Source of the DNA: Hahella sp. CCB-MM4
Lineage (GTDB): Bacteria > Pseudomonadota > Gammaproteobacteria > Pseudomonadales > Oleiphilaceae
Length of the DNA: 64,000 bases
Direction of reading: 5' to 3'
Assembly (NCBI RefSeq): GCF_002260525.1
Contig: NZ_MRYI01000026.1
Span: forward strand, 1 to 64,000
Below the pieces are notes generated by a model that saw only the letters and a program-made list of their open reading frames with translations, did not search any database and was not told where the DNA came from. Of the stretch, positions 1 through 64,000 are shown one piece after another (within the stretch, counting starts at the first letter, position 1; each line of letters starts with the position of its first letter). The translations under genes and the position numbers were made by a program.

Positions 1-485
1 CTCCTGTTACGACCGCAACCATGGTGTCACCCTACTTTTTGGAATCCAATAAAAAAAGCCGCTGCCCTCACGCGTTACGCGCGAAAGCCGCGGCTCTCGA
101 AATGCTTTACTTGATGTTGAGCGTTGTGAACGCTAACGACTGCAACAAACTTCTGAAGAATACGCCTCATCCCTGGGGATGTTTCCTTGTTCGTTAAATG
201 ATCTATCAATTTCTTCGGTAAGAATGGCAGTTTAATGATGAACTATCACTAAAATCAACCCCAAAAATCATAGCCTTAAAAACAAGCGACATAAATATGC
301 CCGTCGAACGCAATAGGCAAAGTAATGACTACGATTACCACGTTAACAATCGTTAGTTATCCAATATCAGAAATTGGAAACCTTTCTCTTATATCCTCTC
401 TTCCGAGTCGATAGTGTACAGAGACTTTGATATGTTTTTGTGCAAGTTACCCTATACATCACATCAACTATTCTACGGGCACTCA
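1..485. other. left-edge intergenic region
   Basis: No convincing gene is visible here. A GC-rich segment at about 54-97 has partly complementary arms (GCCGC and GCGGC) preceded by a run of seven A, which would read as a stem plus T-run on the minus strand. A second small perfect hairpin lies at 120-134 (AGCGTT/AACGCT). The rest, 180-485, is AT-rich. It lies downstream of the minus-strand membrane operon that ends at 486. Confidence 0.4.
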
Positions 486-1052
486 TCAAGCCAAATAATT
501 CAACACCACAGCCGGAATAAACAACACAAACCCTGCCAATATCACAACCCTTTCCCAACCGGTGAGCCCTTCACTTTCCTCTGAATCTTCGGACGCTTCC
601 CCAATGGTTTGCAGTGCTTCCAACTTTTCAGTGGTGGATGAGGCAGGTGAAAAGAGTTTACCGATTTTCTTGCCCTTCTCGGCCATAACATCTTCCGGTA
701 TCGGTTCATCGCCATCGAGGTCTTGATCATCGGGGTCGGTTTCAGAATCTCGATTCTCATCAGAAGATTCCTCTGCCTCATCGGAGGGCAGAATCGCGCC
801 GTAGCTGATTAACGCCCATACCAGGATTCCAACCGTGACGACGATGGTGACAAAGGTGGACCAGCCTCCCAGGCGTTCCGCCAATCCAGGCACCATATAT
901 TTTCCAGCTGCCAGGATCAGGCAGGGATATAGAATCAAGAGAAGTATCTCGCCCAGCCCCGGCATTTCGTCATCGAATAAGCTGGCAATCACATTCCAGA
1001 ACACATAGGCCGTCAGCAACCCGAGATACCCCAATAATAGCCATTCCATCAT
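486..1052 (-). CDS. membrane protein with acidic loop, unknown function
   Basis: Protein of 188 residues that I do not recognise. It has three hydrophobic segments near the N-terminus (about residues 3-20, 33-50 and 65-88). A long acidic Asp/Glu/Ser-rich stretch follows (about 93-125), then a lysine patch, and a final hydrophobic segment at the C-terminus (about 168-187). The acidic region is probably exposed and may bind a partner or metal ions; that is inference. Its start overlaps the end of the upstream gene by 4 bases (ATGA), so the two are almost certainly translationally coupled. Both proteins pair membrane segments with charged regions, so they may form one complex. Confidence 0.7.
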   Translation of the reverse strand: MMEWLLLGYLGLLTAYVFWNVIASLFDDEMPGLGEILLLILYPCLILAAGKYMVPGLAERLGGWSTFVTIVVTVGILVWALISYGAILPSDEAEESSDENRDSETDPDDQDLDGDEPIPEDVMAEKGKKIGKLFSPASSTTEKLEALQTIGEASEDSEESEGLTGWERVVILAGFVLFIPAVVLNYLA

Positions 1053-1975
1053 TGGGACTCCTGAGGTTTCTTTTGCTTATTCAACGCCGTTATCTCCTGG
1101 TGCAGTGGGGTGGGAATGAACAGATACTCCAGGCATGAGTCTTCCCCATCAATAAAAACAAAGCGCCCATCAGCCAGTTTTGAGATGTAGTGAAGTACCT
1201 TGGTCAGAAAGTTTTCCGACACTCTGTATCCGGGTTCACGAAACTTCCAGCGCATGTCTTTGCCGTTCTGCTGGAATTCAACCACACAAAGCTGAGTCTC
1301 CTGATCCTTGATCGAGCGGATTTGCGAAATCCCCAATGTATTATTGGTCGCTCGAATCAGATCACTCATCACTTCGGCATGAGTACCTTCATCGTCTTCC
1401 ACTTCTACCCACAGGCTCGCACGATAATTGGGAAGTATCTCGGCCAAAGCCTCCTTGATCTGTGGGGTATGATATTCATAGTCTCTCGCAATATCTTCGA
1501 GAGACCTGTCATCTTCCCGCTGGATGTTCAGGTTGTGCCGGCGGCAAAGAGCTTCAAGTTTGTGCAATACAGCGAATGCTTTCCGCTTGTTCTGGAGACG
1601 CTCCTCCTCCGACATCTCCTCTTCCTCATCCGGCTCATCGCCTTCCAGATCAGAGAGTACTTTTACCAGATTGGCTGCGGCCTTTTTCCGCTCTTCAGGA
1701 TCCTTACTCCCCACCTTGGTGAAACTTTCGAACAGGATCTCAGCCGGATTGACGACATCGTCAATTTCTTTCTTGAACTTAATGGCGATTCGGGAGAATC
1801 CCAATCCAAATAACAGAAAAGATCCCCAATAAACCAGGCTGGTATAGGGTTGCCAGTATTCCGATAGCAAGACATAGGAAACCGCCCAGGGAGTGAGCGC
1901 AGACAGCGCAGAAAACACAAAGACCTTAATAAACTCTATAACATAGAACAGTCTGAATAACTTGAAGACGTTCAT
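1049..1975 (-). CDS. membrane-anchored protein with coiled acidic region, unknown
   Basis: Protein of 308 residues with two N-terminal membrane segments (about residues 12-36 and 45-62) and a large soluble part. The soluble part starts with a helical Lys/Glu-rich stretch containing an acidic run (about 113-125) and is followed by an alpha/beta domain of about 170 residues. No catalytic motif is recognised. It is the first gene of a two-gene operon; the next gene overlaps its stop codon by 4 bases. The topology predicts a short anchor with a cytoplasmic globular domain. Function cannot be assigned. Confidence 0.7.
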   Translation of the reverse strand: MNVFKLFRLFYVIEFIKVFVFSALSALTPWAVSYVLLSEYWQPYTSLVYWGSFLLFGLGFSRIAIKFKKEIDDVVNPAEILFESFTKVGSKDPEERKKAAANLVKVLSDLEGDEPDEEEEMSEEERLQNKRKAFAVLHKLEALCRRHNLNIQREDDRSLEDIARDYEYHTPQIKEALAEILPNYRASLWVEVEDDEGTHAEVMSDLIRATNNTLGISQIRSIKDQETQLCVVEFQQNGKDMRWKFREPGYRVSENFLTKVLHYISKLADGRFVFIDGEDSCLEYLFIPTPLHQEITALNKQKKPQESQ

Positions 1976-2246
1976 CGATTACCTTATTGAATGGTAGATT
2001 CCGTTGTATTGGATCTTGCTTTAGCCGGAGACACCAAGGAGTGCGAAAGCACCGACACTCAACGTTATGTCCATGTCGAAATCCATAACAGACTGACGCC
2101 ATTAACTATAGGTTAGCCGAATTGAAAGACAACGCAGATGCTGTAAGCATTTGATGAGAAAAGTAACGATTGGTATCAGGGGAAAAATAGGTACCATTGA
2201 GAGGATATCTATCAGCCGGTACTGATATTGAACAATACGAAGACTC

Positions 2247-2314
2247 GACAGTATTGAGAATGACGAGTATTGAGAATGACTAGTATTATGAATAAATGGT
2301 ATCGAGAGTGAATA
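2247..2314. repeat. imperfect tandem repeat, about 16-bp units
   Basis: About four degenerate units built on the core agtattgagaatgac follow each other between the membrane operon and the 83-residue gene. The first two units are nearly identical and the later ones decay. It is one of more than ten short tandem duplications in this window. Confidence 0.7.
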
Positions 2315-2337
2315 AAAAACAATCAGAACAAATAACG

Positions 2338-2358
2338 AAAGCCAGCGTCGCCGGCTTT
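2338..2358 (-). terminator. possible hairpin terminator
   Basis: Arms aaagcc (2338-2343) and ggcttt (2353-2358) pair perfectly, with a small inner stem interrupted by one mismatch. It lies 24 bases after the stop of the minus-strand gene at 2382-2633. The T-run on that strand is short, so termination strength is uncertain. Confidence 0.4.
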
Positions 2359-2381
2359 TGTCCTATGCGAATCCTCTCATG

Positions 2382-2633
2382 CTAGCATGATTCCACAAGC
2401 GCTCTCAGTTGTTCATTCCGTACCTGAAAGACCTCAAATAATCCCATAGCTCTGAGGCCTGGTAGCAATTCCACTATATCCCGTCGCGCCATAACGCGAT
2501 CACTCTCTGATACGCGGGAATCGGACAATACCCTGGCACTTGCGAGAAAAGCCCCCACAGATCCTTTCCGGATTGTTACGCCATTAATCTCCACAGTATT
2601 TTGATTATCAGGCAACATCTCTTCGGCTTTCAT
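2382..2633 (-). CDS. small hypothetical protein, 83 residues
   Basis: Soluble, mainly helical protein without signal peptide or cysteine motif; its only Cys is the last residue. A beta-like start (about residues 12-24, with VEINGVTIRKGSVGAF) is followed by helices containing Arg-rich stretches. I do not recognise the family. It is a single gene divergent from the AraC regulator that starts at 2729, with 95 bases between the two starts that must hold both promoters. This suggests, but does not prove, that the regulator controls it. Confidence 0.55.
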   Translation of the reverse strand: MKAEEMLPDNQNTVEINGVTIRKGSVGAFLASARVLSDSRVSESDRVMARRDIVELLPGLRAMGLFEVFQVRNEQLRALVESC

Positions 2634-2728
2634 AATTGCTCCCTATATAAGTGATGAGAGAGCTTATTCTGGTATACCGATGATGGCTCTGCTACCTTAT
2701 TCAGGACATTCAATAACACGATTCAGCC

Positions 2729-3511
2729 ATGACAATTCCCCTGATTAATCCTGCGCTCGTGGACTCATCCAATGGGGCAGTTATTGTCGCTGTCATGGAG
2801 AAGGGCCCGATTTCACGAACAACCGTTCTCCACAACCACCATCGCGGACAACTGTTCGGCGCAATCAAAGGACTCATCAGCGTAGATACCGAGCGAGGAA
2901 AATGGGTGGTTCCTGCAACACACTCAGTCTGGATTCCGCCGGGAAGCCTGCACGCCTTCTGCTCACATGGACCATTCCACGGTTGGAGTCTCTACATTGC
3001 TGAGGAAGCCTGCCACTCCCTTCCCCACCAGCCATGTACCTTCACTACTACGGGATTATTGAGAGAAGCCATTCATCGATCAATTCACTGGAATCATGAA
3101 GCACTTAATGAACCTCAGATGAGAATAGCCCGAGTGATTCTTGATGAGATTCAGTCCATGCCCATGGAAAATCTGGGATTGCCTTTACCTGAAAGCAAAC
3201 GCCTTCTCCGGGTAACGGATGCCTTGTTATCAGACCTATCAATAACACTGAGCCTGACCGAGTTGGCGGACATATCCGGATACCCCACACGCACACTTAG
3301 CAGGCGATTCAAACAGGAAACAGATTTCAGCCTTGGAGAATGGCGTCAACGGGCCAGGGTTATTCGCGCCTTGGAATTATTGGCTGACGGTGTTCCCGTA
3401 ACGAGTGTTGCCCTGAGCCTTGGCTATAACAATGTGAGTGCTTTTATTTCCGTATTCAAAGAACACTTCGGGGTAACGCCGGGTAGATATTTTGATACTC
3501 TGCAGAGTTAG
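2729..3511 (+). CDS. AraC-family regulator with N-terminal cupin
   Basis: Protein of 260 residues in the typical NimR-like layout. The N-terminal sensor (about 1-135) has cupin features: HNHHRGQL, then a WIPPGSLHAF turn typical of the family. The C-terminal DNA-binding domain (about 160-260) has two helix-turn-helix units: LTELADISGYPTRTLSRRFK and the second with VTSVALSLGYNNVSAFISVF and a final FGVTPGRY. Members of this group control small neighbouring genes, often transporters, and respond to small ligands bound in the cupin. The divergent 83-residue gene is the nearest candidate target. The ligand is unknown. Confidence 0.85.
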   Translation: MTIPLINPALVDSSNGAVIVAVMEKGPISRTTVLHNHHRGQLFGAIKGLISVDTERGKWVVPATHSVWIPPGSLHAFCSHGPFHGWSLYIAEEACHSLPHQPCTFTTTGLLREAIHRSIHWNHEALNEPQMRIARVILDEIQSMPMENLGLPLPESKRLLRVTDALLSDLSITLSLTELADISGYPTRTLSRRFKQETDFSLGEWRQRARVIRALELLADGVPVTSVALSLGYNNVSAFISVFKEHFGVTPGRYFDTLQS

Positions 3512-3562
3512 CTCATGAAAATATCCGTTATCGAATTTAATTTCGCTCGGCTAAGAATTTCA

Positions 3563-4030
3563 TCAACAAAGAACGCTGTCTCCTGATTCGCGGACTACCG
3601 TCTGCAATCGATCCAGATTCTGTTCATTGGCATTTGATACAAAATCAGCTATTCGCTGATAGTGTTCAATCGTATCGAACAATTGACACCATCCGACGAT
3701 GGTGTCTTTGCCACTCGCAGTGAAGGTCATGGTTAAAATAAAGTGGTGACCTGAGAAATGCTCGATCACCACTTTTTTACCCGGAACGACTTCCAGGAAC
3801 CGACTTTCATTTGGGTAGTCCCTAGCGTCTGGCCCGTGCATAGTGAAGCGCCAATATCCTCCCTTACGAAGATCAAATTCATAAAATGAGTTTGTAAATC
3901 CATCCGGCCCCCACCAACGGGTAAGATCATCGGGGTTACTGAAAGCCCCATAAACGACCTCGCATGGCGCCTTAATCAATCTTTCTCTTGTATCAGCGCG
4001 AAGACTTTCGGGTTCTGGATTTTCCGCCAT
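3563..4030 (-). CDS. SRPBCC (AHSA1-like) domain protein
   Basis: About 155 residues from the ATG at 4030; the longer frame upstream lacks a good ribosome site, whereas AGGAC precedes this ATG. The sequence fits the AHA1/START-like helix-grip fold: RLIKAPCEVVYGAFSNPDDL, then RWWGPDGFTN, the glycine-rich strand LRKGGYWRFTMHGPD, and a C-terminal long helix. Such proteins bind hydrophobic ligands or act as polyketide-cyclase-like or stress proteins; the natural ligand here is unknown. It is on the same strand as the VOC protein 73 bases upstream and may share its transcript. Confidence 0.8.
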   Translation of the reverse strand: MAENPEPESLRADTRERLIKAPCEVVYGAFSNPDDLTRWWGPDGFTNSFYEFDLRKGGYWRFTMHGPDARDYPNESRFLEVVPGKKVVIEHFSGHHFILTMTFTASGKDTIVGWCQLFDTIEHYQRIADFVSNANEQNLDRLQTVVRESGDSVLC

Positions 4031-4102
4031 GGCTATAGTCCTACGATGCATTTAATGATCTGACGATAAAGATTCCCAATTTAGATTGTATTATTCAGCT
4101 TT

Positions 4103-4513
4103 TTATTCACCTTTAGGGAAAGCAGACATATCCATCCACATGGCTTCCCATATATGTCCGTCCGGATCGGCCAGATTGCGGTTGTACATAAAGCCATGAT
4201 CCTGCGCCGGATTGATATCAGCGGTCCCCCCGTTTACGGCTGCGGCTTCGTTCATTGAATCTACGTCTTTGCGACTATCACACGAGATGGCAAGCATCAC
4301 TTCACTTGAGGTCGTTGGGGGTATCGGGCGATCGGTGAAAGTGCGCCACTTATCATGGGTCAGCAGCATGACGTTAATGGTTTCACTCCACACCATGCAG
4401 GCTGCCGTATCGTCTGTAAACTGCGGATTATTCTCAAAACCGAGAGCTTGATAGAAAGCCATTGATGCTTTGAGATCAACCACGGGCAGGTTTACGAATA
4501 TCATTCGGGACAT
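4103..4513 (-). CDS. VOC (glyoxalase/bleomycin-resistance-fold) protein
   Basis: About 136 residues. The ATG at 4513 is preferred over the one two codons earlier because AAGGAGA sits at the right distance from it. The paired beta-alpha-beta-beta-beta modules are clear: FVNLPVVDLKASMAFYQALG at the start and the closing MYNRNLADPDGHIWEAMWMD. The latter carries the usual metal-ligand Glu position (HIWE). Family members are lactoylglutathione lyases, dioxygenases and antibiotic-binding proteins; this short type is usually of unknown substrate. It is next to an SRPBCC gene, a pairing common in small stress or detoxification operons. Confidence 0.82.
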   Translation of the reverse strand: MSRMIFVNLPVVDLKASMAFYQALGFENNPQFTDDTAACMVWSETINVMLLTHDKWRTFTDRPIPPTTSSEVMLAISCDSRKDVDSMNEAAAVNGGTADINPAQDHGFMYNRNLADPDGHIWEAMWMDMSAFPKGE

Positions 4514-4648
4514 TGTCATTCTCCTTCGATTATTGACTGGGTATCGCCTGTTAGCAGGTTTGTTTCCTGATAGTCGTAGGGGGAATCGGGAAATCGACAG
4601 GTAGGCAAAAAAATTTTTGGCTCAGTCACAATCACCAAAAATTCAGGC

Positions 4649-4666
4649 GAACACCCCAGGGTGTTC
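4649..4666 (-). terminator. hairpin terminator after the YdeI-like gene
   Basis: Perfect 8-bp arms gaacaccc and gggtgttc with a 2-base loop. Outer bases (AAATTC and GAATTT) can also pair. On the minus strand it is followed by gcctgaatttttgg, a moderate T-run. It lies 27 bases beyond the stop codon at 4693. Confidence 0.6.
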
Positions 4667-4692
4667 AGCCAACAGAATTTGATTTTATTTCT

Positions 4693-5283
4693 CTACAAAT
4701 CATTCAATCCTTTCCCATCGAGAATCTGCTGCATGCACTTCTCTACTCTTGAATCTCTGGTTTTGGATTGTTTGGGAGCCGAAAAGTGAAGAAGGTAGGC
4801 TCTTTGTCGACCGGGAGTTAAATCATCAAAAGCACTTTTAAGCGCCGGCATCTCATCCAGTTTGTTCTGAAACTCCTCTGGAATGACAAAATCCTCAGTT
4901 TTTTTGTACTCCACTTTCAAACCGGACTTTTCCACTTCGACGGCTTCATTGATGTAGTTTTTCAGAAGGGGTTCCAATTCCGCAATCTGCTCAACACTGG
5001 TGAATGGAATCCGTCGCGCCGCCTGTGTATTCTCTCCTGGTTTTTCCAATAGACTATTGGAATCCTTCAACAAAGCGCCTTTGGTAAACAACAGAGCGCA
5101 AAAATCCTTGAATCCCTGCACGATCAATACATTACTGTCCTGAAACGTATAACAGGGTTTTCCCCATTTCAGATCTTCATCCAACTGACAATCAAGAATG
5201 ATCGTTCTCAATCTATCAAATTCCTGCTGCCAGTTTTTGGCTTTGCGTAAATAGGCGTCGACTTTAGGATTCATGCTATTCAT
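4693..5283 (-). CDS. YdeI/OmpD-associated (DUF1801-type) protein
   Basis: Protein of 196 residues. The N-terminal domain (about 1-115) fits DUF1801: KWGKPCYTF, a core for binding or dimerisation, and the FKDFCALLFTKGALL strand pair. The C-terminal part (about 135-196) is the YdeI/OmpD-associated tail with VIPEEFQNKLDE and LTPGRQRAYLLHFSAPKQ and the closing Lys/Arg-rich helix. The family is linked by name to bacteriocin protection and OmpD in Salmonella, but its biochemical role is not established. Its start lies within a tandem-repeat tract (5281-5384), so the upstream region has been rearranged by slippage. Confidence 0.82.
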   Translation of the reverse strand: MNSMNPKVDAYLRKAKNWQQEFDRLRTIILDCQLDEDLKWGKPCYTFQDSNVLIVQGFKDFCALLFTKGALLKDSNSLLEKPGENTQAARRIPFTSVEQIAELEPLLKNYINEAVEVEKSGLKVEYKKTEDFVIPEEFQNKLDEMPALKSAFDDLTPGRQRAYLLHFSAPKQSKTRDSRVEKCMQQILDGKGLNDL

Positions 5284-5384
5284 TTACCGGCTCCCTGTGA
5301 TGCGTTTATTCTGTATTTACTTGCTCTCTGTATTTACTGGCTCTTTGTATTTACCGACTCACTCTTTGTTTACAAGCCCTCTGG
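5281..5384. repeat. imperfect tandem repeat, about 17-21-bp units
   Basis: Four to five degenerate copies of a unit like tatttaccggctctctg fill the gap between the YdeI-like and isochorismatase-like genes. The first copy overlaps the start of the YdeI-like gene. The repeats replace any obvious promoter for that gene. Confidence 0.7.
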
Positions 5385-5390
5385 GCTCAC

Positions 5391-5936
5391 TTAGAACTCC
5401 ACGCTTGCGGCAGGTACAACTGAGATTCCGGCTCCAAAACCTGACATATGCTGCAAGGTCTGACTATGGTGAGCGATAATCTGTTTAGCGGTCAGTATGC
5501 CGTTATCGGCTGTGGAGTGGCAGTCAGATACCAGAACGACTTCAAACCCCAGCGCAAGCGCCTGGCGAACAGTGGTATCGACACAGAAGTCGGTTTGCAA
5601 ACCGCAGATAACCAAACGGGAAATTTTCTTCTCCTGCAGAATGCTATGAAGTTCCGTCTCATAGAATGAATTAGGTGACTGTTTACGAACCCGCTCGTCT
5701 TCCAGAGAAACGTCCAGATCAGCAGCCAATTGCCAACCTTCTGCGCCAAACTGTAAAGGCCCGGAGCCTTCTTCATGTTGAATCAAAATGACCGGAGAGT
5801 TGTGTTCTCTGGCTTGGTGGCTTAATCGATTGACCCGTTCTATCAGGTTTTCGATATCAAAAGCGGCTTCTTCGCCCGAACACAGGGCTCGTTGAATATC
5901 AATGATAAGTAGAGCTGATTTGGTATTTTGCGACAT
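5391..5936 (-). CDS. isochorismatase-family cysteine hydrolase
   Basis: About 181 residues from the ATG at 5936 (MSQNTKSALLIIDIQ). Family motifs are complete: the catalytic Asp in ALLIIDIQ, Lys in RVRKQSPNSF, the cis-peptide loop and the nucleophile in GLQTDFCVDTTVRQA. It probably hydrolyses an amide or imide of a small molecule (nicotinamidase-like, as in YcaC or ureidoacrylate hydrolases). The substrate cannot be deduced. It is an isolated minus-strand gene with no biosynthetic partner beside it. Confidence 0.88.
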   Translation of the reverse strand: MSQNTKSALLIIDIQRALCSGEEAAFDIENLIERVNRLSHQAREHNSPVILIQHEEGSGPLQFGAEGWQLAADLDVSLEDERVRKQSPNSFYETELHSILQEKKISRLVICGLQTDFCVDTTVRQALALGFEVVLVSDCHSTADNGILTAKQIIAHHSQTLQHMSGFGAGISVVPAASVEF

Positions 5937-6089
5937 ATCCCTTGACCACAATTTTTATAGATTATTGTTCAGATATTGCCGCCTATCTCTGCCGGAATCA
6001 AGCTCGTAACAATCCCCAAAAAACGCAAAACAGTACTCCATATCACCTTCATGACACTCTTAATATTCATCCCGCCGGTTAGCACCATT

Positions 6090-6118
6090 GTCATTGGAGC
6101 AAATGTCATTGGAGCAAA
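6090..6118. repeat. two-copy 15-bp tandem duplication
   Basis: The unit gtcattggagcaaat occurs twice without a gap in the 359-bp region between the isochorismatase-like gene and the chemoreceptor gene. The second copy is identical for 14 bases. The rest of 5937-6295 shows no gene and presumably contains the divergent promoters. Confidence 0.85.
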
Positions 6119-6295
6119 ACCCGGGATTCCAAATTTCCTTCGATAGCTTTCTCTCAACTACCACTAATACGGACCACTGGAAATACCGTTCTGTGACAAC
6201 TACGCTTTTATCTATACCGAACGGGTTGACTGGAAGGCAGTGATTGCCAGCGGAGTTCGGTCCGAATTTATCAGGAATGATGAAAGGACCTGACA

Positions 6296-7978
6296 ATGAA
6301 GAGTTCTATGTGGGGCCGCCTGCGACTTGATCTGTTCAGCCGGCCCGCGGAGCTGGAAATGCTTCGTAATGTGGTTGAATATGCCCCCAACGCGATCGTA
6401 TTGATCGAAAAAAGTGGCGAGATTGTTCTGATCAATGCCCAGACTGAAACACAGTTCGGCTATTCACGCGAGGAATTGATCGGTCAGAGGGTGGAAATGC
6501 TGGTTCCGCAACGGTTCAGGAGCGAACATCCCAATCACCGACATGGATTCTTTTCCAATCCTTCACGCAGGTCTATGGGCGCCGGGCGAGACTTGTACGG
6601 TCTACGCAAGGACGGCATTGAATTCCCTATTGAAATAGGCCTGAACCCGATCCGTGCCAATGGAGAATACCTGGCACTGGCCAGCATCATTGACATCACC
6701 GAGCGTACACGGGCTGAAAAGCGCTTTCGACAGGTTTTGGAAGCCGTTCCCAATTCCATCGTGCAGGTAAACCGTGGCGGCACGATCATGATGGTTAACA
6801 GTCAGGCCGAAAAGCTGTTCGGCTACACCAGAGACGAACTTATCGGCCAACCACTCGACCTTCTCATTCCGGAAAGATTCCGTAGCCATCACGGAAGCTA
6901 TCTGGCCTCGTATTTCAACAATCCCCAGACCCGGATGATGGGGAGTGGCCGAGAGCTGTATGGGAGACGCCGGGATGGGTCTGAAGTTCCGGTCGAGATC
7001 GGTCTGAGTACAATCGAATCTGTTGACGGGTTACTGGTGCTGGCCAGCATTCTGGATATTTCTCTGCGTAAGCGGGCGGAAGAGAAAGAAAAAATCGTTC
7101 TGCAGGAACTCTTACAGGGCATATCCGTATTGGCATCCACCAGCGAACAGATTATGGATTCCGTCAATCAGGCAGCCTCCACCACCCAGGAAACGGCTAC
7201 ATCCATTAGCGAAATTGCCACCACAGTACAGGAAGTGAAACAGACCGCGATAATGGCTGGACAGAAAGCCAAAGCCGTCACAGACAGCGTAGAGCGAACA
7301 CAATCTGTTGCCAAAGATGGCAGCGAAGCCGTAGATGAAACGCTTCACGGTATGTCGCAAATTCGAGAGCAGATGAGCGCCATTGGCGAGAGCATCATGC
7401 GATTGAGCGAACAAACGCAAACGGTGGGAGATGTGGTGTCGATGGTGAGTGATATGGCAGAACAGTCCAACCTATTGGGTGTCAATGCCTCGATTGAGGC
7501 CGCCAAGGCTGGGGAATTCGGCAAAGGTTTCGCCGTCGTGGCCCAGGAGGTAAAGGCCCTGGCGGCGCAATCCAAGAAAGCGACTGCCCAGGTAAGATCC
7601 ATACTGAGTGATGTGCAGAAAGCCATGACCAAGGCTGTGATGGTGGCCGAACAGGGAAGCAAAGCCGTGGAAGCCGGCTATCAGCGGGCTCAAGTCAGTG
7701 GGAAAGCCATTACCACTCTCAATCAAAGCTTAACGGAATCCAGTGAACTCGCCATTCAGATTGCAGCCACCAGTAAACAGCAAAATGTGGGAATGGATCA
7801 GATATCAGATGCAATGGCCAACATACGGCAGGCCAGCCAGGACAATGTCAGCAGTATCCAGCAGGTCGAAAAAGCCGTGCGGAGCCTGCACGAATTGGGC
7901 AGCCAACTTAAAAATATGACGGATAGCTTCGACCAACTGGAGATTCAGCCGAATGTACCCGGGAACGAAACGTCTTGA
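6296..7978 (+). CDS. soluble methyl-accepting chemoreceptor with two PAS domains
   Basis: Protein of 560 residues without membrane segments. Two similar PAS domains follow each other (about 24-140 and 148-260), both with the GYSREELIG/GYTRDELIG type turn and a closing DIT/DIS-RKRAE linker. This pair looks like a recent duplication. The C-terminal part (about 280-550) is an MCP signalling domain whose hairpin tip reads NLLGVNASIEAAKAGEFGKG, recognisable but divergent from the usual LALNAAIEAARAGE. It should control CheA through CheW from the cytoplasm and sense an internal cue such as redox or a ligand in the PAS cores. No che genes are nearby, so it acts in trans. Confidence 0.9.
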   Translation: MKSSMWGRLRLDLFSRPAELEMLRNVVEYAPNAIVLIEKSGEIVLINAQTETQFGYSREELIGQRVEMLVPQRFRSEHPNHRHGFFSNPSRRSMGAGRDLYGLRKDGIEFPIEIGLNPIRANGEYLALASIIDITERTRAEKRFRQVLEAVPNSIVQVNRGGTIMMVNSQAEKLFGYTRDELIGQPLDLLIPERFRSHHGSYLASYFNNPQTRMMGSGRELYGRRRDGSEVPVEIGLSTIESVDGLLVLASILDISLRKRAEEKEKIVLQELLQGISVLASTSEQIMDSVNQAASTTQETATSISEIATTVQEVKQTAIMAGQKAKAVTDSVERTQSVAKDGSEAVDETLHGMSQIREQMSAIGESIMRLSEQTQTVGDVVSMVSDMAEQSNLLGVNASIEAAKAGEFGKGFAVVAQEVKALAAQSKKATAQVRSILSDVQKAMTKAVMVAEQGSKAVEAGYQRAQVSGKAITTLNQSLTESSELAIQIAATSKQQNVGMDQISDAMANIRQASQDNVSSIQQVEKAVRSLHELGSQLKNMTDSFDQLEIQPNVPGNETS

Positions 7979-7996
7979 CCGGAGAAACCGGCTGGA

Positions 7997-8830
7997 TTAA
8001 TCCGGCTTGCGCACCACGATTTCAACCGGAGCAAGTATCCCTTCCCGGACAGCCGAAATCATATTGCGAAACTTTTCCGCCATACTGTCACCAATCAGGG
8101 TGTGAAGCCCCAGCGCTGGCAGCCCTGTCATGTCATTCGTCCTGGCCAGAAGTTCATCAAAAAACTTCAAGGCGAAATCTCGCCGGTGATTGACCGATAC
8201 CCAATCAAAGCCTGCAGCATCCAGGGCCTGCCGATACTGCTCTACTGTGGCCAGGTAACTGGTATCCATGGAGGTTGCCCAGGGCACGGGATAGGTCGGC
8301 TGTCCCTGACGGATCTGCATAATATCGTAGATTCCGAACACCCGGCCCGGACGCAGAACACGGGATATCTCTGCGAACAAGCGGGCCTTATCCTCGATAT
8401 TCATCCCGACATGCAACATGTAGCCGCCGTCAAAACAGCCATCGGAAAATGGCATCTCCAGCGCACTTCCGCTGATTAACGCCACCAGATGTTGAAGCCC
8501 GACCCATTCAGACAGCTGCCCGCCGGTTTCAACATACTCCGTAGTCAGATCAATCCCTGTCACCCGGCACCCGAGATGATGTGCCGTGTACCTGGCGCCA
8601 CCGCCCAATCCACATCCGACATCCAGCACATGGTCCTGCTCCGTGAAGCCCAGCTGTTGCAGCAGGTTTTCCGTTGCCGCCCTGCCCCCAATGTGAAACT
8701 CATCCACCGGCGCCAGATCAGTCACAGATAGCGCTGAAATCTGCTTGCCCGCAGAAACCAGAGCGGTTTCAATTGCATTCAATAAACTGCCGTGATGGTA
8801 GTGTTCGGTGACAGCATTCTCAATAGACAT
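7997..8830 (-). CDS. class I SAM-dependent methyltransferase
   Basis: Protein of 277 residues. The SAM-binding motif I is VLDVGCGLGGGARY (about residues 69-82), motif II ends GIDLT, and the post-motif region ALEMPFSDGCFDGGYMLHVGMNI is characteristic of the group that includes sarcosine/dimethylglycine, sterol and phosphoethanolamine methyltransferases. It is convergent with the chemoreceptor gene (19 bases between stops). The acceptor molecule is unknown. The C-terminal region is variable and probably contacts the substrate. Confidence 0.85.
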   Translation of the reverse strand: MSIENAVTEHYHHGSLLNAIETALVSAGKQISALSVTDLAPVDEFHIGGRAATENLLQQLGFTEQDHVLDVGCGLGGGARYTAHHLGCRVTGIDLTTEYVETGGQLSEWVGLQHLVALISGSALEMPFSDGCFDGGYMLHVGMNIEDKARLFAEISRVLRPGRVFGIYDIMQIRQGQPTYPVPWATSMDTSYLATVEQYRQALDAAGFDWVSVNHRRDFALKFFDELLARTNDMTGLPALGLHTLIGDSMAEKFRNMISAVREGILAPVEIVVRKPD

Positions 8831-8943
8831 GGGAAAGGCCTCCTGTAATCTGGCTTCATCGTTTCAACTGTGCACGGAGCGACTGATGGCCCTGAAAGGG
8901 TCTGTTGATCTCGATGAAACTTTGTCGATGAAAACTCTATCGA

Positions 8944-9999
8944 TTAAACGTTCCCTGTAAGGCATTTTTTAACTTCGCTGAAAGACGTCATAATGTGGTA
9001 TCCCGTTGTGGATTTCACATAGTCAATATCCTGCCCATTGTTTAGCCACTTGTATTCAATGGGATTGAGTTCAGAATCAAAATAGCGATCAACCAACGAG
9101 GTCATGATCTCATCCACCCTCGTTTGATTATTCAGTATTGAGTATGCACGAACCCGTTCCAACTGAGGCCAGATCCTGAATTTTTCGGCAGTTTCAGCGG
9201 ATTTATTCGGGTGTATCTCGGGAAGCACATATCCCTCTGAATTCACCCCGTGCTTCTCTGCCGCAGCCATTAGGTTTTCAGGCGTTATCTTAGAGCTCAG
9301 GTTTGGCATTTCAGATTTCAGTTCATCCAAAAGACAGGCCCATTCATACGAATGACCTGGCTCAAACCACAGGGTGTCACCGGCACTATCCACGGTTTCC
9401 TTGATCAGACCCAGATCCTGATCAAAGAAGTGCTCTTCGATCACCAACAACAGATTCGATACCGCATCCATAATTTCAGTATCTTGAAATGCACGCCATG
9501 CCATCAAAAGACATTCAAATAGATGCATTAACGGGTTCTGGCAGATGTTGTCCTGACCTTGTTTTGAGATTTCCAGGAGTTCTTCTTTATTGGCAATCAG
9601 GGAAAATAGGTACCTTAGTGTTTCGTACGCACTCTCCTTAACGTCATGGTTCTTTGTTTCAATAAACAAACGGGATTCTGCATAGACAATAAAGGCATAC
9701 TCATAAAGATCATCCGTCTTGGACAACGAAGACATTCGATCTTTCCAGTATCCCTCTCTTTTATAGAGTTCCCGGGTGTTGTTATACAAACTTACAGCAG
9801 ACTCAAGGCTGTCGGGGGCGTTATACAAAACACTATATTGAGTCAGAAAATAGACACACCTGGTTTGACAGAGTAAACGAGCCTCACTCGTCTGATCGGG
9901 ATGCTTGAGATCTTCGCCCACGATTTTTGAGCAGCTCAGGGCGTGACTTACAAGTTGATAATATTGAGCCAAAATATCATCGAGTTTTTTCATTTCCAT
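8944..9999 (-). CDS. AGE-family sugar epimerase/isomerase
   Basis: About 351 residues. An earlier start at 10047 is possible, but KMEMKKLDD at 9999 has a better ribosome site. Motifs of the N-acylglucosamine 2-epimerase (alpha/alpha barrel) family appear in order: NPLMHLFECLLMAW, WFEPGHSYEWACLL, RIWPQLERVRAYSI and the final TTGYHI. These contain the paired His residues that act as general acid and base in AGE, cellobiose epimerase and YihS. The enzyme probably isomerises or epimerises a free aldose or mannose-type sugar; which one is not visible. There is no sugar transporter next to it. Confidence 0.82.
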   Translation of the reverse strand: MEMKKLDDILAQYYQLVSHALSCSKIVGEDLKHPDQTSEARLLCQTRCVYFLTQYSVLYNAPDSLESAVSLYNNTRELYKREGYWKDRMSSLSKTDDLYEYAFIVYAESRLFIETKNHDVKESAYETLRYLFSLIANKEELLEISKQGQDNICQNPLMHLFECLLMAWRAFQDTEIMDAVSNLLLVIEEHFFDQDLGLIKETVDSAGDTLWFEPGHSYEWACLLDELKSEMPNLSSKITPENLMAAAEKHGVNSEGYVLPEIHPNKSAETAEKFRIWPQLERVRAYSILNNQTRVDEIMTSLVDRYFDSELNPIEYKWLNNGQDIDYVKSTTGYHIMTSFSEVKKCLTGNV

Positions 10000-10269
10000 C
10001 TTCACTTTCGCACACATAAGATCGGTCGAGAAATACAAATGTAACAAGAGATAAGCCCCACCACACCTCTTATTATGTTAATCCCCAGAAGGAGCTGTAA
10101 AAAGACAACGCTAAATTGAATGCCACATCGAACACTTTTATTTCGGTAGAGCCATGTGGCAGGCAGTTGATGATCATGACAGAAGAAAACCGGTGACAGC
10201 AGAATGCTCCCTAAGAACTGAGCGATGTATCAAGACTCATGACCCTAACGGAGTTTCTATCGCAGCTTG

Positions 10270-10298
10270 TTGACAACTTTCTCCCCTCCCTCTACTTT
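10270..10298 (+). promoter_or_regulatory. sigma-70-type promoter of the retron
   Basis: A perfect -35 box TTGACA (10270-10275) is followed by a 17-base spacer and TACTTT as -10 box (10293-10298). Transcription should begin at about 10304-10306, one to three bases before inverted repeat a1 (10307). This agrees with retron RNAs, whose 5' end starts close to a1. Confidence 0.75.
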
Positions 10299-10306
10299 GC
10301 ACGGTA

Positions 10307-10468
10307 ACAACACTCCAAGCGAACCTGACAGGCTAAGGTACGACCTCTGCCAGTCGGTACTTCGGGGTAACCCCGAGGCTATGCGTTAACCATTCATTTC
10401 AACGCCGGTAAGGCACTGCGCTATAAGCGCAGCCGGTTACCGGCTACTTCAGCGGGTTGGAGTGTTGT
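10307..10468 (+). ncRNA. msr-msd: retron msr-msd noncoding RNA
   Basis: The region directly upstream of the reverse transcriptase has all parts of a retron RNA. Inverted repeats a1 (10307-10318, acaacactccaa) and a2 (10457-10468) are perfect 12-bp complements. Right after a1 is AGC, whose G at 10319 is the candidate branching guanosine. The msr then has small stem-loops: 10338-10344 with 10353-10360 (one bulge) and 10363-10375 (CGGGG/CCCCG). The msd is a long hairpin: gccggtaa (10404-10411) pairs with ttaccggc (10437-10444), and ctgcgct (10416-10422) with agcgcag (10426-10432). The predicted msDNA is about 60-80 nt, ending at the msr border. The structure is read by eye; the exact cDNA ends are not known. 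Confidence 0.88.
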
Positions 10469-10501
10469 CTTTTATCTACCTCCAGGGACGACAACCTCAG
10501 A

Positions 10502-11824
10502 ATGAACTACAAACGTTGGGTCGCCAGTTGTCTGGCGGATGCATTCATTATTGGTCCCCGGGACTCCTCCGCCATTCTGCTGCGCTGGTCAAAGGTACTG
10601 GGAGAGCAACCAGAGTGGTTGCGCAGATTATCCAAAGAGATCCTCTCACCTGAAACGGCTCACCATGAAAATCTGAACTTTTCCATGGTGCTGGAGCGGA
10701 TCCAGGCATCGGAGGATTTCGATGAGGCCTTCTCGGAAAGTGATCAACCGCCCCGGGTTCGATATGTATACCTTCCCGAGGCAGAGTATTCTTTCAGTGC
10801 GGAACAGCATGAGCTTCCAAAGCTGGCAGGTATATCCGACGTCCTTAACTGGCTAAACCTTACGGTTAATGATCTTGAATGGCTTTGTGGCAATTATCGA
10901 AATGCACCCGGTGCGTCATCGAAACTGGCCCACTATCACTATCGTTGGCTGGAAAAGCGCCGGGGTGGCTCCAGATTACTTGAGTCCCCCAAGCCTCTGT
11001 TGAAAAGCATTCAGCAAAAAATACTTCACGACATACTATCTGCTGTCCCACAACACCCCGCCGTACATGGCTTCCGGGCGGGGCATTCCTGCGTTTCACA
11101 TGCACGGCAACATCTGGAACAACCGTTGCTGCTCAAATTCGATCTGAAGGATTTCTTTGCCTCTATTCACTATCCAATGGTTTTTCAGGTTTACCGAAAA
11201 CTGGGATACCCGCCTACCGTCTGCAGAATTCTGACCAAACTATCGACCAACGTCAGCCCTGTAAAAATCCTGAAAAGCCGCCCCGACACCTGCATCGATA
11301 AGGACGATAACTATTTTCGCCGCCCACACCTTCCTCAGGGAGCTCCAACCTCTCCGGCATTATCCAATCTTGCCGCTTCGAAACTGGATAAACGCCTCAC
11401 CGGGCTGGCTGATACCATGGGATTTCGCTACAGCCGCTATGCTGACGACTTAGTGTTTTCCGGCCCACGACTGAAGCGGGGATCTATCGACAAGCTACAG
11501 AGTTTGGTTGGCGCCATTGTTCTGGAAGAAGGCTTCTTGCTGAATACCCGGAAAAGTGCGGTAGTGGGGCAAGCTCAAAGACAACAGGTAACGGGGATTG
11601 TGGTGAATCGCAAAGCCAATATCTCCCGACAACAGTTCGACCAGATGAAAGCGATTTTGCATCATTGCATTCACCAGGGGCCTCACCACCAGAACCGCGA
11701 TCAGGTACCTGATTTCCAGGCACACCTGAAAGGAAAAATCAGCTATATGCAAAGCATCAACCCTCAACGGGGTAACAAACTGATGAAACTGTTCCAGCAG
11801 ATTCAATGGCAGAATGCGGATTAA
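10502..11824 (+). CDS. ret: retron reverse transcriptase, myxobacterial type
   Basis: I choose the ATG at 10502 (440 residues); the longer TTG frame would start inside repeat a2. RT motifs in order: HGFRAGHSC, FDLKDFFASI with the first catalytic Asp (about 214), PQGAPTSPALSNL (about 278-290), RYADDLVFSG with the YADD pair (313-316) and VTGIVVN (363-369), the VTG motif typical of retron RTs. An N-terminal extension of about 120 residues (WLRRLSKEIL region) and the closing GPHHQNRD...RGNKLMKLFQQIQW resemble the RTs of myxobacterial retrons such as Mx162. The enzyme should make branched msDNA from the upstream RNA. No effector gene follows, so any toxin function would lie in the N-terminal extension or be absent. 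Confidence 0.92.
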   Translation: MNYKRWVASCLADAFIIGPRDSSAILLRWSKVLGEQPEWLRRLSKEILSPETAHHENLNFSMVLERIQASEDFDEAFSESDQPPRVRYVYLPEAEYSFSAEQHELPKLAGISDVLNWLNLTVNDLEWLCGNYRNAPGASSKLAHYHYRWLEKRRGGSRLLESPKPLLKSIQQKILHDILSAVPQHPAVHGFRAGHSCVSHARQHLEQPLLLKFDLKDFFASIHYPMVFQVYRKLGYPPTVCRILTKLSTNVSPVKILKSRPDTCIDKDDNYFRRPHLPQGAPTSPALSNLAASKLDKRLTGLADTMGFRYSRYADDLVFSGPRLKRGSIDKLQSLVGAIVLEEGFLLNTRKSAVVGQAQRQQVTGIVVNRKANISRQQFDQMKAILHHCIHQGPHHQNRDQVPDFQAHLKGKISYMQSINPQRGNKLMKLFQQIQWQNAD

Positions 11825-12035
11825 TTGAGCCATCAATATCCATCTAAACGGCGTTCAGACGTCGTGTTTCCTATGCACTCCATGGACCATCTGCTACCTT
11901 AAATACATAGATTTCTGAATTTTCCGAGACAGGAGGGTTAGCCATCAACTCTCCTGCTTTTATAAGCAAGAATAAAAAGTCCTGAATGGAATAGGGACGA
12001 GACATCCCACTGCATCCTTGTGGCGAGTGTAGGTA

Positions 12036-14075
12036 ATGCACATAAAAATAACATATGTAGCGCTTGCAGCCATTGTCTGGCTGGGGTCGACCGCTCACGC
12101 GGAAGAGCCAGTATCTCTCGCCGTCTGGGAACGAGAGCCTTACGTGGGGAAAAATCTCGAAGATCAGGGATATGCCATCAAAGTCCTGAAAGCCGCCTTT
12201 GAGGAAGTCGGTCTGGAAACTCAATTAACCTTCCAGCCCTTACCCAGAGCTCGGGAAAGTGCACTCCAGGGCATCGTCGACGGCTACTTCCCCCTGGTTA
12301 TCCACTCTGAAGACGATGCAGACTTTTTACTGTCAGACCCTTTTCCTGGCGGGTCTATCGGTTTACTGAAGAAAAAAAATTCATCGGCCCAATGGCCGTC
12401 GCCCGCTCCCCGGACCCTGCCAGAAGTCCAAAGCGCCTTGAAAGGTTATCGTCTCGGTCTGGTATCCGGTGAAGACATCAATTCTTTGTTTGAAAACGCC
12501 CCGGCTATTCAGAAGGATTATGTGCGCACGGATCTTAATAACCTGGATAAGCTTTACCGTGAGCGCATCGATTTCACCTTTATGGACAAATACACGGCCG
12601 CCGATCTGATCGTGCTACAGCGTCCACATATGATCGGTAGCCTGGAGTTCATCGACCCGCCACTTTTAAATACCCGGTTCCAGGTGGGATTTCCCCGCAA
12701 CAAGGAAAACCATTTCCTGCTTTGGCAAAAGTTTAATACCGGGCTGAACATCCTACAGGAAAGCGGCAAACTGGATCTGATCATGGCGGAACACGGTTTT
12801 GGCCAAAAACCGACACCTCCTCCTTCCAAAACCATTCTGACAATCGGCACGGTTAACAACGCCGATATGAAAGTCATTAAAGAGCTCTCTTCCCGATTCA
12901 CGAAACAATACCCCGACATCCAGCTTGATTGGCGGGTGATGAATGAGAATACATTGAGGAGGAGATTACTGAGTGATTTTGCCATCTCGGACGGCAAGTT
13001 TGACGTCATGACCATTGGAACTTACGAAGCCCCTCTGTGGGCCGAAAAAGGCTGGTTGGTTCCATTGGACAACCTGCCTGAATCCTATGATGTGAATGAT
13101 ATTTTTGAGACAGTCAGGGAAAGCCTTTCCTATCAGAGCAAGCTTTATGCATTACCGATTTATGCAGAAAGCACCATGACCTATTACAGAAAGGATCTAT
13201 TTGCCCAGGCAGACCTGAAAATGCCACGGCAGCCTACCTGGTACGAATTGCGCGATTTTGCAGCCCGACTGCATGATCCGGCCAAGAATATCTATGGGAT
13301 CTGCCTGAGAGGTAAAGCCGGCTGGGGTGAAAATATGGCCATCATTACCACCATGGTGAATACCTTCGGTGGACGCTGGTTTGACAATGACTGGATACCA
13401 CAACTCACCAGTAAGCCCTGGATCAAAGCGATTCTGATGTATAAAGAGCTGCTTAACCGCTACGGACCACCGGATGTCACCCGAAACGGATTTAATGAAA
13501 CCCTGAAACTGTTCGCTGAGGGGCACTGCGCGATGTGGGTGGATGCAACCGTCGCGGCTGGGTTGTTGTTTGATCCCAAACAATCGAGCGTCCACGACAA
13601 AGTCGGCTTCTCGGCTGCCCCTATCGGTACGGTGGTAAGAGGTGCAAACTGGCTGTGGTCCTGGGCTCTGGCCATTCCTGAGTCATCACGGAACACCGAG
13701 GCGGCCCTGAAATTCATCACCTGGGCAACGTCCAAAGAATATATTCGAATGGTGGGCACCAGCAACGGATGGGTATCAGTACCTCCGGCCACTCGTCAAT
13801 CAACCTACGAACACCCGGAGTATCGTCAGGCAGCGCCATTTTCCGAATTCGTGCTCAACGCCATCCAGACAGCAGATCCGGTTAACTCAACGCTGGAACC
13901 GAAACCCTACAAAGGCATTCAATTGGTGGGGATTCCCGAATTTCCTTCCATTGGACGCGCCGTGGGCTTGAGCATTTCAGAAGTTATCGACAAGAAAAAG
14001 ACGGCCCAGGAGGCCCTCAAGGAATCCCAGCAACTGGTGCAACAGCAGATGCGGGATTCCGGTTATTATCAGTAA
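12036..14075 (+). CDS. fused solute-binding protein, family 3 plus family 1
   Basis: Protein of 679 residues with a signal peptide (cleavage near THAEEP, residue 22). The first half (about 25-265) is a family 3 binding fold of the amino-acid type: LAVWEREPYVGKN, RARESALQGIVDGYFP. After a Pro-rich linker (QKPTPPPSK) the second half (about 275-679) is a family 1 (sugar/polyol) binding protein: MTIGTYEAPLWAEKGWLVPL, GICLRGKAGWGENMA, ANWLWSWALAIPESS, as in sorbitol/mannitol receptors. Two full receptors in one chain is unusual. No permease or ATPase is adjacent, so it may be an orphan receptor or feed a signalling protein. The neighbouring gene 14284-15645 is a paralogue of the second half. Confidence 0.85.
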   Translation: MHIKITYVALAAIVWLGSTAHAEEPVSLAVWEREPYVGKNLEDQGYAIKVLKAAFEEVGLETQLTFQPLPRARESALQGIVDGYFPLVIHSEDDADFLLSDPFPGGSIGLLKKKNSSAQWPSPAPRTLPEVQSALKGYRLGLVSGEDINSLFENAPAIQKDYVRTDLNNLDKLYRERIDFTFMDKYTAADLIVLQRPHMIGSLEFIDPPLLNTRFQVGFPRNKENHFLLWQKFNTGLNILQESGKLDLIMAEHGFGQKPTPPPSKTILTIGTVNNADMKVIKELSSRFTKQYPDIQLDWRVMNENTLRRRLLSDFAISDGKFDVMTIGTYEAPLWAEKGWLVPLDNLPESYDVNDIFETVRESLSYQSKLYALPIYAESTMTYYRKDLFAQADLKMPRQPTWYELRDFAARLHDPAKNIYGICLRGKAGWGENMAIITTMVNTFGGRWFDNDWIPQLTSKPWIKAILMYKELLNRYGPPDVTRNGFNETLKLFAEGHCAMWVDATVAAGLLFDPKQSSVHDKVGFSAAPIGTVVRGANWLWSWALAIPESSRNTEAALKFITWATSKEYIRMVGTSNGWVSVPPATRQSTYEHPEYRQAAPFSEFVLNAIQTADPVNSTLEPKPYKGIQLVGIPEFPSIGRAVGLSISEVIDKKKTAQEALKESQQLVQQQMRDSGYYQ

Positions 14076-14080
14076 CCACC

Positions 14081-14201
14081 ATGAAGACTATCAGTAACTA
14101 CTGTGAAGACTATCAATAACCACGGCGAAGACTACCAATAATCATGGTGAAGACTTTCAATAATCGTAGTGAACACCGTCAATAATCGTGGCGACGACTG
14201 G
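14081..14201. repeat. 22-bp tandem repeat, 5.5 copies
   Basis: Units such as gtgaagactatcaataacca follow each other at a strict 22-base period. The end of the preceding coding sequence (tattatcagtaaccacc, from about 14063) resembles the second half of the unit, so the array seems to have grown from the gene's 3' end. Copies differ by 1-6 bases. There are no spacers between the units, so it is not a CRISPR. Confidence 0.9.
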
Positions 14202-14283
14202 CTCCATGCTGAAAGCAATAGTCTAGGGGAAAGCCGCCCTGGCGGGACAGCTACCCTGATGGAAGCAGTATCAGACACCCGCG

Positions 14284-15645
14284 TCAGTAGGCATCCACAC
14301 CTTTCTGGCGTAGCCGTTCGGCAATGTTGTGCGAGGCCTGCACAAATTCTGACATTCGGGCCAGTTCACGATCCAGGTTAAACGTCCCTCCGGTCAGCTT
14401 TTTCTCCAGCATGAACGCCAGTTTCTTACCGATAAAATTACCAATCTGCTGGAATTCTTCCACCTGGAGAAACTGAATTCCCCGGTACGGAACAGGCTTG
14501 GCGCTGGGGTTTTCAAAGTCAGCGCTTTTGATCGCCTTTAGTGTGATATCGGCAAATTTTGCATACTCACGGTAAGACGGGTTCTGGTACAAGGCATAAC
14601 GGGTTCCCGGAGGGACTTGGGATATCCCGAAATTATTTTCTACCAACTGATGATAGTTATCAGAGGTGGCCCACTTGACGAAGCGCCAGGCGGCTTCTTT
14701 TTTGGTAGACCCCTGGGGTACGGCAAATCCCCATGACCATAACCAGTTCGTACCTCTATCGGTCAACTGTGAGGGTGCCGCAGCATAACCGACTTGTTGG
14801 TAGAATTTTGACTGGGCTATCGCTCCGCCCGCCGCCGTTGAATCTACCCAGATGTCACACTGACCAGATACAAAGGCCTGGAGATTCTCTGAGTAACCAT
14901 TATCCCAGGGCGTTTCCAATCCATATTTTTCCATCAAGCCAAGGTAGAACTCGATCGTATCTTTCCAAGGTTTTTCTGATAATGCAGACTGCCAGTTCTC
15001 ATCGTACCAACGCCCCCCGAAGCCGTTCAGCATTGTCGCCAGAATGACAATATTCTCCCCCCATCCTGGTTTTCCCCGTAAACAAAGTCTGCCGTTTTGC
15101 CCACCAGACACCCGCTTGAGCAGTTCCAGCGTCGCATCAATATCTCTCCATGTTGGCTGGGGAGGAATTTGCAGATTAAAACGCTCAAGAACATCCTTCC
15201 TGTAGTATGTAATTGAGCTCTCCCCATAGTAGGGTAAGGCATAATAGTCTCCCCCATAGCTGAAGCCTTCGATAATCTCGGGGATCCAGCTTTTCATTTC
15301 ATGATCAGATTTATATTGGTCGGGTACCGGGGACAAACGTCCTTTGCTCCCCCAAATCGGAGCTTCAAACAGGCCAAGCGTGTAAACGTCATATTGGGCA
15401 TTGCTCAGCTTGCTGTCATTGGCCTGCATCAGTCGCAATACGCTCTCATCGACGATTTTCCAGCGAATGTTAATATCTTTATTCTGCTGTTCGAAGTAGC
15501 TGGACAGCTTCTTCATATTCAACATGTCGGCGTTATCAACCGTTGCAACAACAATTTCAACCGCCCGGCACTGAGCACTTGAGAAAATGATTAACAGACA
15601 AAATACCAATAAGGAGGTTAAGTGATCGCTATGGTTTAACTTCAT
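14284..15645 (-). CDS. family 1 extracellular solute-binding protein (polyol/sugar type)
   Basis: 453 residues from the ATG at 15645, where GGAAGG stands before the start; the longer frame begins without a ribosome site. Signal peptide about 1-28 (cleavage near QCRA). The mature part is the same fold and subtype as residues 275-679 of the fused receptor on the other strand: YTLGLFEAPIWGSKGRL, LRGKPGWGENIVIL, GTNWLWSWGFAVPQGS, PYRGIQFLQVEEFQQIG. Divergence by duplication is clear. It lies tail-to-tail with the fused gene across the 22-bp repeat. There is no transporter gene beside it, so the permease must be encoded elsewhere or it works in sensing. Confidence 0.87.
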   Translation of the reverse strand: MKLNHSDHLTSLLVFCLLIIFSSAQCRAVEIVVATVDNADMLNMKKLSSYFEQQNKDINIRWKIVDESVLRLMQANDSKLSNAQYDVYTLGLFEAPIWGSKGRLSPVPDQYKSDHEMKSWIPEIIEGFSYGGDYYALPYYGESSITYYRKDVLERFNLQIPPQPTWRDIDATLELLKRVSGGQNGRLCLRGKPGWGENIVILATMLNGFGGRWYDENWQSALSEKPWKDTIEFYLGLMEKYGLETPWDNGYSENLQAFVSGQCDIWVDSTAAGGAIAQSKFYQQVGYAAAPSQLTDRGTNWLWSWGFAVPQGSTKKEAAWRFVKWATSDNYHQLVENNFGISQVPPGTRYALYQNPSYREYAKFADITLKAIKSADFENPSAKPVPYRGIQFLQVEEFQQIGNFIGKKLAFMLEKKLTGGTFNLDRELARMSEFVQASHNIAERLRQKGVDAY

Positions 15646-16417
15646 GTTCCTTCCCTCTTGTATTACTGCTACCGATTGCAGGTGCCAATATGCAAGCCGG
15701 TGAATACTTCTGTTATGGCAAAAGAAGCCCGTCACCCGAAATTCTGATATTGAACGGGCTTGTATTTTGCCGATGAAAGGCTTGGGGAAAATCCTGTCCG
15801 ATAAGGTCGCTCAGAGAAATTGCAGCTACTGACTACATCCTCTGATTACCCTGACCACTCAAACCAAGTGATATTAAGGCAGCTATGTCAGCTCCGTACC
15901 TTATGTCGGGACAGGTCTGCCAGGGAAACCTGGAGGCATGAATTCCGAAGGACTGAAATCTGGAAAAAAACCAGAAATTTCGGGAAATTAGTGATGATGT
16001 TGTCTTTTATAGTTTTCATGACGGCACCCTGATTTTAGTTATTCTATTAGTATGACCTGTCCTCTAATCCCCAAAAACCATTGTGGGTTCCTCGCTCGCT
16101 GGAGATTTCGAGACTGTCTTTATTACACATTGAGTCAAGCATTAGCACAAATACCTATTCGACTTATTACCTATACATTTTTGCCTTCTGTCAGATGGCA
16201 GTCGATTTTTTCATTCACTGGGAACGTCACTATTTACTACCTCGAATGGGTCACGCTTTTACCAGCACCTTGTGGTGTTCGACCAAAAAAGTATCGATTT
16301 GAGGTCAATTTATGAGTAGTTCCTGAATACCCATCACGTTAGAGTAAAAAGAGTCGAGAGCACGAAATTCTGTTTCCTCTTTTGGAACACATAACAATAA
16401 AAACAGGCAGTATATTC
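15646..16417. other. 770-bp region without a supported gene
   Basis: Short open frames occur but none has a ribosome site, a recognisable domain or a coding look. The region must hold the promoter of the solute-binding gene (minus) and of the AraC gene (plus). Base composition is more AT-rich than in the flanking genes. I see no hairpin with a T-run and no repeat. It may be a decayed gene remnant, but I cannot identify one. Confidence 0.35.
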
Positions 16418-17347
16418 ATGATTGGTTCCTGTCATTTTTCGATTCAGGAAATAACACACCATGGACCGGAGCAATCTGCCCCCCTTCAACTGGGGCATGG
16501 CAGCACTGACTCGTTGCGATACGCTTCCAGCGATATGATACGGGGCACTGAAGTACCTCCCTTTCGCCATGAACTATGTCACCAGATAGACCTGATCCTG
16601 AGTGGAGGGGGAACCTTCCTCGTCGAACAAACCGAAATGTCCCTGTACGAAGGAGATGTACTCTGGAGCTTCAAGGGGCATCGTCCGCAACTGCAAAACC
16701 TTGCCAGGGATGCCACCATGCTGCGTATCAAAATCCCTATATTCCATTCCTTTGAGTTGCGGCTATGTAAAAGTTTTGAACTGGGGCTTTTCTACGGCAC
16801 CGCCTACAGGCTGTCTGTTTTAAATGAAGTGGATATTCATCAGGTACAGCGTCAATTGGATGACCTGAAAACGAAGGACTCCACCTTAAGGGAAATTGCC
16901 TTTGAGGAATTCAAACTTTTTTTGCGACGACTATCTCAGGTCGAGACGCGCAGTCCTGCCATTCCTTCCCTGCACTCAGTACGAAGCAAGGCTTGCCACC
17001 AGGCATACAGAATGATGGTGTACATCTCGGAGAATTTTCGGGAGGATCTCTCAATAGATAAAATTGCCTGCTATGTAGGACTACATAAAAACTTCGCTAT
17101 GAGCCTTTTCAAGAAAGTCATGGGGGTATCGCTACTGGAATACATCACCGGTCTGAGAGTTCGACATGCGGAGAAAATGCTGATCAATACCAACGACAAT
17201 ATCACCTCCATTGCCTTTGCCAGTGGCTTCTCCTCTCTGACCCGATTCTATGAGGTCTTCGGCAAGTATTATGGAGATTCACCACAGCGCTATCGGAATA
17301 AGCTGTGGTCGCAAATGGAAATGTCGTCAATTGGCGATGCAAGATAG
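16418..17347 (+). CDS. AraC-family regulator, MelR-like
   Basis: About 309 residues from the ATG at 16418; a TTG at 16382 gives 12 more residues and cannot be excluded. The N-terminal cupin-like sensor contains FRHELCHQIDLILSGGGTFLVEQTEMSLYEGDVLWSFKGHRP with the typical arrangement of the MelR/transcriptional sugar regulators. The C-terminal helix-turn-helix pair is LSIDKIACYVGLHKNFAMSL and NITSIAFASGFSSLTRFYEVF, ending with YYGDSPQRYR. It probably controls sugar-related genes; the solute-binding proteins upstream and the NhaC gene downstream are possible targets. The ligand is unknown. Confidence 0.85.
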   Translation: MIGSCHFSIQEITHHGPEQSAPLQLGHGSTDSLRYASSDMIRGTEVPPFRHELCHQIDLILSGGGTFLVEQTEMSLYEGDVLWSFKGHRPQLQNLARDATMLRIKIPIFHSFELRLCKSFELGLFYGTAYRLSVLNEVDIHQVQRQLDDLKTKDSTLREIAFEEFKLFLRRLSQVETRSPAIPSLHSVRSKACHQAYRMMVYISENFREDLSIDKIACYVGLHKNFAMSLFKKVMGVSLLEYITGLRVRHAEKMLINTNDNITSIAFASGFSSLTRFYEVFGKYYGDSPQRYRNKLWSQMEMSSIGDAR

Positions 17348-17504
17348 CGAGTTTCAATTTTATCGGTGCTGATTTTTTTATAACCAATTCAAAGCGCTAC
17401 CGTCCGATAAATTATTAGAGAATTTCCTGCCAATCCTTATAATCTCCGACCTTTTTCCTGTCCGCCGTAACGGACACGACACATCCCTTGGAAACACGTT
17501 CACT

Positions 17505-18839
17505 ATGAAGAAAGCATCCCCTTTGGCATTACTGCCCTTGGCGTTATTTCTCGCTCTGTTTGTCGGAAGCGGGCTTTGGTACCAATCAGAAGGCGTAGAT
17601 TTCGCGTTTTACCAGATTTCTGCACCTGTGGCGATTCTGCCCGCTATATTCCTGGCGGTATTGCTGGCAACGGGTTCTCTGAACTCAAGAATTGAAACCT
17701 TCATTAATGGTGTCGGCGACAATACCATTATTACCATGGTGCTTATTTACCTGCTGGCGGGAGGCTTCGCCAGCGTTGCCAAAGCTGTCGGCGGCGTTGA
17801 TGCCACAGTTAATTTCGGGTTGAGCATCATCCCCCCGTCTCTGGTATTGCCGGGTCTCTTTGTGATAACCGCCTTTGTAGCGACCTCTATGGGAACGTCT
17901 ATGGGCACCATTGCCGCCATCGCACCAATTGCTGTGGGTGTTGCTGAGGCAACGGAACTCCCCCTTCTATTGACGACCGGCACGGTCATAGGGGGCGCCA
18001 TGTTCGGTGATAACCTCTCGATCATTTCCGATACCACAATTGCCGCGACCCGCACCCAGGGTTGTGACATGCGTGACAAATTCAAAATGAATTTTATGAT
18101 CGCTCTGCCTGCCGCCCTGCTCACCCTGATCTGGCTTTACTTTCAAAGCTCGCATGCGGTGGTCGACGCGCCTAAGGACTATGAGCTGATTCGAATCCTT
18201 CCTTATGTGGCAGTTCTGGTTCTGGCAGTTGCCGGTGTCAACGTTATGCTGGTGCTGTTCAGCGGCATCGTGCTGGCCGGTGCCATAGGCCTCGGCCTGC
18301 AACCGGACTACAGCGTGGCATCATGGTCAAAGGATATTTATGCCGGCTATACAAGCATGCAGGAAATTCTGATCCTTTCCCTGTTGATTGGTGGCATGGG
18401 CGCGATGATGAAAGCCCAGGGCGGACTCGACTGGCTGGCGAATACGATTGACCGTATCAGCCGTCTGGGGGGCCGTGAGAAACATACTCCTCGTACCGGT
18501 GAACTCAGTATCAGTGCGACTGTGGCCATCACCAATATCTGTACTGCCAACAACACTGTCGCGATTCTCATCAGCGGAGGACTGGCTAAGGATATTGCAG
18601 AGCGCTATCAGGTAGATCCTCGGCGCAGCGCCAGCTTGCTGGATATTTTTTCCTGTGTGGTTCAGGGAGTTCTCCCCTATGGCGCGCAAATATTACTGGC
18701 TTCCTCTCTGGCTAAGGTGTCGCCCTTGGACCTGGTGGGGAATATTCATTATTGCTGGTTACTCGGACTGGCAGCGATAGTATCCATTGCCATCGGATAC
18801 CCGAAAGGTGCTTTAAAAGCCCTGTCCTCTCCCGCCTGA
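17505..18839 (+). CDS. NhaC-family Na+/H+ antiporter-like permease
   Basis: Integral membrane protein of 444 residues with about 11-12 hydrophobic segments. Conserved family features include the two regions VATSMGTSMGTIAAIAPIAVG and GGAMFGDNLSIISDTTIAATRTQGC, the sodium-binding part of the NhaC fold. A second half-repeat includes ATVAITNICTANNTVAILISGG. Members exchange protons for Na+ or, in some species, substrates such as malate and lactate. It has its own gap upstream (158 bp) and shares the downstream hairpin with fbp. Substrate is inferred from the family only. Confidence 0.85.
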   Translation: MKKASPLALLPLALFLALFVGSGLWYQSEGVDFAFYQISAPVAILPAIFLAVLLATGSLNSRIETFINGVGDNTIITMVLIYLLAGGFASVAKAVGGVDATVNFGLSIIPPSLVLPGLFVITAFVATSMGTSMGTIAAIAPIAVGVAEATELPLLLTTGTVIGGAMFGDNLSIISDTTIAATRTQGCDMRDKFKMNFMIALPAALLTLIWLYFQSSHAVVDAPKDYELIRILPYVAVLVLAVAGVNVMLVLFSGIVLAGAIGLGLQPDYSVASWSKDIYAGYTSMQEILILSLLIGGMGAMMKAQGGLDWLANTIDRISRLGGREKHTPRTGELSISATVAITNICTANNTVAILISGGLAKDIAERYQVDPRRSASLLDIFSCVVQGVLPYGAQILLASSLAKVSPLDLVGNIHYCWLLGLAAIVSIAIGYPKGALKALSSPA

Positions 18840-18861
18840 CGTATGTTTCCCAGAAATAAAA

Positions 18862-18890
18862 CTGGCCCGGCAGTATCTATGCCGGGCCAG
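18862..18890 (-). terminator. strong hairpin between NhaC and fbp
   Basis: Perfect 11-bp arms ctggcccggca and tgccgggccag with a 7-base loop. On the minus strand it is followed by ttttattt, so it is a good intrinsic terminator for fbp. On the plus strand it lies 23 bases after the NhaC stop but lacks a strong T-run, so it may act weakly in both directions. Confidence 0.85.
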
Positions 18891-18919
18891 TCAGTTATGA
18901 TTTAAACTGCGCTATAAGC

Positions 18920-19930
18920 TCAGCCGAATTCTTCCGCAAATTTTTCCAGTCTGTCGACCATCTTGGTAGATCCGACAAACAATGGACAACGCTGGTGCAA
19001 TTTAGTCGGCTCGATATCCAGAATTCGCTGCCCCGGATTTGCAATCGCACGTCCTCCCGCCTGCTCAATCAGAAACGCCATAGGGTTACACTCATACAGC
19101 AAACGCAGCTTGCCCTGAGGATAACGGCTTGAGGTTGGGTAAAGGTAGATTCCGCCCTTGATCAGGTTACGGTGAAAATCAGACACCAGTGAGCCTATGT
19201 AGCGGGAGGTATAGGGACGATTCGTCGCATCGTCTTCCTCCTGACAGTACTTGATGTATTTCTTCACACCGTCAGGAAAGTGGACATAGTTGCCTTCGTT
19301 GATGGAATAGATGGTTCCATCCTGGGGAATTTGCAGATTGGGGTGAGACAGGCAGAATACCCCGATAGTCGGATCATAGGTAAAACCGTTGACCCCGTTA
19401 CCTGTCGAATACACCAACATGGTAGAGGATCCATAAATAACATAGCCCGCTGCGACCTGTTTATGGCCAGGCTGCAGAAAGTCCTCTTCGGTAACGTGGC
19501 TGCCTAATGGAGAAACACGGCGATATACCGAGAAAATAGTACCTACGGAAACGTTAACATCAATGTTTGAAGAACCATCCAGCGGGTCAATCAACACCAC
19601 ATATTTGCCGTCAAGATTCTTGGTTTCCTCAAATTTAACGAATTGCTCTTCTTCCTCAGAGGCAATACCGCACACAACGCCACGCTGGGCCAGAGCATTC
19701 TTGAATCGCTCATTGGCATAGACATCAAGCTTCTGCTGCTGTTCACCCTGAACGTTCTCATCTCCCGCAGCGCCGGTGATGTCAGCCAGGCCGGCTTTGT
19801 TGATTTCCCGGTGCAGAATTTTGGCCGCCAGGCGGATTGATGAAAAAAGAGAAGTCAACTCACCGCTGGCATCGGGGTACTCATGCTGTCGGTCGATAAT
19901 AAACTCGCCGAGGGTTTTTATGATTTCCAT
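18920..19930 (-). CDS. fbp: class I fructose-1,6-bisphosphatase
   Basis: Protein of 336 residues, the normal length for the class I enzyme. Key motifs are present: the metal-binding [20 protein letters not shown], the EEEEQF acidic loop, and substrate-binding [22 protein letters not shown] and [21 protein letters not shown]. It hydrolyses fructose 1,6-bisphosphate to fructose 6-phosphate in gluconeogenesis, in the cytoplasm. It is monocistronic with a terminator directly behind it. Nothing is broken. Assignment is firm. Confidence 0.97.
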
Positions 19931-20031
19931 ACTGGTACTCTGTTTCGTGTTCGTAGGGATGGTTCTCGAATGAGCCTATTGTGACGAAGGCACGGGAAGA
20001 GATAAAGCCCTCAATGGTATACAACCATCAT

Positions 20032-20631
20032 CTATATGGCGGCGTAGAGTTCTCCATAGGCAATATCACAGGCAACCAATATCAGCAGCAGCGACATTGC
20101 CATGTTCAGATATCTGAAATATCCCGGCTTGATATACCGGCGAATCATTCCTGCGCCGATAAACGCCCAGATCCCCGGCGCCCCGACTGCCAGAATGGAA
20201 AGTAAAGCGGAGCACAGAAATATTTTACTACCGACGATGTTTTCCGCCGGAAACTGGAGCGTTGCAATCGGCAATGTAGCGATCAACCCCTTAGGATTCA
20301 GCAACTGCATCAACAGACCTTCCCTGAACCCCACCATGATCGGTTCCTGAGCCTGATCAGAAATTTTCAGGTTTGCCATCCCCAGTTTGATGCCAAGATA
20401 AAAGATATATCCACATCCAAGAATGCTGATCACCAGCCGGTTTCCCTCATCGACCAGCCAGGCTCCGGTGTATCCGAACACCATAAACATCAGGAACAGA
20501 GCACAACCGACCCCCAGGTAAAAGCTGACAGACGACCTGAAACGTCCATTCATTCCCAAATTCAGGGCAAGCAGGTTCACAGGCCCGGGCGAATACATAA
20601 TGCCCACGGCATAGGCAAAGATTTCCAGCAT
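20032..20631 (-). CDS. LysE-family amino-acid exporter
   Basis: Protein of 199 residues with about six membrane segments. The LysE/RhtB hallmark is at the start (YAVGIMYSPGPVNLLALNLG) and in the middle (FREGLLMQLLNPKGLIATLPIA). These proteins export amino acids or related small molecules, and they are frequently paired with an AraC-type regulator, as here (20702-21553, same strand, 70 bases upstream). That pairing suggests regulator and exporter form one transcript. Substrate is unknown. Confidence 0.88.
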   Translation of the reverse strand: MLEIFAYAVGIMYSPGPVNLLALNLGMNGRFRSSVSFYLGVGCALFLMFMVFGYTGAWLVDEGNRLVISILGCGYIFYLGIKLGMANLKISDQAQEPIMVGFREGLLMQLLNPKGLIATLPIATLQFPAENIVGSKIFLCSALLSILAVGAPGIWAFIGAGMIRRYIKPGYFRYLNMAMSLLLILVACDIAYGELYAAI

Positions 20632-20701
20632 AGCGCTTACTCAAACGGTGGTGTTTATCAATCAACCAGTGGATCTGGTCAGTTGCGAGAGGACGTCGAT
20701 C

Positions 20702-21553
20702 TTAGAGGCGGCTGACGCCGGTAACATTCAATTGGTATTGATGGGGCGTCATTCCATAGATGGGCTTGAAGCGCCGGTTAAAATGGCTGACATCAGAAAA
20801 CCCGAAATCGTACGCCACATCATCCGGCGGCTGGCCCGACTCCAACGCACGACGAGCTTCATTAATACGGCAGTTCAAAATATATTGATGCGGCGTTATA
20901 CCGAACTGCTGGCGAAATAACCGTAGAAAGTGATACTTGGACAAATGACAAACCTGACTCAAATCATCGAGAGCCAAATCATCTTTCAGATGAGCATGAA
21001 TGTAGTCCCGAGCTTTCAGCAGCATTGTGTCCACTCTTCGCACCACACTGTCCGCCTCATACTGCCCTACTCCCCGGGCGATGCTCGCAGCAATCTGGTA
21101 AAAGGCCAATTCCAGCTCGGCACTGCTGGGAGACTGTTCTGAAAAAAGCTCGGCCAATGCCAGAACATTTCGGCGCAGTGTTTCGTTCTGAAGCAGCATA
21201 TCCCGGATCTGGAAGTCCCTGGCCTGCCTGACGCCCGCGCTTTCAAGCAACGGTTCAAATTCCCGGGGATGGATGTACAGCATACTGTAATGGAGATCGT
21301 CATCTCCGCCCGAACACCCATCATGGACAGCACCGGGACTGATAAAAATCACATTGCCGGGATGACTGCGATGAAACACTCCTTGGCTAAAGAAATCCTG
21401 CCTGCCGCTCAGAGTCACGCCTATTGAGTATTCTTCATGCGCATGCTTGTCATAGGTAAAGTCATCCATTGCGGCATGAAGGACTGTCACATCAGCCAAC
21501 TTTCTGTTTTTGGCAAATTGAAACTGATTACGGGCAGTCATTTCATCCTCCAT
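20702..21553 (-). CDS. AraC-family regulator (sensor plus double HTH)
   Basis: Protein of 283 residues; start at 21553 or four codons later. The N-terminal sensor is the arabinose-binding-like cupin: YDKHAHEEYSIGVTLSGRQ, NVIFISPGAVHDGCSG. The C-terminus has LALDDLSQVCHLSKYHFLRLF and PPDDVAYDFGFSDVSHFNRRF with a final YGMTPHQYQ, the usual AraC DNA-binding pair. This subtype usually regulates a downstream LysE exporter, which fits the adjacent gene. It is also divergent from katG (407 bp between starts), but a role there is less likely. Confidence 0.88.
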   Translation of the reverse strand: MEDEMTARNQFQFAKNRKLADVTVLHAAMDDFTYDKHAHEEYSIGVTLSGRQDFFSQGVFHRSHPGNVIFISPGAVHDGCSGGDDDLHYSMLYIHPREFEPLLESAGVRQARDFQIRDMLLQNETLRRNVLALAELFSEQSPSSAELELAFYQIAASIARGVGQYEADSVVRRVDTMLLKARDYIHAHLKDDLALDDLSQVCHLSKYHFLRLFRQQFGITPHQYILNCRINEARRALESGQPPDDVAYDFGFSDVSHFNRRFKPIYGMTPHQYQLNVTGVSRL

Positions 21554-24152
<2,599 letters not shown>

Positions 24153-24183
24153 TCCTGAAAATACTGATCTAGAAAATTAAACC

Positions 24184-24212
24184 AGGGTGGCCTGTCTTGG
24201 GCAGACCACCCT
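24184..24212 (+). terminator. hairpin after katG
   Basis: Arms agggtggcctg (24184-24194) and cagaccaccct (24202-24212) pair with one mismatch around a 7-base loop, 32 bases after the stop codon. The following bases (ttccagcc) give only a short T-run, so the terminator may be weak. Confidence 0.6.
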
Positions 24213-24253
24213 TTCCAGCCTGTATCTCCAAATTATCCCTTCTATATTCTATT

Positions 24254-24316
24254 TAGACTGAGCACAGTACTCTAATTAGACAGAGCACCGTCATTATAAG
24301 TAGACAGAACACCGTC
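24254..24316. repeat. 24-bp tandem repeat, about 2.7 copies
   Basis: The unit tagacagagcaccgtcatta (plus four bases) starts at 24254, 24277 and 24301. The first copy is more diverged and the last is partial. It lies between the katG terminator and the promoter of the PEP-CTERM gene. Confidence 0.8.
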
Positions 24317-24529
24317 TCGCTGCCTTCCAGAAGCCCTGCTTTTGTCTGCCCCAGGCTTTTACCAGCCAACCTTTTGTTCTCTCCCGACCAGTACAGAGAC
24401 ATCCTGGAATTTGTAGCTTCCATCAGTTAAAGAAACAGCAAGCAAATGTCAGTGAATTTTACACATCTTTGCAAATTGCTCTCTGAGCAAATTGGGTAAT
24501 TCTATTGAAAGATGAGGAATTGACTTTTA

Positions 24530-24545
24530 TGGCTCGCTTATTGCT
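24530..24545 (+). promoter_or_regulatory. sigma-54 (-24/-12) promoter
   Basis: The sequence reads TGGCTCG, four bases, TTGCT, with exactly ten bases between the GG (24531-24532) and GC (24543-24544), matching the sigma-54 consensus TGGCACG-N4-TTGCW. Transcription should start near 24556. PEP-CTERM/exosortase genes in other proteobacteria are often under sigma-54 and PrsR-type control; that such an activator binds here is inference. Confidence 0.75.
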
Positions 24546-24565
24546 TTTGGGAAATTAATCCCAAA
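24546..24565 (+). promoter_or_regulatory. palindrome at the transcript start
   Basis: Arms TTTGGGA and TCCCAAA are perfect, separated by aattaa. The palindrome lies across the predicted start of transcription, just behind the sigma-54 promoter, so it may be an operator or an mRNA 5' hairpin. Confidence 0.5.
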
Positions 24566-24596
24566 TGAAAAGAATAGCAACTTCAAAGGTGTCAGA

Positions 24597-25781
24597 ATGA
24601 AATCAATCACTCGCCCCCTTATGCTCAAAGGTACTTTTGCAGCCTGCATTGCCCTAAGTCCACTATCCTTTGCTGGTCCGCTAGGAGTTTATGAAGGTGG
24701 CATAGACTGGGAAGCTGGCCTGGCACAAGGCGGATGCCTGACAGTTCGGGATGCTGTGAGCTGTTCAGCGCCTTTACTCAATTACCTCAATGGGCTTGAT
24801 CCGACCACCAAAGTAGCTGACGGAGGCTATGTTCTCCCGACTCCACAAGGTGCATTGGAATCTTACATCGTTCTGACTTCGGGCGGCGGGGCTCAGGAAA
24901 ACTCTGACACCGATCCCAGCCCTGCGGAAGTGGAAGATGGATTCAAGAGCAACGACACCACCAATGATGATTTCTTTGCCACCGGCCAGACCGGCAGCAC
25001 CGCGGGCAACCTCAACGATCCGGACAACAATGACCTGGGCAACCTGGACTCCACTCTGGATGCCGATTCATTAGGAACCTGGGACGTGGGTATCGAGTGG
25101 TTGATCAATGCTCTGACCATTGACGGCATCCGCAGAGAGCTGACCATCGGCTTTGATTACAACCAGCCACAGAACACCACCACGTCTCTGGACTACTGGG
25201 CGCTGGTAACTGTCAGAGATCTTGACAATCAATTGGCCGACATCAACTACGAAATCGGTCAGGTCACCGGCCTCACCTATGACGCCTATGTCACCGAGGA
25301 AACCTTCAACAGCAAGCCTGAGTCTTCAGACTTTGCCACGGTTAACGGCGTAACTTGTATCGACGACGATGGAATACTGCCAATTCTGCCGATTCCTGGC
25401 GGCCAATGCCCGGCAGGTTATGAAACCGCGATCGACAACGCCCAATCTACTTCTGACACTGAAATATTTGCGTTTCTCCCAGAGCTGAATGCCATGCTGG
25501 AGGCATTGCTGGCCCAGGGCTATGACACCATTTCCACCCGGATGCTGTTCGGTTGTTTCGGCGGCACTGCAGGTGGCGATTTCCAACCAGGCCTTGGCTA
25601 TCTGGAAGATGAAGGCAATGGTGGCGAAACCACAAATTGTGAAACAGGCGGTTTTGCCGATGTGTATCTTCTGGCCGGTGCCCCCATGGATGAAACCGAC
25701 GTGCCTTCTCCCGCTACCTTGGCACTATTTGGTTTAGCCCTGGCGGGTATCGGATTCAGAAGAAAGCTGAAAGCAAAGTAA
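24597..25781 (+). CDS. PEP-CTERM sorting-domain protein
   Basis: Protein of 394 residues with an N-terminal signal peptide (cleavage near LSFAGP, about residue 27). The C-terminal 26 residues form the sorting signal: VPSPATLALFGLALAGIGFRRK, i.e. a PxP-like motif, a membrane helix and Arg/Lys. An exosortase (EpsH-type) is expected to cleave there and attach the protein to the surface or to exopolysaccharide; none is in the window. The middle is rich in Asp, Asn and Thr (about 95-160) and has several Cys pairs, as expected for a secreted Ca-binding type beta protein. Sigma-54 promoter upstream and a clean terminator downstream make it monocistronic. The fold of the middle is not recognised. Confidence 0.85.
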   Translation: MKSITRPLMLKGTFAACIALSPLSFAGPLGVYEGGIDWEAGLAQGGCLTVRDAVSCSAPLLNYLNGLDPTTKVADGGYVLPTPQGALESYIVLTSGGGAQENSDTDPSPAEVEDGFKSNDTTNDDFFATGQTGSTAGNLNDPDNNDLGNLDSTLDADSLGTWDVGIEWLINALTIDGIRRELTIGFDYNQPQNTTTSLDYWALVTVRDLDNQLADINYEIGQVTGLTYDAYVTEETFNSKPESSDFATVNGVTCIDDDGILPILPIPGGQCPAGYETAIDNAQSTSDTEIFAFLPELNAMLEALLAQGYDTISTRMLFGCFGGTAGGDFQPGLGYLEDEGNGGETTNCETGGFADVYLLAGAPMDETDVPSPATLALFGLALAGIGFRRKLKAK

Positions 25782-25838
25782 GACGGACTGCTACTCCGTA
25801 AATAATAATTACTCCTTGACATAAGCAGCAGATAATTA

Positions 25839-25870
25839 AACAGCCCGGTTTTTGCCGAGGCTGTTTTTTT
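25839..25870 (+). terminator. intrinsic terminator of the PEP-CTERM gene
   Basis: Arms aacagcc and ggctgtt (with inner cgg/ccg) around a TTTTT loop are followed by a run of seven T. It begins 58 bases after the stop codon. It is a textbook terminator and separates the gene from the serpin-like gene. Confidence 0.9.
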
Positions 25871-25970
25871 ATCCTTTTCCCTCTCCTATATCCCAGATAT
25901 TAGCTTTAATAAAACAACACTATGTGTTACGTTGCGCGCATTTGAAAAATGGGCCTAAAGGGACTTAGCT

Positions 25971-27422
25971 GTGCGAATAAACTTTAATCTAATCATAACT
26001 CTGATTTTCTTGAGCCAACTGGCAGGATGCGGGAGTAGTAAACAAGCTTCCACAAACTTAGACGAGTCAGCAGACAGCAACGATTTGGTCTCTGAAGAAA
26101 TAATAGAGACTCCAACTACATCCACTTCTACCTTTGTATGCGAAACTTCAGAAAGCGATCATGCCATAGACTCAGATGCCGTTTCTCCAGTACCCACCCT
26201 TTCCGCATTGGAATTTTCCGGCCTTGCCAAGATTCAGAACCGATGGCTCATAGATCAGCTAACTGACAGTTTTATCCCTCAACAGAATCTTCTACTGTCT
26301 TCTTTAGAAAACTGGTGGGTAACAGCCATCATTGATGCTGCCTCCTATGGTAATACCCGTGCCGAATTTGAGCAGGCCAGATCAGGTGAACTTTCAACCT
26401 CACATCCTGGAGACTGGCTTGCCGCATTTAATACTTATCTTGGCGATCATTCACGAATCACAGAAGCGGATAAACCGATCGCGGATTTTTGGGTTGCATC
26501 ACCACACCCATTAGCAGAGCAATTTACACAAGACCTTAAATTCGCATCAGGTGAAGAGGGTCACTATCTGGATTTCACACAGCAAAATGCCCAGCTTAGA
26601 ATCGAAATTTCTGATGCGTTTGGCGAAGAGACCCTACAAGCACTAAACGACTTAGACGACTCTTACAGTCGTGCTTTGTTTATTGCGAAAGTCGACCACA
26701 AGTTTATCTGGGATGCCCAAGATCAAAGAACCTTTGATGGTGTATTTGAATCTCCGGACGACACATGGCAAGAAGTAAGTTTAATAGAGCTCTCAGGCAA
26801 CTTTTACCAGTCTGACACTGAAGACTATCTGATTCAGAAGGTAAACAGTCAGACAACAGGATTCTCCCTGTATAAGTTGGAACCAAAGTCCAATGTACGG
26901 GGCCTTATCAAAATGGATATTGCCAATGCCTTTGATGATTTGAATTCACTGACTTGGTCTCCTATTGATCACGTGATTCTTCCTTCCTATTCAGTCAATG
27001 AGGAAGAAAACGCTTCATACGAACCAAAAGACCTCTTTGAGCATTCAAGCAGTTTATTACATGGAGATCTCCGTAGAGCATTTCCCACTGGCGGGCTCTA
27101 CACTTCAAATATGAAGTACTCCGGTGCAGCAACAATGGAGGAGAGTGGCCTCAACTTCACAGGGCAATCAAGCCATTTATTCCGATTTGATTCGGCCAAC
27201 TGTACATACACACTCACAGGGGTAACCGTATCAACAGGACTCACAGGATTCGGGCTCACTGGCACCGGTTCATCTTATTGCACAGCCCTCACTCCAGACC
27301 TAAAACCATTCTTCTGGGTACTAGTCGACGATAACTCCAGCGCCATTTGGGCCGTTGGGTATGTCGGAAGTTTAAAAGGCCGATCGCTTGGAACTCAGTG
27401 CAACAGTATTGATGAGACCTGA
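25971..27422 (+). CDS. divergent serpin-like lipoprotein
   Basis: Protein of 483 residues with a lipoprotein signal (LSQLAGC, Cys20) and a Ser/Thr-rich linker to about residue 75. The rest resembles a serpin. LLLSSLENWWVTAIIDAASY and GNTRAEFEQA correspond to helices B and C; the segment with FIWDAQDQRTFDGVF and the SLIELSGNFY to strands around s3A-s2B; MKYSGAATMEESG to the conserved strand before the reactive loop; PFFWVLVDDNSSAIWAVGYV to the closing FxFxIxDxxTGxILFxGxV strand. The reactive-loop region contains two Cys that could form a disulfide. A serpin would inhibit proteases outside the cell; whether this one has a working loop is unclear. Call is by pattern only. Confidence 0.6.
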   Translation: MRINFNLIITLIFLSQLAGCGSSKQASTNLDESADSNDLVSEEIIETPTTSTSTFVCETSESDHAIDSDAVSPVPTLSALEFSGLAKIQNRWLIDQLTDSFIPQQNLLLSSLENWWVTAIIDAASYGNTRAEFEQARSGELSTSHPGDWLAAFNTYLGDHSRITEADKPIADFWVASPHPLAEQFTQDLKFASGEEGHYLDFTQQNAQLRIEISDAFGEETLQALNDLDDSYSRALFIAKVDHKFIWDAQDQRTFDGVFESPDDTWQEVSLIELSGNFYQSDTEDYLIQKVNSQTTGFSLYKLEPKSNVRGLIKMDIANAFDDLNSLTWSPIDHVILPSYSVNEEENASYEPKDLFEHSSSLLHGDLRRAFPTGGLYTSNMKYSGAATMEESGLNFTGQSSHLFRFDSANCTYTLTGVTVSTGLTGFGLTGTGSSYCTALTPDLKPFFWVLVDDNSSAIWAVGYVGSLKGRSLGTQCNSIDET

Positions 27423-27575
27423 TCACTCACCAACACATCACCATCAGTGATAACTCAAATATGTTTATATAATTTTTCGAAATCCGTCTATCTCCTGATA
27501 ATAACCATCAAGAGGCAAGGCAAGCAGGTTAGCCAAGCCATCTCGACTTAGATTGATATATTAGGAGATAGACAA

Positions 27576-27815
27576 ATGAAAGCACTGAAACTGAAATCAC
27601 TTATCGCTGTTGCTCTGGCTGTTGCTACTTTGGGTGCCAATGCGGAAAGTATTGCTGATCGTCGGGCAGAGAAAGACTTTACCGCTGACGCCGTACCAGC
27701 TCCTTACTCAGGCACTCACACTGTATTGCGCGGTGAAATCATCAAGCGCGATAACAGCAATGTTGAAGTCGCGGCCCAAAGCGAACAGCACATCAATGTT
27801 AAGCAGGAAGGCTAA
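27576..27815 (+). CDS. small secreted protein, unknown
   Basis: Protein of 79 residues with a clear signal peptide (cleavage after ANA, about residue 23) and a mature part of about 56 residues without Cys. The start has a good ribosome site (TTAGGAGATAG). The mature part is polar with Val/Glu-rich strands. I do not recognise it. It is convergent with the DUF4166 gene (4 bases between stops). Confidence 0.65.
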   Translation: MKALKLKSLIAVALAVATLGANAESIADRRAEKDFTADAVPAPYSGTHTVLRGEIIKRDNSNVEVAAQSEQHINVKQEG

Positions 27816-27819
27816 GACA

Positions 27820-28368
27820 CTAGCCGGCGGTCAGTCGACCACTGTAGGAAAGCAGGAATCCCAAAAGGGGCAGCCTGAATCCAACATAAAACTGATAGAC
27901 CCCATTCTCCACGGCCTTATAGGCCGTGGTTTCTGGAAAAAGCCATAAAGGCAATGTGATTCCAAAAATCTTTGCCCTCAGGCACCTCCAATACCATCCT
28001 CCCTTTCGGATCTCAACGGTAAGATGGAGTTCGACAGCTCCGATTTTTTCACGCCAATACCCATTGTTGTCAAAGGTTCCAACAGGGACAAACACCGACG
28101 TCATTCCGGAACGGTCATCAAACTGCCTTTGCCACTTCATTTCACCTTTTTCATGAGCAATCGTGACGCTAAAGTCATGAGTCCCTGCTTCAGGAATATT
28201 TAATTTTCTTGCCAAGCGGCGTGCAATATAGCCAGAGATCCCCTTCCCATAGCGAACCTCTACTACGCCGCTCAGTTTTCCTCCCTGGCTATGCAGACTC
28301 TGGAGTGCCGGATGCAATTGTTCGTAGTGCTCACCAAACCACTTTCTGGCCGGGCTCTCTTCAATCAC
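27820..28368 (-). CDS. DUF4166-domain protein
   Basis: Protein of 182 residues that covers a complete DUF4166 domain: LHPALQSLHSQGGKLSGVVEVRYGKG at the start, then the Trp-containing strand pair MKWQRQFDDRSGMTS and the C-terminal KIFGITLPLWLFPETTAYK and YQFYVGFRLPLLGFLLSYSG. In other bacteria the domain is attached to saccharopine-dehydrogenase-like or lipid-modifying proteins; its function is not known. Here it stands alone. No signal peptide is seen. Confidence 0.75.
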   Translation of the reverse strand: MIEESPARKWFGEHYEQLHPALQSLHSQGGKLSGVVEVRYGKGISGYIARRLARKLNIPEAGTHDFSVTIAHEKGEMKWQRQFDDRSGMTSVFVPVGTFDNNGYWREKIGAVELHLTVEIRKGGWYWRCLRAKIFGITLPLWLFPETTAYKAVENGVYQFYVGFRLPLLGFLLSYSGRLTAG

Positions 28369-28489
28369 CTTGTACCACCTGTCATTCTATCGATTAGGAT
28401 TTCAGGAACCTTACACACCTGATGCCATTGGGTGCTGCATAATTATTAACGTACTGTCTGACCGGAAGACAGAATAGCTATCTGAATCA

Positions 28490-29500
28490 TCAATGTTCAA
28501 GACGAGCTTTCCACTGCTGGCGGGCAACCTGGCTCTTGGCAAACTCAAGAATTTCGTGGATAAGGTCCAGTATTTCCTGATCCAGATCGGTCCAGGCAGC
28601 TTCCCCGGTTCTTAGACTTTCCCGCAAACTTTCTGCTTTCATCAGATCCGGCAGCTCACCAATCAATCCGGCAATGGTATCAATAACAATTTGTGCAACG
28701 GCCGTTTCCAGTTCCCTTACCAGTTGATCTCCCACAAAAGGCACAGATTTCAGCCTGACCAGATCTTCGTTGTTCCGCATGGCCGACACAACACTTTTCC
28801 TGAGCTGCACAGAGAATGGATGGTCTGCTTCGGAATGCATCGCTTGGGCAATGCTGCTGGTTATCAGAGCACCTGAAGCTGAAAGCCTTTCCAGCCTTGG
28901 AGTCACCAGTTCATTGATGATCCGGTGGTTCAAGGTGTTGTCATGTTCGATATCGCGCTGGATACCGCTAAGTACCTTGATAATGACCCGATCACTCAGC
29001 TCTTCAAGCAACACGTCATAGTAGAATGCCAGAAACTGATAAACCGACGACTGGCGAATATCGATAATACGATATTTGTGTAGACGGTAAATGATCGAAA
29101 ATACCCGAAGAAATCGGAGCATACGGGCACCGGTTAAAGGAATACAGCCGACCAGGTCATACCAATGAATAAACGGATAATAGAACCATCGATGGTAAGT
29201 GGCATGCCTGACCGCCACCAGCCATCGAATGCAAAACTCGCTGAGAAAAATACTGACGAAAACCGCATCAATCACAAAGAAATGCATTTTCAACCAGGTT
29301 AACGGGGGTTCAAGCAGAGAGACTTCCGAAGCAATAAAGCTCTCAATAAAATCCAGCCGGTAAATCGAATCGATAATGATTAAAGTGAGATTGATACCTA
29401 GCAGCAACAGCATCATAAGATCCACAGCGAACCAGATGCCCTCTTTGCTCTGCCGCAAGTGCTCAATATCAAAACTTAAAAAGCGCTTTTCTGGTTCCAA
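28490..29500 (-). CDS. voltage-sensor-like membrane protein without pore
   Basis: Protein of 336 residues. The first 145 residues look like a four-helix voltage-sensor domain: S1 about 22-46, S2 about 73-96, S3 about 105-122, S4 about 124-144. S4 carries Arg at 126, 129, 132, 139 and 144, and acidic residues are present in S2 (Glu88) and S3 (Asp115). No pore-helix or selectivity filter follows. Instead there is a soluble, mostly helical part of about 190 residues with HSEADHPFSVQLRKSV and a final coiled stretch. This could be a proton channel of the Hv1 type or a voltage-controlled signal protein. The assignment is from pattern only. Confidence 0.6.
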   Translation of the reverse strand: MEPEKRFLSFDIEHLRQSKEGIWFAVDLMMLLLLGINLTLIIIDSIYRLDFIESFIASEVSLLEPPLTWLKMHFFVIDAVFVSIFLSEFCIRWLVAVRHATYHRWFYYPFIHWYDLVGCIPLTGARMLRFLRVFSIIYRLHKYRIIDIRQSSVYQFLAFYYDVLLEELSDRVIIKVLSGIQRDIEHDNTLNHRIINELVTPRLERLSASGALITSSIAQAMHSEADHPFSVQLRKSVVSAMRNNEDLVRLKSVPFVGDQLVRELETAVAQIVIDTIAGLIGELPDLMKAESLRESLRTGEAAWTDLDQEILDLIHEILEFAKSQVARQQWKARLEH

Positions 29501-29734
29501 GAGACCCCCTCAATTACTCTAACGGGTTCCACGCTATCATAATTTCCGCCCAACACCTGAAACGTCTGAATGAGAATTATCACTTAAAGCACATGGATCA
29601 CAGGCAGAGATGTCGTGATTCGACCCCTGGATGCCGCATCGGCAATGTGCACCGATGGATGCCATGCTAGAATAAACTATGTTGCATAGGGTCTCTGACC
29701 CATTCATTTTGTTAAATTGCTGCCCGGGTATCTC

Positions 29735-31627
29735 ATGCAGGCTGAACAACTTGAAATCCTGGATTTCCTTCATCGACACCCCCCCTTTTGTGATCTCCCT
29801 GAAGAAACCCTCGGGTGGATATCACAGAACATTGAAATCAGCTATTTCAAAGCCGGAACACAAATACTCCAGTTTGGAGAGGAAGTGGATGCGCTCCATA
29901 TCATCCGCAGTGGGGCCGTCGAAGTATTCAGACGCAACGGCGATCTGCACAACCGCCTCAGCGAAGGCGGTATCTTCGGTGAGTTTGGTCTACTGCGTAA
30001 CAGGCGCGTCAGATTCCCGGCCAAAGCACTCGAGGACTCCCTGGTATACCTGATTCCTGAGACCATCTTCAACGAACTGTTTGAAAACCATGAATTGTTC
30101 GCTGACTTTGTGGAAATCGAAGATCATACCCGGTTGCGCCATGCAGTATCCCGGAAGGAAGATGCCAATGAACTGATGACATCAAAGGTGGAAACCCTCA
30201 TTGCCCGGGAGCCGGTGACCGTCAACATACAGGCAACCGTGCAGGAAGCCGCTATTCTGATGTCTGAGGAAAGCGTCTCTTCCGTTCTGGTCGTCAATGA
30301 GCGAACGGGAGATCCAGCCAAACAGGCTTCAGCTTCCGGCTATCTGGCCGGTATCGTTACGGATGTGGATATCCGTAAGAGGCTGGTGGCGGCCGGCTTG
30401 AGCTATACCACTCCGGTCAGCGAAATCATGACCCGTAATCTTGCCAGCATTGAACACCACCAGTTTGTATTTGAAGCATCACTGGCCATGCTGCGCAAGA
30501 ACATTCACCACCTCCCGGTGCTCAAGAAAGGTCATCCTATTGGCATGATCGCGTTGTCGGATATTATCCGCTATGAATCGCAGAACAGCCTCTTTGTAGT
30601 AAGCAGTATTTTCCACCAATATACCGTGGAAGACCTGAAAGCCCTGGGAGACGATGTCAAAGCCTGTTTCAGCCGCATGGTTAATGAGGATGCCAACTCT
30701 CATATGATCGGCAGCGCCATGTCGATCATTGGACGCAGTTTCAAACAACGACTGTTAGAACTGGCGGAAGTAGAACTCGGCCCTCCTCCGGTCCCCTATT
30801 GCTTCCTTGCCCTGGGATCCATGGCCAGGGAAGAACAATTGATAGTCACCGATCAGGACAATGCCTTGATTCTGGATAACCGCTTTGATCCCGATCGGCA
30901 TGACGGTTACTTTAAGGCATTGGCAAAATTTGTCAGCGACGGTCTGGCTGAGTGCGGCTATACCTATTGCAAAGGGGAAATCATGGCCACCAATGTCAAA
31001 TGGCGCCAGCCCCTACACGTATGGGAAGACTATTTTACTGAGTGGATAGAGAATCCCACTCCAGAGTTTCTCCTGAACAGTTCAATCTTTTTTGATCTGG
31101 ACGGAGTTTGGGGCAAGACCGACTGGGCCGCACAGCTCAGGGAACTGATCGTCAGGGAAGCCAAGAAAAGTCCACGCTTTCTGACCTGCATGGCCCGCAA
31201 TGCCCTGCGCCGAACACCTCCTCTTGGCTTCTTCAAAAACTTTGTCATGGAGAAGGACGGGCGACACAGCAACTCTTTCAACATCAAGCGCAGAGGCACC
31301 GCACCTTTGGCAGACCTGATCCGGGTTCATTCCCTCGCCTGCGGATCCACCGCCCGGAATACATTTGATCGATTACAGGACATCATTGATGCCGACATCC
31401 TTCCTCACGGTCACGGACAGGATATTCGCGATGCCCTCGAATTCATTGCCATGGTACGCATACGGCACCAGGCACTTGATCTGGAGGCCAACAGAACACC
31501 GGACAATAATGTGGAGCCGGAAAACCTTTCAGATTTTGAACGCAAGACATTGAAGGATGCATTCCAGATCCTGAGCAATGCCCAGAAGTTCGTCCGTTTC
31601 CGTTATCAATCTCAACGCTCCCGGTAA
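29735..31627 (+). CDS. cNMP-binding/CBS/DUF294 nucleotidyltransferase-like protein
   Basis: About 630 residues; I use the ATG at 29735, although a TTG at 29717 is in frame. Domains in order: cyclic-nucleotide-binding fold (about 1-120, FGEEVDALHIIRSGAVEVF), a CBS pair (about 150-280, TDVDIRKRLVAAGLS and MIALSDIIRYES), the DUF294 nucleotidyltransferase-like core (LGSMAREEQLIVTDQDNALI, about 365-385) and the DUF294 C-terminal helical region (about 500-630). It probably transfers a nucleotide to a protein or responds to cyclic or adenine nucleotides; the target is unknown. The next gene, a DnaQ-like exonuclease, starts 6 bases after it, a conserved pairing. Confidence 0.88.
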   Translation: MQAEQLEILDFLHRHPPFCDLPEETLGWISQNIEISYFKAGTQILQFGEEVDALHIIRSGAVEVFRRNGDLHNRLSEGGIFGEFGLLRNRRVRFPAKALEDSLVYLIPETIFNELFENHELFADFVEIEDHTRLRHAVSRKEDANELMTSKVETLIAREPVTVNIQATVQEAAILMSEESVSSVLVVNERTGDPAKQASASGYLAGIVTDVDIRKRLVAAGLSYTTPVSEIMTRNLASIEHHQFVFEASLAMLRKNIHHLPVLKKGHPIGMIALSDIIRYESQNSLFVVSSIFHQYTVEDLKALGDDVKACFSRMVNEDANSHMIGSAMSIIGRSFKQRLLELAEVELGPPPVPYCFLALGSMAREEQLIVTDQDNALILDNRFDPDRHDGYFKALAKFVSDGLAECGYTYCKGEIMATNVKWRQPLHVWEDYFTEWIENPTPEFLLNSSIFFDLDGVWGKTDWAAQLRELIVREAKKSPRFLTCMARNALRRTPPLGFFKNFVMEKDGRHSNSFNIKRRGTAPLADLIRVHSLACGSTARNTFDRLQDIIDADILPHGHGQDIRDALEFIAMVRIRHQALDLEANRTPDNNVEPENLSDFERKTLKDAFQILSNAQKFVRFRYQSQRSR

Positions 31628-31633
31628 TATATC

Positions 31634-32383
31634 GTGCTCTATCTGCGAAAGAAAAACGCCTTTAACGGAACGCCATATTCGAAGTCATCTCCGCCGGACT
31701 GGGCAGCGAGATTCAAAAAACTCGCCGCCCAGGCGAAAGATCCGCGCCTGCAGAGCTTCTATAATGCCGGAACTGTCGACGGCGATACCCCCATTTCGAA
31801 AGTTCCACTGGTTGCCATGGATTTTGAAACCACCGGACTTGACCCGGAGAGCAACGGAATCGTCAGCATCGGTCTGGTCCCTATGGATCTGAACCGTATT
31901 CGTTGCAGCGGCGCCCAACACTGGATACTCAAACCACGCGAAGAGCTGAGCTCTGAATCAATCGTCATACATGGGATCACCCATTCAGAGGTCGCCCGGG
32001 CTCCTGACATCATAAGGATATTGGATGAGCTATTGAAGGCATTGGCGGGCAAAGTGGTCGTGGTTCATCACCGTGGCATTGAGCGGCCCTTCCTCAACGC
32101 AGAACTGCTTAACCGGATTGGGGAAGGATGTGAATTTCCAGTCATCGATACCATGGAACTGGAAGCGAGAGTTTACCGGAGTAAACCTCGGGGAATCGTA
32201 GACCGTCTGTTAGGCAGACATCCCACCTCTATTCGACTCGCCGACAGCAGAGCCCGTTATAACCTGCCTTTTTACAGCCCCCACCATGCGCTGACAGACG
32301 CGTTGGCCAGCGCAGAACTTTTACAGGCCCAGATAGCCGACCGCTACTCTCCAGACACCCCGATCAAAGAACTCTGGAAGTAA
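31634..32383 (+). CDS. DnaQ-like 3'-5' exonuclease (DEDDh)
   Basis: About 250 residues. The start has no ATG in the first codons and is a non-ATG codon close behind the upstream stop. DEDDh motifs are complete: Exo I MDFETTGLDPESNGIVSIG, Exo II VVVHHRGIERPFLNAELL, Exo III with YSPHHALTDALASAEL containing the His. This is the classical partner of DUF294/CBS proteins and resembles the epsilon subunit of DNA polymerase III. It may degrade RNA or DNA ends in a nucleotide-signalled response. The pairing is conserved, the role is not known. Confidence 0.88.
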   Translation: MLYLRKKNAFNGTPYSKSSPPDWAARFKKLAAQAKDPRLQSFYNAGTVDGDTPISKVPLVAMDFETTGLDPESNGIVSIGLVPMDLNRIRCSGAQHWILKPREELSSESIVIHGITHSEVARAPDIIRILDELLKALAGKVVVVHHRGIERPFLNAELLNRIGEGCEFPVIDTMELEARVYRSKPRGIVDRLLGRHPTSIRLADSRARYNLPFYSPHHALTDALASAELLQAQIADRYSPDTPIKELWK

Positions 32384-32690
32384 TGTTCCGCATACTCCGG
32401 TCGCTTTCTCAGGCCAATTTTGCGCATCATTCCTACTGTGAAGAAAAAAAATTTAACTTTTTCTCTCATCAACCAAAAATTCTCGAAAAATATAATACTT
32501 TGATTTAAAAAGAGAATCTATCGAAAGAATACTCGCCGACCATTTTCCTCAAAAAAAGTTCAGCAAAAAAATTTCGCACTTTTTATAAAACTTTTTTGCA
32601 AGGGGCATGTCTTATCTACTGCCACATACGGGGAAACAAGAAACCCCGGTATCAATGCTTAATTGACTATATATAAAGAGGAATTTTGAT
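32384..32690. other. AT-rich regulatory region upstream of the bufferin operon
   Basis: A stretch of about 200 bases very rich in A and T (32440-32600) lies here with no gene. Near the gene, GGGG (32631) and CCCC (32644) arms can form a small hairpin at about 32630-32648. A ribosome site AGAGGAA precedes bufA by 8 bases. The region is the likely site of metal-responsive or other control, but I see no known operator. Confidence 0.45.
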
Positions 32691-32954
32691 ATGAACAACA
32701 AACTGGTATCTGGTGCAGCTGCAGCAACCGTTCTGGCAGGCGCAATGGCCTTGGCTTCAGGATCTGCACTGGCCGATGAAGCCAAAATGGAAAAATGCTT
32801 CGGGGTTGTCAAAGCCGGTATGAATGATTGTCAGGCAAACGGTCACAGCTGTCAGGGGCATGCTTCTAAGAGTGCTGATAAAGGTGAATGGGTTCTCGTA
32901 CCTGCCGGTCTTTGTGAAAAGCTGGACGGTGGTTCTCTGAAAGCCGGTATGTAA
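32691..32954 (+). CDS. bufA: bufferin precursor, DUF2282 (BufA1-type)
   Basis: Protein of 87 residues with a signal peptide (cleavage after ALA near residue 28). The mature part contains four Cys: EKCFGVVKAG, NDCQANGHSCQG and GLCEKLDGGS. This pattern is that of DUF2282, the precursor of bufferins, which are metal-binding modified peptides made by an MNIO enzyme and its partner protein. Cysteines in the middle are expected to be oxidised to thiooxazole-like groups that bind copper; this is known for related systems and inferred here. The gene heads the operon and is separated from the rest by a hairpin that probably reduces read-through. Confidence 0.88.
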   Translation: MNNKLVSGAAAATVLAGAMALASGSALADEAKMEKCFGVVKAGMNDCQANGHSCQGHASKSADKGEWVLVPAGLCEKLDGGSLKAGM

Positions 32955-32963
32955 TCGGCTTTC

Positions 32964-33003
32964 GTCCGGAAGGGGAATCAAACCTTCCGGACATTCCCTT
33001 TTT
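32964..33003 (+). terminator. terminator-like hairpin between bufA and bufB
   Basis: Arms gtccggaagg and ccttccggac are perfect, with a 9-base loop, followed by attcccttttt. It lies 10 bases after the bufA stop and 34 before the bufB start. It should end most transcripts, so the precursor would be made in excess over the modifying enzymes. Confidence 0.85.
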
Positions 33004-33036
33004 CTCCCGAAATCAAATTCATCCAGGCCAACGACC

Positions 33037-33885
33037 ATGTCTACCTCACTCTCCTTACAGGCCGGTATCGGTATACGAGCTCCTTATTTCGCATCTCTGC
33101 TGGAAAACCAATCTCCGTTGGGATTTGTTGAAGCCCATAGTGAAAATTATTTTGGCAACAGCCTTTCCAGGGATGCGCTGAGAAGAGTCAGAGAAAAATA
33201 TCCGGTAAGCCTCCATGGAGTGGGTCTTTCATTAGGGCGGGCAGACGGTCTTGACCGAGAACACTTACGAGAACTAAAAGATCTGATAGCCGATATCAAA
33301 CCCTGTATGGTTTCAGAACATCTGGCCTGGAGTGGTTATCAACACAGACACGTGCCTGACCTGCTTCCGGTTCCCTATGTTGAAGCCTCCCTGCAGATAT
33401 TTATTGATCACGCCAAAGAAATGCAGGACATACTTGGTCAACAGATATTGGTTGAGAATCCCTCAAATTATCTGGCCTTTAAGGCCACCAGTATGGAAGA
33501 GAGCAGTTTTCTTGACCGACTGGCAGGGGAAAGCGGCTGCGGACTTCTTCTGGACGTCAACAATCTCTATATCTCCAGTGTTAACGTAGGAGTCGATCCC
33601 TACCGGTACATCAGCCAGATCAACCCTGCTCATATCAGTCAGTATCACCTGGCAGGCCATATATCCAGCAGCAATCAAGAAGACAGTTTTCTTATCGACA
33701 GCCATAACCGGCAGGTGTCGGATCTGGTGTGGGACCTTTTTGAATATTGCATTCAGCATATTGGCCCACGACCAACACTCATTGAATGGGACAGCGACTA
33801 TCCTGAGCTTGCAGTTCTATTGTCTGAAGCAGACAGGGCCACCGGGATACTAAACAAGGTGGAGACGACCAATGAACCTACATGA
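33037..33885 (+). CDS. bufB: MNIO (DUF692) bufferin-modifying enzyme
   Basis: Protein of 282 residues. DUF692/MNIO features: GFVEAHSENYFG, VSLHGVGLSLGRADGLD, SEHLAWSG, DVNNLYISSVNVGVDP, QYHLAGHI and IEWDSDYPE. These carry the His/Asp/Glu metal ligands of the multi-iron oxidative enzymes. They convert Cys residues of precursor peptides to modified groups. Start is the ATG at 33037. The reading frame overlaps the start of the next gene by 14 bases. It is directly behind the precursor, so it should modify it. Confidence 0.92.
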   Translation: MSTSLSLQAGIGIRAPYFASLLENQSPLGFVEAHSENYFGNSLSRDALRRVREKYPVSLHGVGLSLGRADGLDREHLRELKDLIADIKPCMVSEHLAWSGYQHRHVPDLLPVPYVEASLQIFIDHAKEMQDILGQQILVENPSNYLAFKATSMEESSFLDRLAGESGCGLLLDVNNLYISSVNVGVDPYRYISQINPAHISQYHLAGHISSSNQEDSFLIDSHNRQVSDLVWDLFEYCIQHIGPRPTLIEWDSDYPELAVLLSEADRATGILNKVETTNEPT

Positions 33886-34627
33886 TCTACAAAAGGATTT
33901 TCTGGACTATCTCTATCTCGGCTCTGACAACATTACGAATGCCATAGAAGACACTTTTCTGGCTCGATTATCGATTTACCGCAATAACGTCAGTACAGGC
34001 ATCACCAATTATTTGAGAGAAGTTTTTCCGGTCACCGAAAAGTTGGTAGGCCCCGAATTTTTTGACGCCATGTGCGAGCGATTCCTGGCACAAGACCAGC
34101 CCGGGACCGGAGATATTCACCAATATGGCAGCTCCCTCCCTGAATTTATGGCGACATTTGGTCCCCTGTCGGCACTGACCTATTTACCAGATATTGCCCG
34201 ACTGGAATGGCATCATCACCGGGCCTATTACGCCCAGGAATTTCCCGCCCTAGATCTCAATATGGGGCAGGAAGCGTTACTGAACTACAAACCAGATCTA
34301 AATGCGAGCGTATTCCTTCTGCGCTCACCCCATCCGATCGATACGATCTGGCAACAAGTGCGTGAGAATGAGGACGGTATAAAGGTGGATCTTAATGCCG
34401 GTGCGGTTGCCTTACTGATATTCCGGCACCGCCAGCAGGTACAGATCTGGAATCTGTCTGATGCAGCCGCTGCACTCCTGGAGGCAGTAAAAGCCGGACA
34501 CACCTTGAGTGAATCCATCGAGGAAGCATTTTCCCATCCGGGCAGTGAGATGCTGCAGGAATTTATATCCCAATGCCTCCAGGCAGGCATTATCTGTCAA
34601 TCACAACACAGTCAAACCAACCGCTGA
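33872..34627 (+). CDS. bufC: BufC-like MNIO partner (DUF2063)
   Basis: Protein of 251 residues. The N-terminal DUF2063 fold is clear: LARLSIYRNNVSTGITNYLRE, FPVTEKLVGPEFFDAMCERF, PGTGDIHQYGSSLPEFMATF and ARLEWHHHRAYYAQE. The C-terminal half (about 120-251) is a winged-helix-like part that binds the precursor in related systems. It overlaps bufB by 14 bases, so translation is coupled. Known role of the family: delivers the precursor to the MNIO enzyme. Confidence 0.9.
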   Translation: MNLHDLQKDFLDYLYLGSDNITNAIEDTFLARLSIYRNNVSTGITNYLREVFPVTEKLVGPEFFDAMCERFLAQDQPGTGDIHQYGSSLPEFMATFGPLSALTYLPDIARLEWHHHRAYYAQEFPALDLNMGQEALLNYKPDLNASVFLLRSPHPIDTIWQQVRENEDGIKVDLNAGAVALLIFRHRQQVQIWNLSDAAAALLEAVKAGHTLSESIEEAFSHPGSEMLQEFISQCLQAGIICQSQHSQTNR

Positions 34628-34663
34628 CATTCAATCTGGCGGCCAAGTTACAGGAGAAAAAAT

Positions 34664-35098
34664 ATGCAGGCCCTCATCAATTCCTATCAAGGCACACTGA
34701 CGGCGGTGGATAAATGGCTACAACCATTGGTCATGCTGGTAGTGCGGATTTTTATTGCTTATGCCTTTTTCAAATCAGGAATGCTGAAGATAAAGGATTG
34801 GGACAGCACATTGTTCCTGTTTCAATACGAATACGTCATCCCCATGATTCCGTATAAAGTTGCCGCAGTGATGGCAACAATCGGCGAACTGCTTCTACCC
34901 GTGTTGCTCGCTTTCGGATTTGCCGGCAGGCTTGGCGCACTGGGCTTGCTGGTGATGACGCTGGTGATTGAAACCTTTGTCTATCCCGGTACCCAGGAAC
35001 ATTATTACTGGATGTCAATTCTCGGTCTATTGGTGGTCACAGGCCCTGGATTCTTGTCCTTGGATACGTTGATCAAGCATCGTTTTAAAAAGGCTTGA
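34664..35098 (+). CDS. DoxX-family membrane protein
   Basis: Protein of 144 residues with four membrane segments (about 25-45, 65-85, 90-108, 116-136). The pattern VRIFIAYAFFKSGMLKIKDW and the PVLLAFGFAGRLGALGLLVMT are typical of DoxX/YphA proteins. DoxX genes often end bufferin operons; they may take part in quinone-linked redox reactions or metal handling. It follows bufC by 36 bases in the same direction and ends the operon at the convergent AraC gene. Confidence 0.87.
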   Translation: MQALINSYQGTLTAVDKWLQPLVMLVVRIFIAYAFFKSGMLKIKDWDSTLFLFQYEYVIPMIPYKVAAVMATIGELLLPVLLAFGFAGRLGALGLLVMTLVIETFVYPGTQEHYYWMSILGLLVVTGPGFLSLDTLIKHRFKKA

Positions 35099-35120
35099 TA
35101 ACGGTCCCTGATCAGTAATT

Positions 35121-35942
35121 TCAACCCAGATCCGGTTGCCATTCAGTCGGCGACACCCCAATTTTTCGGGTGAATACGCGGGTAAAGGCAGCCGGACTCC
35201 GGTACCCCACTTTGGGACTGATTGATTTTACTGATCGTCCCTGTCTCAATAACGTTCTGGCAACACTCAAACGCCAGTCGGTTAGATAATCCAGTGGCGT
35301 CATCCCTACTTTCTCTTTGAAATGCACCGCAAACCTTGCCCTGGACATACCAGCTTCAGCCGCCAACTCCTCCAGTGTCCAGGAAAACTCCGGTCTGTTA
35401 TGTATCGCTGTTATCGCCTTGGCCAAGCGCGGATCACCCAGGGCGGAGAGCGGTCCTGCTGGGATAACGTCCTCCTCCATCACATACCGCAATAATAAAA
35501 TCAGAAAGTATTCCATCAAACGGTCCAGTGCAGCTTGTCTCCCACAAAGATCTTTAAATGCTTCACTGAACATGAGATCCAACGCAGAGGCCAGGCCACT
35601 TACTTCCTTTAAACGAATGACCAGCACTTCCGGTAATGTACCTAACAAAGGATTGGCCGACCGCCCCCCCAGATCTACTGATGCACAAAGTAAATTCGCT
35701 CCCTGTTCGTCAAGAGGAATAAAGCGATGGTAAAAAGGCCTGGGGTAGAACAGCACCGTTGGCTCCGATAGCTCCATAGTGCCTTCATGACGGTCAGCTA
35801 CCAACAGCCTCCCTTCACGAAGTAAATGAATATGACCAACCCCCTCACACTCATCAAACTCCGTGACCTTACATAGAGGTCCAGAGTTAAACACCCGGGC
35901 AGTCGGAGCAAAATGAAGAAACACCGGGGACAAGCGGTCCAT
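35121..35942 (-). CDS. AraC-family regulator with cupin_6 domain
   Basis: 273 residues from the ATG at 35942, which has GGAG seven bases upstream; a TTG five codons earlier would add MRRID. The N-terminal cupin_6 sensor contains GVGHIHLLREGRLLVADR and LLCASVDLG, and the HTH pair is TLEELAAEAGMSRARFAVHF and SVKSISPKVGYRSPAAFTRVF with a terminal IGVSPTEW. In other bacteria this type is next to genes for AhpD-like or oxidoreductase proteins; here it is divergent from such a gene (36093), with 150 bases between the starts. It probably controls it. Confidence 0.88.
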   Translation of the reverse strand: MDRLSPVFLHFAPTARVFNSGPLCKVTEFDECEGVGHIHLLREGRLLVADRHEGTMELSEPTVLFYPRPFYHRFIPLDEQGANLLCASVDLGGRSANPLLGTLPEVLVIRLKEVSGLASALDLMFSEAFKDLCGRQAALDRLMEYFLILLLRYVMEEDVIPAGPLSALGDPRLAKAITAIHNRPEFSWTLEELAAEAGMSRARFAVHFKEKVGMTPLDYLTDWRLSVARTLLRQGRSVKSISPKVGYRSPAAFTRVFTRKIGVSPTEWQPDLG

Positions 35943-36092
35943 ATCTATTCTCCGCAATATTCACTGAATATTAATCAATTAAAAAAATGCCAATTCAATA
36001 CTATCTGCAAATTATTCGAGACAAATAAATCCAGATAGTATCGCATTCTATCAACTCTTCAACCATCCGTATTCATTTTTAAGGAGAGTTAT

Positions 36093-36632
36093 ATGGCACG
36101 TATCAACCCAGCCACAACCGATCTTGTCGATGCTACAACCCAGGCGACACTAGACGCTGTCAAACAAAAACTTGGAATGTTGCCTAACATGTTTGCCACC
36201 ATGGCTCATGCTCCGGCAGCACTAAATGGCTATCTGGCATTGTCAGAGGCGCTGGCAAAAGGAAAACTGACCGCCGCCCAGAGGGAGCTTATCGCTTTAG
36301 CAACAGCCCAGGTCAACAGTTGCCACTACTGCCTGTCTGCCCACACTGCCATTGGCAAAGGTGCTGGTTTGTCTGAGTCTGCAATGCTTGATGCCCGCGC
36401 TGCGCGCAGTACCAACCCTTTCAACCAGGCTATTACCACTCTGACAGACAAGTTGGTGCGTCAACTGGGAGTATTGAGCAATGACGATCTCGATGCCGCT
36501 AAAGCAGCGGGCATTGATCAAGAGCTGGTCATGGAAATTGTGGCCAACGTGGCTCTCAATATTCTGACCAACTACACCAACCATGTCGCAGAAACTGACA
36601 TCGACTTCCCTGTGGTTTCACTGGAACTTTGA
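36093..36632 (+). CDS. carboxymuconolactone decarboxylase/AhpD-like protein
   Basis: Protein of 179 residues with the CMD/AhpD helical fold: LGMLPNMFATMAHAP, ELIALATAQVNSCHYCLSAH with a redox CxxC (Cys-His-Tyr-Cys) and the downstream His. This is the form that reduces peroxides (AhpD-like) and not the decarboxylase proper. It should be cytoplasmic. It is divergent from an AraC regulator and is followed after 43 bases by a periplasmic cytochrome P460, probably one transcript. Confidence 0.88.
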   Translation: MARINPATTDLVDATTQATLDAVKQKLGMLPNMFATMAHAPAALNGYLALSEALAKGKLTAAQRELIALATAQVNSCHYCLSAHTAIGKGAGLSESAMLDARAARSTNPFNQAITTLTDKLVRQLGVLSNDDLDAAKAAGIDQELVMEIVANVALNILTNYTNHVAETDIDFPVVSLEL

Positions 36633-36675
36633 AAGATAGATTCAGAAAAGGGAATACAAAGGAACGAGGAGTCTG

Positions 36676-37248
36676 ATGATGAATCGCAATTACAAGATAT
36701 TTTCTGCCATGCTGATATCCCTGGCACTTTCCGGGCACTCAAACATGGCATTATCCCAGGAAATGTCGAACAAGACCTATGGAACCATTGTGGACAGCGA
36801 AGGTAATATCCGGCTACCCGATAACTATCAACAAACCTGGACCCATTTGGGCTCCTGGCTGGTGGGAGATCCCCAAGCGCCAGGACATGGTTTCCATGAC
36901 GTTTATACCCAGAAAGATGCGGCCAAAACATATCTGGAAACAGGTGAATTTCCTGATGGATCCGTGCTGATTAAGGAAGTAAGGGCGGTGGAATCCGGGG
37001 CCAAAACAACAGGTCAGGCAAAGTGGGCCGGAAATACCAATATCTGGTTTGTCATGGTCAAGGATCAGCAGGCCCGTTTTAAGGGAAATGCTCACTGGGG
37101 TGAAGGTTGGGGCTGGGCACTTTTCAAAGCGGAGAACCCTTCAGCCAATGTATCCCAGGGATATGCGGAAACCTGTCTGGGCTGCCATGCTCCAGCCAAA
37201 AATACCGACTGGGTTTTCACAGAGGGCTACCCTACCCTTCAGCATTGA
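36676..37248 (+). CDS. cytochrome P460-family protein
   Basis: Protein of 190 residues with a signal peptide (cleavage near ALSQ, about residue 28). The heme motif is ETCLGCHAPAKNTDWVFTEGYPTL at the C-terminus (CxxCH). The upstream part has HLGSWLVGDPQAPGHGFHDVY and DGSVLIKEVRAV, the usual P460 pattern. Known members oxidise hydroxylamine or NO with a lysine-crosslinked heme c; other members are simple electron carriers. Here the crosslinking Lys cannot be told. It lies in an operon with the AhpD-like gene. Confidence 0.88.
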   Translation: MMNRNYKIFSAMLISLALSGHSNMALSQEMSNKTYGTIVDSEGNIRLPDNYQQTWTHLGSWLVGDPQAPGHGFHDVYTQKDAAKTYLETGEFPDGSVLIKEVRAVESGAKTTGQAKWAGNTNIWFVMVKDQQARFKGNAHWGEGWGWALFKAENPSANVSQGYAETCLGCHAPAKNTDWVFTEGYPTLQH

Positions 37249-37273
37249 CGGTTTTGGTTTCAGGCTAATGAAA

Positions 37274-37298
37274 AAAGGGATGGCATCGCCATCCCTTT
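37274..37298 (-). terminator. bidirectional hairpin terminator
   Basis: Perfect arms aaagggatggc and gccatcccttt around ATC. On the minus strand it is followed by a T-run (complement of the six-A stretch 37271-37276), so it ends the FadL-type gene; on the plus strand it stands 26 bases after the P460 stop. Confidence 0.88.
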
Positions 37299-37329
37299 CA
37301 AGTCCTTCAATTGCAAATGCAATCCGGCA

Positions 37330-38715
37330 TCAGAATGATTTGGTCAGCTGGAATGCCAAACCGTAAGCACTCAGATCATAGGTTCCCTTCACATTCGTGA
37401 GGCCGACCTGTTGATCGTTCACATTGTAGATATGCTCATCCAAAGGCACATCATCAATCAACAGATATCCAAGAGCACCGTCCAGCACCAGATCATTCTC
37501 CATCCGGTATTGAGCTCCAAGCGTGATCCACTGACGATCAGTTGATGGAACCCTTGCGGTCCGGTATTCATTCTCGACAGGGGAATCGTCATAGGCATAA
37601 CCCGCTTTCACCGTAAAACGCTCGGTGTAGTCATAGGAAACACCAACCGAGAAAGCCCAGACATTCTTCCAGCGCTCACGTACGTGGCCGATCATCCCCT
37701 GCTGTCCAGTGGAGGCACCGCTGATGGTGGAAATCTGTCCAATACCGGCCTCTTCACGGGTGAAGATATCCAGATTCTGGAAACGGGACCAGCGAGTCCA
37801 GGTAGCTCCAGCGTATAAAGACCACTGCTCATCCAGGTCATGTTTCAGACTGAAGGTGGCTGTTTCCGGCAGCGTCAGGGGAACTTTCGCTTTTTCGCTC
37901 AACGTGGCGTATGCGACAGGAGGCAATGTTCCCGTCGGCGTGGGCACATTGGTCAGCTCCGCATCACCTTCCAGGGTGAGGTCTATTTTGGTCCGGAAGT
38001 TAAAACCTAACGTGGTGGCGTTGGTAGGCTGGTACATCACCCCGAAGTTCCAGCCAACACCGTTGTCGTCACCAGCCACTTCAAAGTGGCCTTCTTTCAA
38101 GTAAGCAGAAGGAATATTGTAAGGTGGTAATGAGTAGGCAGAATACTCCTGGGCCTTACTCAACTTGCCGTCCAGGTGGATAAAGATCATCCCCAGACCG
38201 ACAGAAAGCTGATCGTTCAACTTATAGGCTACCGTCGGCTGAACCGCGATGCCCTGAACTTCTGTTTCATCAGCAAGGAAACGTCCCAGAAAATCCTCAT
38301 CATACTCACCCGATACACCATAAGGGGCAAAAACGCCGATACCTGCGCTGACGGATTCATTGATGGGAGTACTGTAGTACAGGTTGGGAATGGCTCTCAG
38401 ACTAACATAGTCACCACCGTCGGTACCGGTAACAGGCTGGCCGATGGCATTGGTGGCAGAACCCTCAAAGTCGGAGCTGACATCCAGAAAGGTGATGCCC
38501 CCTGAAACCTGAGCCTTCTCCAGATGGGTCAATCCGGCCGGGTTAAAGTACATGATAGTGGCATTTTCCGGATTGGCAGCCGCTCCAGCGTTAGCGGTTC
38601 CCATAGCGGAAGCACTCTGTTCATTGAGTGCATAACCTGCGGCGAACGCCTGGCCTGAAATTGTGGAAAGCACAGCGGTGCCAAGAAGAGAAACCTGAAA
38701 TAGCTTGGTCTTCAT
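37330..38715 (-). CDS. FadL/OmpP1-family outer-membrane transporter
   Basis: Protein of 461 residues with signal peptide (cleavage after AFA, residue 26). The mature N-terminus begins GYALNEQSASAMGTANAG and includes NPAGL, the plug region of FadL. The C-terminus ends with Phe, as usual for outer-membrane barrels. FadL proteins take up long-chain fatty acids or hydrophobic aromatic compounds through a lateral opening. The substrate is unknown; uptake of lipids would fit the nearby lipid-type oxidation cluster, but this is inference. It is on the opposite strand from its neighbours. Confidence 0.92.
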   Translation of the reverse strand: MKTKLFQVSLLGTAVLSTISGQAFAAGYALNEQSASAMGTANAGAAANPENATIMYFNPAGLTHLEKAQVSGGITFLDVSSDFEGSATNAIGQPVTGTDGGDYVSLRAIPNLYYSTPINESVSAGIGVFAPYGVSGEYDEDFLGRFLADETEVQGIAVQPTVAYKLNDQLSVGLGMIFIHLDGKLSKAQEYSAYSLPPYNIPSAYLKEGHFEVAGDDNGVGWNFGVMYQPTNATTLGFNFRTKIDLTLEGDAELTNVPTPTGTLPPVAYATLSEKAKVPLTLPETATFSLKHDLDEQWSLYAGATWTRWSRFQNLDIFTREEAGIGQISTISGASTGQQGMIGHVRERWKNVWAFSVGVSYDYTERFTVKAGYAYDDSPVENEYRTARVPSTDRQWITLGAQYRMENDLVLDGALGYLLIDDVPLDEHIYNVNDQQVGLTNVKGTYDLSAYGLAFQLTKSF

Positions 38716-39056
38716 AATTAATACTCGAAGTGTACACGTCTGATGATGGCACTCCCGGGAGCAACAGAGATTTATTCTTATTGGGTGTCACTGGAGTGCT
38801 GACAGCTATCGCCAGTCGATGGCATCAAGCCGATCTTCCAGGGTTGTTCTCCGGGAACAAAGGGCCGCAATTATACAGACATACATGTGAATTGCATCAC
38901 GTTAAAGTATTACCATTCATAAAGTTACAGGGTGTTACAAGACAAATATGACAAATGTGGCGGCTGAATATACTCTGTTAACCGGATCATATTTCAGGTG
39001 TCTGGCTTCATTGGTTAAACCTGTATTCCCAAATTCGGCCAAATAAGAATTCGAAC
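38716..39056. other. divergent promoter region, FadL and solute-binding gene
   Basis: No gene in these 341 bases. It should hold both promoters. I see no clear consensus box and no strong hairpin. Confidence 0.35.
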
Positions 39057-39932
39057 ATGCCCCACTTCCGATTTCTGGTTAATCCCAATCACCTTATATC
39101 GTCTCGCTTCCGGCATTTTTGCAGCCTGTTAGCAGCGGGGATCACTATGGCTACAGGGATCACAGTGGCTACGGGGATCACAGTGGCGCAGGCTGACGAA
39201 GGCGCGAGCTCCGTATCTGATTCACAACCCACGGAAACCGTTATCATCGGGGTAGAGGCAGGCTCCTACTTTCCACATTACGACGACAGTACCGGTGAAT
39301 ATGAGGGGTTTGGCCGCGCTTTACTGGATGAATTTGCCCGCTACGCCGGCATCGAACTGGAATACCGGATACATCCGCTCAAACGACTGGCAGTATCGGC
39401 CATCTCCGGCCAGGTTTCGTTGCGCTATCCGGATAATCCCTATTGGGAGGCAGACCTTAAGGAGGGCACGGAGATCACCTACAGCCATCCGATTGTGACC
39501 TATGTCGACGGCACCATGGTGCCTCCCAATCGACTGGGTCAGGGCCTGGATAATTTCTACAAGCTCGGAACCGTATCCGGATTCACCCCTTGGCCATACT
39601 TCGCGGCCATCGATGAGGGGAAAATCACAGTCTCAGAAAACAACTCCAGAACCGGCCTCCTACATCAGGTCTTAATGGGACGTCTCGATGGCGCTTATCT
39701 CTCGATCGTGGTGGCCAATCATCAACTGACCTACGGACTGGAACAGCCCGGCGCATTGATATTCGACCCCACCCTTCCCTACAAAAAATCCCACTATCAT
39801 CTGTCGACCTCCACCCGGCCGGATCTGATCAGAAAATTCAACGCATTCCTGCGGGAGGAGTCCGCAAGAGTCGTCCAGATCAAAAGCGATTACAGAGTGG
39901 AAGAAGGGCTCTCTTTTATCCCCGACTATTGA
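39057..39932 (+). CDS. family 3 solute-binding protein with repetitive signal peptide
   Basis: Protein of 291 residues. The signal sequence is unusual: its hydrophobic part has three near-identical copies (GITMAT, GITVAT, GITVAQ), ending at the QADE cleavage region. The mature part is a family 3 binding fold (VIIGVEAGSYFPHYDD, GFGRALLDEFARYAGIELEYRIHPLKRLA, YHLSTSTRPDLIRKFNAFL). It is an orphan receptor without a permease or sensor next to it. The ligand could be an amino acid or an organic acid. Confidence 0.83.
   Translation: MPHFRFLVNPNHLISSRFRHFCSLLAAGITMATGITVATGITVAQADEGASSVSDSQPTETVIIGVEAGSYFPHYDDSTGEYEGFGRALLDEFARYAGIELEYRIHPLKRLAVSAISGQVSLRYPDNPYWEADLKEGTEITYSHPIVTYVDGTMVPPNRLGQGLDNFYKLGTVSGFTPWPYFAAIDEGKITVSENNSRTGLLHQVLMGRLDGAYLSIVVANHQLTYGLEQPGALIFDPTLPYKKSHYHLSTSTRPDLIRKFNAFLREESARVVQIKSDYRVEEGLSFIPDY
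39138..39191. repeat. 18-bp tandem repeat in signal peptide
   Basis: Three adjacent copies of gggatcacagtggctacg (39138-39155, 39156-39173, 39174-39191) with one to three differences, in frame, lengthening the hydrophobic core of the signal peptide by 12 residues. Confidence 0.9.
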
Positions 39933-40419
39933 TAATTTTCCATCAGTGCACACGATCTTTGTTTACTCCAGAGACAAAGGGAATTTCATAGCGCCCGATG
40001 TCAGTGCATACAACCTGTTGGCCATTCTTGCCGCCCTATGACAGTGCACTTTTTTGATATCCTTCTCTGCCCTGTGGCTTTGTTTAATAATTTTTTTTTG
40101 ACAACCCGCTTTTTGGCCGGCCGTCCTATTGAACAGGCAGATCATTTGTAGCAACATAGTGTGACGTCTAAGCCGTACCACCGTTGTAGCTGTAAACCCG
40201 CGACATAGCACTGCACAACGTATCGAGCGTACTGCTGTCCCGCCTTGCGTTGAAATCCAGGTCTCTTATGACCCGCGCTGTGTCTCCGGCCAAATTTATC
40301 ATCCTGACCGGGAGTTTCTCTCTCAGCCTGTACCCGTTGTAATGATCAGGAAAACGTATCAGTGAACTTTTGATGGAATCATCAGGATCACTGCGGTTTG
40401 ACTTACACGGAGCCGACCA
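39933..40419. other. promoter region of the oxidation cluster
   Basis: 487 bases with no supported gene. A run of T (40091-40099) leads into TTGACA at 40098-40103, a candidate -35 box, but no good -10 box lies at the right distance. The motif tcagtgca or cagtgca recurs at about 39943, 40001 and 40040. CGGAG precedes the first gene of the cluster. This is the only large gap before eleven co-directional genes. Confidence 0.4.
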
Positions 40420-40902
40420 ATGAGTGTAGACGTCGCCCTGGACAACATCCGGATCAAGGAACTGCCCACCATCAACCTCGGTGGTGGTGTTGATCTCGAC
40501 CTGGATAATATCCGCATTAAAGAACTTCCCACCATCGACATCGACCTGGATGCAGATCTCGGGTTGGACAATATCCGCCTGACAGAGCTTGCGCCCATAA
40601 ACGTCGGGATCACCTCTCTGCCCCTGATAAGGCTGGACACTATCCGGCTGGAAACCGACAGCAAGGTTGATCTTGGCCTGGATAACGTCAAAGTGGATCT
40701 GGGATTGGACAACATTCGTATCCGGGAACTCCCGCAACTGGATTTCCAATTCGGCCTGCGTCCGATGCGTTTCCATTTTCCGCTCAGTTACAAATTTTGC
40801 CTGACCCTGTTCGGGTGCCGCATTGTGCAGTTTGAAACCTGCGGTGAAGGTATGATCGTGGCGGAAGACTATGTGGCACATAAAACCGAAACCTGCGATT
40901 AG
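40420..40902 (+). CDS. repeat protein, LDNIRIKELP units
   Basis: Protein of 160 residues without signal peptide. The first 110 residues are built from short repeats with the core LDNIRIKELPTI and variants (LDNIRLTELAPI, LDTIRLETDS, LDNVKVDLG, LDNIRIRELPQL), alternating hydrophobic and charged residues, as in a beta-solenoid or beta-roll. The last 50 residues are different (GLRPMRFHFPLSYKFCLTLF, GCRIVQFETCGEG) and contain four Cys. I do not recognise a domain name. It is the first gene of the 40.4-52 kb cluster, with a 19-base gap to the next gene. A structural or scaffold role is likely by inference. Confidence 0.75.
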   Translation: MSVDVALDNIRIKELPTINLGGGVDLDLDNIRIKELPTIDIDLDADLGLDNIRLTELAPINVGITSLPLIRLDTIRLETDSKVDLGLDNVKVDLGLDNIRIRELPQLDFQFGLRPMRFHFPLSYKFCLTLFGCRIVQFETCGEGMIVAEDYVAHKTETCD

Positions 40903-40921
40903 GCAATAACAGGAGCTGGTT

Positions 40922-41722
40922 ATGAAAACAGCCTATACCGGAGAACCCGGGCGCGACTGGCAGTTGGAAAAAGGACCTTTTACCTTTATCGGAAAACCGG
41001 GAGAGTGCATCGGTGAGCTGACGTTCTCCAATCCTACGGACGATAAGATAAAAATACGTCGCCTCAGTGTTGAATCCGTCACGGATAAAAAACGCAAGGC
41101 CCCGACTCTGGACTCCGCAGAGTTATCCATGCAACTGAGGATTCCTCCTCAATCCACCATCACAGCCCAGGCGTTATTAAACTTTTCCCCATCGACTCCG
41201 CCGGGTAACTATGAGGTTAGACTCGTTTGCGGAGACCGCTCGGAAACGGTACACGTCCAGATCCTGGAAAACCCATCCCTTGCGCTGAATCCGACACATA
41301 CTGTTCTGCGGGGAGCCAGCGGCGATACCTTAAGCTGTAAAGTCCGCATGGAAAATGCCGGTAATGTGCCGCTTAGCGTCGGCGATGTCGGGATGGTCTG
41401 GTTTCGGGAACGAAACTGGATCGGGCGCACCCTGGTCTACAGCCTGCGCGAAGCGGCGGAAGATGAGGACTACGAAGCATTCGCCAATCGTATACTTCAT
41501 GATTTCAAGGCTTCCATTATTCCACCGGTGAGCATTCAAATGGAGCCGTTACCTGATGAAACCCTGCACCCTGCAACGGCGCTTGACCGGACGCTGACCT
41601 TTACCGCCCCACCCGGCCTGCAAAAGGGACGAACATATTCCGGTTTCGTCAAAATCAATATGACTCGGATCTGGTTGGAGCTGTACTGCAACGGGTCGCC
41701 TAACTCCAGTAAACGGAGATAA
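40922..41722 (+). CDS. beta-sandwich protein of the cluster, two domains
   Basis: Protein of 266 residues, no signal peptide. Two consecutive beta-sandwich domains are likely: about 15-125 (GECIGELTFSNPTDDKIKIR, PGNYEVRLVCG) and about 135-260 (HTVLRGASGDTLSCKVRMEN, AGNVPLSVGDV, LQKGRTYSGFVKINM). This has the look of NEW3/fibronectin-type or CARDB-like proteins that are normally extracellular, but it lacks a signal peptide. Similar sandwich regions occur in the next two genes. Function unknown; probably a structural or substrate-binding component. Coupled to both neighbours by gaps of 19 and 17 bases. Confidence 0.72.
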   Translation: MKTAYTGEPGRDWQLEKGPFTFIGKPGECIGELTFSNPTDDKIKIRRLSVESVTDKKRKAPTLDSAELSMQLRIPPQSTITAQALLNFSPSTPPGNYEVRLVCGDRSETVHVQILENPSLALNPTHTVLRGASGDTLSCKVRMENAGNVPLSVGDVGMVWFRERNWIGRTLVYSLREAAEDEDYEAFANRILHDFKASIIPPVSIQMEPLPDETLHPATALDRTLTFTAPPGLQKGRTYSGFVKINMTRIWLELYCNGSPNSSKRR

Positions 41723-41739
41723 GTCAAAGGAGAGATACG

Positions 41740-42462
41740 ATGCACCAGCACACAGCCACCATAGGTAGTGGATGCCACTCTCATCCCGATTGCCCTCCAG
41801 AGAGTCTATCCCTGCCTTCCTGCAAGAGTCTTATTCTGCTGGCTCCACGCCTGATCAGCGCAACCATTAATGCAGGGGCAGGCGTCATCAAGAAGACCTT
41901 CGACGGTTCGCTTAAAGAAAAAGATTGCTGCCACCCCCACCATGAAGACTGCTGCCACCCTCACCATGAAGACTGTTGTCACATTCCGGAAACCCACTGC
42001 CCGGATCAGTGTGTCGGCGTAGTGCATTGGCATGGATGTGTTGGCGATACCCTGCAGCATCACCTGCAGGTGACTAACACCGGCAAGGAGGCTCGAACAT
42101 TTACGCTAGAGGCCACCCCTTTCCCCTGCACAGATAAAAAGGTCACTGTCACCCCAGCCTCTAAAAAGCTGGCTCCCGGGGAAACTCTTAAGTCCGTGAT
42201 CAGCTTTACCATTCCTGAGGAATTGGCCGGAAGTACCTTTAGCGTGGCCGTCAAAATCCAGGGTAAGTACGAGCAATACCTGAAACTCATACTATGTGTG
42301 AAGCCGCGCCAGCATTGCTGTACGGTTGTGGAGCAAGGGGAAATTCCCAAGCGTATCAAAGCCCATCACTGGTACCACCATTTCCAGTGCGAGGAGCCCT
42401 GCTTTGAAGCTATTCCGGAAAATCGCGTCAATAAACCCGGCGCTAAACGGGAGAGCAACTGA
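41740..42462 (+). CDS. Cys/His-rich beta-sandwich protein
   Basis: Protein of 240 residues. The start is rich in His and Cys (MHQHTATIGSGCHSHPDC). At about 61-85 an in-frame repeat gives DCCHPHHE twice followed by DCCHIPETHC. A hydrophobic/helical stretch (about 32-52) lies before it. A beta-sandwich domain follows (about 90-200: GDTLQHHLQVTNTGKEARTF, PGETLKSVISFTIPEELAG), and a tail with CCTVVE and HHWYHHFQCEEPC. Such CCHPHH clusters should bind Zn, Cu or Fe. A good ribosome site (AAAGGAGAG) is present. Metal storage or crosslinking of a coat are possible roles; both are inference. Confidence 0.72.
   Translation: MHQHTATIGSGCHSHPDCPPESLSLPSCKSLILLAPRLISATINAGAGVIKKTFDGSLKEKDCCHPHHEDCCHPHHEDCCHIPETHCPDQCVGVVHWHGCVGDTLQHHLQVTNTGKEARTFTLEATPFPCTDKKVTVTPASKKLAPGETLKSVISFTIPEELAGSTFSVAVKIQGKYEQYLKLILCVKPRQHCCTVVEQGEIPKRIKAHHWYHHFQCEEPCFEAIPENRVNKPGAKRESN
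41923..41982. repeat. 24-bp tandem repeat coding DCCHPHHE
   Basis: Two complete copies (41923-41946, 41947-41970) of gactgctgccaccctcacca plus four bases, and a half copy to 41982. The copies differ at two silent positions and keep the frame, adding metal-binding CCHPHH motifs. Confidence 0.85.
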
Positions 42463-42545
42463 AATGGAAAGAATAACTGAAATAAGAAGAACAACTGAAG
42501 CGGAGAGCTCCTAAAATGAAGAGCACGCCTGAAATGAAAGAGAAC
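42453..42545. repeat. imperfect tandem repeat, about 18-bp units
   Basis: Five degenerate units based on aactgaaatggaaagaat bridge the end of the Cys/His-rich gene and the start of the next gene. The two reading frames share its ends, so growth of the repeat changed both the C-terminus of one protein and the N-terminus of the other. Confidence 0.7.
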
Positions 42546-43214
42546 TTCTTACCGGATACCGAGCCATCTGCCGCAGCGGCTTCCGATACCCAGCTATCAT
42601 TGCTGGCACAAAACTACCGCAGACAGATACAACAGTATTGGCCGAGATTCCAAACCTACGCGCGTCAAGGCCGCCAACTGGGTCAACGCTACAATCAGGC
42701 CGGTCGCCAATTGAAAAATAAATTTGCCAGCGGTTCCTGGCAGCTTGATCAGCAGAGTTCACTGGGGCTGCTGATACTGCCTATTGAAGCTGGCATGCTC
42801 ATCAGCCGACATCTGCTGGCTCTGTTGGAAGACCTGCTGGCGGTCGGAGAACATCGACTTGGACTCAAGGAACTGGAAAAGGGACTGGCGGACAGGCCAC
42901 TTCCCACGCTTGCTCTCAAAGCCAGGCCCGGCGAAAAAATTGAATCCGTATTTCTGATTCAAAATGACCAGCCGCATCAGGTCACTATCGAGCTACAACC
43001 TCAATCCATGGTCGGCCAGGAATCGGGTCCCTGTGACAGTTGTGAGTTTGGCTTTTCTCCCCAGGCAACAACGCTGGAGGCAGGCGCTAACCAAATGGTT
43101 CGCCTGACAACCCAGGTCAGTGAAGACGCGGCAGAAGATATCTACCAGACCCGGATAAATATCCTGGGAATGGAAAACAAAGCATTCTGTATTCAGCTAC
43201 AGGTGTTTTTATAA
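42516..43214 (+). CDS. amphipathic-helix plus beta-sandwich protein
   Basis: Protein of 232 residues. The N-terminal half (about 20-125) is helical with Gln/Arg-rich amphipathic helices (NYRRQIQQYWPRFQTYARQG, QLGQRYNQAGRQLKNKF) and a hydrophobic stretch (LGLLILPIEAGMLISRHLLALLEDLLAV); it resembles phasins and other granule- or membrane-surface proteins in character. The C-terminal half (about 130-232) is a beta-sandwich (IESVFLIQNDQPHQVTIELQ, ANQMVRLTTQVSEDA). A CDSCEF motif is present. It could anchor the other cluster proteins to a lipid or polymer surface; this is inference. Confidence 0.68.
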   Translation: MKSTPEMKENFLPDTEPSAAAASDTQLSLLAQNYRRQIQQYWPRFQTYARQGRQLGQRYNQAGRQLKNKFASGSWQLDQQSSLGLLILPIEAGMLISRHLLALLEDLLAVGEHRLGLKELEKGLADRPLPTLALKARPGEKIESVFLIQNDQPHQVTIELQPQSMVGQESGPCDSCEFGFSPQATTLEAGANQMVRLTTQVSEDAAEDIYQTRINILGMENKAFCIQLQVFL

Positions 43215-43261
43215 AATTGATCTATTATTGATCCTATTACCCACAGGACATAGGTGCTCTT

Positions 43262-44281
43262 ATGACAACAACGACAGCACCCAGACACAAGCAAGGTAGT
43301 GCCACACAAAGGAAATCACGGGCCGGATCAGGGAAGGTAAAAGCGCGTCCAAAGCCTCCCCCCAAACGATCCGAGCAGGAGACGGAAGAAAATATCCGGC
43401 ACCTGCGTGTTGATGCCAACGGCACCTCATTTCATGTTGCGGTTGCCTCTCCCTCCCAAAGCAGCCATGACGGTGACGTGCCTGAAATTTTCTGTCTTCA
43501 CGGCTTCCCCGAAGGTTGGCAAAGCTGGCGTCAATTGATGGACTATCTTCCCGAAGCCCGGATTTATGCCCCGGATCTGCGAGGATATCCAACCTCGGAA
43601 TATCCCAGGGACGGCTACGATGTCTTTACCCTGACCGATGATGTGCGTGAACTGATGGCCAGGTTGAACGTCAAGAAACCGATTCTGTTGACCCACGACT
43701 GGGGCGGCGCCCTGGGTTGGATCTTCGCTCATCGCTTCAGCGACTTGATCAGTCGCCTCGTTGTGGTGAACTGCACCCATCCCAAAACGCTGGTAAGAGC
43801 GGTTTTTCAATTGGATGACTGGCAAACATTTCGCATTCCCTGGGTGCTACCCTTCCAGCCTCCGGTCATTCCGGAGTTACTGCTCACCACCGCAATTGGT
43901 CGCAGACTATTGGAGCTCTCCTTCACCCTGAGGGAAGGCCCGGATGGCAATATGAACCGGCAACTGGTCAAGGAAATGGTCAATCGATACCAGCACAGAA
44001 AAGATCTGCGGGGTGCCATCGAATACTACCGGGCCGTTGTCAAAACACTGGTTATTCCAAAATTGCGGAAAGAACTGGAAGAGGTCTACCAACAGCCGAT
44101 TCAAGTCCCGACAACATTGGTCTGGGGAATGACGGACGAAGCCCTGTCCTCCAAGGTCGCGCAAAAGAGCGAAGGCGATGCGGGTTGCCCGGTGGAATGG
44201 CGTCCTCTTCACGGTATCGGGCATTTCGTGGATCTGGAAGCACCACAGTTACTGGCTGAAGAAGTACGGCGGCTGTTTTAG
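43262..44281 (+). CDS. alpha/beta hydrolase, epoxide-hydrolase-like, basic tail
   Basis: Protein of 339 residues. The first 45 residues are a disordered basic extension (MTTTTAPRHKQGSATQRKSR... KVKARPKPPPKR) before the fold. The hydrolase core has HGFPEGWQSWRQLMDYLPE (oxyanion region with HGxP), the nucleophile elbow THDWGGALGW (Asp nucleophile in place of Ser) and the catalytic His near the end (HGIGHFVDLEAPQ). These are the features of epoxide or haloalkane hydrolases. It may open an epoxide made by the neighbouring oxidative enzymes. The basic tail resembles that at the C-terminus of the GMC enzyme in the same cluster. Confidence 0.85.
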   Translation: MTTTTAPRHKQGSATQRKSRAGSGKVKARPKPPPKRSEQETEENIRHLRVDANGTSFHVAVASPSQSSHDGDVPEIFCLHGFPEGWQSWRQLMDYLPEARIYAPDLRGYPTSEYPRDGYDVFTLTDDVRELMARLNVKKPILLTHDWGGALGWIFAHRFSDLISRLVVVNCTHPKTLVRAVFQLDDWQTFRIPWVLPFQPPVIPELLLTTAIGRRLLELSFTLREGPDGNMNRQLVKEMVNRYQHRKDLRGAIEYYRAVVKTLVIPKLRKELEEVYQQPIQVPTTLVWGMTDEALSSKVAQKSEGDAGCPVEWRPLHGIGHFVDLEAPQLLAEEVRRLF

Positions 44282-44637
44282 CTGCTTTGACGCTTCTATT
44301 GACTTAGGAAAAGAAAGGGACCTAAGCAAAGGCATGGAATAAATCAAAGATATGGACTTGAGCAGAGGATGCTGACTCATAGATGGATATTCTGATGGAA
44401 AGAAATAATGCTGAGGATCACCGGTTCAGGACTTTGTAGGGCAACACTATCCTCCACGCCGATCGTTGCCATCGACGTATCCTGAACCCCGACGGAGCCA
44501 ATCACAACGACGTTGATAACAACAAGAAGGTGATGTCATGGCTCTCAATAAAAACAAGGTTCGCCATGGTGCGAACCATGACCGGGGAAACATCTCACCG
44601 TCCACACCATACCAACAATGGTGCCAGGGAGGTGATC
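44282..44637. other. 356-bp gap in the cluster, no gene
   Basis: No supported gene. The sequence before 44420 is rich in purines (gaaaagaaagggacc, ggcatggaat) and looks like degraded repeat material. An open frame continues upstream from the GMC gene but lacks a ribosome site. A second promoter for the downstream enzymes may lie here. Confidence 0.35.
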
Positions 44638-46386
44638 ATGAAAAGGATCTATGATGTTGTCGTAGTAGGCTCAGGATTTGGCGGTGCCATCACCGCCTGC
44701 CGATTGGCCCAGGCGGGACGTTCAGTCTGCGTATTGGAAAAAGGAAGGCGTTGGGGCCGCACGGAATTCCCCCGCGGCCCGGTCGAGGTTTCTTCCAGGG
44801 CTCTGTGGGATCCCGCAGAAAAGAAACAGGGACAGCAGGGCTTTATCGAATATGTCCCCTTCAAAAACATGGACGTGGTTCAAGGCATTGGGGTGGGCGG
44901 GGGATCACTGCACTATTTCAATGTTCACATCCAGCCACCGGCGTTTATTTTTGATTCTCCCAAATGGCCATCCTCGGTCACCCTGAAATCCATGCGTCCC
45001 TATTACCGGGTCGCGGCCGACATGCTTGGAGCTAAAGGCATCACACCGCCCTACGCCCGGGCACTCCCCTCCCGAACCAAAGCCTTCCAGAATGCGGCAG
45101 AACGCCTGGGACGCCGGGCCGAGCTTGTGCCTATCTGTGTGCATTTTGGGGACGACGGCAAAGTTTCCGCCGGAGGCAGGCCACAGAATGCCTGTGACTA
45201 TTGCGGCAACTGCCTGCTGGGCTGTCATAACCATGCCAAAAACACTCTAGACCTGAACTATATTCCACTGGCCGAGCAGAACGGGGCGGAAGTCTACCCC
45301 CTTCATGAAGTTACCGCGCTGATTCCATGCGATAAGGGCTATCGTGTTGTCTTCCGGGACCATGCCCGCGAGGATGGTGAAACCCGTGGAGAGGTACAGG
45401 CACGTCAGGTCGTCCTGGGTGCCGGAACCCTTGGTACCAACGAATTACTCTTACGCTGCAAAAAACACCTCAAAACACTGCCCAATCTTTCTCCCCAACT
45501 GGGCCGTCGGTTTTCAGGCAACGGCGACTTCATTTTTGCCGGCGCCTATCTTCCCGATCAGCAGGTAGAGCCAGGCCGTGGCCCCGGCATCACGGCCGGT
45601 ATTGGCTTCGCGGATGACGAAGGACAACACATCTACATTGAGGACCTGGGTTTTCCGGATCCCTTTGTCTGGTATTTCAACGCCATGATTCCTCAACCCA
45701 CCCGTCCGTTAAAACGTCTTCAACAACTCCGACGCTACCTTTACAAGGCCTGGGGAAGAGATGCTGAATTTCAATTGGAACGTCTTCTGGAAGAGCGCTT
45801 CCTGAATCACTTCCTCCCTTATCTCGGCATGGGAACTGATGCGGCAGATGGTGTGCTGAAGCTGAATCATCAGGGTCGTCTCAATCTGGATTGGTCCTAT
45901 AAAAACAGTCGCGCCATGTTCAATACCATGCTGGGACATATGCGCTCGATCAGCGAGGCAGCAGGAGGCGTTTTCATCAACAGCTTTATGTGGCGTTCCC
46001 TGGTTTTCAAATGGCCATTCCACAAGACCCTTACCGCCCATCCGCTGGGGGGCTGCGTCATGGCCGACACGCCGATGCAGGGAGTCACCGATTCCTGGGG
46101 CCAGGTCTGGGGCTACCCCGGCCTCTTTGTCGCAGACGGTGCGCTGGTCCCGTCTGCCATTTCCGTCAATCCTTCCGCCACCATCTCGGCACTCGCTGAG
46201 CGGGTGGCATTTCATATGATTCACGGCCGGGAAATGGAGGAAAACGATACCCATACCCCGGTAAATCACCACCGGCAGAGCTCGAAATCAGCCGCGCCAG
46301 CCAGAGCTTCGAAGGGCTCGGCTACCGCCAAACGCTCACGAACAAGACCCAAGAAATCACCCGCCAAAACAGAGGTGTCATCATGA
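44638..46386 (+). CDS. GMC oxidoreductase, cholesterol-oxidase-like, basic tail
   Basis: 582 residues from the ATG at 44638, which has a near-perfect ribosome site GGAGGTGATC; an upstream frame from 44530 has none. FAD-binding motif DVVVVGSGFGGAITACRLAQ at the N-terminus; GVGGGSLHYFNVH next to the flavin; the CDYCGNCLLGCHNHAKN loop; the C-terminal KTLTAHPLGGCVMAD and VADGALVPSAISVNPSATI, close to cholesterol oxidase and other GMC alcohol oxidases. It would oxidise an alcohol or sterol-like substrate and make H2O2. No Tat or Sec signal. The last 45 residues are a basic Ser/Ala/Lys/Pro tail (SSKSAAPARASKGSATAK). The stop overlaps the next start by 4 bases. Confidence 0.88.
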   Translation: MKRIYDVVVVGSGFGGAITACRLAQAGRSVCVLEKGRRWGRTEFPRGPVEVSSRALWDPAEKKQGQQGFIEYVPFKNMDVVQGIGVGGGSLHYFNVHIQPPAFIFDSPKWPSSVTLKSMRPYYRVAADMLGAKGITPPYARALPSRTKAFQNAAERLGRRAELVPICVHFGDDGKVSAGGRPQNACDYCGNCLLGCHNHAKNTLDLNYIPLAEQNGAEVYPLHEVTALIPCDKGYRVVFRDHAREDGETRGEVQARQVVLGAGTLGTNELLLRCKKHLKTLPNLSPQLGRRFSGNGDFIFAGAYLPDQQVEPGRGPGITAGIGFADDEGQHIYIEDLGFPDPFVWYFNAMIPQPTRPLKRLQQLRRYLYKAWGRDAEFQLERLLEERFLNHFLPYLGMGTDAADGVLKLNHQGRLNLDWSYKNSRAMFNTMLGHMRSISEAAGGVFINSFMWRSLVFKWPFHKTLTAHPLGGCVMADTPMQGVTDSWGQVWGYPGLFVADGALVPSAISVNPSATISALAERVAFHMIHGREMEENDTHTPVNHHRQSSKSAAPARASKGSATAKRSRTRPKKSPAKTEVSS

Positions 46387-46832
46387 ACGAGACATTACAA
46401 CGCTGGCTCACACTTTCACGGGAAGAACTGGATGACATCTACAGAAAAGCCAAACCAGGCTCAATTCCCCAGGGGGACACCCAGGGAACGGCCATTCTGG
46501 CAGGCGGACCGTTCCCGAGACTGTTCGCCACCGTTGCTCGCCTGTTGGCCTGGCAAGGCAAGGTATTCGACTTGTTCAAGCCTAATTTCGACAGTGGCGT
46601 TCTGGTCAACAAAATATCCCCGGCGGGTATCAATCTGATAGCAGCCAAGGTCTACCGGGACCACAGCTGGATGGATGGTAAGGACACCATTGTCATCGAC
46701 TATTCCAAAACTTCGTTGTTTGCCAGACAGATCCGGGACGAGATCCGCGAAGTGGAACCTGGACTCTATCTCGGGAAGGTCTGGTGGGGTAATCACCGTA
46801 TCCTCGATTTTGCACTGGAAACCAATACATAA
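46383..46832 (+). CDS. conserved small protein of the GMC/DyP cluster
   Basis: Protein of 149 residues, overlapping the GMC gene by 4 bases, so coupled to it. The sequence has an N-terminal helix (LSREELDDIYRKA), a Gly-rich turn (GDTQGTAILAGGPFPR), and beta strands WQGKVFDLF, DTIVIDYSKTSLFARQIRDE and PGLYLGKVWW. I recall similar proteins next to GMC and peroxidase genes but know no function. It may be a lipocalin-like or nuclear-transport-factor-like small beta barrel that helps the flavoenzyme; this is not shown. Confidence 0.72.
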   Translation: MNETLQRWLTLSREELDDIYRKAKPGSIPQGDTQGTAILAGGPFPRLFATVARLLAWQGKVFDLFKPNFDSGVLVNKISPAGINLIAAKVYRDHSWMDGKDTIVIDYSKTSLFARQIRDEIREVEPGLYLGKVWWGNHRILDFALETNT

Positions 46833-46843
46833 GGACATCAACA

Positions 46844-48232
46844 ATGACCAGTCTTGTCACTCACTTAACCTCTGTGCCCAGGGAAACTACGGGCCTGCTG
46901 AACCGGCTGAAAGAAAAAGCCAAAGGCTTCCTGGATATGCCCCAGAATGCCATCAACCTGTTTGTCCCTATTGAAGAAGACAAAGAACCTGCATTACGGG
47001 AGGTTCTCGAAGCCCTGCAGGAGGATACTCATCACAATGCCATCCTTCCCCTCGCCCACTTCTCCGACTCACTTCATTTCGCCCGATTCCTGATTTATGA
47101 AGGCCCGGAACATCCCAAGGTCTATGGGTCATATCTTGTGTTTATCGCCAATGTGGATGGTCCAGTGGACAGCTTTTTGCAGCAACTGGTCCACAAATCT
47201 TCCGCCGGGCTGGACGCAATCTTCAGCGCCTGTCGGAATTACCCGCCCAAAAGCAAGCGTACCCGGAACGCACGCATGAAGTATCTGCAACAACACCTGC
47301 TCCCGGCACAGGCTTTTTATGTGAATACCATCGGACGCGGAGTAAAGCAGATTCAGGATGAAGAGCGGCTACGGCAGGGCCTGCAGGAATACCTCAACAC
47401 CCTTTCCCACCCCGTGGAGCTCTCGGCCACTGAGTTGCGCCTGCAGATCATCAACCATGTTGCGAAATCACCTGATCTGTTCTGGGCGTTGGAACCGCCA
47501 GTTCGCCCTTCTCTGCTTTGGAAAGCCAAAGAGAACCTGCGTTTTATTACGTTGGCCGGTTTGGGCGTGGTGGTCGTGACCTTTACCTGGCCGTTGATCC
47601 TGGGCTGGGTGGTAGTTGTCCAGATCAAGGAGATGGGAGACGAAGAGCTCACCGACAGGGCATCCCTGGAACGTCTGAATCAGCTCAGGGCCGATGAAGA
47701 TTTCGCCGTTCATAATCAGTTTTCTGCGGCAGGTTCCCTGAAACCCGGACTGATTCGCCGTCTTACCGCCCGTTCCGTCTTGTCACTGGCACAGTTCAGC
47801 CTTCGCCATGTTTTCAACAACGGCGATCTTGCCGGCATTCCTCTGCTCGGGCTGGACGGAGTCGACACCATCCATTTTGCGCATTGGATCATGCTCGATA
47901 ACGATCAACGCCTGCTGTTTGCCAGTAACTATGACGGGAGTCTTGAAAGTTACATGGTGGATTTCATCGATAAGGTCAGTTGGGGACTCAACGTGGTATT
48001 CAGCAATGGCCAGGGCTACCCCCGAACCAACTGGCTGTTCTTTGACGGCGCACGCAATGAACAACGCTTCAAGGACTATCTGGGACACCATCAACTGTCG
48101 ACCCTGGTCTGGCATGCGCCATACAAACATCTGTCTGCCGTAAATATTGCCAATAACGCCAAGATCAGAGCAGGCCTGCGCGGGCGCATGAATGAAAAAC
48201 AGGCCAAAGCCTGGCTGCAGCGGCTGTCCTAA
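46844..48232 (+). CDS. duplicated two-domain protein with central membrane segment
   Basis: Protein of 462 residues. A domain is repeated on either side of a hydrophobic segment (about 233-260, LAGLGVVVVTFTWPLILGW). First copy about 60-185: LHFARFLIYEGPEHPKVYGS, LVFIANVDGPVDSFLQQLV, GLDAIFSACRNYP. Second copy about 335-460: IHFAHWIMLDNDQRLLFASN, YDGSLESYMVDFIDKVSWGL, VVFSNGQGYP. These look like ferredoxin-like (dimeric alpha/beta barrel) half-domains, the fold of DyP peroxidases and chlorite dismutase, but no heme ligand is evident. It probably anchors the cluster's peroxidase at the membrane or binds substrate. Confidence 0.72.
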   Translation: MTSLVTHLTSVPRETTGLLNRLKEKAKGFLDMPQNAINLFVPIEEDKEPALREVLEALQEDTHHNAILPLAHFSDSLHFARFLIYEGPEHPKVYGSYLVFIANVDGPVDSFLQQLVHKSSAGLDAIFSACRNYPPKSKRTRNARMKYLQQHLLPAQAFYVNTIGRGVKQIQDEERLRQGLQEYLNTLSHPVELSATELRLQIINHVAKSPDLFWALEPPVRPSLLWKAKENLRFITLAGLGVVVVTFTWPLILGWVVVVQIKEMGDEELTDRASLERLNQLRADEDFAVHNQFSAAGSLKPGLIRRLTARSVLSLAQFSLRHVFNNGDLAGIPLLGLDGVDTIHFAHWIMLDNDQRLLFASNYDGSLESYMVDFIDKVSWGLNVVFSNGQGYPRTNWLFFDGARNEQRFKDYLGHHQLSTLVWHAPYKHLSAVNIANNAKIRAGLRGRMNEKQAKAWLQRLS

Positions 48233-48356
48233 AAATGACAGCTGAAGAAGACTGTACTGGGCCTGCCTTAGCGCAGCGCTGGATATAACGCAGTGCTGAA
48301 TATGGCGCTGCCCTGGCAAAGGCCGAACAACAGATTGCAATGAGAGGAAGCACCTT

Positions 48357-49862
48357 ATGAAAGATGCTGTGATCGGAAAGATGACCTACACGCTGGATGC
48401 CTCGCAAACCGATAGCCAATTCCTAAGCTATCCGAACCCTGTAGACCTGAGGGAAATCCAGGGACTTGTGGTACGAGGCTACGGCAACCTGCCTGCCGCC
48501 TGTTTCGGTTTTTTCACTATCAACTCTGCCGCCAAAGCCCGAAAGGCTCTGAGCAAGCTTCAGGCCCGCCTGACTTACGCGGAAGAGCGTCCTGCACTTG
48601 AGGCGATTAACCTGGCCTGGACCTATCAAGGGCTGATCAAGATAGGTGTCAGCAAAGAGGTTGCGGATGAGTTTTCCAATGAATTCCGCTCCGGTATGAA
48701 CACCGAACATAAACGTCGGATACTGGGAGATGAGCAGCAAAATGCGCCGGAACACTGGCACTGGGGTGGTCCGGACACCCCTTCTATCGACTTTCTGCTG
48801 CTCTGCTACGCAAAAGACCAGGCGGCTCTTGAACAACTCTATCAGTCGCTGAAAGAGGCCCTGGCGTCATCTGCCGTGGAGGAAATCCTGTGCCTGGATA
48901 CCCAGCTTCTTCCGGAAGCCAAAGAGCACTTTGGTTTCCGGGATGGCATCGCGCAGCCTTTCATCAAAGAATTCGACCGGCAGGGCCGGAATTTCACTCC
49001 GGTACCGTTGGGCGAAATACTGCTTGGATACCCTAACGGTTATGACCGCTATACCCAGCGTCCATTAATACCGGCAGAGCTGGATTTCAGCAACCAGCTC
49101 CCCCCGGATCCAGAGGGCTCTCCGACCCGGGATCTCGGCAAAAACGGAACCTATCTGGTATTCCGCCAGATGTCTCAGGATGTACCGGCATTCTGGCGCT
49201 ATTTGAAAGAACAGGCAGGTTCAGAGGAAAAAGCTATCAGGCTCGCCTCCAAGATGGTGGGGCGCTGGCCCAGCGGAACCCCGATGGTTATGTCTCCGGA
49301 GCAGGACGATCCCTCAGTGACGGACAAAGATGCGTTTGCCTACCATGACACTGACCAACAGGGGTTCAAATGCCCACTGGGTGCCCATATTCGCCGCACT
49401 CACCCCAGAGACTCATTACAACCTGAACCCGGCTCGGAAAAATCGGTCGCCTTCAGCAATCGTCACCGCCTGTTGCGCCGTGGCCGTCCTTATGGAGATC
49501 CCTTTCATCCCACCATGGATCCGATGGAATATATGAAACTATTGGATCAGGACCAGCCATCGACAGAACGGGGACTTCACTTCATTTGCATTAACGCCAA
49601 CATTGGGCGGCAGTTCGAATTCGTACAGCATACCTGGGCAAACAACCCCAACTTTAACGGCCTTTACCAGGATCCTGATCCAATCATCGGCAGCCGGTCT
49701 TCCTATGGCCTGCCCCAGAATCACTTCACACAACAACAATCGCCCGTGCGCAGTCAGATCAGGGAAATGCCGGAGTTTGTCAGAATCAAAGGCGGGGGCT
49801 ATTTCTTCCTGCCCAGCCGCAGTGCCCAGGCATTTATTCTGAGCGCAGGAGTAAACACCTGA
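48357..49862 (+). CDS. DyP-type heme peroxidase, long form
   Basis: Protein of 501 residues, longer than the usual 300-450. DyP signatures: FGFRDGIAQP with the catalytic Asp (about 196), CPLGAHIRRTHPRD with the proximal heme His (about 344) and distal Arg, NRHRLLRRGRPYG, and the C-terminal FVQHTWANNPNFNGLY. It uses H2O2 to oxidise organic substrates. No signal peptide, so it is cytoplasmic unless carried by another protein. It stands between the duplicated membrane protein and the catalase-like gene; the latter starts one base after its stop codon. The H2O2 could come from the GMC oxidase. Confidence 0.9.
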   Translation: MKDAVIGKMTYTLDASQTDSQFLSYPNPVDLREIQGLVVRGYGNLPAACFGFFTINSAAKARKALSKLQARLTYAEERPALEAINLAWTYQGLIKIGVSKEVADEFSNEFRSGMNTEHKRRILGDEQQNAPEHWHWGGPDTPSIDFLLLCYAKDQAALEQLYQSLKEALASSAVEEILCLDTQLLPEAKEHFGFRDGIAQPFIKEFDRQGRNFTPVPLGEILLGYPNGYDRYTQRPLIPAELDFSNQLPPDPEGSPTRDLGKNGTYLVFRQMSQDVPAFWRYLKEQAGSEEKAIRLASKMVGRWPSGTPMVMSPEQDDPSVTDKDAFAYHDTDQQGFKCPLGAHIRRTHPRDSLQPEPGSEKSVAFSNRHRLLRRGRPYGDPFHPTMDPMEYMKLLDQDQPSTERGLHFICINANIGRQFEFVQHTWANNPNFNGLYQDPDPIIGSRSSYGLPQNHFTQQQSPVRSQIREMPEFVRIKGGGYFFLPSRSAQAFILSAGVNT

Positions 49863-49863
49863 T

Positions 49864-51042
49864 ATGAAGACTCTGCCCCAATGGATTCACCAGGGAGCCA
49901 CTCTGGCTGCCGGTATTGTCAGGCGGCTCGACCCTTATTACCGGGACAACTTTGACCGCTACCTGCTCCCTCCTATCGAAACGCTGGCTCAAGCCGTCAT
50001 CCGGGCACGTCTTCGGGACGAAGGACTCAGTCTGGGTCAGGAGTTGGTCAGAAATGACGAAGAGCAGACCACCAACGACATTGCCGACACCATGAACCGC
50101 TTTCTCATCAAACACTACCGAAACACCGGCAAAGTCGCTGAGCGGGCAGGCAACACCAAAACTTACGGTTTACTGAAAGCCAATTTCAACATAGAGCCGG
50201 ATCTGCCGAGAGAACTGAAAATCGGCTTATTCAAGCAGCCGAAATCATTTCCTGCCTACGTCCGCTTTGCCGGGCCCGGCCCTTTGGTCACCCGGGATAT
50301 CGACAACAATGGCATTCTCAGTATCGGCATCAAAGTGATGGGGGTTCCGGGTCGAAAACTGCTCGACGACGAAAAAGCCACCCATGACTTTCTCGGCATC
50401 AGTTCCCCCACGTTTACCACGCCAAATATCTACGAAAACCTGAAGCTCCAGCAGGCAATTGAAAAAGACGCGCCGGCCTGGTATTTCCTGAATCCCCTGG
50501 ATTCCCATTACCTGGATGGGGTTATGCAGGGCCTCTATGCCCGCACCCATGCCAATCCGCTGGAGCTGACTTACTATAGTTGCGTGCCCTATCGCTACGG
50601 CAGCAATCGTGCCGTGAAATATGTGTATCGTCCTCGTATTTCCGGGAAATCCAAAGTAGGCAAACTGACCGAGAACTATCTGCGGGAAGCGATGGTCGCC
50701 ACTCTGGCTCAAAAGAATATGGTGTTCGACATGTTCATCCAGATACAAGTGGATCCTGTTTCGATGCCACTGGAGAACGCCTCTGTGGTCTGGTCCGAGC
50801 GGAGTTCTCCCCTGATACGAGTCGCCACCATCGAAATACCGAGGCAAACCTTTGACAGCGCCGCCCAACTGGCTTTTGCCCGCAACCTGACATTCAACCC
50901 CTGGCATGCACTGGCTGAGCACCGCCCACTGGGAAATCAGAACCGGGCACGGAAACACATTTATCAGGCAACATCAAAAATGCGGCAAGGCATCAACAAG
51001 GAGCAACATATCGAACCCACAGGAGATGAGGTGTTTATTTAG
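49864..51042 (+). CDS. catalase-fold heme protein lacking distal His
   Basis: Protein of 392 residues of the short catalase family (y4iL-like). The catalase core is visible: LPRELKIGLFKQPKSFPAYVRFAG, IGIKVMGVPGRKLLDDE, ATHDFLGISSPTFTTPN, and the proximal RKHIYQATSKMR with the heme Tyr (about 367). The distal His, which normally lies in HxKxHG or VHARGAG, is replaced: the region reads NTKTYGLLKANFNI, with Tyr at about 101, and the distal Asn region reads GISSP. Normal catalase activity is therefore unlikely; a peroxide isomerase role as in allene oxide synthases is possible, also unproven. One base separates it from the DyP gene. Confidence 0.8.
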   Translation: MKTLPQWIHQGATLAAGIVRRLDPYYRDNFDRYLLPPIETLAQAVIRARLRDEGLSLGQELVRNDEEQTTNDIADTMNRFLIKHYRNTGKVAERAGNTKTYGLLKANFNIEPDLPRELKIGLFKQPKSFPAYVRFAGPGPLVTRDIDNNGILSIGIKVMGVPGRKLLDDEKATHDFLGISSPTFTTPNIYENLKLQQAIEKDAPAWYFLNPLDSHYLDGVMQGLYARTHANPLELTYYSCVPYRYGSNRAVKYVYRPRISGKSKVGKLTENYLREAMVATLAQKNMVFDMFIQIQVDPVSMPLENASVVWSERSSPLIRVATIEIPRQTFDSAAQLAFARNLTFNPWHALAEHRPLGNQNRARKHIYQATSKMRQGINKEQHIEPTGDEVFI

Positions 51043-51105
51043 GGACTGTTCGTCCTATTTGGAAAACCACTGACCCAATCCAGAATAAGAATCAGGAGGT
51101 ACATT

Positions 51106-51957
51106 ATGGGTCTTACTGATTTTATAGACCGTGGCACCAACGTTATTAAAAACCTGCCCTATCTGTATGAGGTGCTGTCCCCCATGGACACGGATGCACC
51201 CTATTCAGAAATGAATTCACACAACTATGCTTCCAAGTGGAAATTCACCGACATGATCCGGAGCAGCCTGCTTCCTATCTATGCGCCCTTCAAAGGCGTT
51301 CCCACCCTGCCCTTTGAGAAACCGGATCGCCCGCCCATAGAGGATAACCAACAATGGTTTTTCCTGAACGGCATCTGCACCAATCAGGACGTTCTCAAGT
51401 TGAACGGCAAAGCGTTGGCAGACTTGTTCGGAAGAACCATATACCTGCTACATAATCCCTCCGACGGCATTGTTCTTGATCTGCTGGAATGTGCCGTAGG
51501 GCGGACCATGCAGCCGGTTTCCACCCTGGACAACAGTGTCGCCGCCATTCTGGAACAGGCTCTGGAAGCACACACCAAAGTGGTTCTGATTGCCCACTCC
51601 CAGGGGGGAATTATCAGTGCCCGTGCGTGCCGGATACTGGCCGAAAAGCTGGGGGCGACGGAACGCGGAGACTGGCTTAAAAAGCTGGAGCTGTATACCT
51701 TTGCCAGTGCCGCCACCAGTCTGGACATACCGGCCATTTATGCCGAGCATTACTTCAATACCCAGGACTATGTGGCCAGAATCGGCGTTGCCGGAAACCC
51801 GCAACGCTTTTCCGGTAAAAAATTCGAGTATGACGCCACGGGCCACTTACTCAATACCCACTATCTACCCCATTTCACCGCGAACGCATACAAGAGTAAA
51901 ACCCGGGCCCGTAGCCGTTTGTTTACCTATCTGGATCCCAGAAGGAATGGGGGGTAA
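51106..51957 (+). CDS. lipase-like alpha/beta hydrolase
   Basis: Protein of 283 residues. A nucleophile elbow VVLIAHSQGGIISARACRIL (Ser at about 166) and a WFFLNGICTNQDVLKLNG start of the core mark an alpha/beta hydrolase of lipase or thioesterase type. The acid is likely Asp in FNTQDYVARIG, the His near the end (TGHLLNTHYLPHFT). A perfect ribosome site AGGAGGTAC is in front. It is the last gene of the co-directional cluster. It may release a fatty acid or ester that the other enzymes oxidise. No signal peptide. Confidence 0.82.
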   Translation: MGLTDFIDRGTNVIKNLPYLYEVLSPMDTDAPYSEMNSHNYASKWKFTDMIRSSLLPIYAPFKGVPTLPFEKPDRPPIEDNQQWFFLNGICTNQDVLKLNGKALADLFGRTIYLLHNPSDGIVLDLLECAVGRTMQPVSTLDNSVAAILEQALEAHTKVVLIAHSQGGIISARACRILAEKLGATERGDWLKKLELYTFASAATSLDIPAIYAEHYFNTQDYVARIGVAGNPQRFSGKKFEYDATGHLLNTHYLPHFTANAYKSKTRARSRLFTYLDPRRNGG

Positions 51958-52125
51958 TCCTCCATTTCTTCAACATTCCCACCTGAGCCTTTCCCGGGCA
52001 ACTGGACGATATGGTCCTGTTACGACACAATCTGTAGAGTCAACGATGAAAATTTCGCCTGACGGAGATCGGCGAATCGTAATCCGGAAACGGGTGAATG
52101 GACGCAATACTGAAGGACATTTCGC

Positions 52126-52908
52126 ATGTATCCAGGTGTTTGTGTTGCCAGACTTGTCATCCTGGCTCTGCTATGGTTTCCCATTATCAGCTCCGCTGAA
52201 GAAGCTCGTGGAAACGTCAGCATTGCCATTGGTGAATGGGAACCGTTCATCAGTGAATCCTACCCCCACTTCGGCATCATTCCCCACATAATTTCTGAAA
52301 TATACAAAGATGCGAATATTGAAGTGACCTATGGTTTCTTTCCCTGGAAGCGCTCTTATTCCCAGGTAAAGGACGGTAAATGGAACGCGTCGGCCATTTG
52401 GGGCAGAACCCCGGAAAGAGAACAGGACTGTCTGTATTCGGACGTCGTTTATACGGGTGAGATTGTGCTCTTCTATCGCAAAGAAGATAGACCCATCACC
52501 TGGAATGGAAACCTGCAGGATCTGAAAGGGCTCTCCATCGGCCTTCCCATGGGCAGCGCCAAAGCCCAGCCGCTGCAGGAAGCGGAAGCACGAGGTTTGA
52601 TTGTCTATGACGTGAGCGTCGACCACGTGGGGATTTTCAAGAAACTTCTGGCCGGCCGTTTTGATGCCGTGGACGAAAACAAGGCCGTCGGCCTGTACAA
52701 CCTCCATACCCAGTTTTCCAATAGAGAGCAGGACATGGTGGCATTTACGGCACCGCTTGAATCATGGGACTACCACGTCATATTTTCTCGCGCGTTACCA
52801 GACAACCGAAAATACCGGGACCTATTTAACCAGGGCCTGCAGAGAATGAAACAGGATGGCCGTTTTCACCAGATGTGGGAGGCATTCTACCGGGGGGACT
52901 ACAACTAA
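52126..52908 (+). CDS. family 3 solute-binding protein, orphan
   Basis: Protein of 260 residues with signal peptide (cleavage near ISSAEE, about residue 25). The fold is family 3: IAIGEWEPFISESYPHFGII, GFFPWKRSYSQVKDGKWNAS, LKGLSIGLPMGSAKAQP and the closing MKQDGRFHQMWEAFYRGDYN. This is the type that occurs in many copies in marine gammaproteobacteria and is often without a transporter. It follows the cluster by 168 bases on the same strand but need not belong to it. Confidence 0.85.
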   Translation: MYPGVCVARLVILALLWFPIISSAEEARGNVSIAIGEWEPFISESYPHFGIIPHIISEIYKDANIEVTYGFFPWKRSYSQVKDGKWNASAIWGRTPEREQDCLYSDVVYTGEIVLFYRKEDRPITWNGNLQDLKGLSIGLPMGSAKAQPLQEAEARGLIVYDVSVDHVGIFKKLLAGRFDAVDENKAVGLYNLHTQFSNREQDMVAFTAPLESWDYHVIFSRALPDNRKYRDLFNQGLQRMKQDGRFHQMWEAFYRGDYN

Positions 52909-52953
52909 ATTTCCTCATGACGACCTTTCTTTCCATTTCCGAACAAGCCTTTC

Positions 52954-54078
52954 CTACCGGGAAAACCTAACAACATTAATCGGTGGCAGATGATGGGACA
53001 AACATTGCCAATGATCTCCCTGATCTTCGGATACCCAGAGATTACCGGTGGTCGAGCCAAAGGCTAATACCTTCCCGTCAGAGTCGACATCCAGTGCGTG
53101 GCGATAGGTCAGGTCGTAGGCCTTTTCCTGAGGCAAGCCATTGCAGAGTGTTTCAAAAGTCTTACCCCCATCACGGGTACGGGTCACCACCAGCCTGCCG
53201 TCAACGGGAACACGGGTTTCATCTTTCACTCCGGGAACAAACCAGGCGATGTCCGGATTTAGCGGATGCACTGCCACTGCAAATCCGAAAACAGACGGAA
53301 ATACATCCTTGATCTCATTCCAATTCAGGCCACCATCGATGGAACGAAAGATACCATTGTGATGTTGAATCCAGAGATGGTCGGGAGCTGACGGACATCT
53401 CACCATCCGGTGAGGATCCTGGCTTCTTTGTTCAAAAGCCTGCTCCGGCGGCATATATGCGGCCCGCAGCCCTTTTCCAACCAACTCCCAGGTTCCGCCT
53501 CCATCCAAGCTTTGCCAGACACCCCCGCAGGAGATGGCCAGACTCAGATGTCGGCTATTATCGGGATGCACACTGATGGAATGAATACCGGGATGGTCAT
53601 ACCCTCCCCCAAACCAGAATTCCCGCTCAGGACGCTGCCAAAGAGGTTCGATCAACTGCCAGGAACTGCCATTGTCCGCGGATTTAAACAGACCGCCGGG
53701 AATAGTACCGGCCCAGAGCACTCCAGGTTCGTCAGAGCCTCCGGTCACCAATTCCCAGATTTGTTCCACCGAGGGAGCGTCTTTAACTGATTCTCCAGCT
53801 TCAGTCGATTCTGCTGAAACTGAAGGGCTGTCCTGTACCGGAAATCTGGGCGGTTCGATTTCCTCCCAGTGCGAGCTACCGCCGGAGCGCCTGTGCATCT
53901 TTACGCCAAAATGCCCGAGGTTTAAAGCAACGTACTGGTATCCATTGCGATGATCGTGCAGCAGCATCGTCACGGGATCGCCAAGGAATTCCGGATCGCT
54001 TGCCGTCCATTGCCCGGCAGCGTTGCGTTCATAAATAAACAGACCTTTACGGGTTCCTACTTGAAGCTTCAGAGTCAT
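52954..54078 (-). CDS. beta-propeller (BNR/sialidase-like) protein
   Basis: Protein of 374 residues with no signal peptide. Repeats of the BNR type, such as LFKSADNGSSWQLIEPLW, VWQSLDGGGTWELVGKG, IFRSIDGGLNWNEIKDV, TRTRDGGKTFETLCNGL and LWVSEDQGDHWQCLSH, form a propeller of about six blades. Such proteins are annotated as glycosidase or photosynthesis assembly factor (Ycf48-like), but no sialidase active-site Arg triad is evident. Often the gene is paired with a ThiS/MoaD-like gene, as here on the same strand upstream. A binding or assembly role is likely. Confidence 0.82.
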   Translation of the reverse strand: MTLKLQVGTRKGLFIYERNAAGQWTASDPEFLGDPVTMLLHDHRNGYQYVALNLGHFGVKMHRRSGGSSHWEEIEPPRFPVQDSPSVSAESTEAGESVKDAPSVEQIWELVTGGSDEPGVLWAGTIPGGLFKSADNGSSWQLIEPLWQRPEREFWFGGGYDHPGIHSISVHPDNSRHLSLAISCGGVWQSLDGGGTWELVGKGLRAAYMPPEQAFEQRSQDPHRMVRCPSAPDHLWIQHHNGIFRSIDGGLNWNEIKDVFPSVFGFAVAVHPLNPDIAWFVPGVKDETRVPVDGRLVVTRTRDGGKTFETLCNGLPQEKAYDLTYRHALDVDSDGKVLAFGSTTGNLWVSEDQGDHWQCLSHHLPPINVVRFSR

Positions 54079-54119
54079 AGCCGTATCCCTAGTTTATTAT
54101 TTTCATTTCCGGAAGACTG

Positions 54120-54247
54120 AAATCTGTCGACGCTATTCTTCCAGTATGTCGGCGCTTTCTTCCAGCCTGCCGACGCGATCCCCCTCTGCCTCTCAAACTA
54201 TCTTCCAGTCTGCTAACGCGGTCCTCCAGCCTGTTAAGGCTATCCTC
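54120..54247. repeat. imperfect tandem repeat, about 21-bp units
   Basis: Four to five diverged copies of a unit like ttccagcctgccgacgcgat lie between the beta-propeller gene and the ThiS-like gene and overlap the last codons of the latter. One copy is interrupted by about 20 unrelated bases. Confidence 0.7.
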
Positions 54248-54509
54248 CGGACAGGGCCTGTAACACATGGACCTCTGATGCGGGTTGGACCGGATCAGAC
54301 AATCCAAGACGATCTCTTATCATGATGCCATCCACAAACACGGCAATGTTTTTACGCAAACGATGCTGATCGTCCAGAATATAGCCGGCCAAACGCTGAT
54401 TACCTTCAAAGGCCTGCGCTAACGCTTCCGCAACGCTTTCCGCGTCAACATTTTGGGGAGGACAATCCAGATAGCGTTCCAGATTGGGGGTGAATATCAC
54501 TTTGGCCAT
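54240..54509 (-). CDS. ThiS/MoaD-like ubiquitin-fold sulfur carrier
   Basis: About 89 residues from the ATG at 54509; a GTG five codons earlier is in frame but GAGCGGA fits the ATG. It has the beta-grasp pattern VIFTPNLERYLDCPPQNVDA, VAEALAQAFEGN, KNIAVFVDGIMIRDRLGLSD and ends with Leu-Ser-Gly-Gly, the C-terminal diglycine that accepts sulfur or is attached to Lys. It is not next to moa or thi genes. Its partner is the downstream beta-propeller gene; this pair occurs elsewhere but has no known role. Confidence 0.85.
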   Translation of the reverse strand: MAKVIFTPNLERYLDCPPQNVDAESVAEALAQAFEGNQRLAGYILDDQHRLRKNIAVFVDGIMIRDRLGLSDPVQPASEVHVLQALSGG

Positions 54510-54610
54510 TGCAGTTCCGCTCACTTTTTAGCCATATGATAAAGGCGATCATAGCATATGCCCCTGGGGTAACAAGTAGTAGCCGGAGAAGCAGCTCAGG
54601 TATTTATCCC

Positions 54611-54678
54611 CGCTTTCCACGATCTTGCCACGTTCTTTCCAGGATCTTGCGAAGTCTTTCCATAACCTTTTCATAATC
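54611..54678. repeat. imperfect tandem repeat, about 21-bp units
   Basis: Three units based on cgttctttccaggatcttgc lie before the GH114 gene. The region from 54510 to 54727 otherwise has no gene; it holds the promoters of the ThiS-like and GH114 genes. Confidence 0.65.
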
Positions 54679-54727
54679 ATTACCCGGGTAATCTGCCGTT
54701 TCCAATCATGGATAAGGAAATTGCAAT

Positions 54728-56104
54728 ATGAATAAAAACAAACAGGCCTCAGGCACTGTCCTCAGGCATGGCCTGGCTTTAGTGTTCTCCGCCTTGCTCC
54801 CGTTTTCTGCCGCCTCCCAGGCACTGACCCTGGAAGTTGACCAGATCAATGTCAGCCAGGGTTATGTCAGTTCACAACCCATCGAGGTGTTGGGCAACAT
54901 GGCCTTGTCGGGCAGCCAGGACAATTGGGATGAATATATAGAATTCTCGCCCGACTCAGACAGGTTCAGAGGTGATTTCGTGTTCGAGCTTCCGGGAGAC
55001 CTGAATCCAGATACTCTGACCTCACTGGTGGTCGAGGCCAATTTCATGGGCGAAAGCCGTAACAACCAACGCTGGCTGTTCAAAATCCGGGACTTCCAGA
55101 ACAAGCGTTGGATCGTTCTTGGCGACAACACCGAAGCTGAGGAATGGCAGTGGCATAACTTCTGGCTGGAAGTTCCCGGAGATGTTTCCCGATTCGTCAA
55201 CAGCCAGGGACAGCTGAAAATACGCTATCAGTCCAATAACGACCAGGATGTCAGTAACCTTGACTATATGGCACTGGAAGTGGCCGTAGCGGATACTGAT
55301 CCCGGTGACGGCGGGACAGATCCTGATGGGCCGGGTCCAGATCCTTATTGGTGGCAACCAACACCAGCGGACAATCTTAGCTGGCAGTGGCAGCTCCAGG
55401 GCGACATCGACCATAACCACGATGTCCGTGTTTATGACGTGGATCTGTTTAATGTCAGTGCCAACGAAATCGCCCAGTTGAAAGCGGAAGGACGCACCGT
55501 CATCTGCTACTTCAGTGCAGGTACCTATGAAGGCTGGCGCGATGACTGGAAAGAGCATTTCAGTTTCATCACAGACGATTCCTATACCGGCTCAGAGCCT
55601 CCTTTTGCCGGTAACATGGCCGACTGGGATGAACGTTGGTTGGATATCCGCCGTATCGACCTGCTGACGCCCATCATGACTTCACGCCTGGACCTGGCGG
55701 TCGAGAAAGGCTGTGATGCAGTGGAGCCGGACAACGTCGATGCCTGGACCAACAGCAGCGAGGTAAGACTGAGCCCGGCCCTGACAGCCGATGACCAGTT
55801 AACCTATAACAAGTGGCTTGCCCGGCAGGCGCATGATCGTGGGCTCTCAATCGGATTGAAGAACGATATCGAACAGCTCGCAGATCTGGTGGATGACTTC
55901 GATTGGGCATTGAACGAACAATGCTTCCAATACAACGAATGCGAGGAATATTCCGTCTTCGTCAACGCTGATAAGGCGGTCTTTGGAGTGGAATACCAGG
56001 GCAATCCGGCAGATTTCTGCCCACGAGCCAAACAGCTTGGTCTTCAGTGGATGAAGAAAAAGCTGGATCTTTTCGGCTGGCGCCAAGGGTGTGAGGATTA
56101 CTAA
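54728..56104 (+). CDS. secreted GH114 endo-alpha-1,4-polygalactosaminidase-like protein
   Basis: Protein of 458 residues with signal peptide (cleavage near AASQA, about 33). An N-terminal beta domain (about 35-190; FVFELPGDLNPDTLTSLVVE) is joined by a Gly/Pro/Asp linker (DPGDGGTDPDGPGPDP) to a GH114 catalytic domain (about 210-458): YDVDLFNVSANEIAQLKAEG, TVICYFSAGTYEGWRDDW, GCDAVEPDNVDAWTN with the acidic catalytic residues, LSIGLKNDIEQL and VFGVEYQGN. Enzymes of this type cut galactosaminogalactan or similar exopolysaccharides. It may remodel the bacterium's own matrix or that of others. Confidence 0.88.
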   Translation: MNKNKQASGTVLRHGLALVFSALLPFSAASQALTLEVDQINVSQGYVSSQPIEVLGNMALSGSQDNWDEYIEFSPDSDRFRGDFVFELPGDLNPDTLTSLVVEANFMGESRNNQRWLFKIRDFQNKRWIVLGDNTEAEEWQWHNFWLEVPGDVSRFVNSQGQLKIRYQSNNDQDVSNLDYMALEVAVADTDPGDGGTDPDGPGPDPYWWQPTPADNLSWQWQLQGDIDHNHDVRVYDVDLFNVSANEIAQLKAEGRTVICYFSAGTYEGWRDDWKEHFSFITDDSYTGSEPPFAGNMADWDERWLDIRRIDLLTPIMTSRLDLAVEKGCDAVEPDNVDAWTNSSEVRLSPALTADDQLTYNKWLARQAHDRGLSIGLKNDIEQLADLVDDFDWALNEQCFQYNECEEYSVFVNADKAVFGVEYQGNPADFCPRAKQLGLQWMKKKLDLFGWRQGCEDY

Positions 56105-56105
56105 T

Positions 56106-56150
56106 ATCCTAGGCCTAATTTCCAGGTTGGGGATCTCCCCAACCTAGGAT
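56106..56150. promoter_or_regulatory. double palindrome between GH114 and the response regulator
   Basis: An inner perfect 10-bp hairpin (aggttgggga 56124-56133, tccccaacct 56136-56145) is framed by ATCCTAGG (56106-56113) and CCTAGGAT (56143-56150). No T-run follows on either strand. It may terminate or regulate the two-component operon that starts at 56177. Confidence 0.5.
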
Positions 56151-56176
56151 AGCATGGGAGCCCGGAGGGTTTATCC

Positions 56177-56848
56177 ATGCACATCCTGGTTATTGAAGAT
56201 GCTGAAATTTTAAGGCAAAGCCTGGAGACAGGGCTGACGGATGCCGGTCACCAGGTCGATAGCGTTGCCGATGGCAAAGAAGGGCTGATGCGGGCACTGA
56301 ATTACCAATACGACCTGATACTGCTTGATATCATGCTGCCTGGTATGGACGGCTTTCAGATCCTCAGCAAAATCAGGGAAAAAGACAGTGATCTTTTGGT
56401 TTTGATGCTGACTGCCAGGGACGCGGTGGAAGACCGGGTTCAGGGACTCACGCACGGCGCAGACGACTATCTGGTCAAACCCTTTCACTTCTCTGAACTG
56501 CTGGCCAGAATTGAAACGTTGTTCAGAAGGCGCTTCGGCCTTAAGCAAAATAGTATTACCGTAGGACACATTACCCTGGACACCAACACCAAGTCGGTAA
56601 AATCGCAGAATGCGCCCCTGAACCTTCCTCCCCGCGAATATGCGCTGCTGGAATATCTGATGCTGCACAGGGACCGGGTGGTTTCCCGAAGCGAACTGGA
56701 AGAGCATATCTACGACGAATACATTGACCCGATGAGCAATGTCGTGAACTCAGCGGTATCAACCTTGCGCAAGCTAATCGATCTGCCGGGACAACCTTCA
56801 CTGATCAAAACCCGCCGGGGTTTCGGCTATCAAATGAGCGAATCATGA
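56177..56848 (+). CDS. OmpR-family response regulator
   Basis: Protein of 223 residues. Receiver domain (about 1-118) with acidic pair ED (residues 7-8), phospho-acceptor Asp51 (LILLDIMLPGMDGF), Thr (MLTARD) and Lys (DDYLVKPFHF). C-terminal winged helix (about 128-223) with LNLPPREYALLEYLML and VNSAVSTLRKLIDLPG, ending RGFGYQM. It is phosphorylated by the following kinase and binds DNA. The two genes overlap by 4 bases. Confidence 0.93.
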   Translation: MHILVIEDAEILRQSLETGLTDAGHQVDSVADGKEGLMRALNYQYDLILLDIMLPGMDGFQILSKIREKDSDLLVLMLTARDAVEDRVQGLTHGADDYLVKPFHFSELLARIETLFRRRFGLKQNSITVGHITLDTNTKSVKSQNAPLNLPPREYALLEYLMLHRDRVVSRSELEEHIYDEYIDPMSNVVNSAVSTLRKLIDLPGQPSLIKTRRGFGYQMSES

Positions 56849-58290
56849 AATCCATCAGACAGCAGGTCGTCCTCACCACTTTCAGCGTCATGCTGGCGTT
56901 TCTGCTTATCCTCTGCCTCACCAGCTACTTTCTTGCCCGGGAGTATCTGATCAACCAGTTTGACCAGGAGCTCCTGGCCGATTTCCAAAGTGTCGTGGGG
57001 ATGACCAAAATCTGGCCCGACGGCGAAGTCTGGGTGGATCTGGACAGTGAAGTGCTGACCGCCTATGCCGAAGATGGAAATAAACTTTTTGAAGTCTGGA
57101 CGGGAGACGGCACAGAATCGCTGGATCGCTCAGTTCTGCTGGAGCAACAGGATATTCATATCCATCGCCCGATAAGGCCGGCAGATAATCAACCGGCAAT
57201 CTTTGATACCGCATTGCCGGATTGCCGAAACATACGAGCCGCGACCCAGGTTCTCTACCCTCAGTGGGGCTGGGACAGCATTACTCCTGAGCTGCAAGTA
57301 ACTGAAGAGATCAAAGAAACCAAAGTAGAAGTGCTTGTTGCCCGCAACCGGGCGCCCCTGGACCACGATCTGGCCATGCTGCTGATTTGGTTCATCGGGG
57401 TAATGCTATTTCTTCCAGTGCTGCTGTTTGCTGTAGTCTGGTATGGCGTCGGAAAAGGCCTTACTCCATTGAAACGCCTTACCCATCAGGTAAGCGGAAT
57501 TCAGTCCACCAACAAACTGGAACGTCTGGATGCTCAATGGCCTGTTGAACTTCGTCCACCGGCAGAAAAAATCAACGAGCTGCTTGACCGGCTGGAAGAA
57601 CATTTTCTGCGGGAAAGAAGGTTTACCTCTAGTGCAGCTCATGAACTTCGCACTCCTATCAGTGAGCTCCAACTTGCCACCGAAGTTGCCCTGCTCGCCA
57701 AAGACCAGCCTCAGCGACTGCTGACAGCTGTCCAACAGGCCCATACCCTGGCCGGGAAAATGGCCGAATTGGTAAGTTCTCTGTCCCTGCTATCCCGTCA
57801 GCAAAAGGATGAATACACCCTCCGCAAAACCACCGTCGATCTGGTCCGCACGATACAGGAGGTCGTCGCCCAGCATGACTCTGCCATGAGGCAGAGAGGG
57901 TTGACCATCTCCGCGGAATTTCCGGACTCCCAGTTTCTGTATTCAGACCAGACACTGTGCCAGACAATAGTAAGAAACCTGATAAACAACGCAGTCAGTT
58001 ACGCTCCGGAAAACACCGATATCAGTGTGGCTCTCAAGGTATCAGGAGAGAAGAAGGACCATCTGCTGCTTCAAGTCAGCAATATCTGCCCCCAGATCCA
58101 GGAACAGGATCTGAGGCACATGTTCGAACCTTTCTGGCGCAAGGAAACGGTTTACAGCCACCAGCATCATTTTGGGCTGGGACTGGCCATTACCCGCGAA
58201 GCCTGCGACTTACTGGGTTTTCAGCTTAATGTCAGCAAGCCTGCGGCAGACGTCATCGAGTTTTCCGTCGCGGTGAAGTTAACGGACTGA
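56845..58290 (+). CDS. membrane sensor histidine kinase
   Basis: Protein of 481 residues. Membrane segments about 8-30 and 176-200 enclose a periplasmic sensor of about 145 residues. A HAMP-like region (about 205-255) precedes the H-box FTSSAAHELRTPISELQL with His266 and a HATPase (NNAVSYAPENT, MFEPFWRKETV, FGLGLAITREACDL). It phosphorylates the response regulator encoded just upstream. The sensor ligand is unknown. The following gene is on the other strand. Confidence 0.93.
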   Translation: MKSIRQQVVLTTFSVMLAFLLILCLTSYFLAREYLINQFDQELLADFQSVVGMTKIWPDGEVWVDLDSEVLTAYAEDGNKLFEVWTGDGTESLDRSVLLEQQDIHIHRPIRPADNQPAIFDTALPDCRNIRAATQVLYPQWGWDSITPELQVTEEIKETKVEVLVARNRAPLDHDLAMLLIWFIGVMLFLPVLLFAVVWYGVGKGLTPLKRLTHQVSGIQSTNKLERLDAQWPVELRPPAEKINELLDRLEEHFLRERRFTSSAAHELRTPISELQLATEVALLAKDQPQRLLTAVQQAHTLAGKMAELVSSLSLLSRQQKDEYTLRKTTVDLVRTIQEVVAQHDSAMRQRGLTISAEFPDSQFLYSDQTLCQTIVRNLINNAVSYAPENTDISVALKVSGEKKDHLLLQVSNICPQIQEQDLRHMFEPFWRKETVYSHQHHFGLGLAITREACDLLGFQLNVSKPAADVIEFSVAVKLTD

Positions 58291-58316
58291 GGCGGCCTGA
58301 ATTTACTTCAGTTTTT

Positions 58317-58772
58317 CTAGGCCTGTTCGGACAAATAAGTCCACCGCTGCCGGACACCGATGATATGAATCACGCCAAATGACAAACAGATAAGTGAACT
58401 CCAGATCCAGAAATCAGTGCCTAAGCTCGTCACGTAAGGATGATCTGAAAGTACCGGAACAAAGAATCCGTAGAGACCGCGAATACTGTATACCGCCGTT
58501 ATCAGTACAAGACAGGTCCGTAGAAAAGGCAGCCGAAACAAAATGCCGGCTCCAGACCAAGCATAAAGTCCCCAAGTGGCCAGCACACCAGTGATTCCCA
58601 ATGTTACCAGCGTGGGATAAAGGCTCCCCTGCTCAGCCATAACCGCCATATCCTCACCGGCGCCGAAGAATCGATACCAGTCCGGCCCACCGGCAATCAC
58701 GGCTAAATGCAACATGGCAGCGACAAAACTCAAGACGCCTGCGACGGTTAAAAATCCATTTGTCTGTTTCAC
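58317..58772 (-). CDS. four-helix membrane protein, unknown
   Basis: Protein of 151 residues with four membrane segments (about 7-28, 50-70, 78-102, 121-143). The loop between the first two contains GGPDWYRFFGAGEDM, a pattern seen in small conserved membrane proteins of unknown function. It is convergent with the histidine kinase (26 bases between stops). No partner gene is obvious. Confidence 0.7.
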   Translation of the reverse strand: MKQTNGFLTVAGVLSFVAAMLHLAVIAGGPDWYRFFGAGEDMAVMAEQGSLYPTLVTLGITGVLATWGLYAWSGAGILFRLPFLRTCLVLITAVYSIRGLYGFFVPVLSDHPYVTSLGTDFWIWSSLICLSFGVIHIIGVRQRWTYLSEQA

Positions 58773-58929
58773 AAAAATCTCCTTTTAAGTCCATGAACAG
58801 AATGCTGAAAATGCGCACTATACCACCAAAAGTTACATTTAACTTTGTTAAAGTCACGCCCAACATGCGCGTCAACAAAGAGACGCCAACAGACCCTGAC
58901 CCTGGCCTGAATAATAAGAAGCAACAGAC

Positions 58930-59649
58930 ATGGCTTTCTCCCTGAAAATGAACATATCCAATCGCCTGATGGTTGTCTTCTTGACGATGTTTTGTCTTGG
59001 AAACTCAACCTTGATGTATGCCGATGATAACGGATTGAATCCCGAAGACCCCGACTGGGTGTTACAGAAAGACCAGGACGGTATCAAGGTCTACTTCAAG
59101 CGCGTAGCAGGCTCCAGCGTCAAAGCTTTTATGGGCAAAGCCATCATTTCTGCCTCGATGAGCAGTATCCTGAAGGTTATGCAGGAAGCGGAAACCTGTG
59201 TGGATTGGGTTGAAGGGTGCTCCGAAGCCATCACCCTGGAAGGGGGTGAGTTCAGGGAGTTCTACCAGTATGCGGTAAACAACCTCCCCTGGCCTGCCAG
59301 TGACAGGGACTACGTTATTAAAGTCCAGGCCAATGACGACCCTCAAACCGGAGTCGTGGAAATCTACTTAAGCGCCGTGGAGGGGTTGGTGCCCAGAACC
59401 CGGAACATCCGGCTGAAAAAGATGGATATACGCTATATTCTCAGCCCTATCGATGAACACAGTACCGATGTCACCTGGGTTCAACACACCGAACCGGAAG
59501 GCTTCATTCCCGGATGGCTGGTCAACATGCTATTGCTGGATATTCCCTATCACTCCCTCACCCGGCTCGAACAAGTCGCCAACCGCCCAGAGTATCGTTC
59601 GGCCAGGTTTGTTTATAACGAGCAACATCAGATTATTGGGTTTGAGTGA
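58930..59649 (+). CDS. secreted START-domain protein
   Basis: Protein of 239 residues with an N-terminal signal sequence (cleavage near MYADD, about residue 31). The rest is a START lipid-binding domain: DPDWVLQKDQDGIKVYFKRV at the start, CVDWVEGCSEAITL, NNLPWPASDRDYVIK, the central strands and the C-terminal helix (WLVNMLLLDIPYHSLTRLEQ). START domains carry sterols or phospholipids. It may take part in lipid transfer across the periplasm. Confidence 0.87.
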   Translation: MAFSLKMNISNRLMVVFLTMFCLGNSTLMYADDNGLNPEDPDWVLQKDQDGIKVYFKRVAGSSVKAFMGKAIISASMSSILKVMQEAETCVDWVEGCSEAITLEGGEFREFYQYAVNNLPWPASDRDYVIKVQANDDPQTGVVEIYLSAVEGLVPRTRNIRLKKMDIRYILSPIDEHSTDVTWVQHTEPEGFIPGWLVNMLLLDIPYHSLTRLEQVANRPEYRSARFVYNEQHQIIGFE

Positions 59650-59674
59650 TTTTAATATTCTCATCCCGAGATTT

Positions 59675-60181
59675 TTAATGGGCTTGTGATGCATCACTTG
59701 AGATTCTGGCAACGTTAAAACCTTCCTCAGGAACAGGTTCTACGAAGTACTTTGTGACCTGCTCAAACATCGCTACCGTATCTGTAGCCGTCCTTTCCGG
59801 TTGTGCAACACGCCTTTTTTCGATTTGCCTCAGACAGGTTTCATTCGGGACATCAATGAACACCAAAATATGGGGAGCATTAACGGCTGTGAAGATTTTC
59901 TTAAACCACTCTCTCTGTGACACAGTATTAGCAGGAAAGTCCATCACCACATCCGTGCCTACAGCCAATATCGACTGGACCAGCTTTTTAATTTGGGGCT
60001 TTAGCAGACTGGAGTATTTTATATAGTCATCCAGCGATGAAATCTTATTCGGATAGATAGATTCAAGCCATTCATCCTCTGAAAGTAAAACGGCATTCCT
60101 TTCACGGGCAATTTCAGCAGATTTAGTGGATTTCCCCGCCCCCATCTTACCGCTGAAAAATATTAGTGTTCCTGTCTTCAT
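59675..60181 (-). CDS. P-loop kinase-like ATPase
   Basis: Protein of 168 residues with Walker A GKMGAGKSTKSAEIARE near the N-terminus, SEDEWLESIYP as acidic lid region, VVMDFPANTVSQREWFKK and the Arg-rich lid EKRRVAQPERTATDT. This is a small-molecule or zeta-toxin-like kinase family. It could be a stand-alone resistance or toxin-type kinase; no antitoxin is next to it. It begins the minus-strand accessory patch (59.7-63.0 kb) and has no close partner. Confidence 0.75.
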   Translation of the reverse strand: MKTGTLIFFSGKMGAGKSTKSAEIARERNAVLLSEDEWLESIYPNKISSLDDYIKYSSLLKPQIKKLVQSILAVGTDVVMDFPANTVSQREWFKKIFTAVNAPHILVFIDVPNETCLRQIEKRRVAQPERTATDTVAMFEQVTKYFVEPVPEEGFNVARISSDASQAH

Positions 60182-60206
60182 TTGACTTCCGTTTTGTTAC
60201 CCAGAT

Positions 60207-60232
60207 GGGCGGACACATAGGTCCGCCCCTAC
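60207..60232. repeat. palindromic intergenic element
   Basis: Arms gggcggac (60207-60214) and gtccgccc (60221-60228) around acatag, followed by CTAC. Related palindromes with CCTAC at the edge are widespread as dispersed intergenic repeats in many bacteria. It lies between the P-loop kinase and the acetyltransferase genes. Confidence 0.6.
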
Positions 60233-60256
60233 ATATATAATTCTTGCTGACGCGAA

Positions 60257-60694
60257 TTAGCTGCATCTCTTTGCGTAAACATCCGGAACCCATAGTTCCA
60301 TGAAGGTTTGAGGGTTGGCTAATGCCCGAAATCCGAACTGCTCATACAGTGCATGAGCGTCCCGAGTCGCTAGCACCATGCGACGAAAACCCTGTAATTT
60401 TGGATGTTCAATAATGGTCTTCATTAGCCATTTGCTTAATCCCTTACCTTGATGCTCTTCCAGAACGAAGACGTCGGCTAAATAGGCGAAAGTTGCTTCA
60501 TCTGTAATCATCCTGGCAAAGCCAACTTGCTCTCCAGTATCCAAGAAAACACCAAAGCATAATGAATTTTTGATCGCTCTGGACATTGTCTCCATTGGTA
60601 TGCCACTTGCCCAATATGACCGGGATATGAAGCCATGAATGACAGATACATCCATGTCGTCATGGTTAGTGCTAATTTTATATCCTTCAATCAA
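60257..60694 (-). CDS. GNAT-family acetyltransferase
   Basis: Protein of 145 residues. The acetyl-CoA-binding segment is VFVLEEHQGKGLSKWLMKTI (V/Q-x-x-GxG/A motif as QGKGLS), preceded by GFARMITDEATFAYLADVF and followed by the C-terminal ALYEQFGFRALANPQTFMEL. It transfers an acetyl group to an amine; substrate unknown. This type is common among mobile cassettes and orphan accessory genes, in line with the neighbourhood. Confidence 0.88.
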   Translation of the reverse strand: MIEGYKISTNHDDMDVSVIHGFISRSYWASGIPMETMSRAIKNSLCFGVFLDTGEQVGFARMITDEATFAYLADVFVLEEHQGKGLSKWLMKTIIEHPKLQGFRRMVLATRDAHALYEQFGFRALANPQTFMELWVPDVYAKRCS

Positions 60695-60753
60695 GGCTCA
60701 TACTCCTAAGTATCTTAAGCTTTAACAAACGAATTGAACTAGTCACTAAATAA

Positions 60754-61221
60754 CTACTTCTGTGTGATTGGGTCAGTATATGGAGTCCAACCTGACTCTA
60801 TTCTTTCAATCAACAAAGTATCATTCCACACTCCCCTAATAGGCAGGTATTTCTGTTTATCACTTAGTTTCCCAATCCTTTCCTCTTTTTCTCCATCCCA
60901 TAGCCACCAAGTGGCGACTTTTCCTGAGGTTCCTACTGCGCCAGCTCTAAACAAGGGAAACGGCTTCAGCTCTTCTTTAACTGAAAAGTTTCCTACTATT
61001 TCAAAAATGCCCCTATTTATTGCAGCTGTCAGCGGAAAGAAAGTCGAGAATCTTACAGAATCATTCAACACTCCTTCCAATGGAGAAGGTCGGTTCTTGT
61101 ATGATTTGTCAAATATCCTCAACAGTGCCCCGTACCGAGGCTGCTTATGTGTATATTGGGCGTAAGTTAAGCCTGATGATGTCTTGATCTCGACCAGATC
61201 ACCAATTTTTATTCGAGCCAT
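60754..61221 (-). CDS. Imm26-like immunity protein
   Basis: About 155 residues from the ATG at 61221; an upstream frame to 61263 has no good ribosome site. The pattern IKIGDLVEIKTSSGLTYAQY and THKQPRYGALLRIFDK is that of immunity protein 26, which protects from polymorphic toxins. The C-terminal half (GKVATWWLWDGEKEERIGKL and YLPIRGVWNDTLLIERIESGW) is a second beta unit. No toxin partner lies next to it, so it is an orphan immunity gene. Assignment is by pattern only. Confidence 0.72.
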   Translation of the reverse strand: MARIKIGDLVEIKTSSGLTYAQYTHKQPRYGALLRIFDKSYKNRPSPLEGVLNDSVRFSTFFPLTAAINRGIFEIVGNFSVKEELKPFPLFRAGAVGTSGKVATWWLWDGEKEERIGKLSDKQKYLPIRGVWNDTLLIERIESGWTPYTDPITQK

Positions 61222-61343
61222 AGCTATACCTAAAATCGAGTGCAGCCGACCGGAAATCTGCACCTAGTTCTGTGGATTCAACCGAAACAACTAAACCAGG
61301 GTTGTAGCATCGCTTGCAAGGGCTATAAGTGCAGATAGGCAAC

Positions 61344-61386
61344 CCTCGCGTTATGGTTTCAAAATGAGAACCAACCTAACGCGAGG
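61344..61386. other. long hairpin, possible recombination scar
   Basis: Arms cctcgcgtta (61344-61353) and taacgcgagg (61377-61386) are perfect. Inside, TGGTT and AACCA can pair after a 3-base bulge. It stands in the 320-bp gap between the Imm26-like and HEAT-repeat genes. It resembles an integron attC site only superficially and is too short. Confidence 0.5.
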
Positions 61387-61541
61387 CACCTGAGTTCTTT
61401 ATTCGCACTTTTAGGAATTGCTGGTTAGCTATCGTTCAAGAAAGTTGTCAGTCCTCTTTTTCTCTTGTATCACCATTAGGATCTGTGGCTGAGAGGGTGT
61501 AACTATACCGGGGCCCCAGCTTCTCTGTGCGACATCGCCTT

Positions 61542-61937
61542 TCATTTCAAGGAGAGCTTTTCTATTGCAGCCTGAGCACATTTTCTCACACCTTTGTTAG
61601 GATCGAGACTCAATTTTTTCAACATGCTTTGTGTATTTTCATCACCAATATCCAGAGCCGGAAATAGTGCATTGAGAGCATTAAATCGGACGGTCGGGGC
61701 TTCATGACTGGTTAGATCATACAAGCGAGATATAAAATCAGCCGTGTTGTACAGTTCAAAAGGCAGCTCACTAAGAATCCAAGCGGTAATCGAGACCAAA
61801 TTAGGATTATCGGAGTCTAGGAGGGGGAGTAGCTGATATACATCTAAACCTCTCCGAATGCGATCAACCATTTCATTTAAACGATCCCCGATATCATCTT
61901 CGGTTTCAATAATTTTAAGAATTTCGATATCAATCAT
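61542..61937 (-). CDS. HEAT-repeat-like protein, possible immunity
   Basis: Protein of 131 residues, all helical. Repeating helix pairs (VYQLLPLLDSDNPNLVSITA, FISRLYDLTSHEAPTVRFNA, SMLKKLSLDPNKGVRKCAQA) with the typical P-x-V-R turn at the start of the second helix mark HEAT repeats. Proteins of this size often serve as immunity proteins in polymorphic toxin islands. No toxin is linked. The start codon is ATG at 61937. Confidence 0.72.
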   Translation of the reverse strand: MIDIEILKIIETEDDIGDRLNEMVDRIRRGLDVYQLLPLLDSDNPNLVSITAWILSELPFELYNTADFISRLYDLTSHEAPTVRFNALNALFPALDIGDENTQSMLKKLSLDPNKGVRKCAQAAIEKLSLK

Positions 61938-62270
61938 TTTCGATTCTTCTCAGCTTTTTTATGAATTAAGGAAAGTTTCCTCTTGGGATATTCCTTGAGC
62001 ATGAGCTTTCGGTTGGGTTGCTGAGCCAGTTCCTAAATTGTCAAAGGTGGTGCGGATGAAGCAACAGTGGCTCGGTGGATACTGAATGAGAAACGACAAC
62101 GTGAGTACATTTCTGTACTTATGCACGCTTCTGAGGTGCATCTGAGTCCACATAATCAAAGAGGGGGGCTCTTAGAGTTACCGTATGCATCGGTCGCGAG
62201 GGAGTTATCCATTTATTCGAAAGAAAGTCGCTGGTAGAGATCTTTAATCCGAGCCCACCGCCTAATCAAA
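61938..62270. other. 333-bp region without a supported gene
   Basis: No gene is seen. Short open frames lack a ribosome site and a recognisable domain. It precedes the terminator of the Imm44-like gene. It may be a remnant of a further toxin or immunity gene, but I cannot identify one. Confidence 0.35.
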
Positions 62271-62298
62271 AAGACCAGCCTCAAATGAGGCTGGTCTT
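62271..62298 (-). terminator. hairpin terminator after the Imm44-like gene
   Basis: Perfect 13-bp arms aagaccagcctca and tgaggctggtctt. On the minus strand it is followed by tttgatt (complement of the caaa before it), giving a T-run. It stands 87 bases after the stop codon at 62385. Confidence 0.82.
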
Positions 62299-62384
62299 AT
62301 GACTGTCAAACTGTGGGACAGCAGTGCCCTTAGGCCCTCTTTTTAGCGCTACCTTAGACTGTAGCCGTTGACGAAATAATAAGA

Positions 62385-62780
62385 CTACCTCCAACCATTA
62401 ACTTTTCCAACATGGTCGACATCTCTTATTAACCTTTCTATTTCCCCAACATTTATTCCTTTTTTCTCCTTAAGAAGAGTCAGACTCCTCTTCAGCATAT
62501 CGAATATCATCGACTCTTGCTTCTCAGCACTTGCATTCTTAAATTCTTGAAAATTAATATTGAGCCTATAGTCCATTTCTTTCTTTGAAGAGGAATATTT
62601 GGTTATTTCCTTAAATTCATTATCCTCCCTCAAAATAGCAATGCAATCCCAGTCAACTAAGTTTACTTCGTAGCTGCCCCGAGTTATTTCATCATTTATC
62701 GCATTTTCTACTTTCTTTCTAGCCGCTCTAAAGTTATCTGCGACATCTGCCTGAAGCTCTCCTCCTATCCAAAGTTTCAT
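62385..62780 (-). CDS. Imm44-like immunity protein
   Basis: 131 residues from the ATG at 62780; a start seven codons earlier is in frame but AGGAC precedes this one. The sequence MKLWIGGELQADVADNFRAA, RKKVENAINDEI, DWDCIAILREDNEFKEITKY and FDMLKRSLTLLKEKKGINVG fits immunity protein 44. It follows directly (10 bases) after a truncated toxin tip on the same strand, which is the usual toxin-then-immunity order. It probably still protects against the cognate toxin of other cells. Confidence 0.75.
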   Translation of the reverse strand: MKLWIGGELQADVADNFRAARKKVENAINDEITRGSYEVNLVDWDCIAILREDNEFKEITKYSSSKKEMDYRLNINFQEFKNASAEKQESMIFDMLKRSLTLLKEKKGINVGEIERLIRDVDHVGKVNGWR

Positions 62781-62790
62781 ATTGTTGGTC

Positions 62791-63024
62791 CTAATAGTCA
62801 CTTTTATTTAGTCTTGGTCTTTTACCACCATTTTCGGCTTTATATTCGAGAATTTTTTCATGCTGCCACTTATGCATTTCTTTTTTTGTTCCAGACTCTT
62901 GTTTCACATAGTCCACATTATTTTCTTTTAAGAATTTTTTACTATAACGTTTTTGCTTGTTATCGCCAAAACGATCTTCCCCGCGAGTCGTTTCACCATA
63001 TTTTGAAATCAGAAAATGGGACAC
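62791..63024 (-). pseudogene. broken toxin C-terminal tip (URI-fold nuclease-like)
   Basis: About 77 residues in an open frame that begins with GTG; an in-frame TGA stands six codons before it, so any longer toxin is cut off. The sequence has KYGETTRGEDRF, KQKRYSKKFLKEN, GTKKEMHKWQHEKILEY and a closing GGKRPRLNKSDY, features of URI-type nuclease tips of polymorphic toxins. The N-terminal delivery domains are missing. It is followed by the Imm44-like gene, so it is a decayed toxin-immunity module. Confidence 0.65.
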
Positions 63025-63151
63025 CCAAAAGACTGATCAATTAACGATTTGGACCCACAAGTATTATTTTTCCTACAAAGCTATTGTTGATTGAATTGAT
63101 TCAGCTTATTTTTAATATGGCCTCAAATTTCCTAATTCCCATGGAGAGTTT

Positions 63152-64000
63152 ATGGATACAAACAATGAGACTCCAAGAATGGCAGAGAACCCAGCAACCA
63201 ATGCTGATTCAGGAAATGTTGTTTGGTCGCCTATAAAGTCCATGTGGTATTTGTCTCATTTAATGATTGGCACCATAGGTGGAATAATATTTTTTAGCTG
63301 GTCTGCATTTTCTCTTTTCATAGTGTTTACCGCATTGACGCTTTGCCTCGGCCACTCTTTAGGTATGCACCGCAGGCTGATACATAACAGTTATGAGTGC
63401 CCCAAATGGATGGAGTATCTATTCGTGCATTTGGGCGTCCTCGTAGGAATGGCAGGACCATTTAGCATGGTTTATCAGCATGACATTAGAGACTGGGCAC
63501 AAAGAAAGTCGGAATGTCATCCTTTCCTGAGACATGGATCCAGTTTTTTCAAAGATGGATGGTGGCAATTAAACTGCGATTTACGGCTAAATAATCCGCC
63601 GAAGTTTATTCCTGAGATGAGAATTCGAAATAATAAAATATATAGATTCATGGAACGGACGTGGATGTTCCAACAATTACCATGGACAGTACTTTTCTTT
63701 TACATTGGAGGTATCTCTTGGGTTATCTGGGGAATCTCTGCTCGTATCGCAATATCCGTGACTGGACACTGGCTGATAGGCTATTTTGCTCATAATGAAG
63801 GAAGTAGGGATTGGCATATTAATGGTGCCGCAGTACAGGGGCATAATGTTCGCTTTGCAGGATTAATTACGATGGGAGAAAGTTGGCATAATAATCATCA
63901 TGCTTATCCTGGCTCTGCGATGTTGGGCATTTACCAAGGGCAAAATGACCCAGGCTGGTGGGTACTTAATGCATTGAATAATCTTGGACTGGTATGGAAT
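63152..64000 (+). CDS. membrane fatty-acid desaturase, truncated by window end
   Basis: At least 283 residues, open to the end. Start is the ATG at 63152 with GGAGAG four bases in front; the ATG at 63141 is in another frame. The protein has several membrane segments (about 28-70 and 85-102 in the first half). His boxes: HRRLIH (first, HxxxxH) and WHNNHHAYPG (third, HxxHH). The usual second box (HxxHH) is replaced by QHDIRDWAQRK. This belongs to an acyl-CoA/acyl-lipid desaturase subgroup and should introduce a double bond. The C-terminus is missing. Confidence 0.85.
   Translation, partial: MDTNNETPRMAENPATNADSGNVVWSPIKSMWYLSHLMIGTIGGIIFFSWSAFSLFIVFTALTLCLGHSLGMHRRLIHNSYECPKWMEYLFVHLGVLVGMAGPFSMVYQHDIRDWAQRKSECHPFLRHGSSFFKDGWWQLNCDLRLNNPPKFIPEMRIRNNKIYRFMERTWMFQQLPWTVLFFYIGGISWVIWGISARIAISVTGHWLIGYFAHNEGSRDWHINGAAVQGHNVRFAGLITMGESWHNNHHAYPGSAMLGIYQGQNDPGWWVLNALNNLGLVWN

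Follow-up and report, generated by a model that had tools for sequence, protein, structure and literature searches.

A Hahella gene cluster combining a DyP-centred oxidation module with a separate module of structural-looking proteins

Several described systems resemble parts of the gene cluster reported here. DyP-type peroxidases have active-site Asp, His and Arg residues, and encapsulins provide a protein-made surface that carries such a peroxidase; phasin coats are likewise protein-made surfaces, found beside a PHA synthase. The coral AOS-LOX and HPL-LOX pathways contain haem proteins with a catalase fold, and cholesterol oxidases are GMC flavoenzymes. In epoxide hydrolases the Asp of an HDWGG-type motif is the nucleophile and an HGFP motif is a further hallmark. 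Peroxidases, catalase relatives and epoxide hydrolases are also typical clean-up enzymes.

The window analysed is a 64,000-nucleotide stretch of Hahella sp. CCB-MM4 (contig NZ_MRYI01000026.1, positions 1 to 64,000). As claimed by the initial annotation, it contains eleven co-directional genes; all eleven open reading frames, named A to K here, are present on the + strand at positions 40420-51957. The intergenic distances from A to K are 19, 17, 53, 47, 356, -4, 11, 124, 1 and 63 bp. The small gaps noted before are therefore found at most junctions, but not between E and F (356 bp) or between H and I (124 bp). The former value is based on the ATG at 44638 as start of F; the reading frame opens with a GTG at 44530, which would reduce this gap to 248 bp. 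Promoter-like sites were no commoner in the analysed sequence than expected by chance (3 versus 9.0 in shuffled sequences), and neither were terminator-like sites (17 versus 14.3, sd 4.1).

A neighbourhood search of the kind proposed earlier showed that the order A-B-C-(D)-E-F-G-H-I-J-K is repeated in five further genomes, those of Hahella ganghwensis, three Marinobacter and one other relative, which excludes chance grouping. Gene D was detected in two of these six A-K loci, both from Hahella (E up to 1e-3). When ORFs of at least 100 aa within 1.0-4.7 kb on each side were compared (E up to 1e-8), no flanking gene was common to the six loci, save a FadL gene in the two Hahella; being common to these two only, FadL is not claimed as a member of the system. 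The distribution is very patchy, with for instance 6 of the 163 genomes of the family carrying the set. The linkage of A, B and C to E-K in 6/6 A-K loci despite differing flanks suggests that they were selected jointly. A search of the open-access literature, by title and opening of the abstract, gave no paper describing the set, in line with the initial statement that no name was known for it. As detailed below, the cluster is made up of two modules, A-D and E-K. This arrangement suggests a protein-built surface as the site of the oxidation chemistry, and our tentative preference, held at slightly less than even confidence, is that a lipid-type oxidation by E-K is gathered on a surface or matrix formed by A-D.

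Domain matches bear out the labels given before to the GMC enzyme, the DyP and the two alpha/beta hydrolases. Gene F (44638..46386, +) encodes a cholesterol-oxidase-like GMC flavoenzyme that shares overall similarity with solved cholesterol oxidases and keeps the HPLGG and NPSATI motifs. It differs from these enzymes by its low score to the cholesterol oxidase model NF058674 (238.2 versus 850 bits required), for which reason membership of that family was rejected, and by an additional CxxCxxCxxxC motif. The presence of this motif in 6/6 A-K loci makes an electron acceptor other than O2 possible, and judging from its sequence F may not be an H2O2-making oxidase. Gene E (43262..44281, +) encodes an epoxide-hydrolase-like alpha/beta hydrolase: each of its five PDB matches at E up to 1e-20 is an epoxide hydrolase, its motifs read HGFPEGW and HDWGG, and motifs of the HGFP and HDWGG types are both present in the 8/8 E homologues examined. 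Gene K (51106..51957, +) encodes a serine hydrolase of the DUF676-like lipase/esterase type with an HSQGG motif. Basic tails are present on E (at its N-terminus) and on F in Hahella only and, not being conserved, were dropped as candidate loading signals.

The product of gene I (48357..49862, +) is a DyP-type peroxidase, as its score of 129.7 bits exceeds the TIGR01413 cut-off of 100.5 bits; in Pfam, DyP_N is matched above and Dyp_perox_C below the cut-off. Like other members of the family it has the active-site Asp, His and Arg (D196, H344 and R374, kept in 60/60 rows), but it differs from them by its pairing with H and usually also with G and J. Gene H (46844..48232, +) encodes a 462-aa protein without assigned family, composed of two similar halves around a hydrophobic segment (residues 241-259). 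Pfam matches were obtained for one or two of 45 H family members (best single match PF13796, 1.6e-05), and the best PDB match has an E value of 0.69, so no credible structural relative was found there. Gene G (46383..46832, +) encodes a 149-aa conserved core protein, also without assigned family or PDB match; the idea that it is calycin/DUF4334-like was abandoned after a search of 38 members returned single weak Pfam matches (best E 0.023).

A DyP gene lies close to H in 61/61 H loci, which are spread over several phyla. Where more than 4.5 kb is available on both sides of H, G is present in 40 of 41 loci and J (49864..51042, +) in 38 of 41; another count finds G in 55/62 loci. These two counts for G are used because a count on an ORF set starting at 150 aa comes out too low. 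Natural fusions were found among the examined loci between G and H (2), H and DyP (7), J and H (1) and DyP and J (1), L103, seemingly another H-DyP fusion, being left out of the counts. These fusions indicate that G, H, DyP and J probably form a complex. The distances of H and of DyP correlate with r=0.96 (47 rows, uncorrected for species relatedness). Outside the A-K loci, E and K rarely accompany this core: the epoxide hydrolase gene was seen in two further loci and K in none. Such a near-constant partner as H could help to explain the true role of bacterial DyPs. Since the core occurs across several phyla and includes several proteins that lack a Pfam family, findings made in a single strain would serve to annotate many genomes.

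The label "catalase-like" given to J holds in an indirect sense: J is a catalase-related haem protein by relation, and itself has no Pfam match. Its profile matches 1u5u with E=0.00033; the likeness to coral AOS (cAOS) is weak, and the distal part of the alignment scores 0.5 bits only. The proximal Tyr367 is kept in 34/34 rows, and Arg94, Arg134 and Arg374 are conserved as well. Where catalases have their distal His, J has Asn97 in 33 of 34 rows, a register that rests on residue spacing and on the one row that keeps the His, that of the cyanobacterial locus L065. The cAOS residue roles used in this comparison were taken from sections of PMC5617202. J would thus be a relative of the catalase-fold haem proteins of the coral pathways, with the proximal Tyr and the haem Arg kept, but differs by the distal Asn and by the lack of a lipoxygenase domain. 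With the distal His replaced, within the weakly aligned distal part, catalase membership or function of J is unlikely; a relative with a distal Asn would be an unusual active site for the catalase superfamily. We know of no counterpart of DyP, H, G or A-D in the coral AOS/HPL pathways.

These results bear on the coupling through H2O2 proposed initially, according to which F would be an H2O2-forming alcohol oxidase feeding the DyP; in this model J would serve as a safety valve of the catalase type, and A-D would be the scaffold. The resemblance of F to cholesterol oxidases, the intact catalytic residues of the DyP and the presence of a GMC gene near the core in 37/61 loci agree with it; the distal Asn of J and the CxxCxxCxxxC of F do not. 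Moreover, no GMC gene is near the core in the other 24/61 loci (some of them short), and an An_peroxidase homologue stands near the core in 9/61 loci, instead of or besides GMC. The coupling is thus supported in part only, and we consider this explanation rather unlikely. Elsewhere the core is found beside a diheme c-type protein together with GMC, beside an An_peroxidase-domain protein or with a fused P450, some genomes encoding P450-...-H-DyP fused proteins, and in one locus it is accompanied by a patatin phospholipase. The An_peroxidase homologues are of the dioxygenase type, a further likeness to the coral pathways, and the diheme partners match di-heme peroxidases and RoxB/RoxC weakly. 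In the DyP tree the six A-K DyPs form one clade (100/100); its sister comes from a locus that also carries An_peroxidase and P450 (100/96). The hydrophobic substrate suggested before fits the relatives of E and J as well as these dioxygenase-type, P450 and patatin partners. Another explanation is that the core merely clears lipid hydroperoxides or epoxides from membrane or stored lipid and yields no dedicated product. The clean-up character of its enzyme types and the hydrophobic segment of H would suit such a detoxification, but not the An_peroxidase, P450, diheme protein or GMC beside or fused to the core, nor the very patchy distribution, and we regard it as distinctly improbable.

In the reading we prefer, a hydrophobic substrate is oxidised in several steps, or a hydroperoxide of it is converted, and A-D provides the surface or scaffold; the chance of this seems to us not far below even. 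E-K would form an oxidation module, probably intracellular, acting on a substrate that is most likely lipid-type. K would free or re-form esters and F would oxidise an alcohol via FAD, perhaps with an Fe-S relay. The DyP would work in a complex with G and H, the latter probably membrane-attached; J, with its distal Asn, would rearrange or split a hydroperoxide rather than dismutate H2O2, and E would open an epoxide arising en route. The own genome gave no lipoxygenase or An_peroxidase match, although control searches were equally silent, and on that basis the hydroperoxide source is missing from the proposed pathway.

The second module begins with A (40420..40902, +; 160 aa), an LP-rich repeat protein with LDNIRIKELP and LDNIRIKELPTI-type units. 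Its C-terminus is conserved and carries the motifs RPMRFHFPL and CGE, and the protein matches no Pfam family. B (40922..41722, +; 266 aa) is structural-looking and also lacks a Pfam match. C (41740..42462, +; 240 aa) is Cys/His-rich, has an Ig-like middle with a sub-threshold HYDIN/ASH-like match, and contains conserved IPETxCP and HHWYHHFQC motifs, according to which it is possibly metal-binding. D (42516..43214, +; 232 aa) has a PapD/Ig-like C-terminus, again with a sub-threshold score. Of the three beta-sandwich proteins annotated before, C and D are thus backed by sub-threshold Ig-like matches, but B has no such match. Together, these repeat and Ig-like proteins would form the surface or matrix where the enzymes gather, perhaps at a membrane or at a storage inclusion.

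Sets of A-B-C-D alone also occur in three other families of the Gammaproteobacteria, with a D-like gene as the last gene of the set, and no H was seen in the three genomes concerned; A, B and C occur together in only 4/61 H loci (tblastn; some loci short). A-D is therefore a separate, independently inherited module, and the earlier claim that the enzymes are held on a protein scaffold is not supported in the form in which it was made. That A-D is found alone would also suit a pathway for a special compound (oxylipin, carotenoid, sterol or isoprenoid polymer) in which E-K are tailoring or catabolic enzymes and A-D is unrelated but linked, as would the front ends of the core that include An_peroxidase-domain and diheme proteins. 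The linkage of A, B and C to E-K across differing flanks speaks against it, and we give it little credence. Encapsulins and phasins differ from A-D in that the latter have no match to either family. No encapsulin model is among the Pfam matches of A-K or among the NCBIfam matches of ten of the eleven proteins (all but E; for F the best 25 of 103), which speaks against an encapsulin nanocompartment with a shell gene beside the DyP gene. No phasin match (E up to 10) was obtained for ten A-D proteins (1 A, 1 B, 4 C and 4 D), and phasin membership of A-D was rejected on that basis.

In one of the three stand-alone loci, A-B-C-D is followed by phaC, encoding PHA synthase; a phaC of the own genome is located on another contig than the cluster. 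A-B-C-D might coat intracellular bodies of lipid or polymer, or form a matrix on them, as a protein layer of a new type with a lineage-specific load, PHA synthase in one case and G-H-DyP-J in Hahella and Marinobacter. This is an unlikely reading in our estimate; if true, the cluster would encode an "oxidation organelle" built from none of the known shell proteins. As a set of structural proteins A-D would be of a new kind, directly open to microscopy. Besides the A-K loci and the A-B-C-D sets, homologues of A are present alone in three genomes, one of them with an 822-aa ORF beside it (L090) that was dropped as by eye it resembles an antisense frame. These three genomes carry an H-like half elsewhere.

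Two modules meet in the eleven-gene cluster A-K (positions 40420-51957, plus strand; start codons of the open reading frames partly guessed), a structural one (A-D) that also occurs alone and an oxidation one (E-K) that also occurs without it. H, a core protein without known family, is present in 6 of the 163 genomes of the family, own included, and its closest named match in the pattern and alignment scan was that of Hahella ganghwensis (84%). In all five other genomes the gene order A-B-C-(D)-E-F-G-H-I-J-K is identical, D being detected in the two Hahella only; these relatives include Hahella ganghwensis, Marinobacter changyiensis, M. caseinilyticus and Marinobacter sp. SS21. The grouping of these genes into one cluster by the initial annotation is thus borne out by their conservation elsewhere. 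When 1.0-4.7 kb a side was compared among the six loci, the only common flanking gene was that for a FadL/OmpP1-type outer membrane transporter (37330-38715, upstream of the cluster), shared by our strain and Hahella ganghwensis. Because the flanks are otherwise unlike, A and K are probably the true borders of the set, which probably moved, or was kept, as one unit. Two proteins read from the sequence as solute-binding-like (periplasmic) lie on either side of the cluster (39057-39932 and 52126-52908) and had no match in the fetched stretches of five relatives; a Sortilin/BNR-repeat protein (52954-54078, minus strand) adjoins the cluster. The G+C content of the cluster (about 52-54%) is slightly above that of the 40 kb upstream (about 47-52%) in this 6.66 Mb genome. 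No name for the set was found in open-licence papers; what is new is the gene set and its two nameless modules, and the chemistry may be of a known type.

The core of the oxidation module, G-H-DyP-J, is far more widespread. Scanning the H alignment against 84,980 species genomes gave 140 pattern matches and 61 confirmed loci, including four A-K loci; the scan relied on a pair of short peptide patterns and so is not exhaustive, and the sample is biased by these patterns and by the choice of neighbours labelled. DyP was found near H in 61 of 61 loci and, by tblastn on these loci plus L010, G in 55 and J in 49 of 62; among the 41 loci reaching more than 4.5 kb from H in both directions, the counts were 40 for G and 38 for J. 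Distances of H and DyP correlated at 0.96 (47 loci) and those of the remaining core pairs at 0.78-0.86, species relatedness not being corrected for in either case. Natural fusions join G to H (L017, L020), H to DyP (L021, L069, L095, L098, L104, L105, L106), J to H (L067) and DyP to J (L094), and the fusion proteins of L095 and L098 also carry a P450 ahead of H-DyP. Loci L104 and L106 lie on plasmids of Novosphingobium and Sulfitobacter and encode giant fusions with H-like and DyP domains, annotated as DyP and P450, respectively. In all, 44 plasmid records matched H, none covering more than 80% of its length.

Within the phylum, H was present in 26 of 398 sampled genomes, and in the 11 of these regions fetched at length (L093-L103) DyP adjoined or sat within the H gene in every case. 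Visual inspection of repeated HFA and NxDG motifs divides H itself into two similar halves, with a hydrophobic stretch (residues 241-259, mean hydropathy 2.26) between them. The matches in L099, L101 and L102 are half-size H genes; in L099 (4075-9069) the halves are two separate adjacent genes, and DyP, a patatin phospholipase and a P450 come after them.

What stands beside the core varies. Within 6.5 kb of H, a homologue of a diheme c protein was labelled in 39, of the GMC flavoenzyme in 37 and of An_peroxidase in 9 of the 61 loci, and one or more of them in 53, the labels relying on reference sequences drawn from the same loci; the references scanned against Pfam were confirmed for An_peroxidase (3/3) and GMC (2/2). 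Seven of the eight loci without such a front end span 4.2-12.1 kb, the eighth being L065 (a cyanobacterium, 21 kb). The two diheme proteins inspected each contain two CxxCH motifs and gave weak matches only, to di-heme peroxidases or RoxB/RoxC. In L044 (5155-7734) a large diheme c-type protein with a weak di-heme-peroxidase match adjoins GMC and the core; the 39 loci counted above carry its homologues. The six A-K DyPs form a single clade (100/100), whose sister (100/96) is the DyP of L016, a locus from Desulfuromonadales that also has An_peroxidase and P450. From this relationship, A-K appears to be the same core, A-F having taken the place of a front end of the L016 type.

The structural module has its own, sparser distribution. 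Among 293 genomes of the order, five contained A: that of our strain, that of one Marinobacter and those of three members of another family. At phylum level, an extended A profile matched in 2 of 398 genomes. In the three genomes of another family A stands alone, and an H-like half is present elsewhere in the genome. Four of 369 genomes of the class contained B, our strain's plus three from other families (L114, L115 and L116), and these three carry A-B-C-D in the same order, tightly packed. By BLAST, the 17-18 kb fetched for each contained no homologue of E, G, H, DyP, J or K, L115 giving a short FAD-motif match to GMC and nothing longer; nor did the genomes of these three loci contain an H match. 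D was recognisable by BLAST in L115 only, and profile comparison paired the proteins with their counterparts at probabilities of 98.8% (A), 99.2% (B), 99.9% (C) and 88.9% (D), the best off-diagonal pair being D-C (67.6%). No additional A-B-C-D case was found in the orders of genomes G937 (54 genomes) and G849 (2 genomes). C and D resemble Ig-like domains at sub-threshold scores only, and B had no domain match. In L116 (5435-9780) a PHA synthase gene (PF07167, 3.9e-55) directly follows D on the same strand, and a granule-surface role for A-B-C-D is possible; PHA synthase was absent among the scanned neighbours in L114 and L115, and the single phaC of the host genome lies on a different contig from A-K. 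That the structural and oxidation modules are linked in six genomes points to a joint function.

As to the enzymes, I is a DyP by TIGR01413, and D196, H344 and R374 are invariant across the 60 rows. F resembles cholesterol oxidases, with HPLGG and NPSATI retained; in addition, a CxxCxxCxxxC motif, from which a putative Fe-S cluster may be predicted, is present in 6 of 6 A-K loci, whereas four other GMC proteins inspected lack it. E is epoxide-hydrolase-like; L022 and L023 likewise carry a close homologue (60-61%) with the core. A DUF676 match above cut-off and an HSQGG motif, kept in 6 of 6 A-K loci, mark K as a serine hydrolase.

J had no Pfam match, and its profile weakly matches coral allene oxide synthase (1u5u). 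In a published account of that enzyme, the haem is held by R64, R102 and R360, with Y353 as proximal ligand and H67, T66 and N137 as distal residues (PMC5617202); although it keeps them, the enzyme does not scavenge H2O2. The J counterparts of the haem residues, R94, R134, R374 and Y367, are each present in 34 of 34 rows, and the Tyr-to-Arg spacing of seven residues is the same in both proteins. At the place of H67, however, J most likely has N97 (33 of 34 rows; His only in the J of L065), an assignment qualified by the score of only 0.5 bits for the distal part of the alignment. The simple H2O2 loop initially proposed for the cluster becomes less likely in view of J and the F motif. Judged from sequence, the best-fitting chemistry would be one in which a hydrophobic compound is oxidised and its hydroperoxides or epoxides are handled, G, H, DyP and J acting as a complex.

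J shares about 35% identity with a second catalase-like protein in Sedimenticola, and one such second protein exceeds the Pfam catalase cut-off. Catalases carry a His-Ala-Lys motif; at its place the second catalase-like protein of the Sedimenticola locus L027 (8470-9513), which adjoins an An_peroxidase protein, has Gln-Ala-Lys as read by eye.
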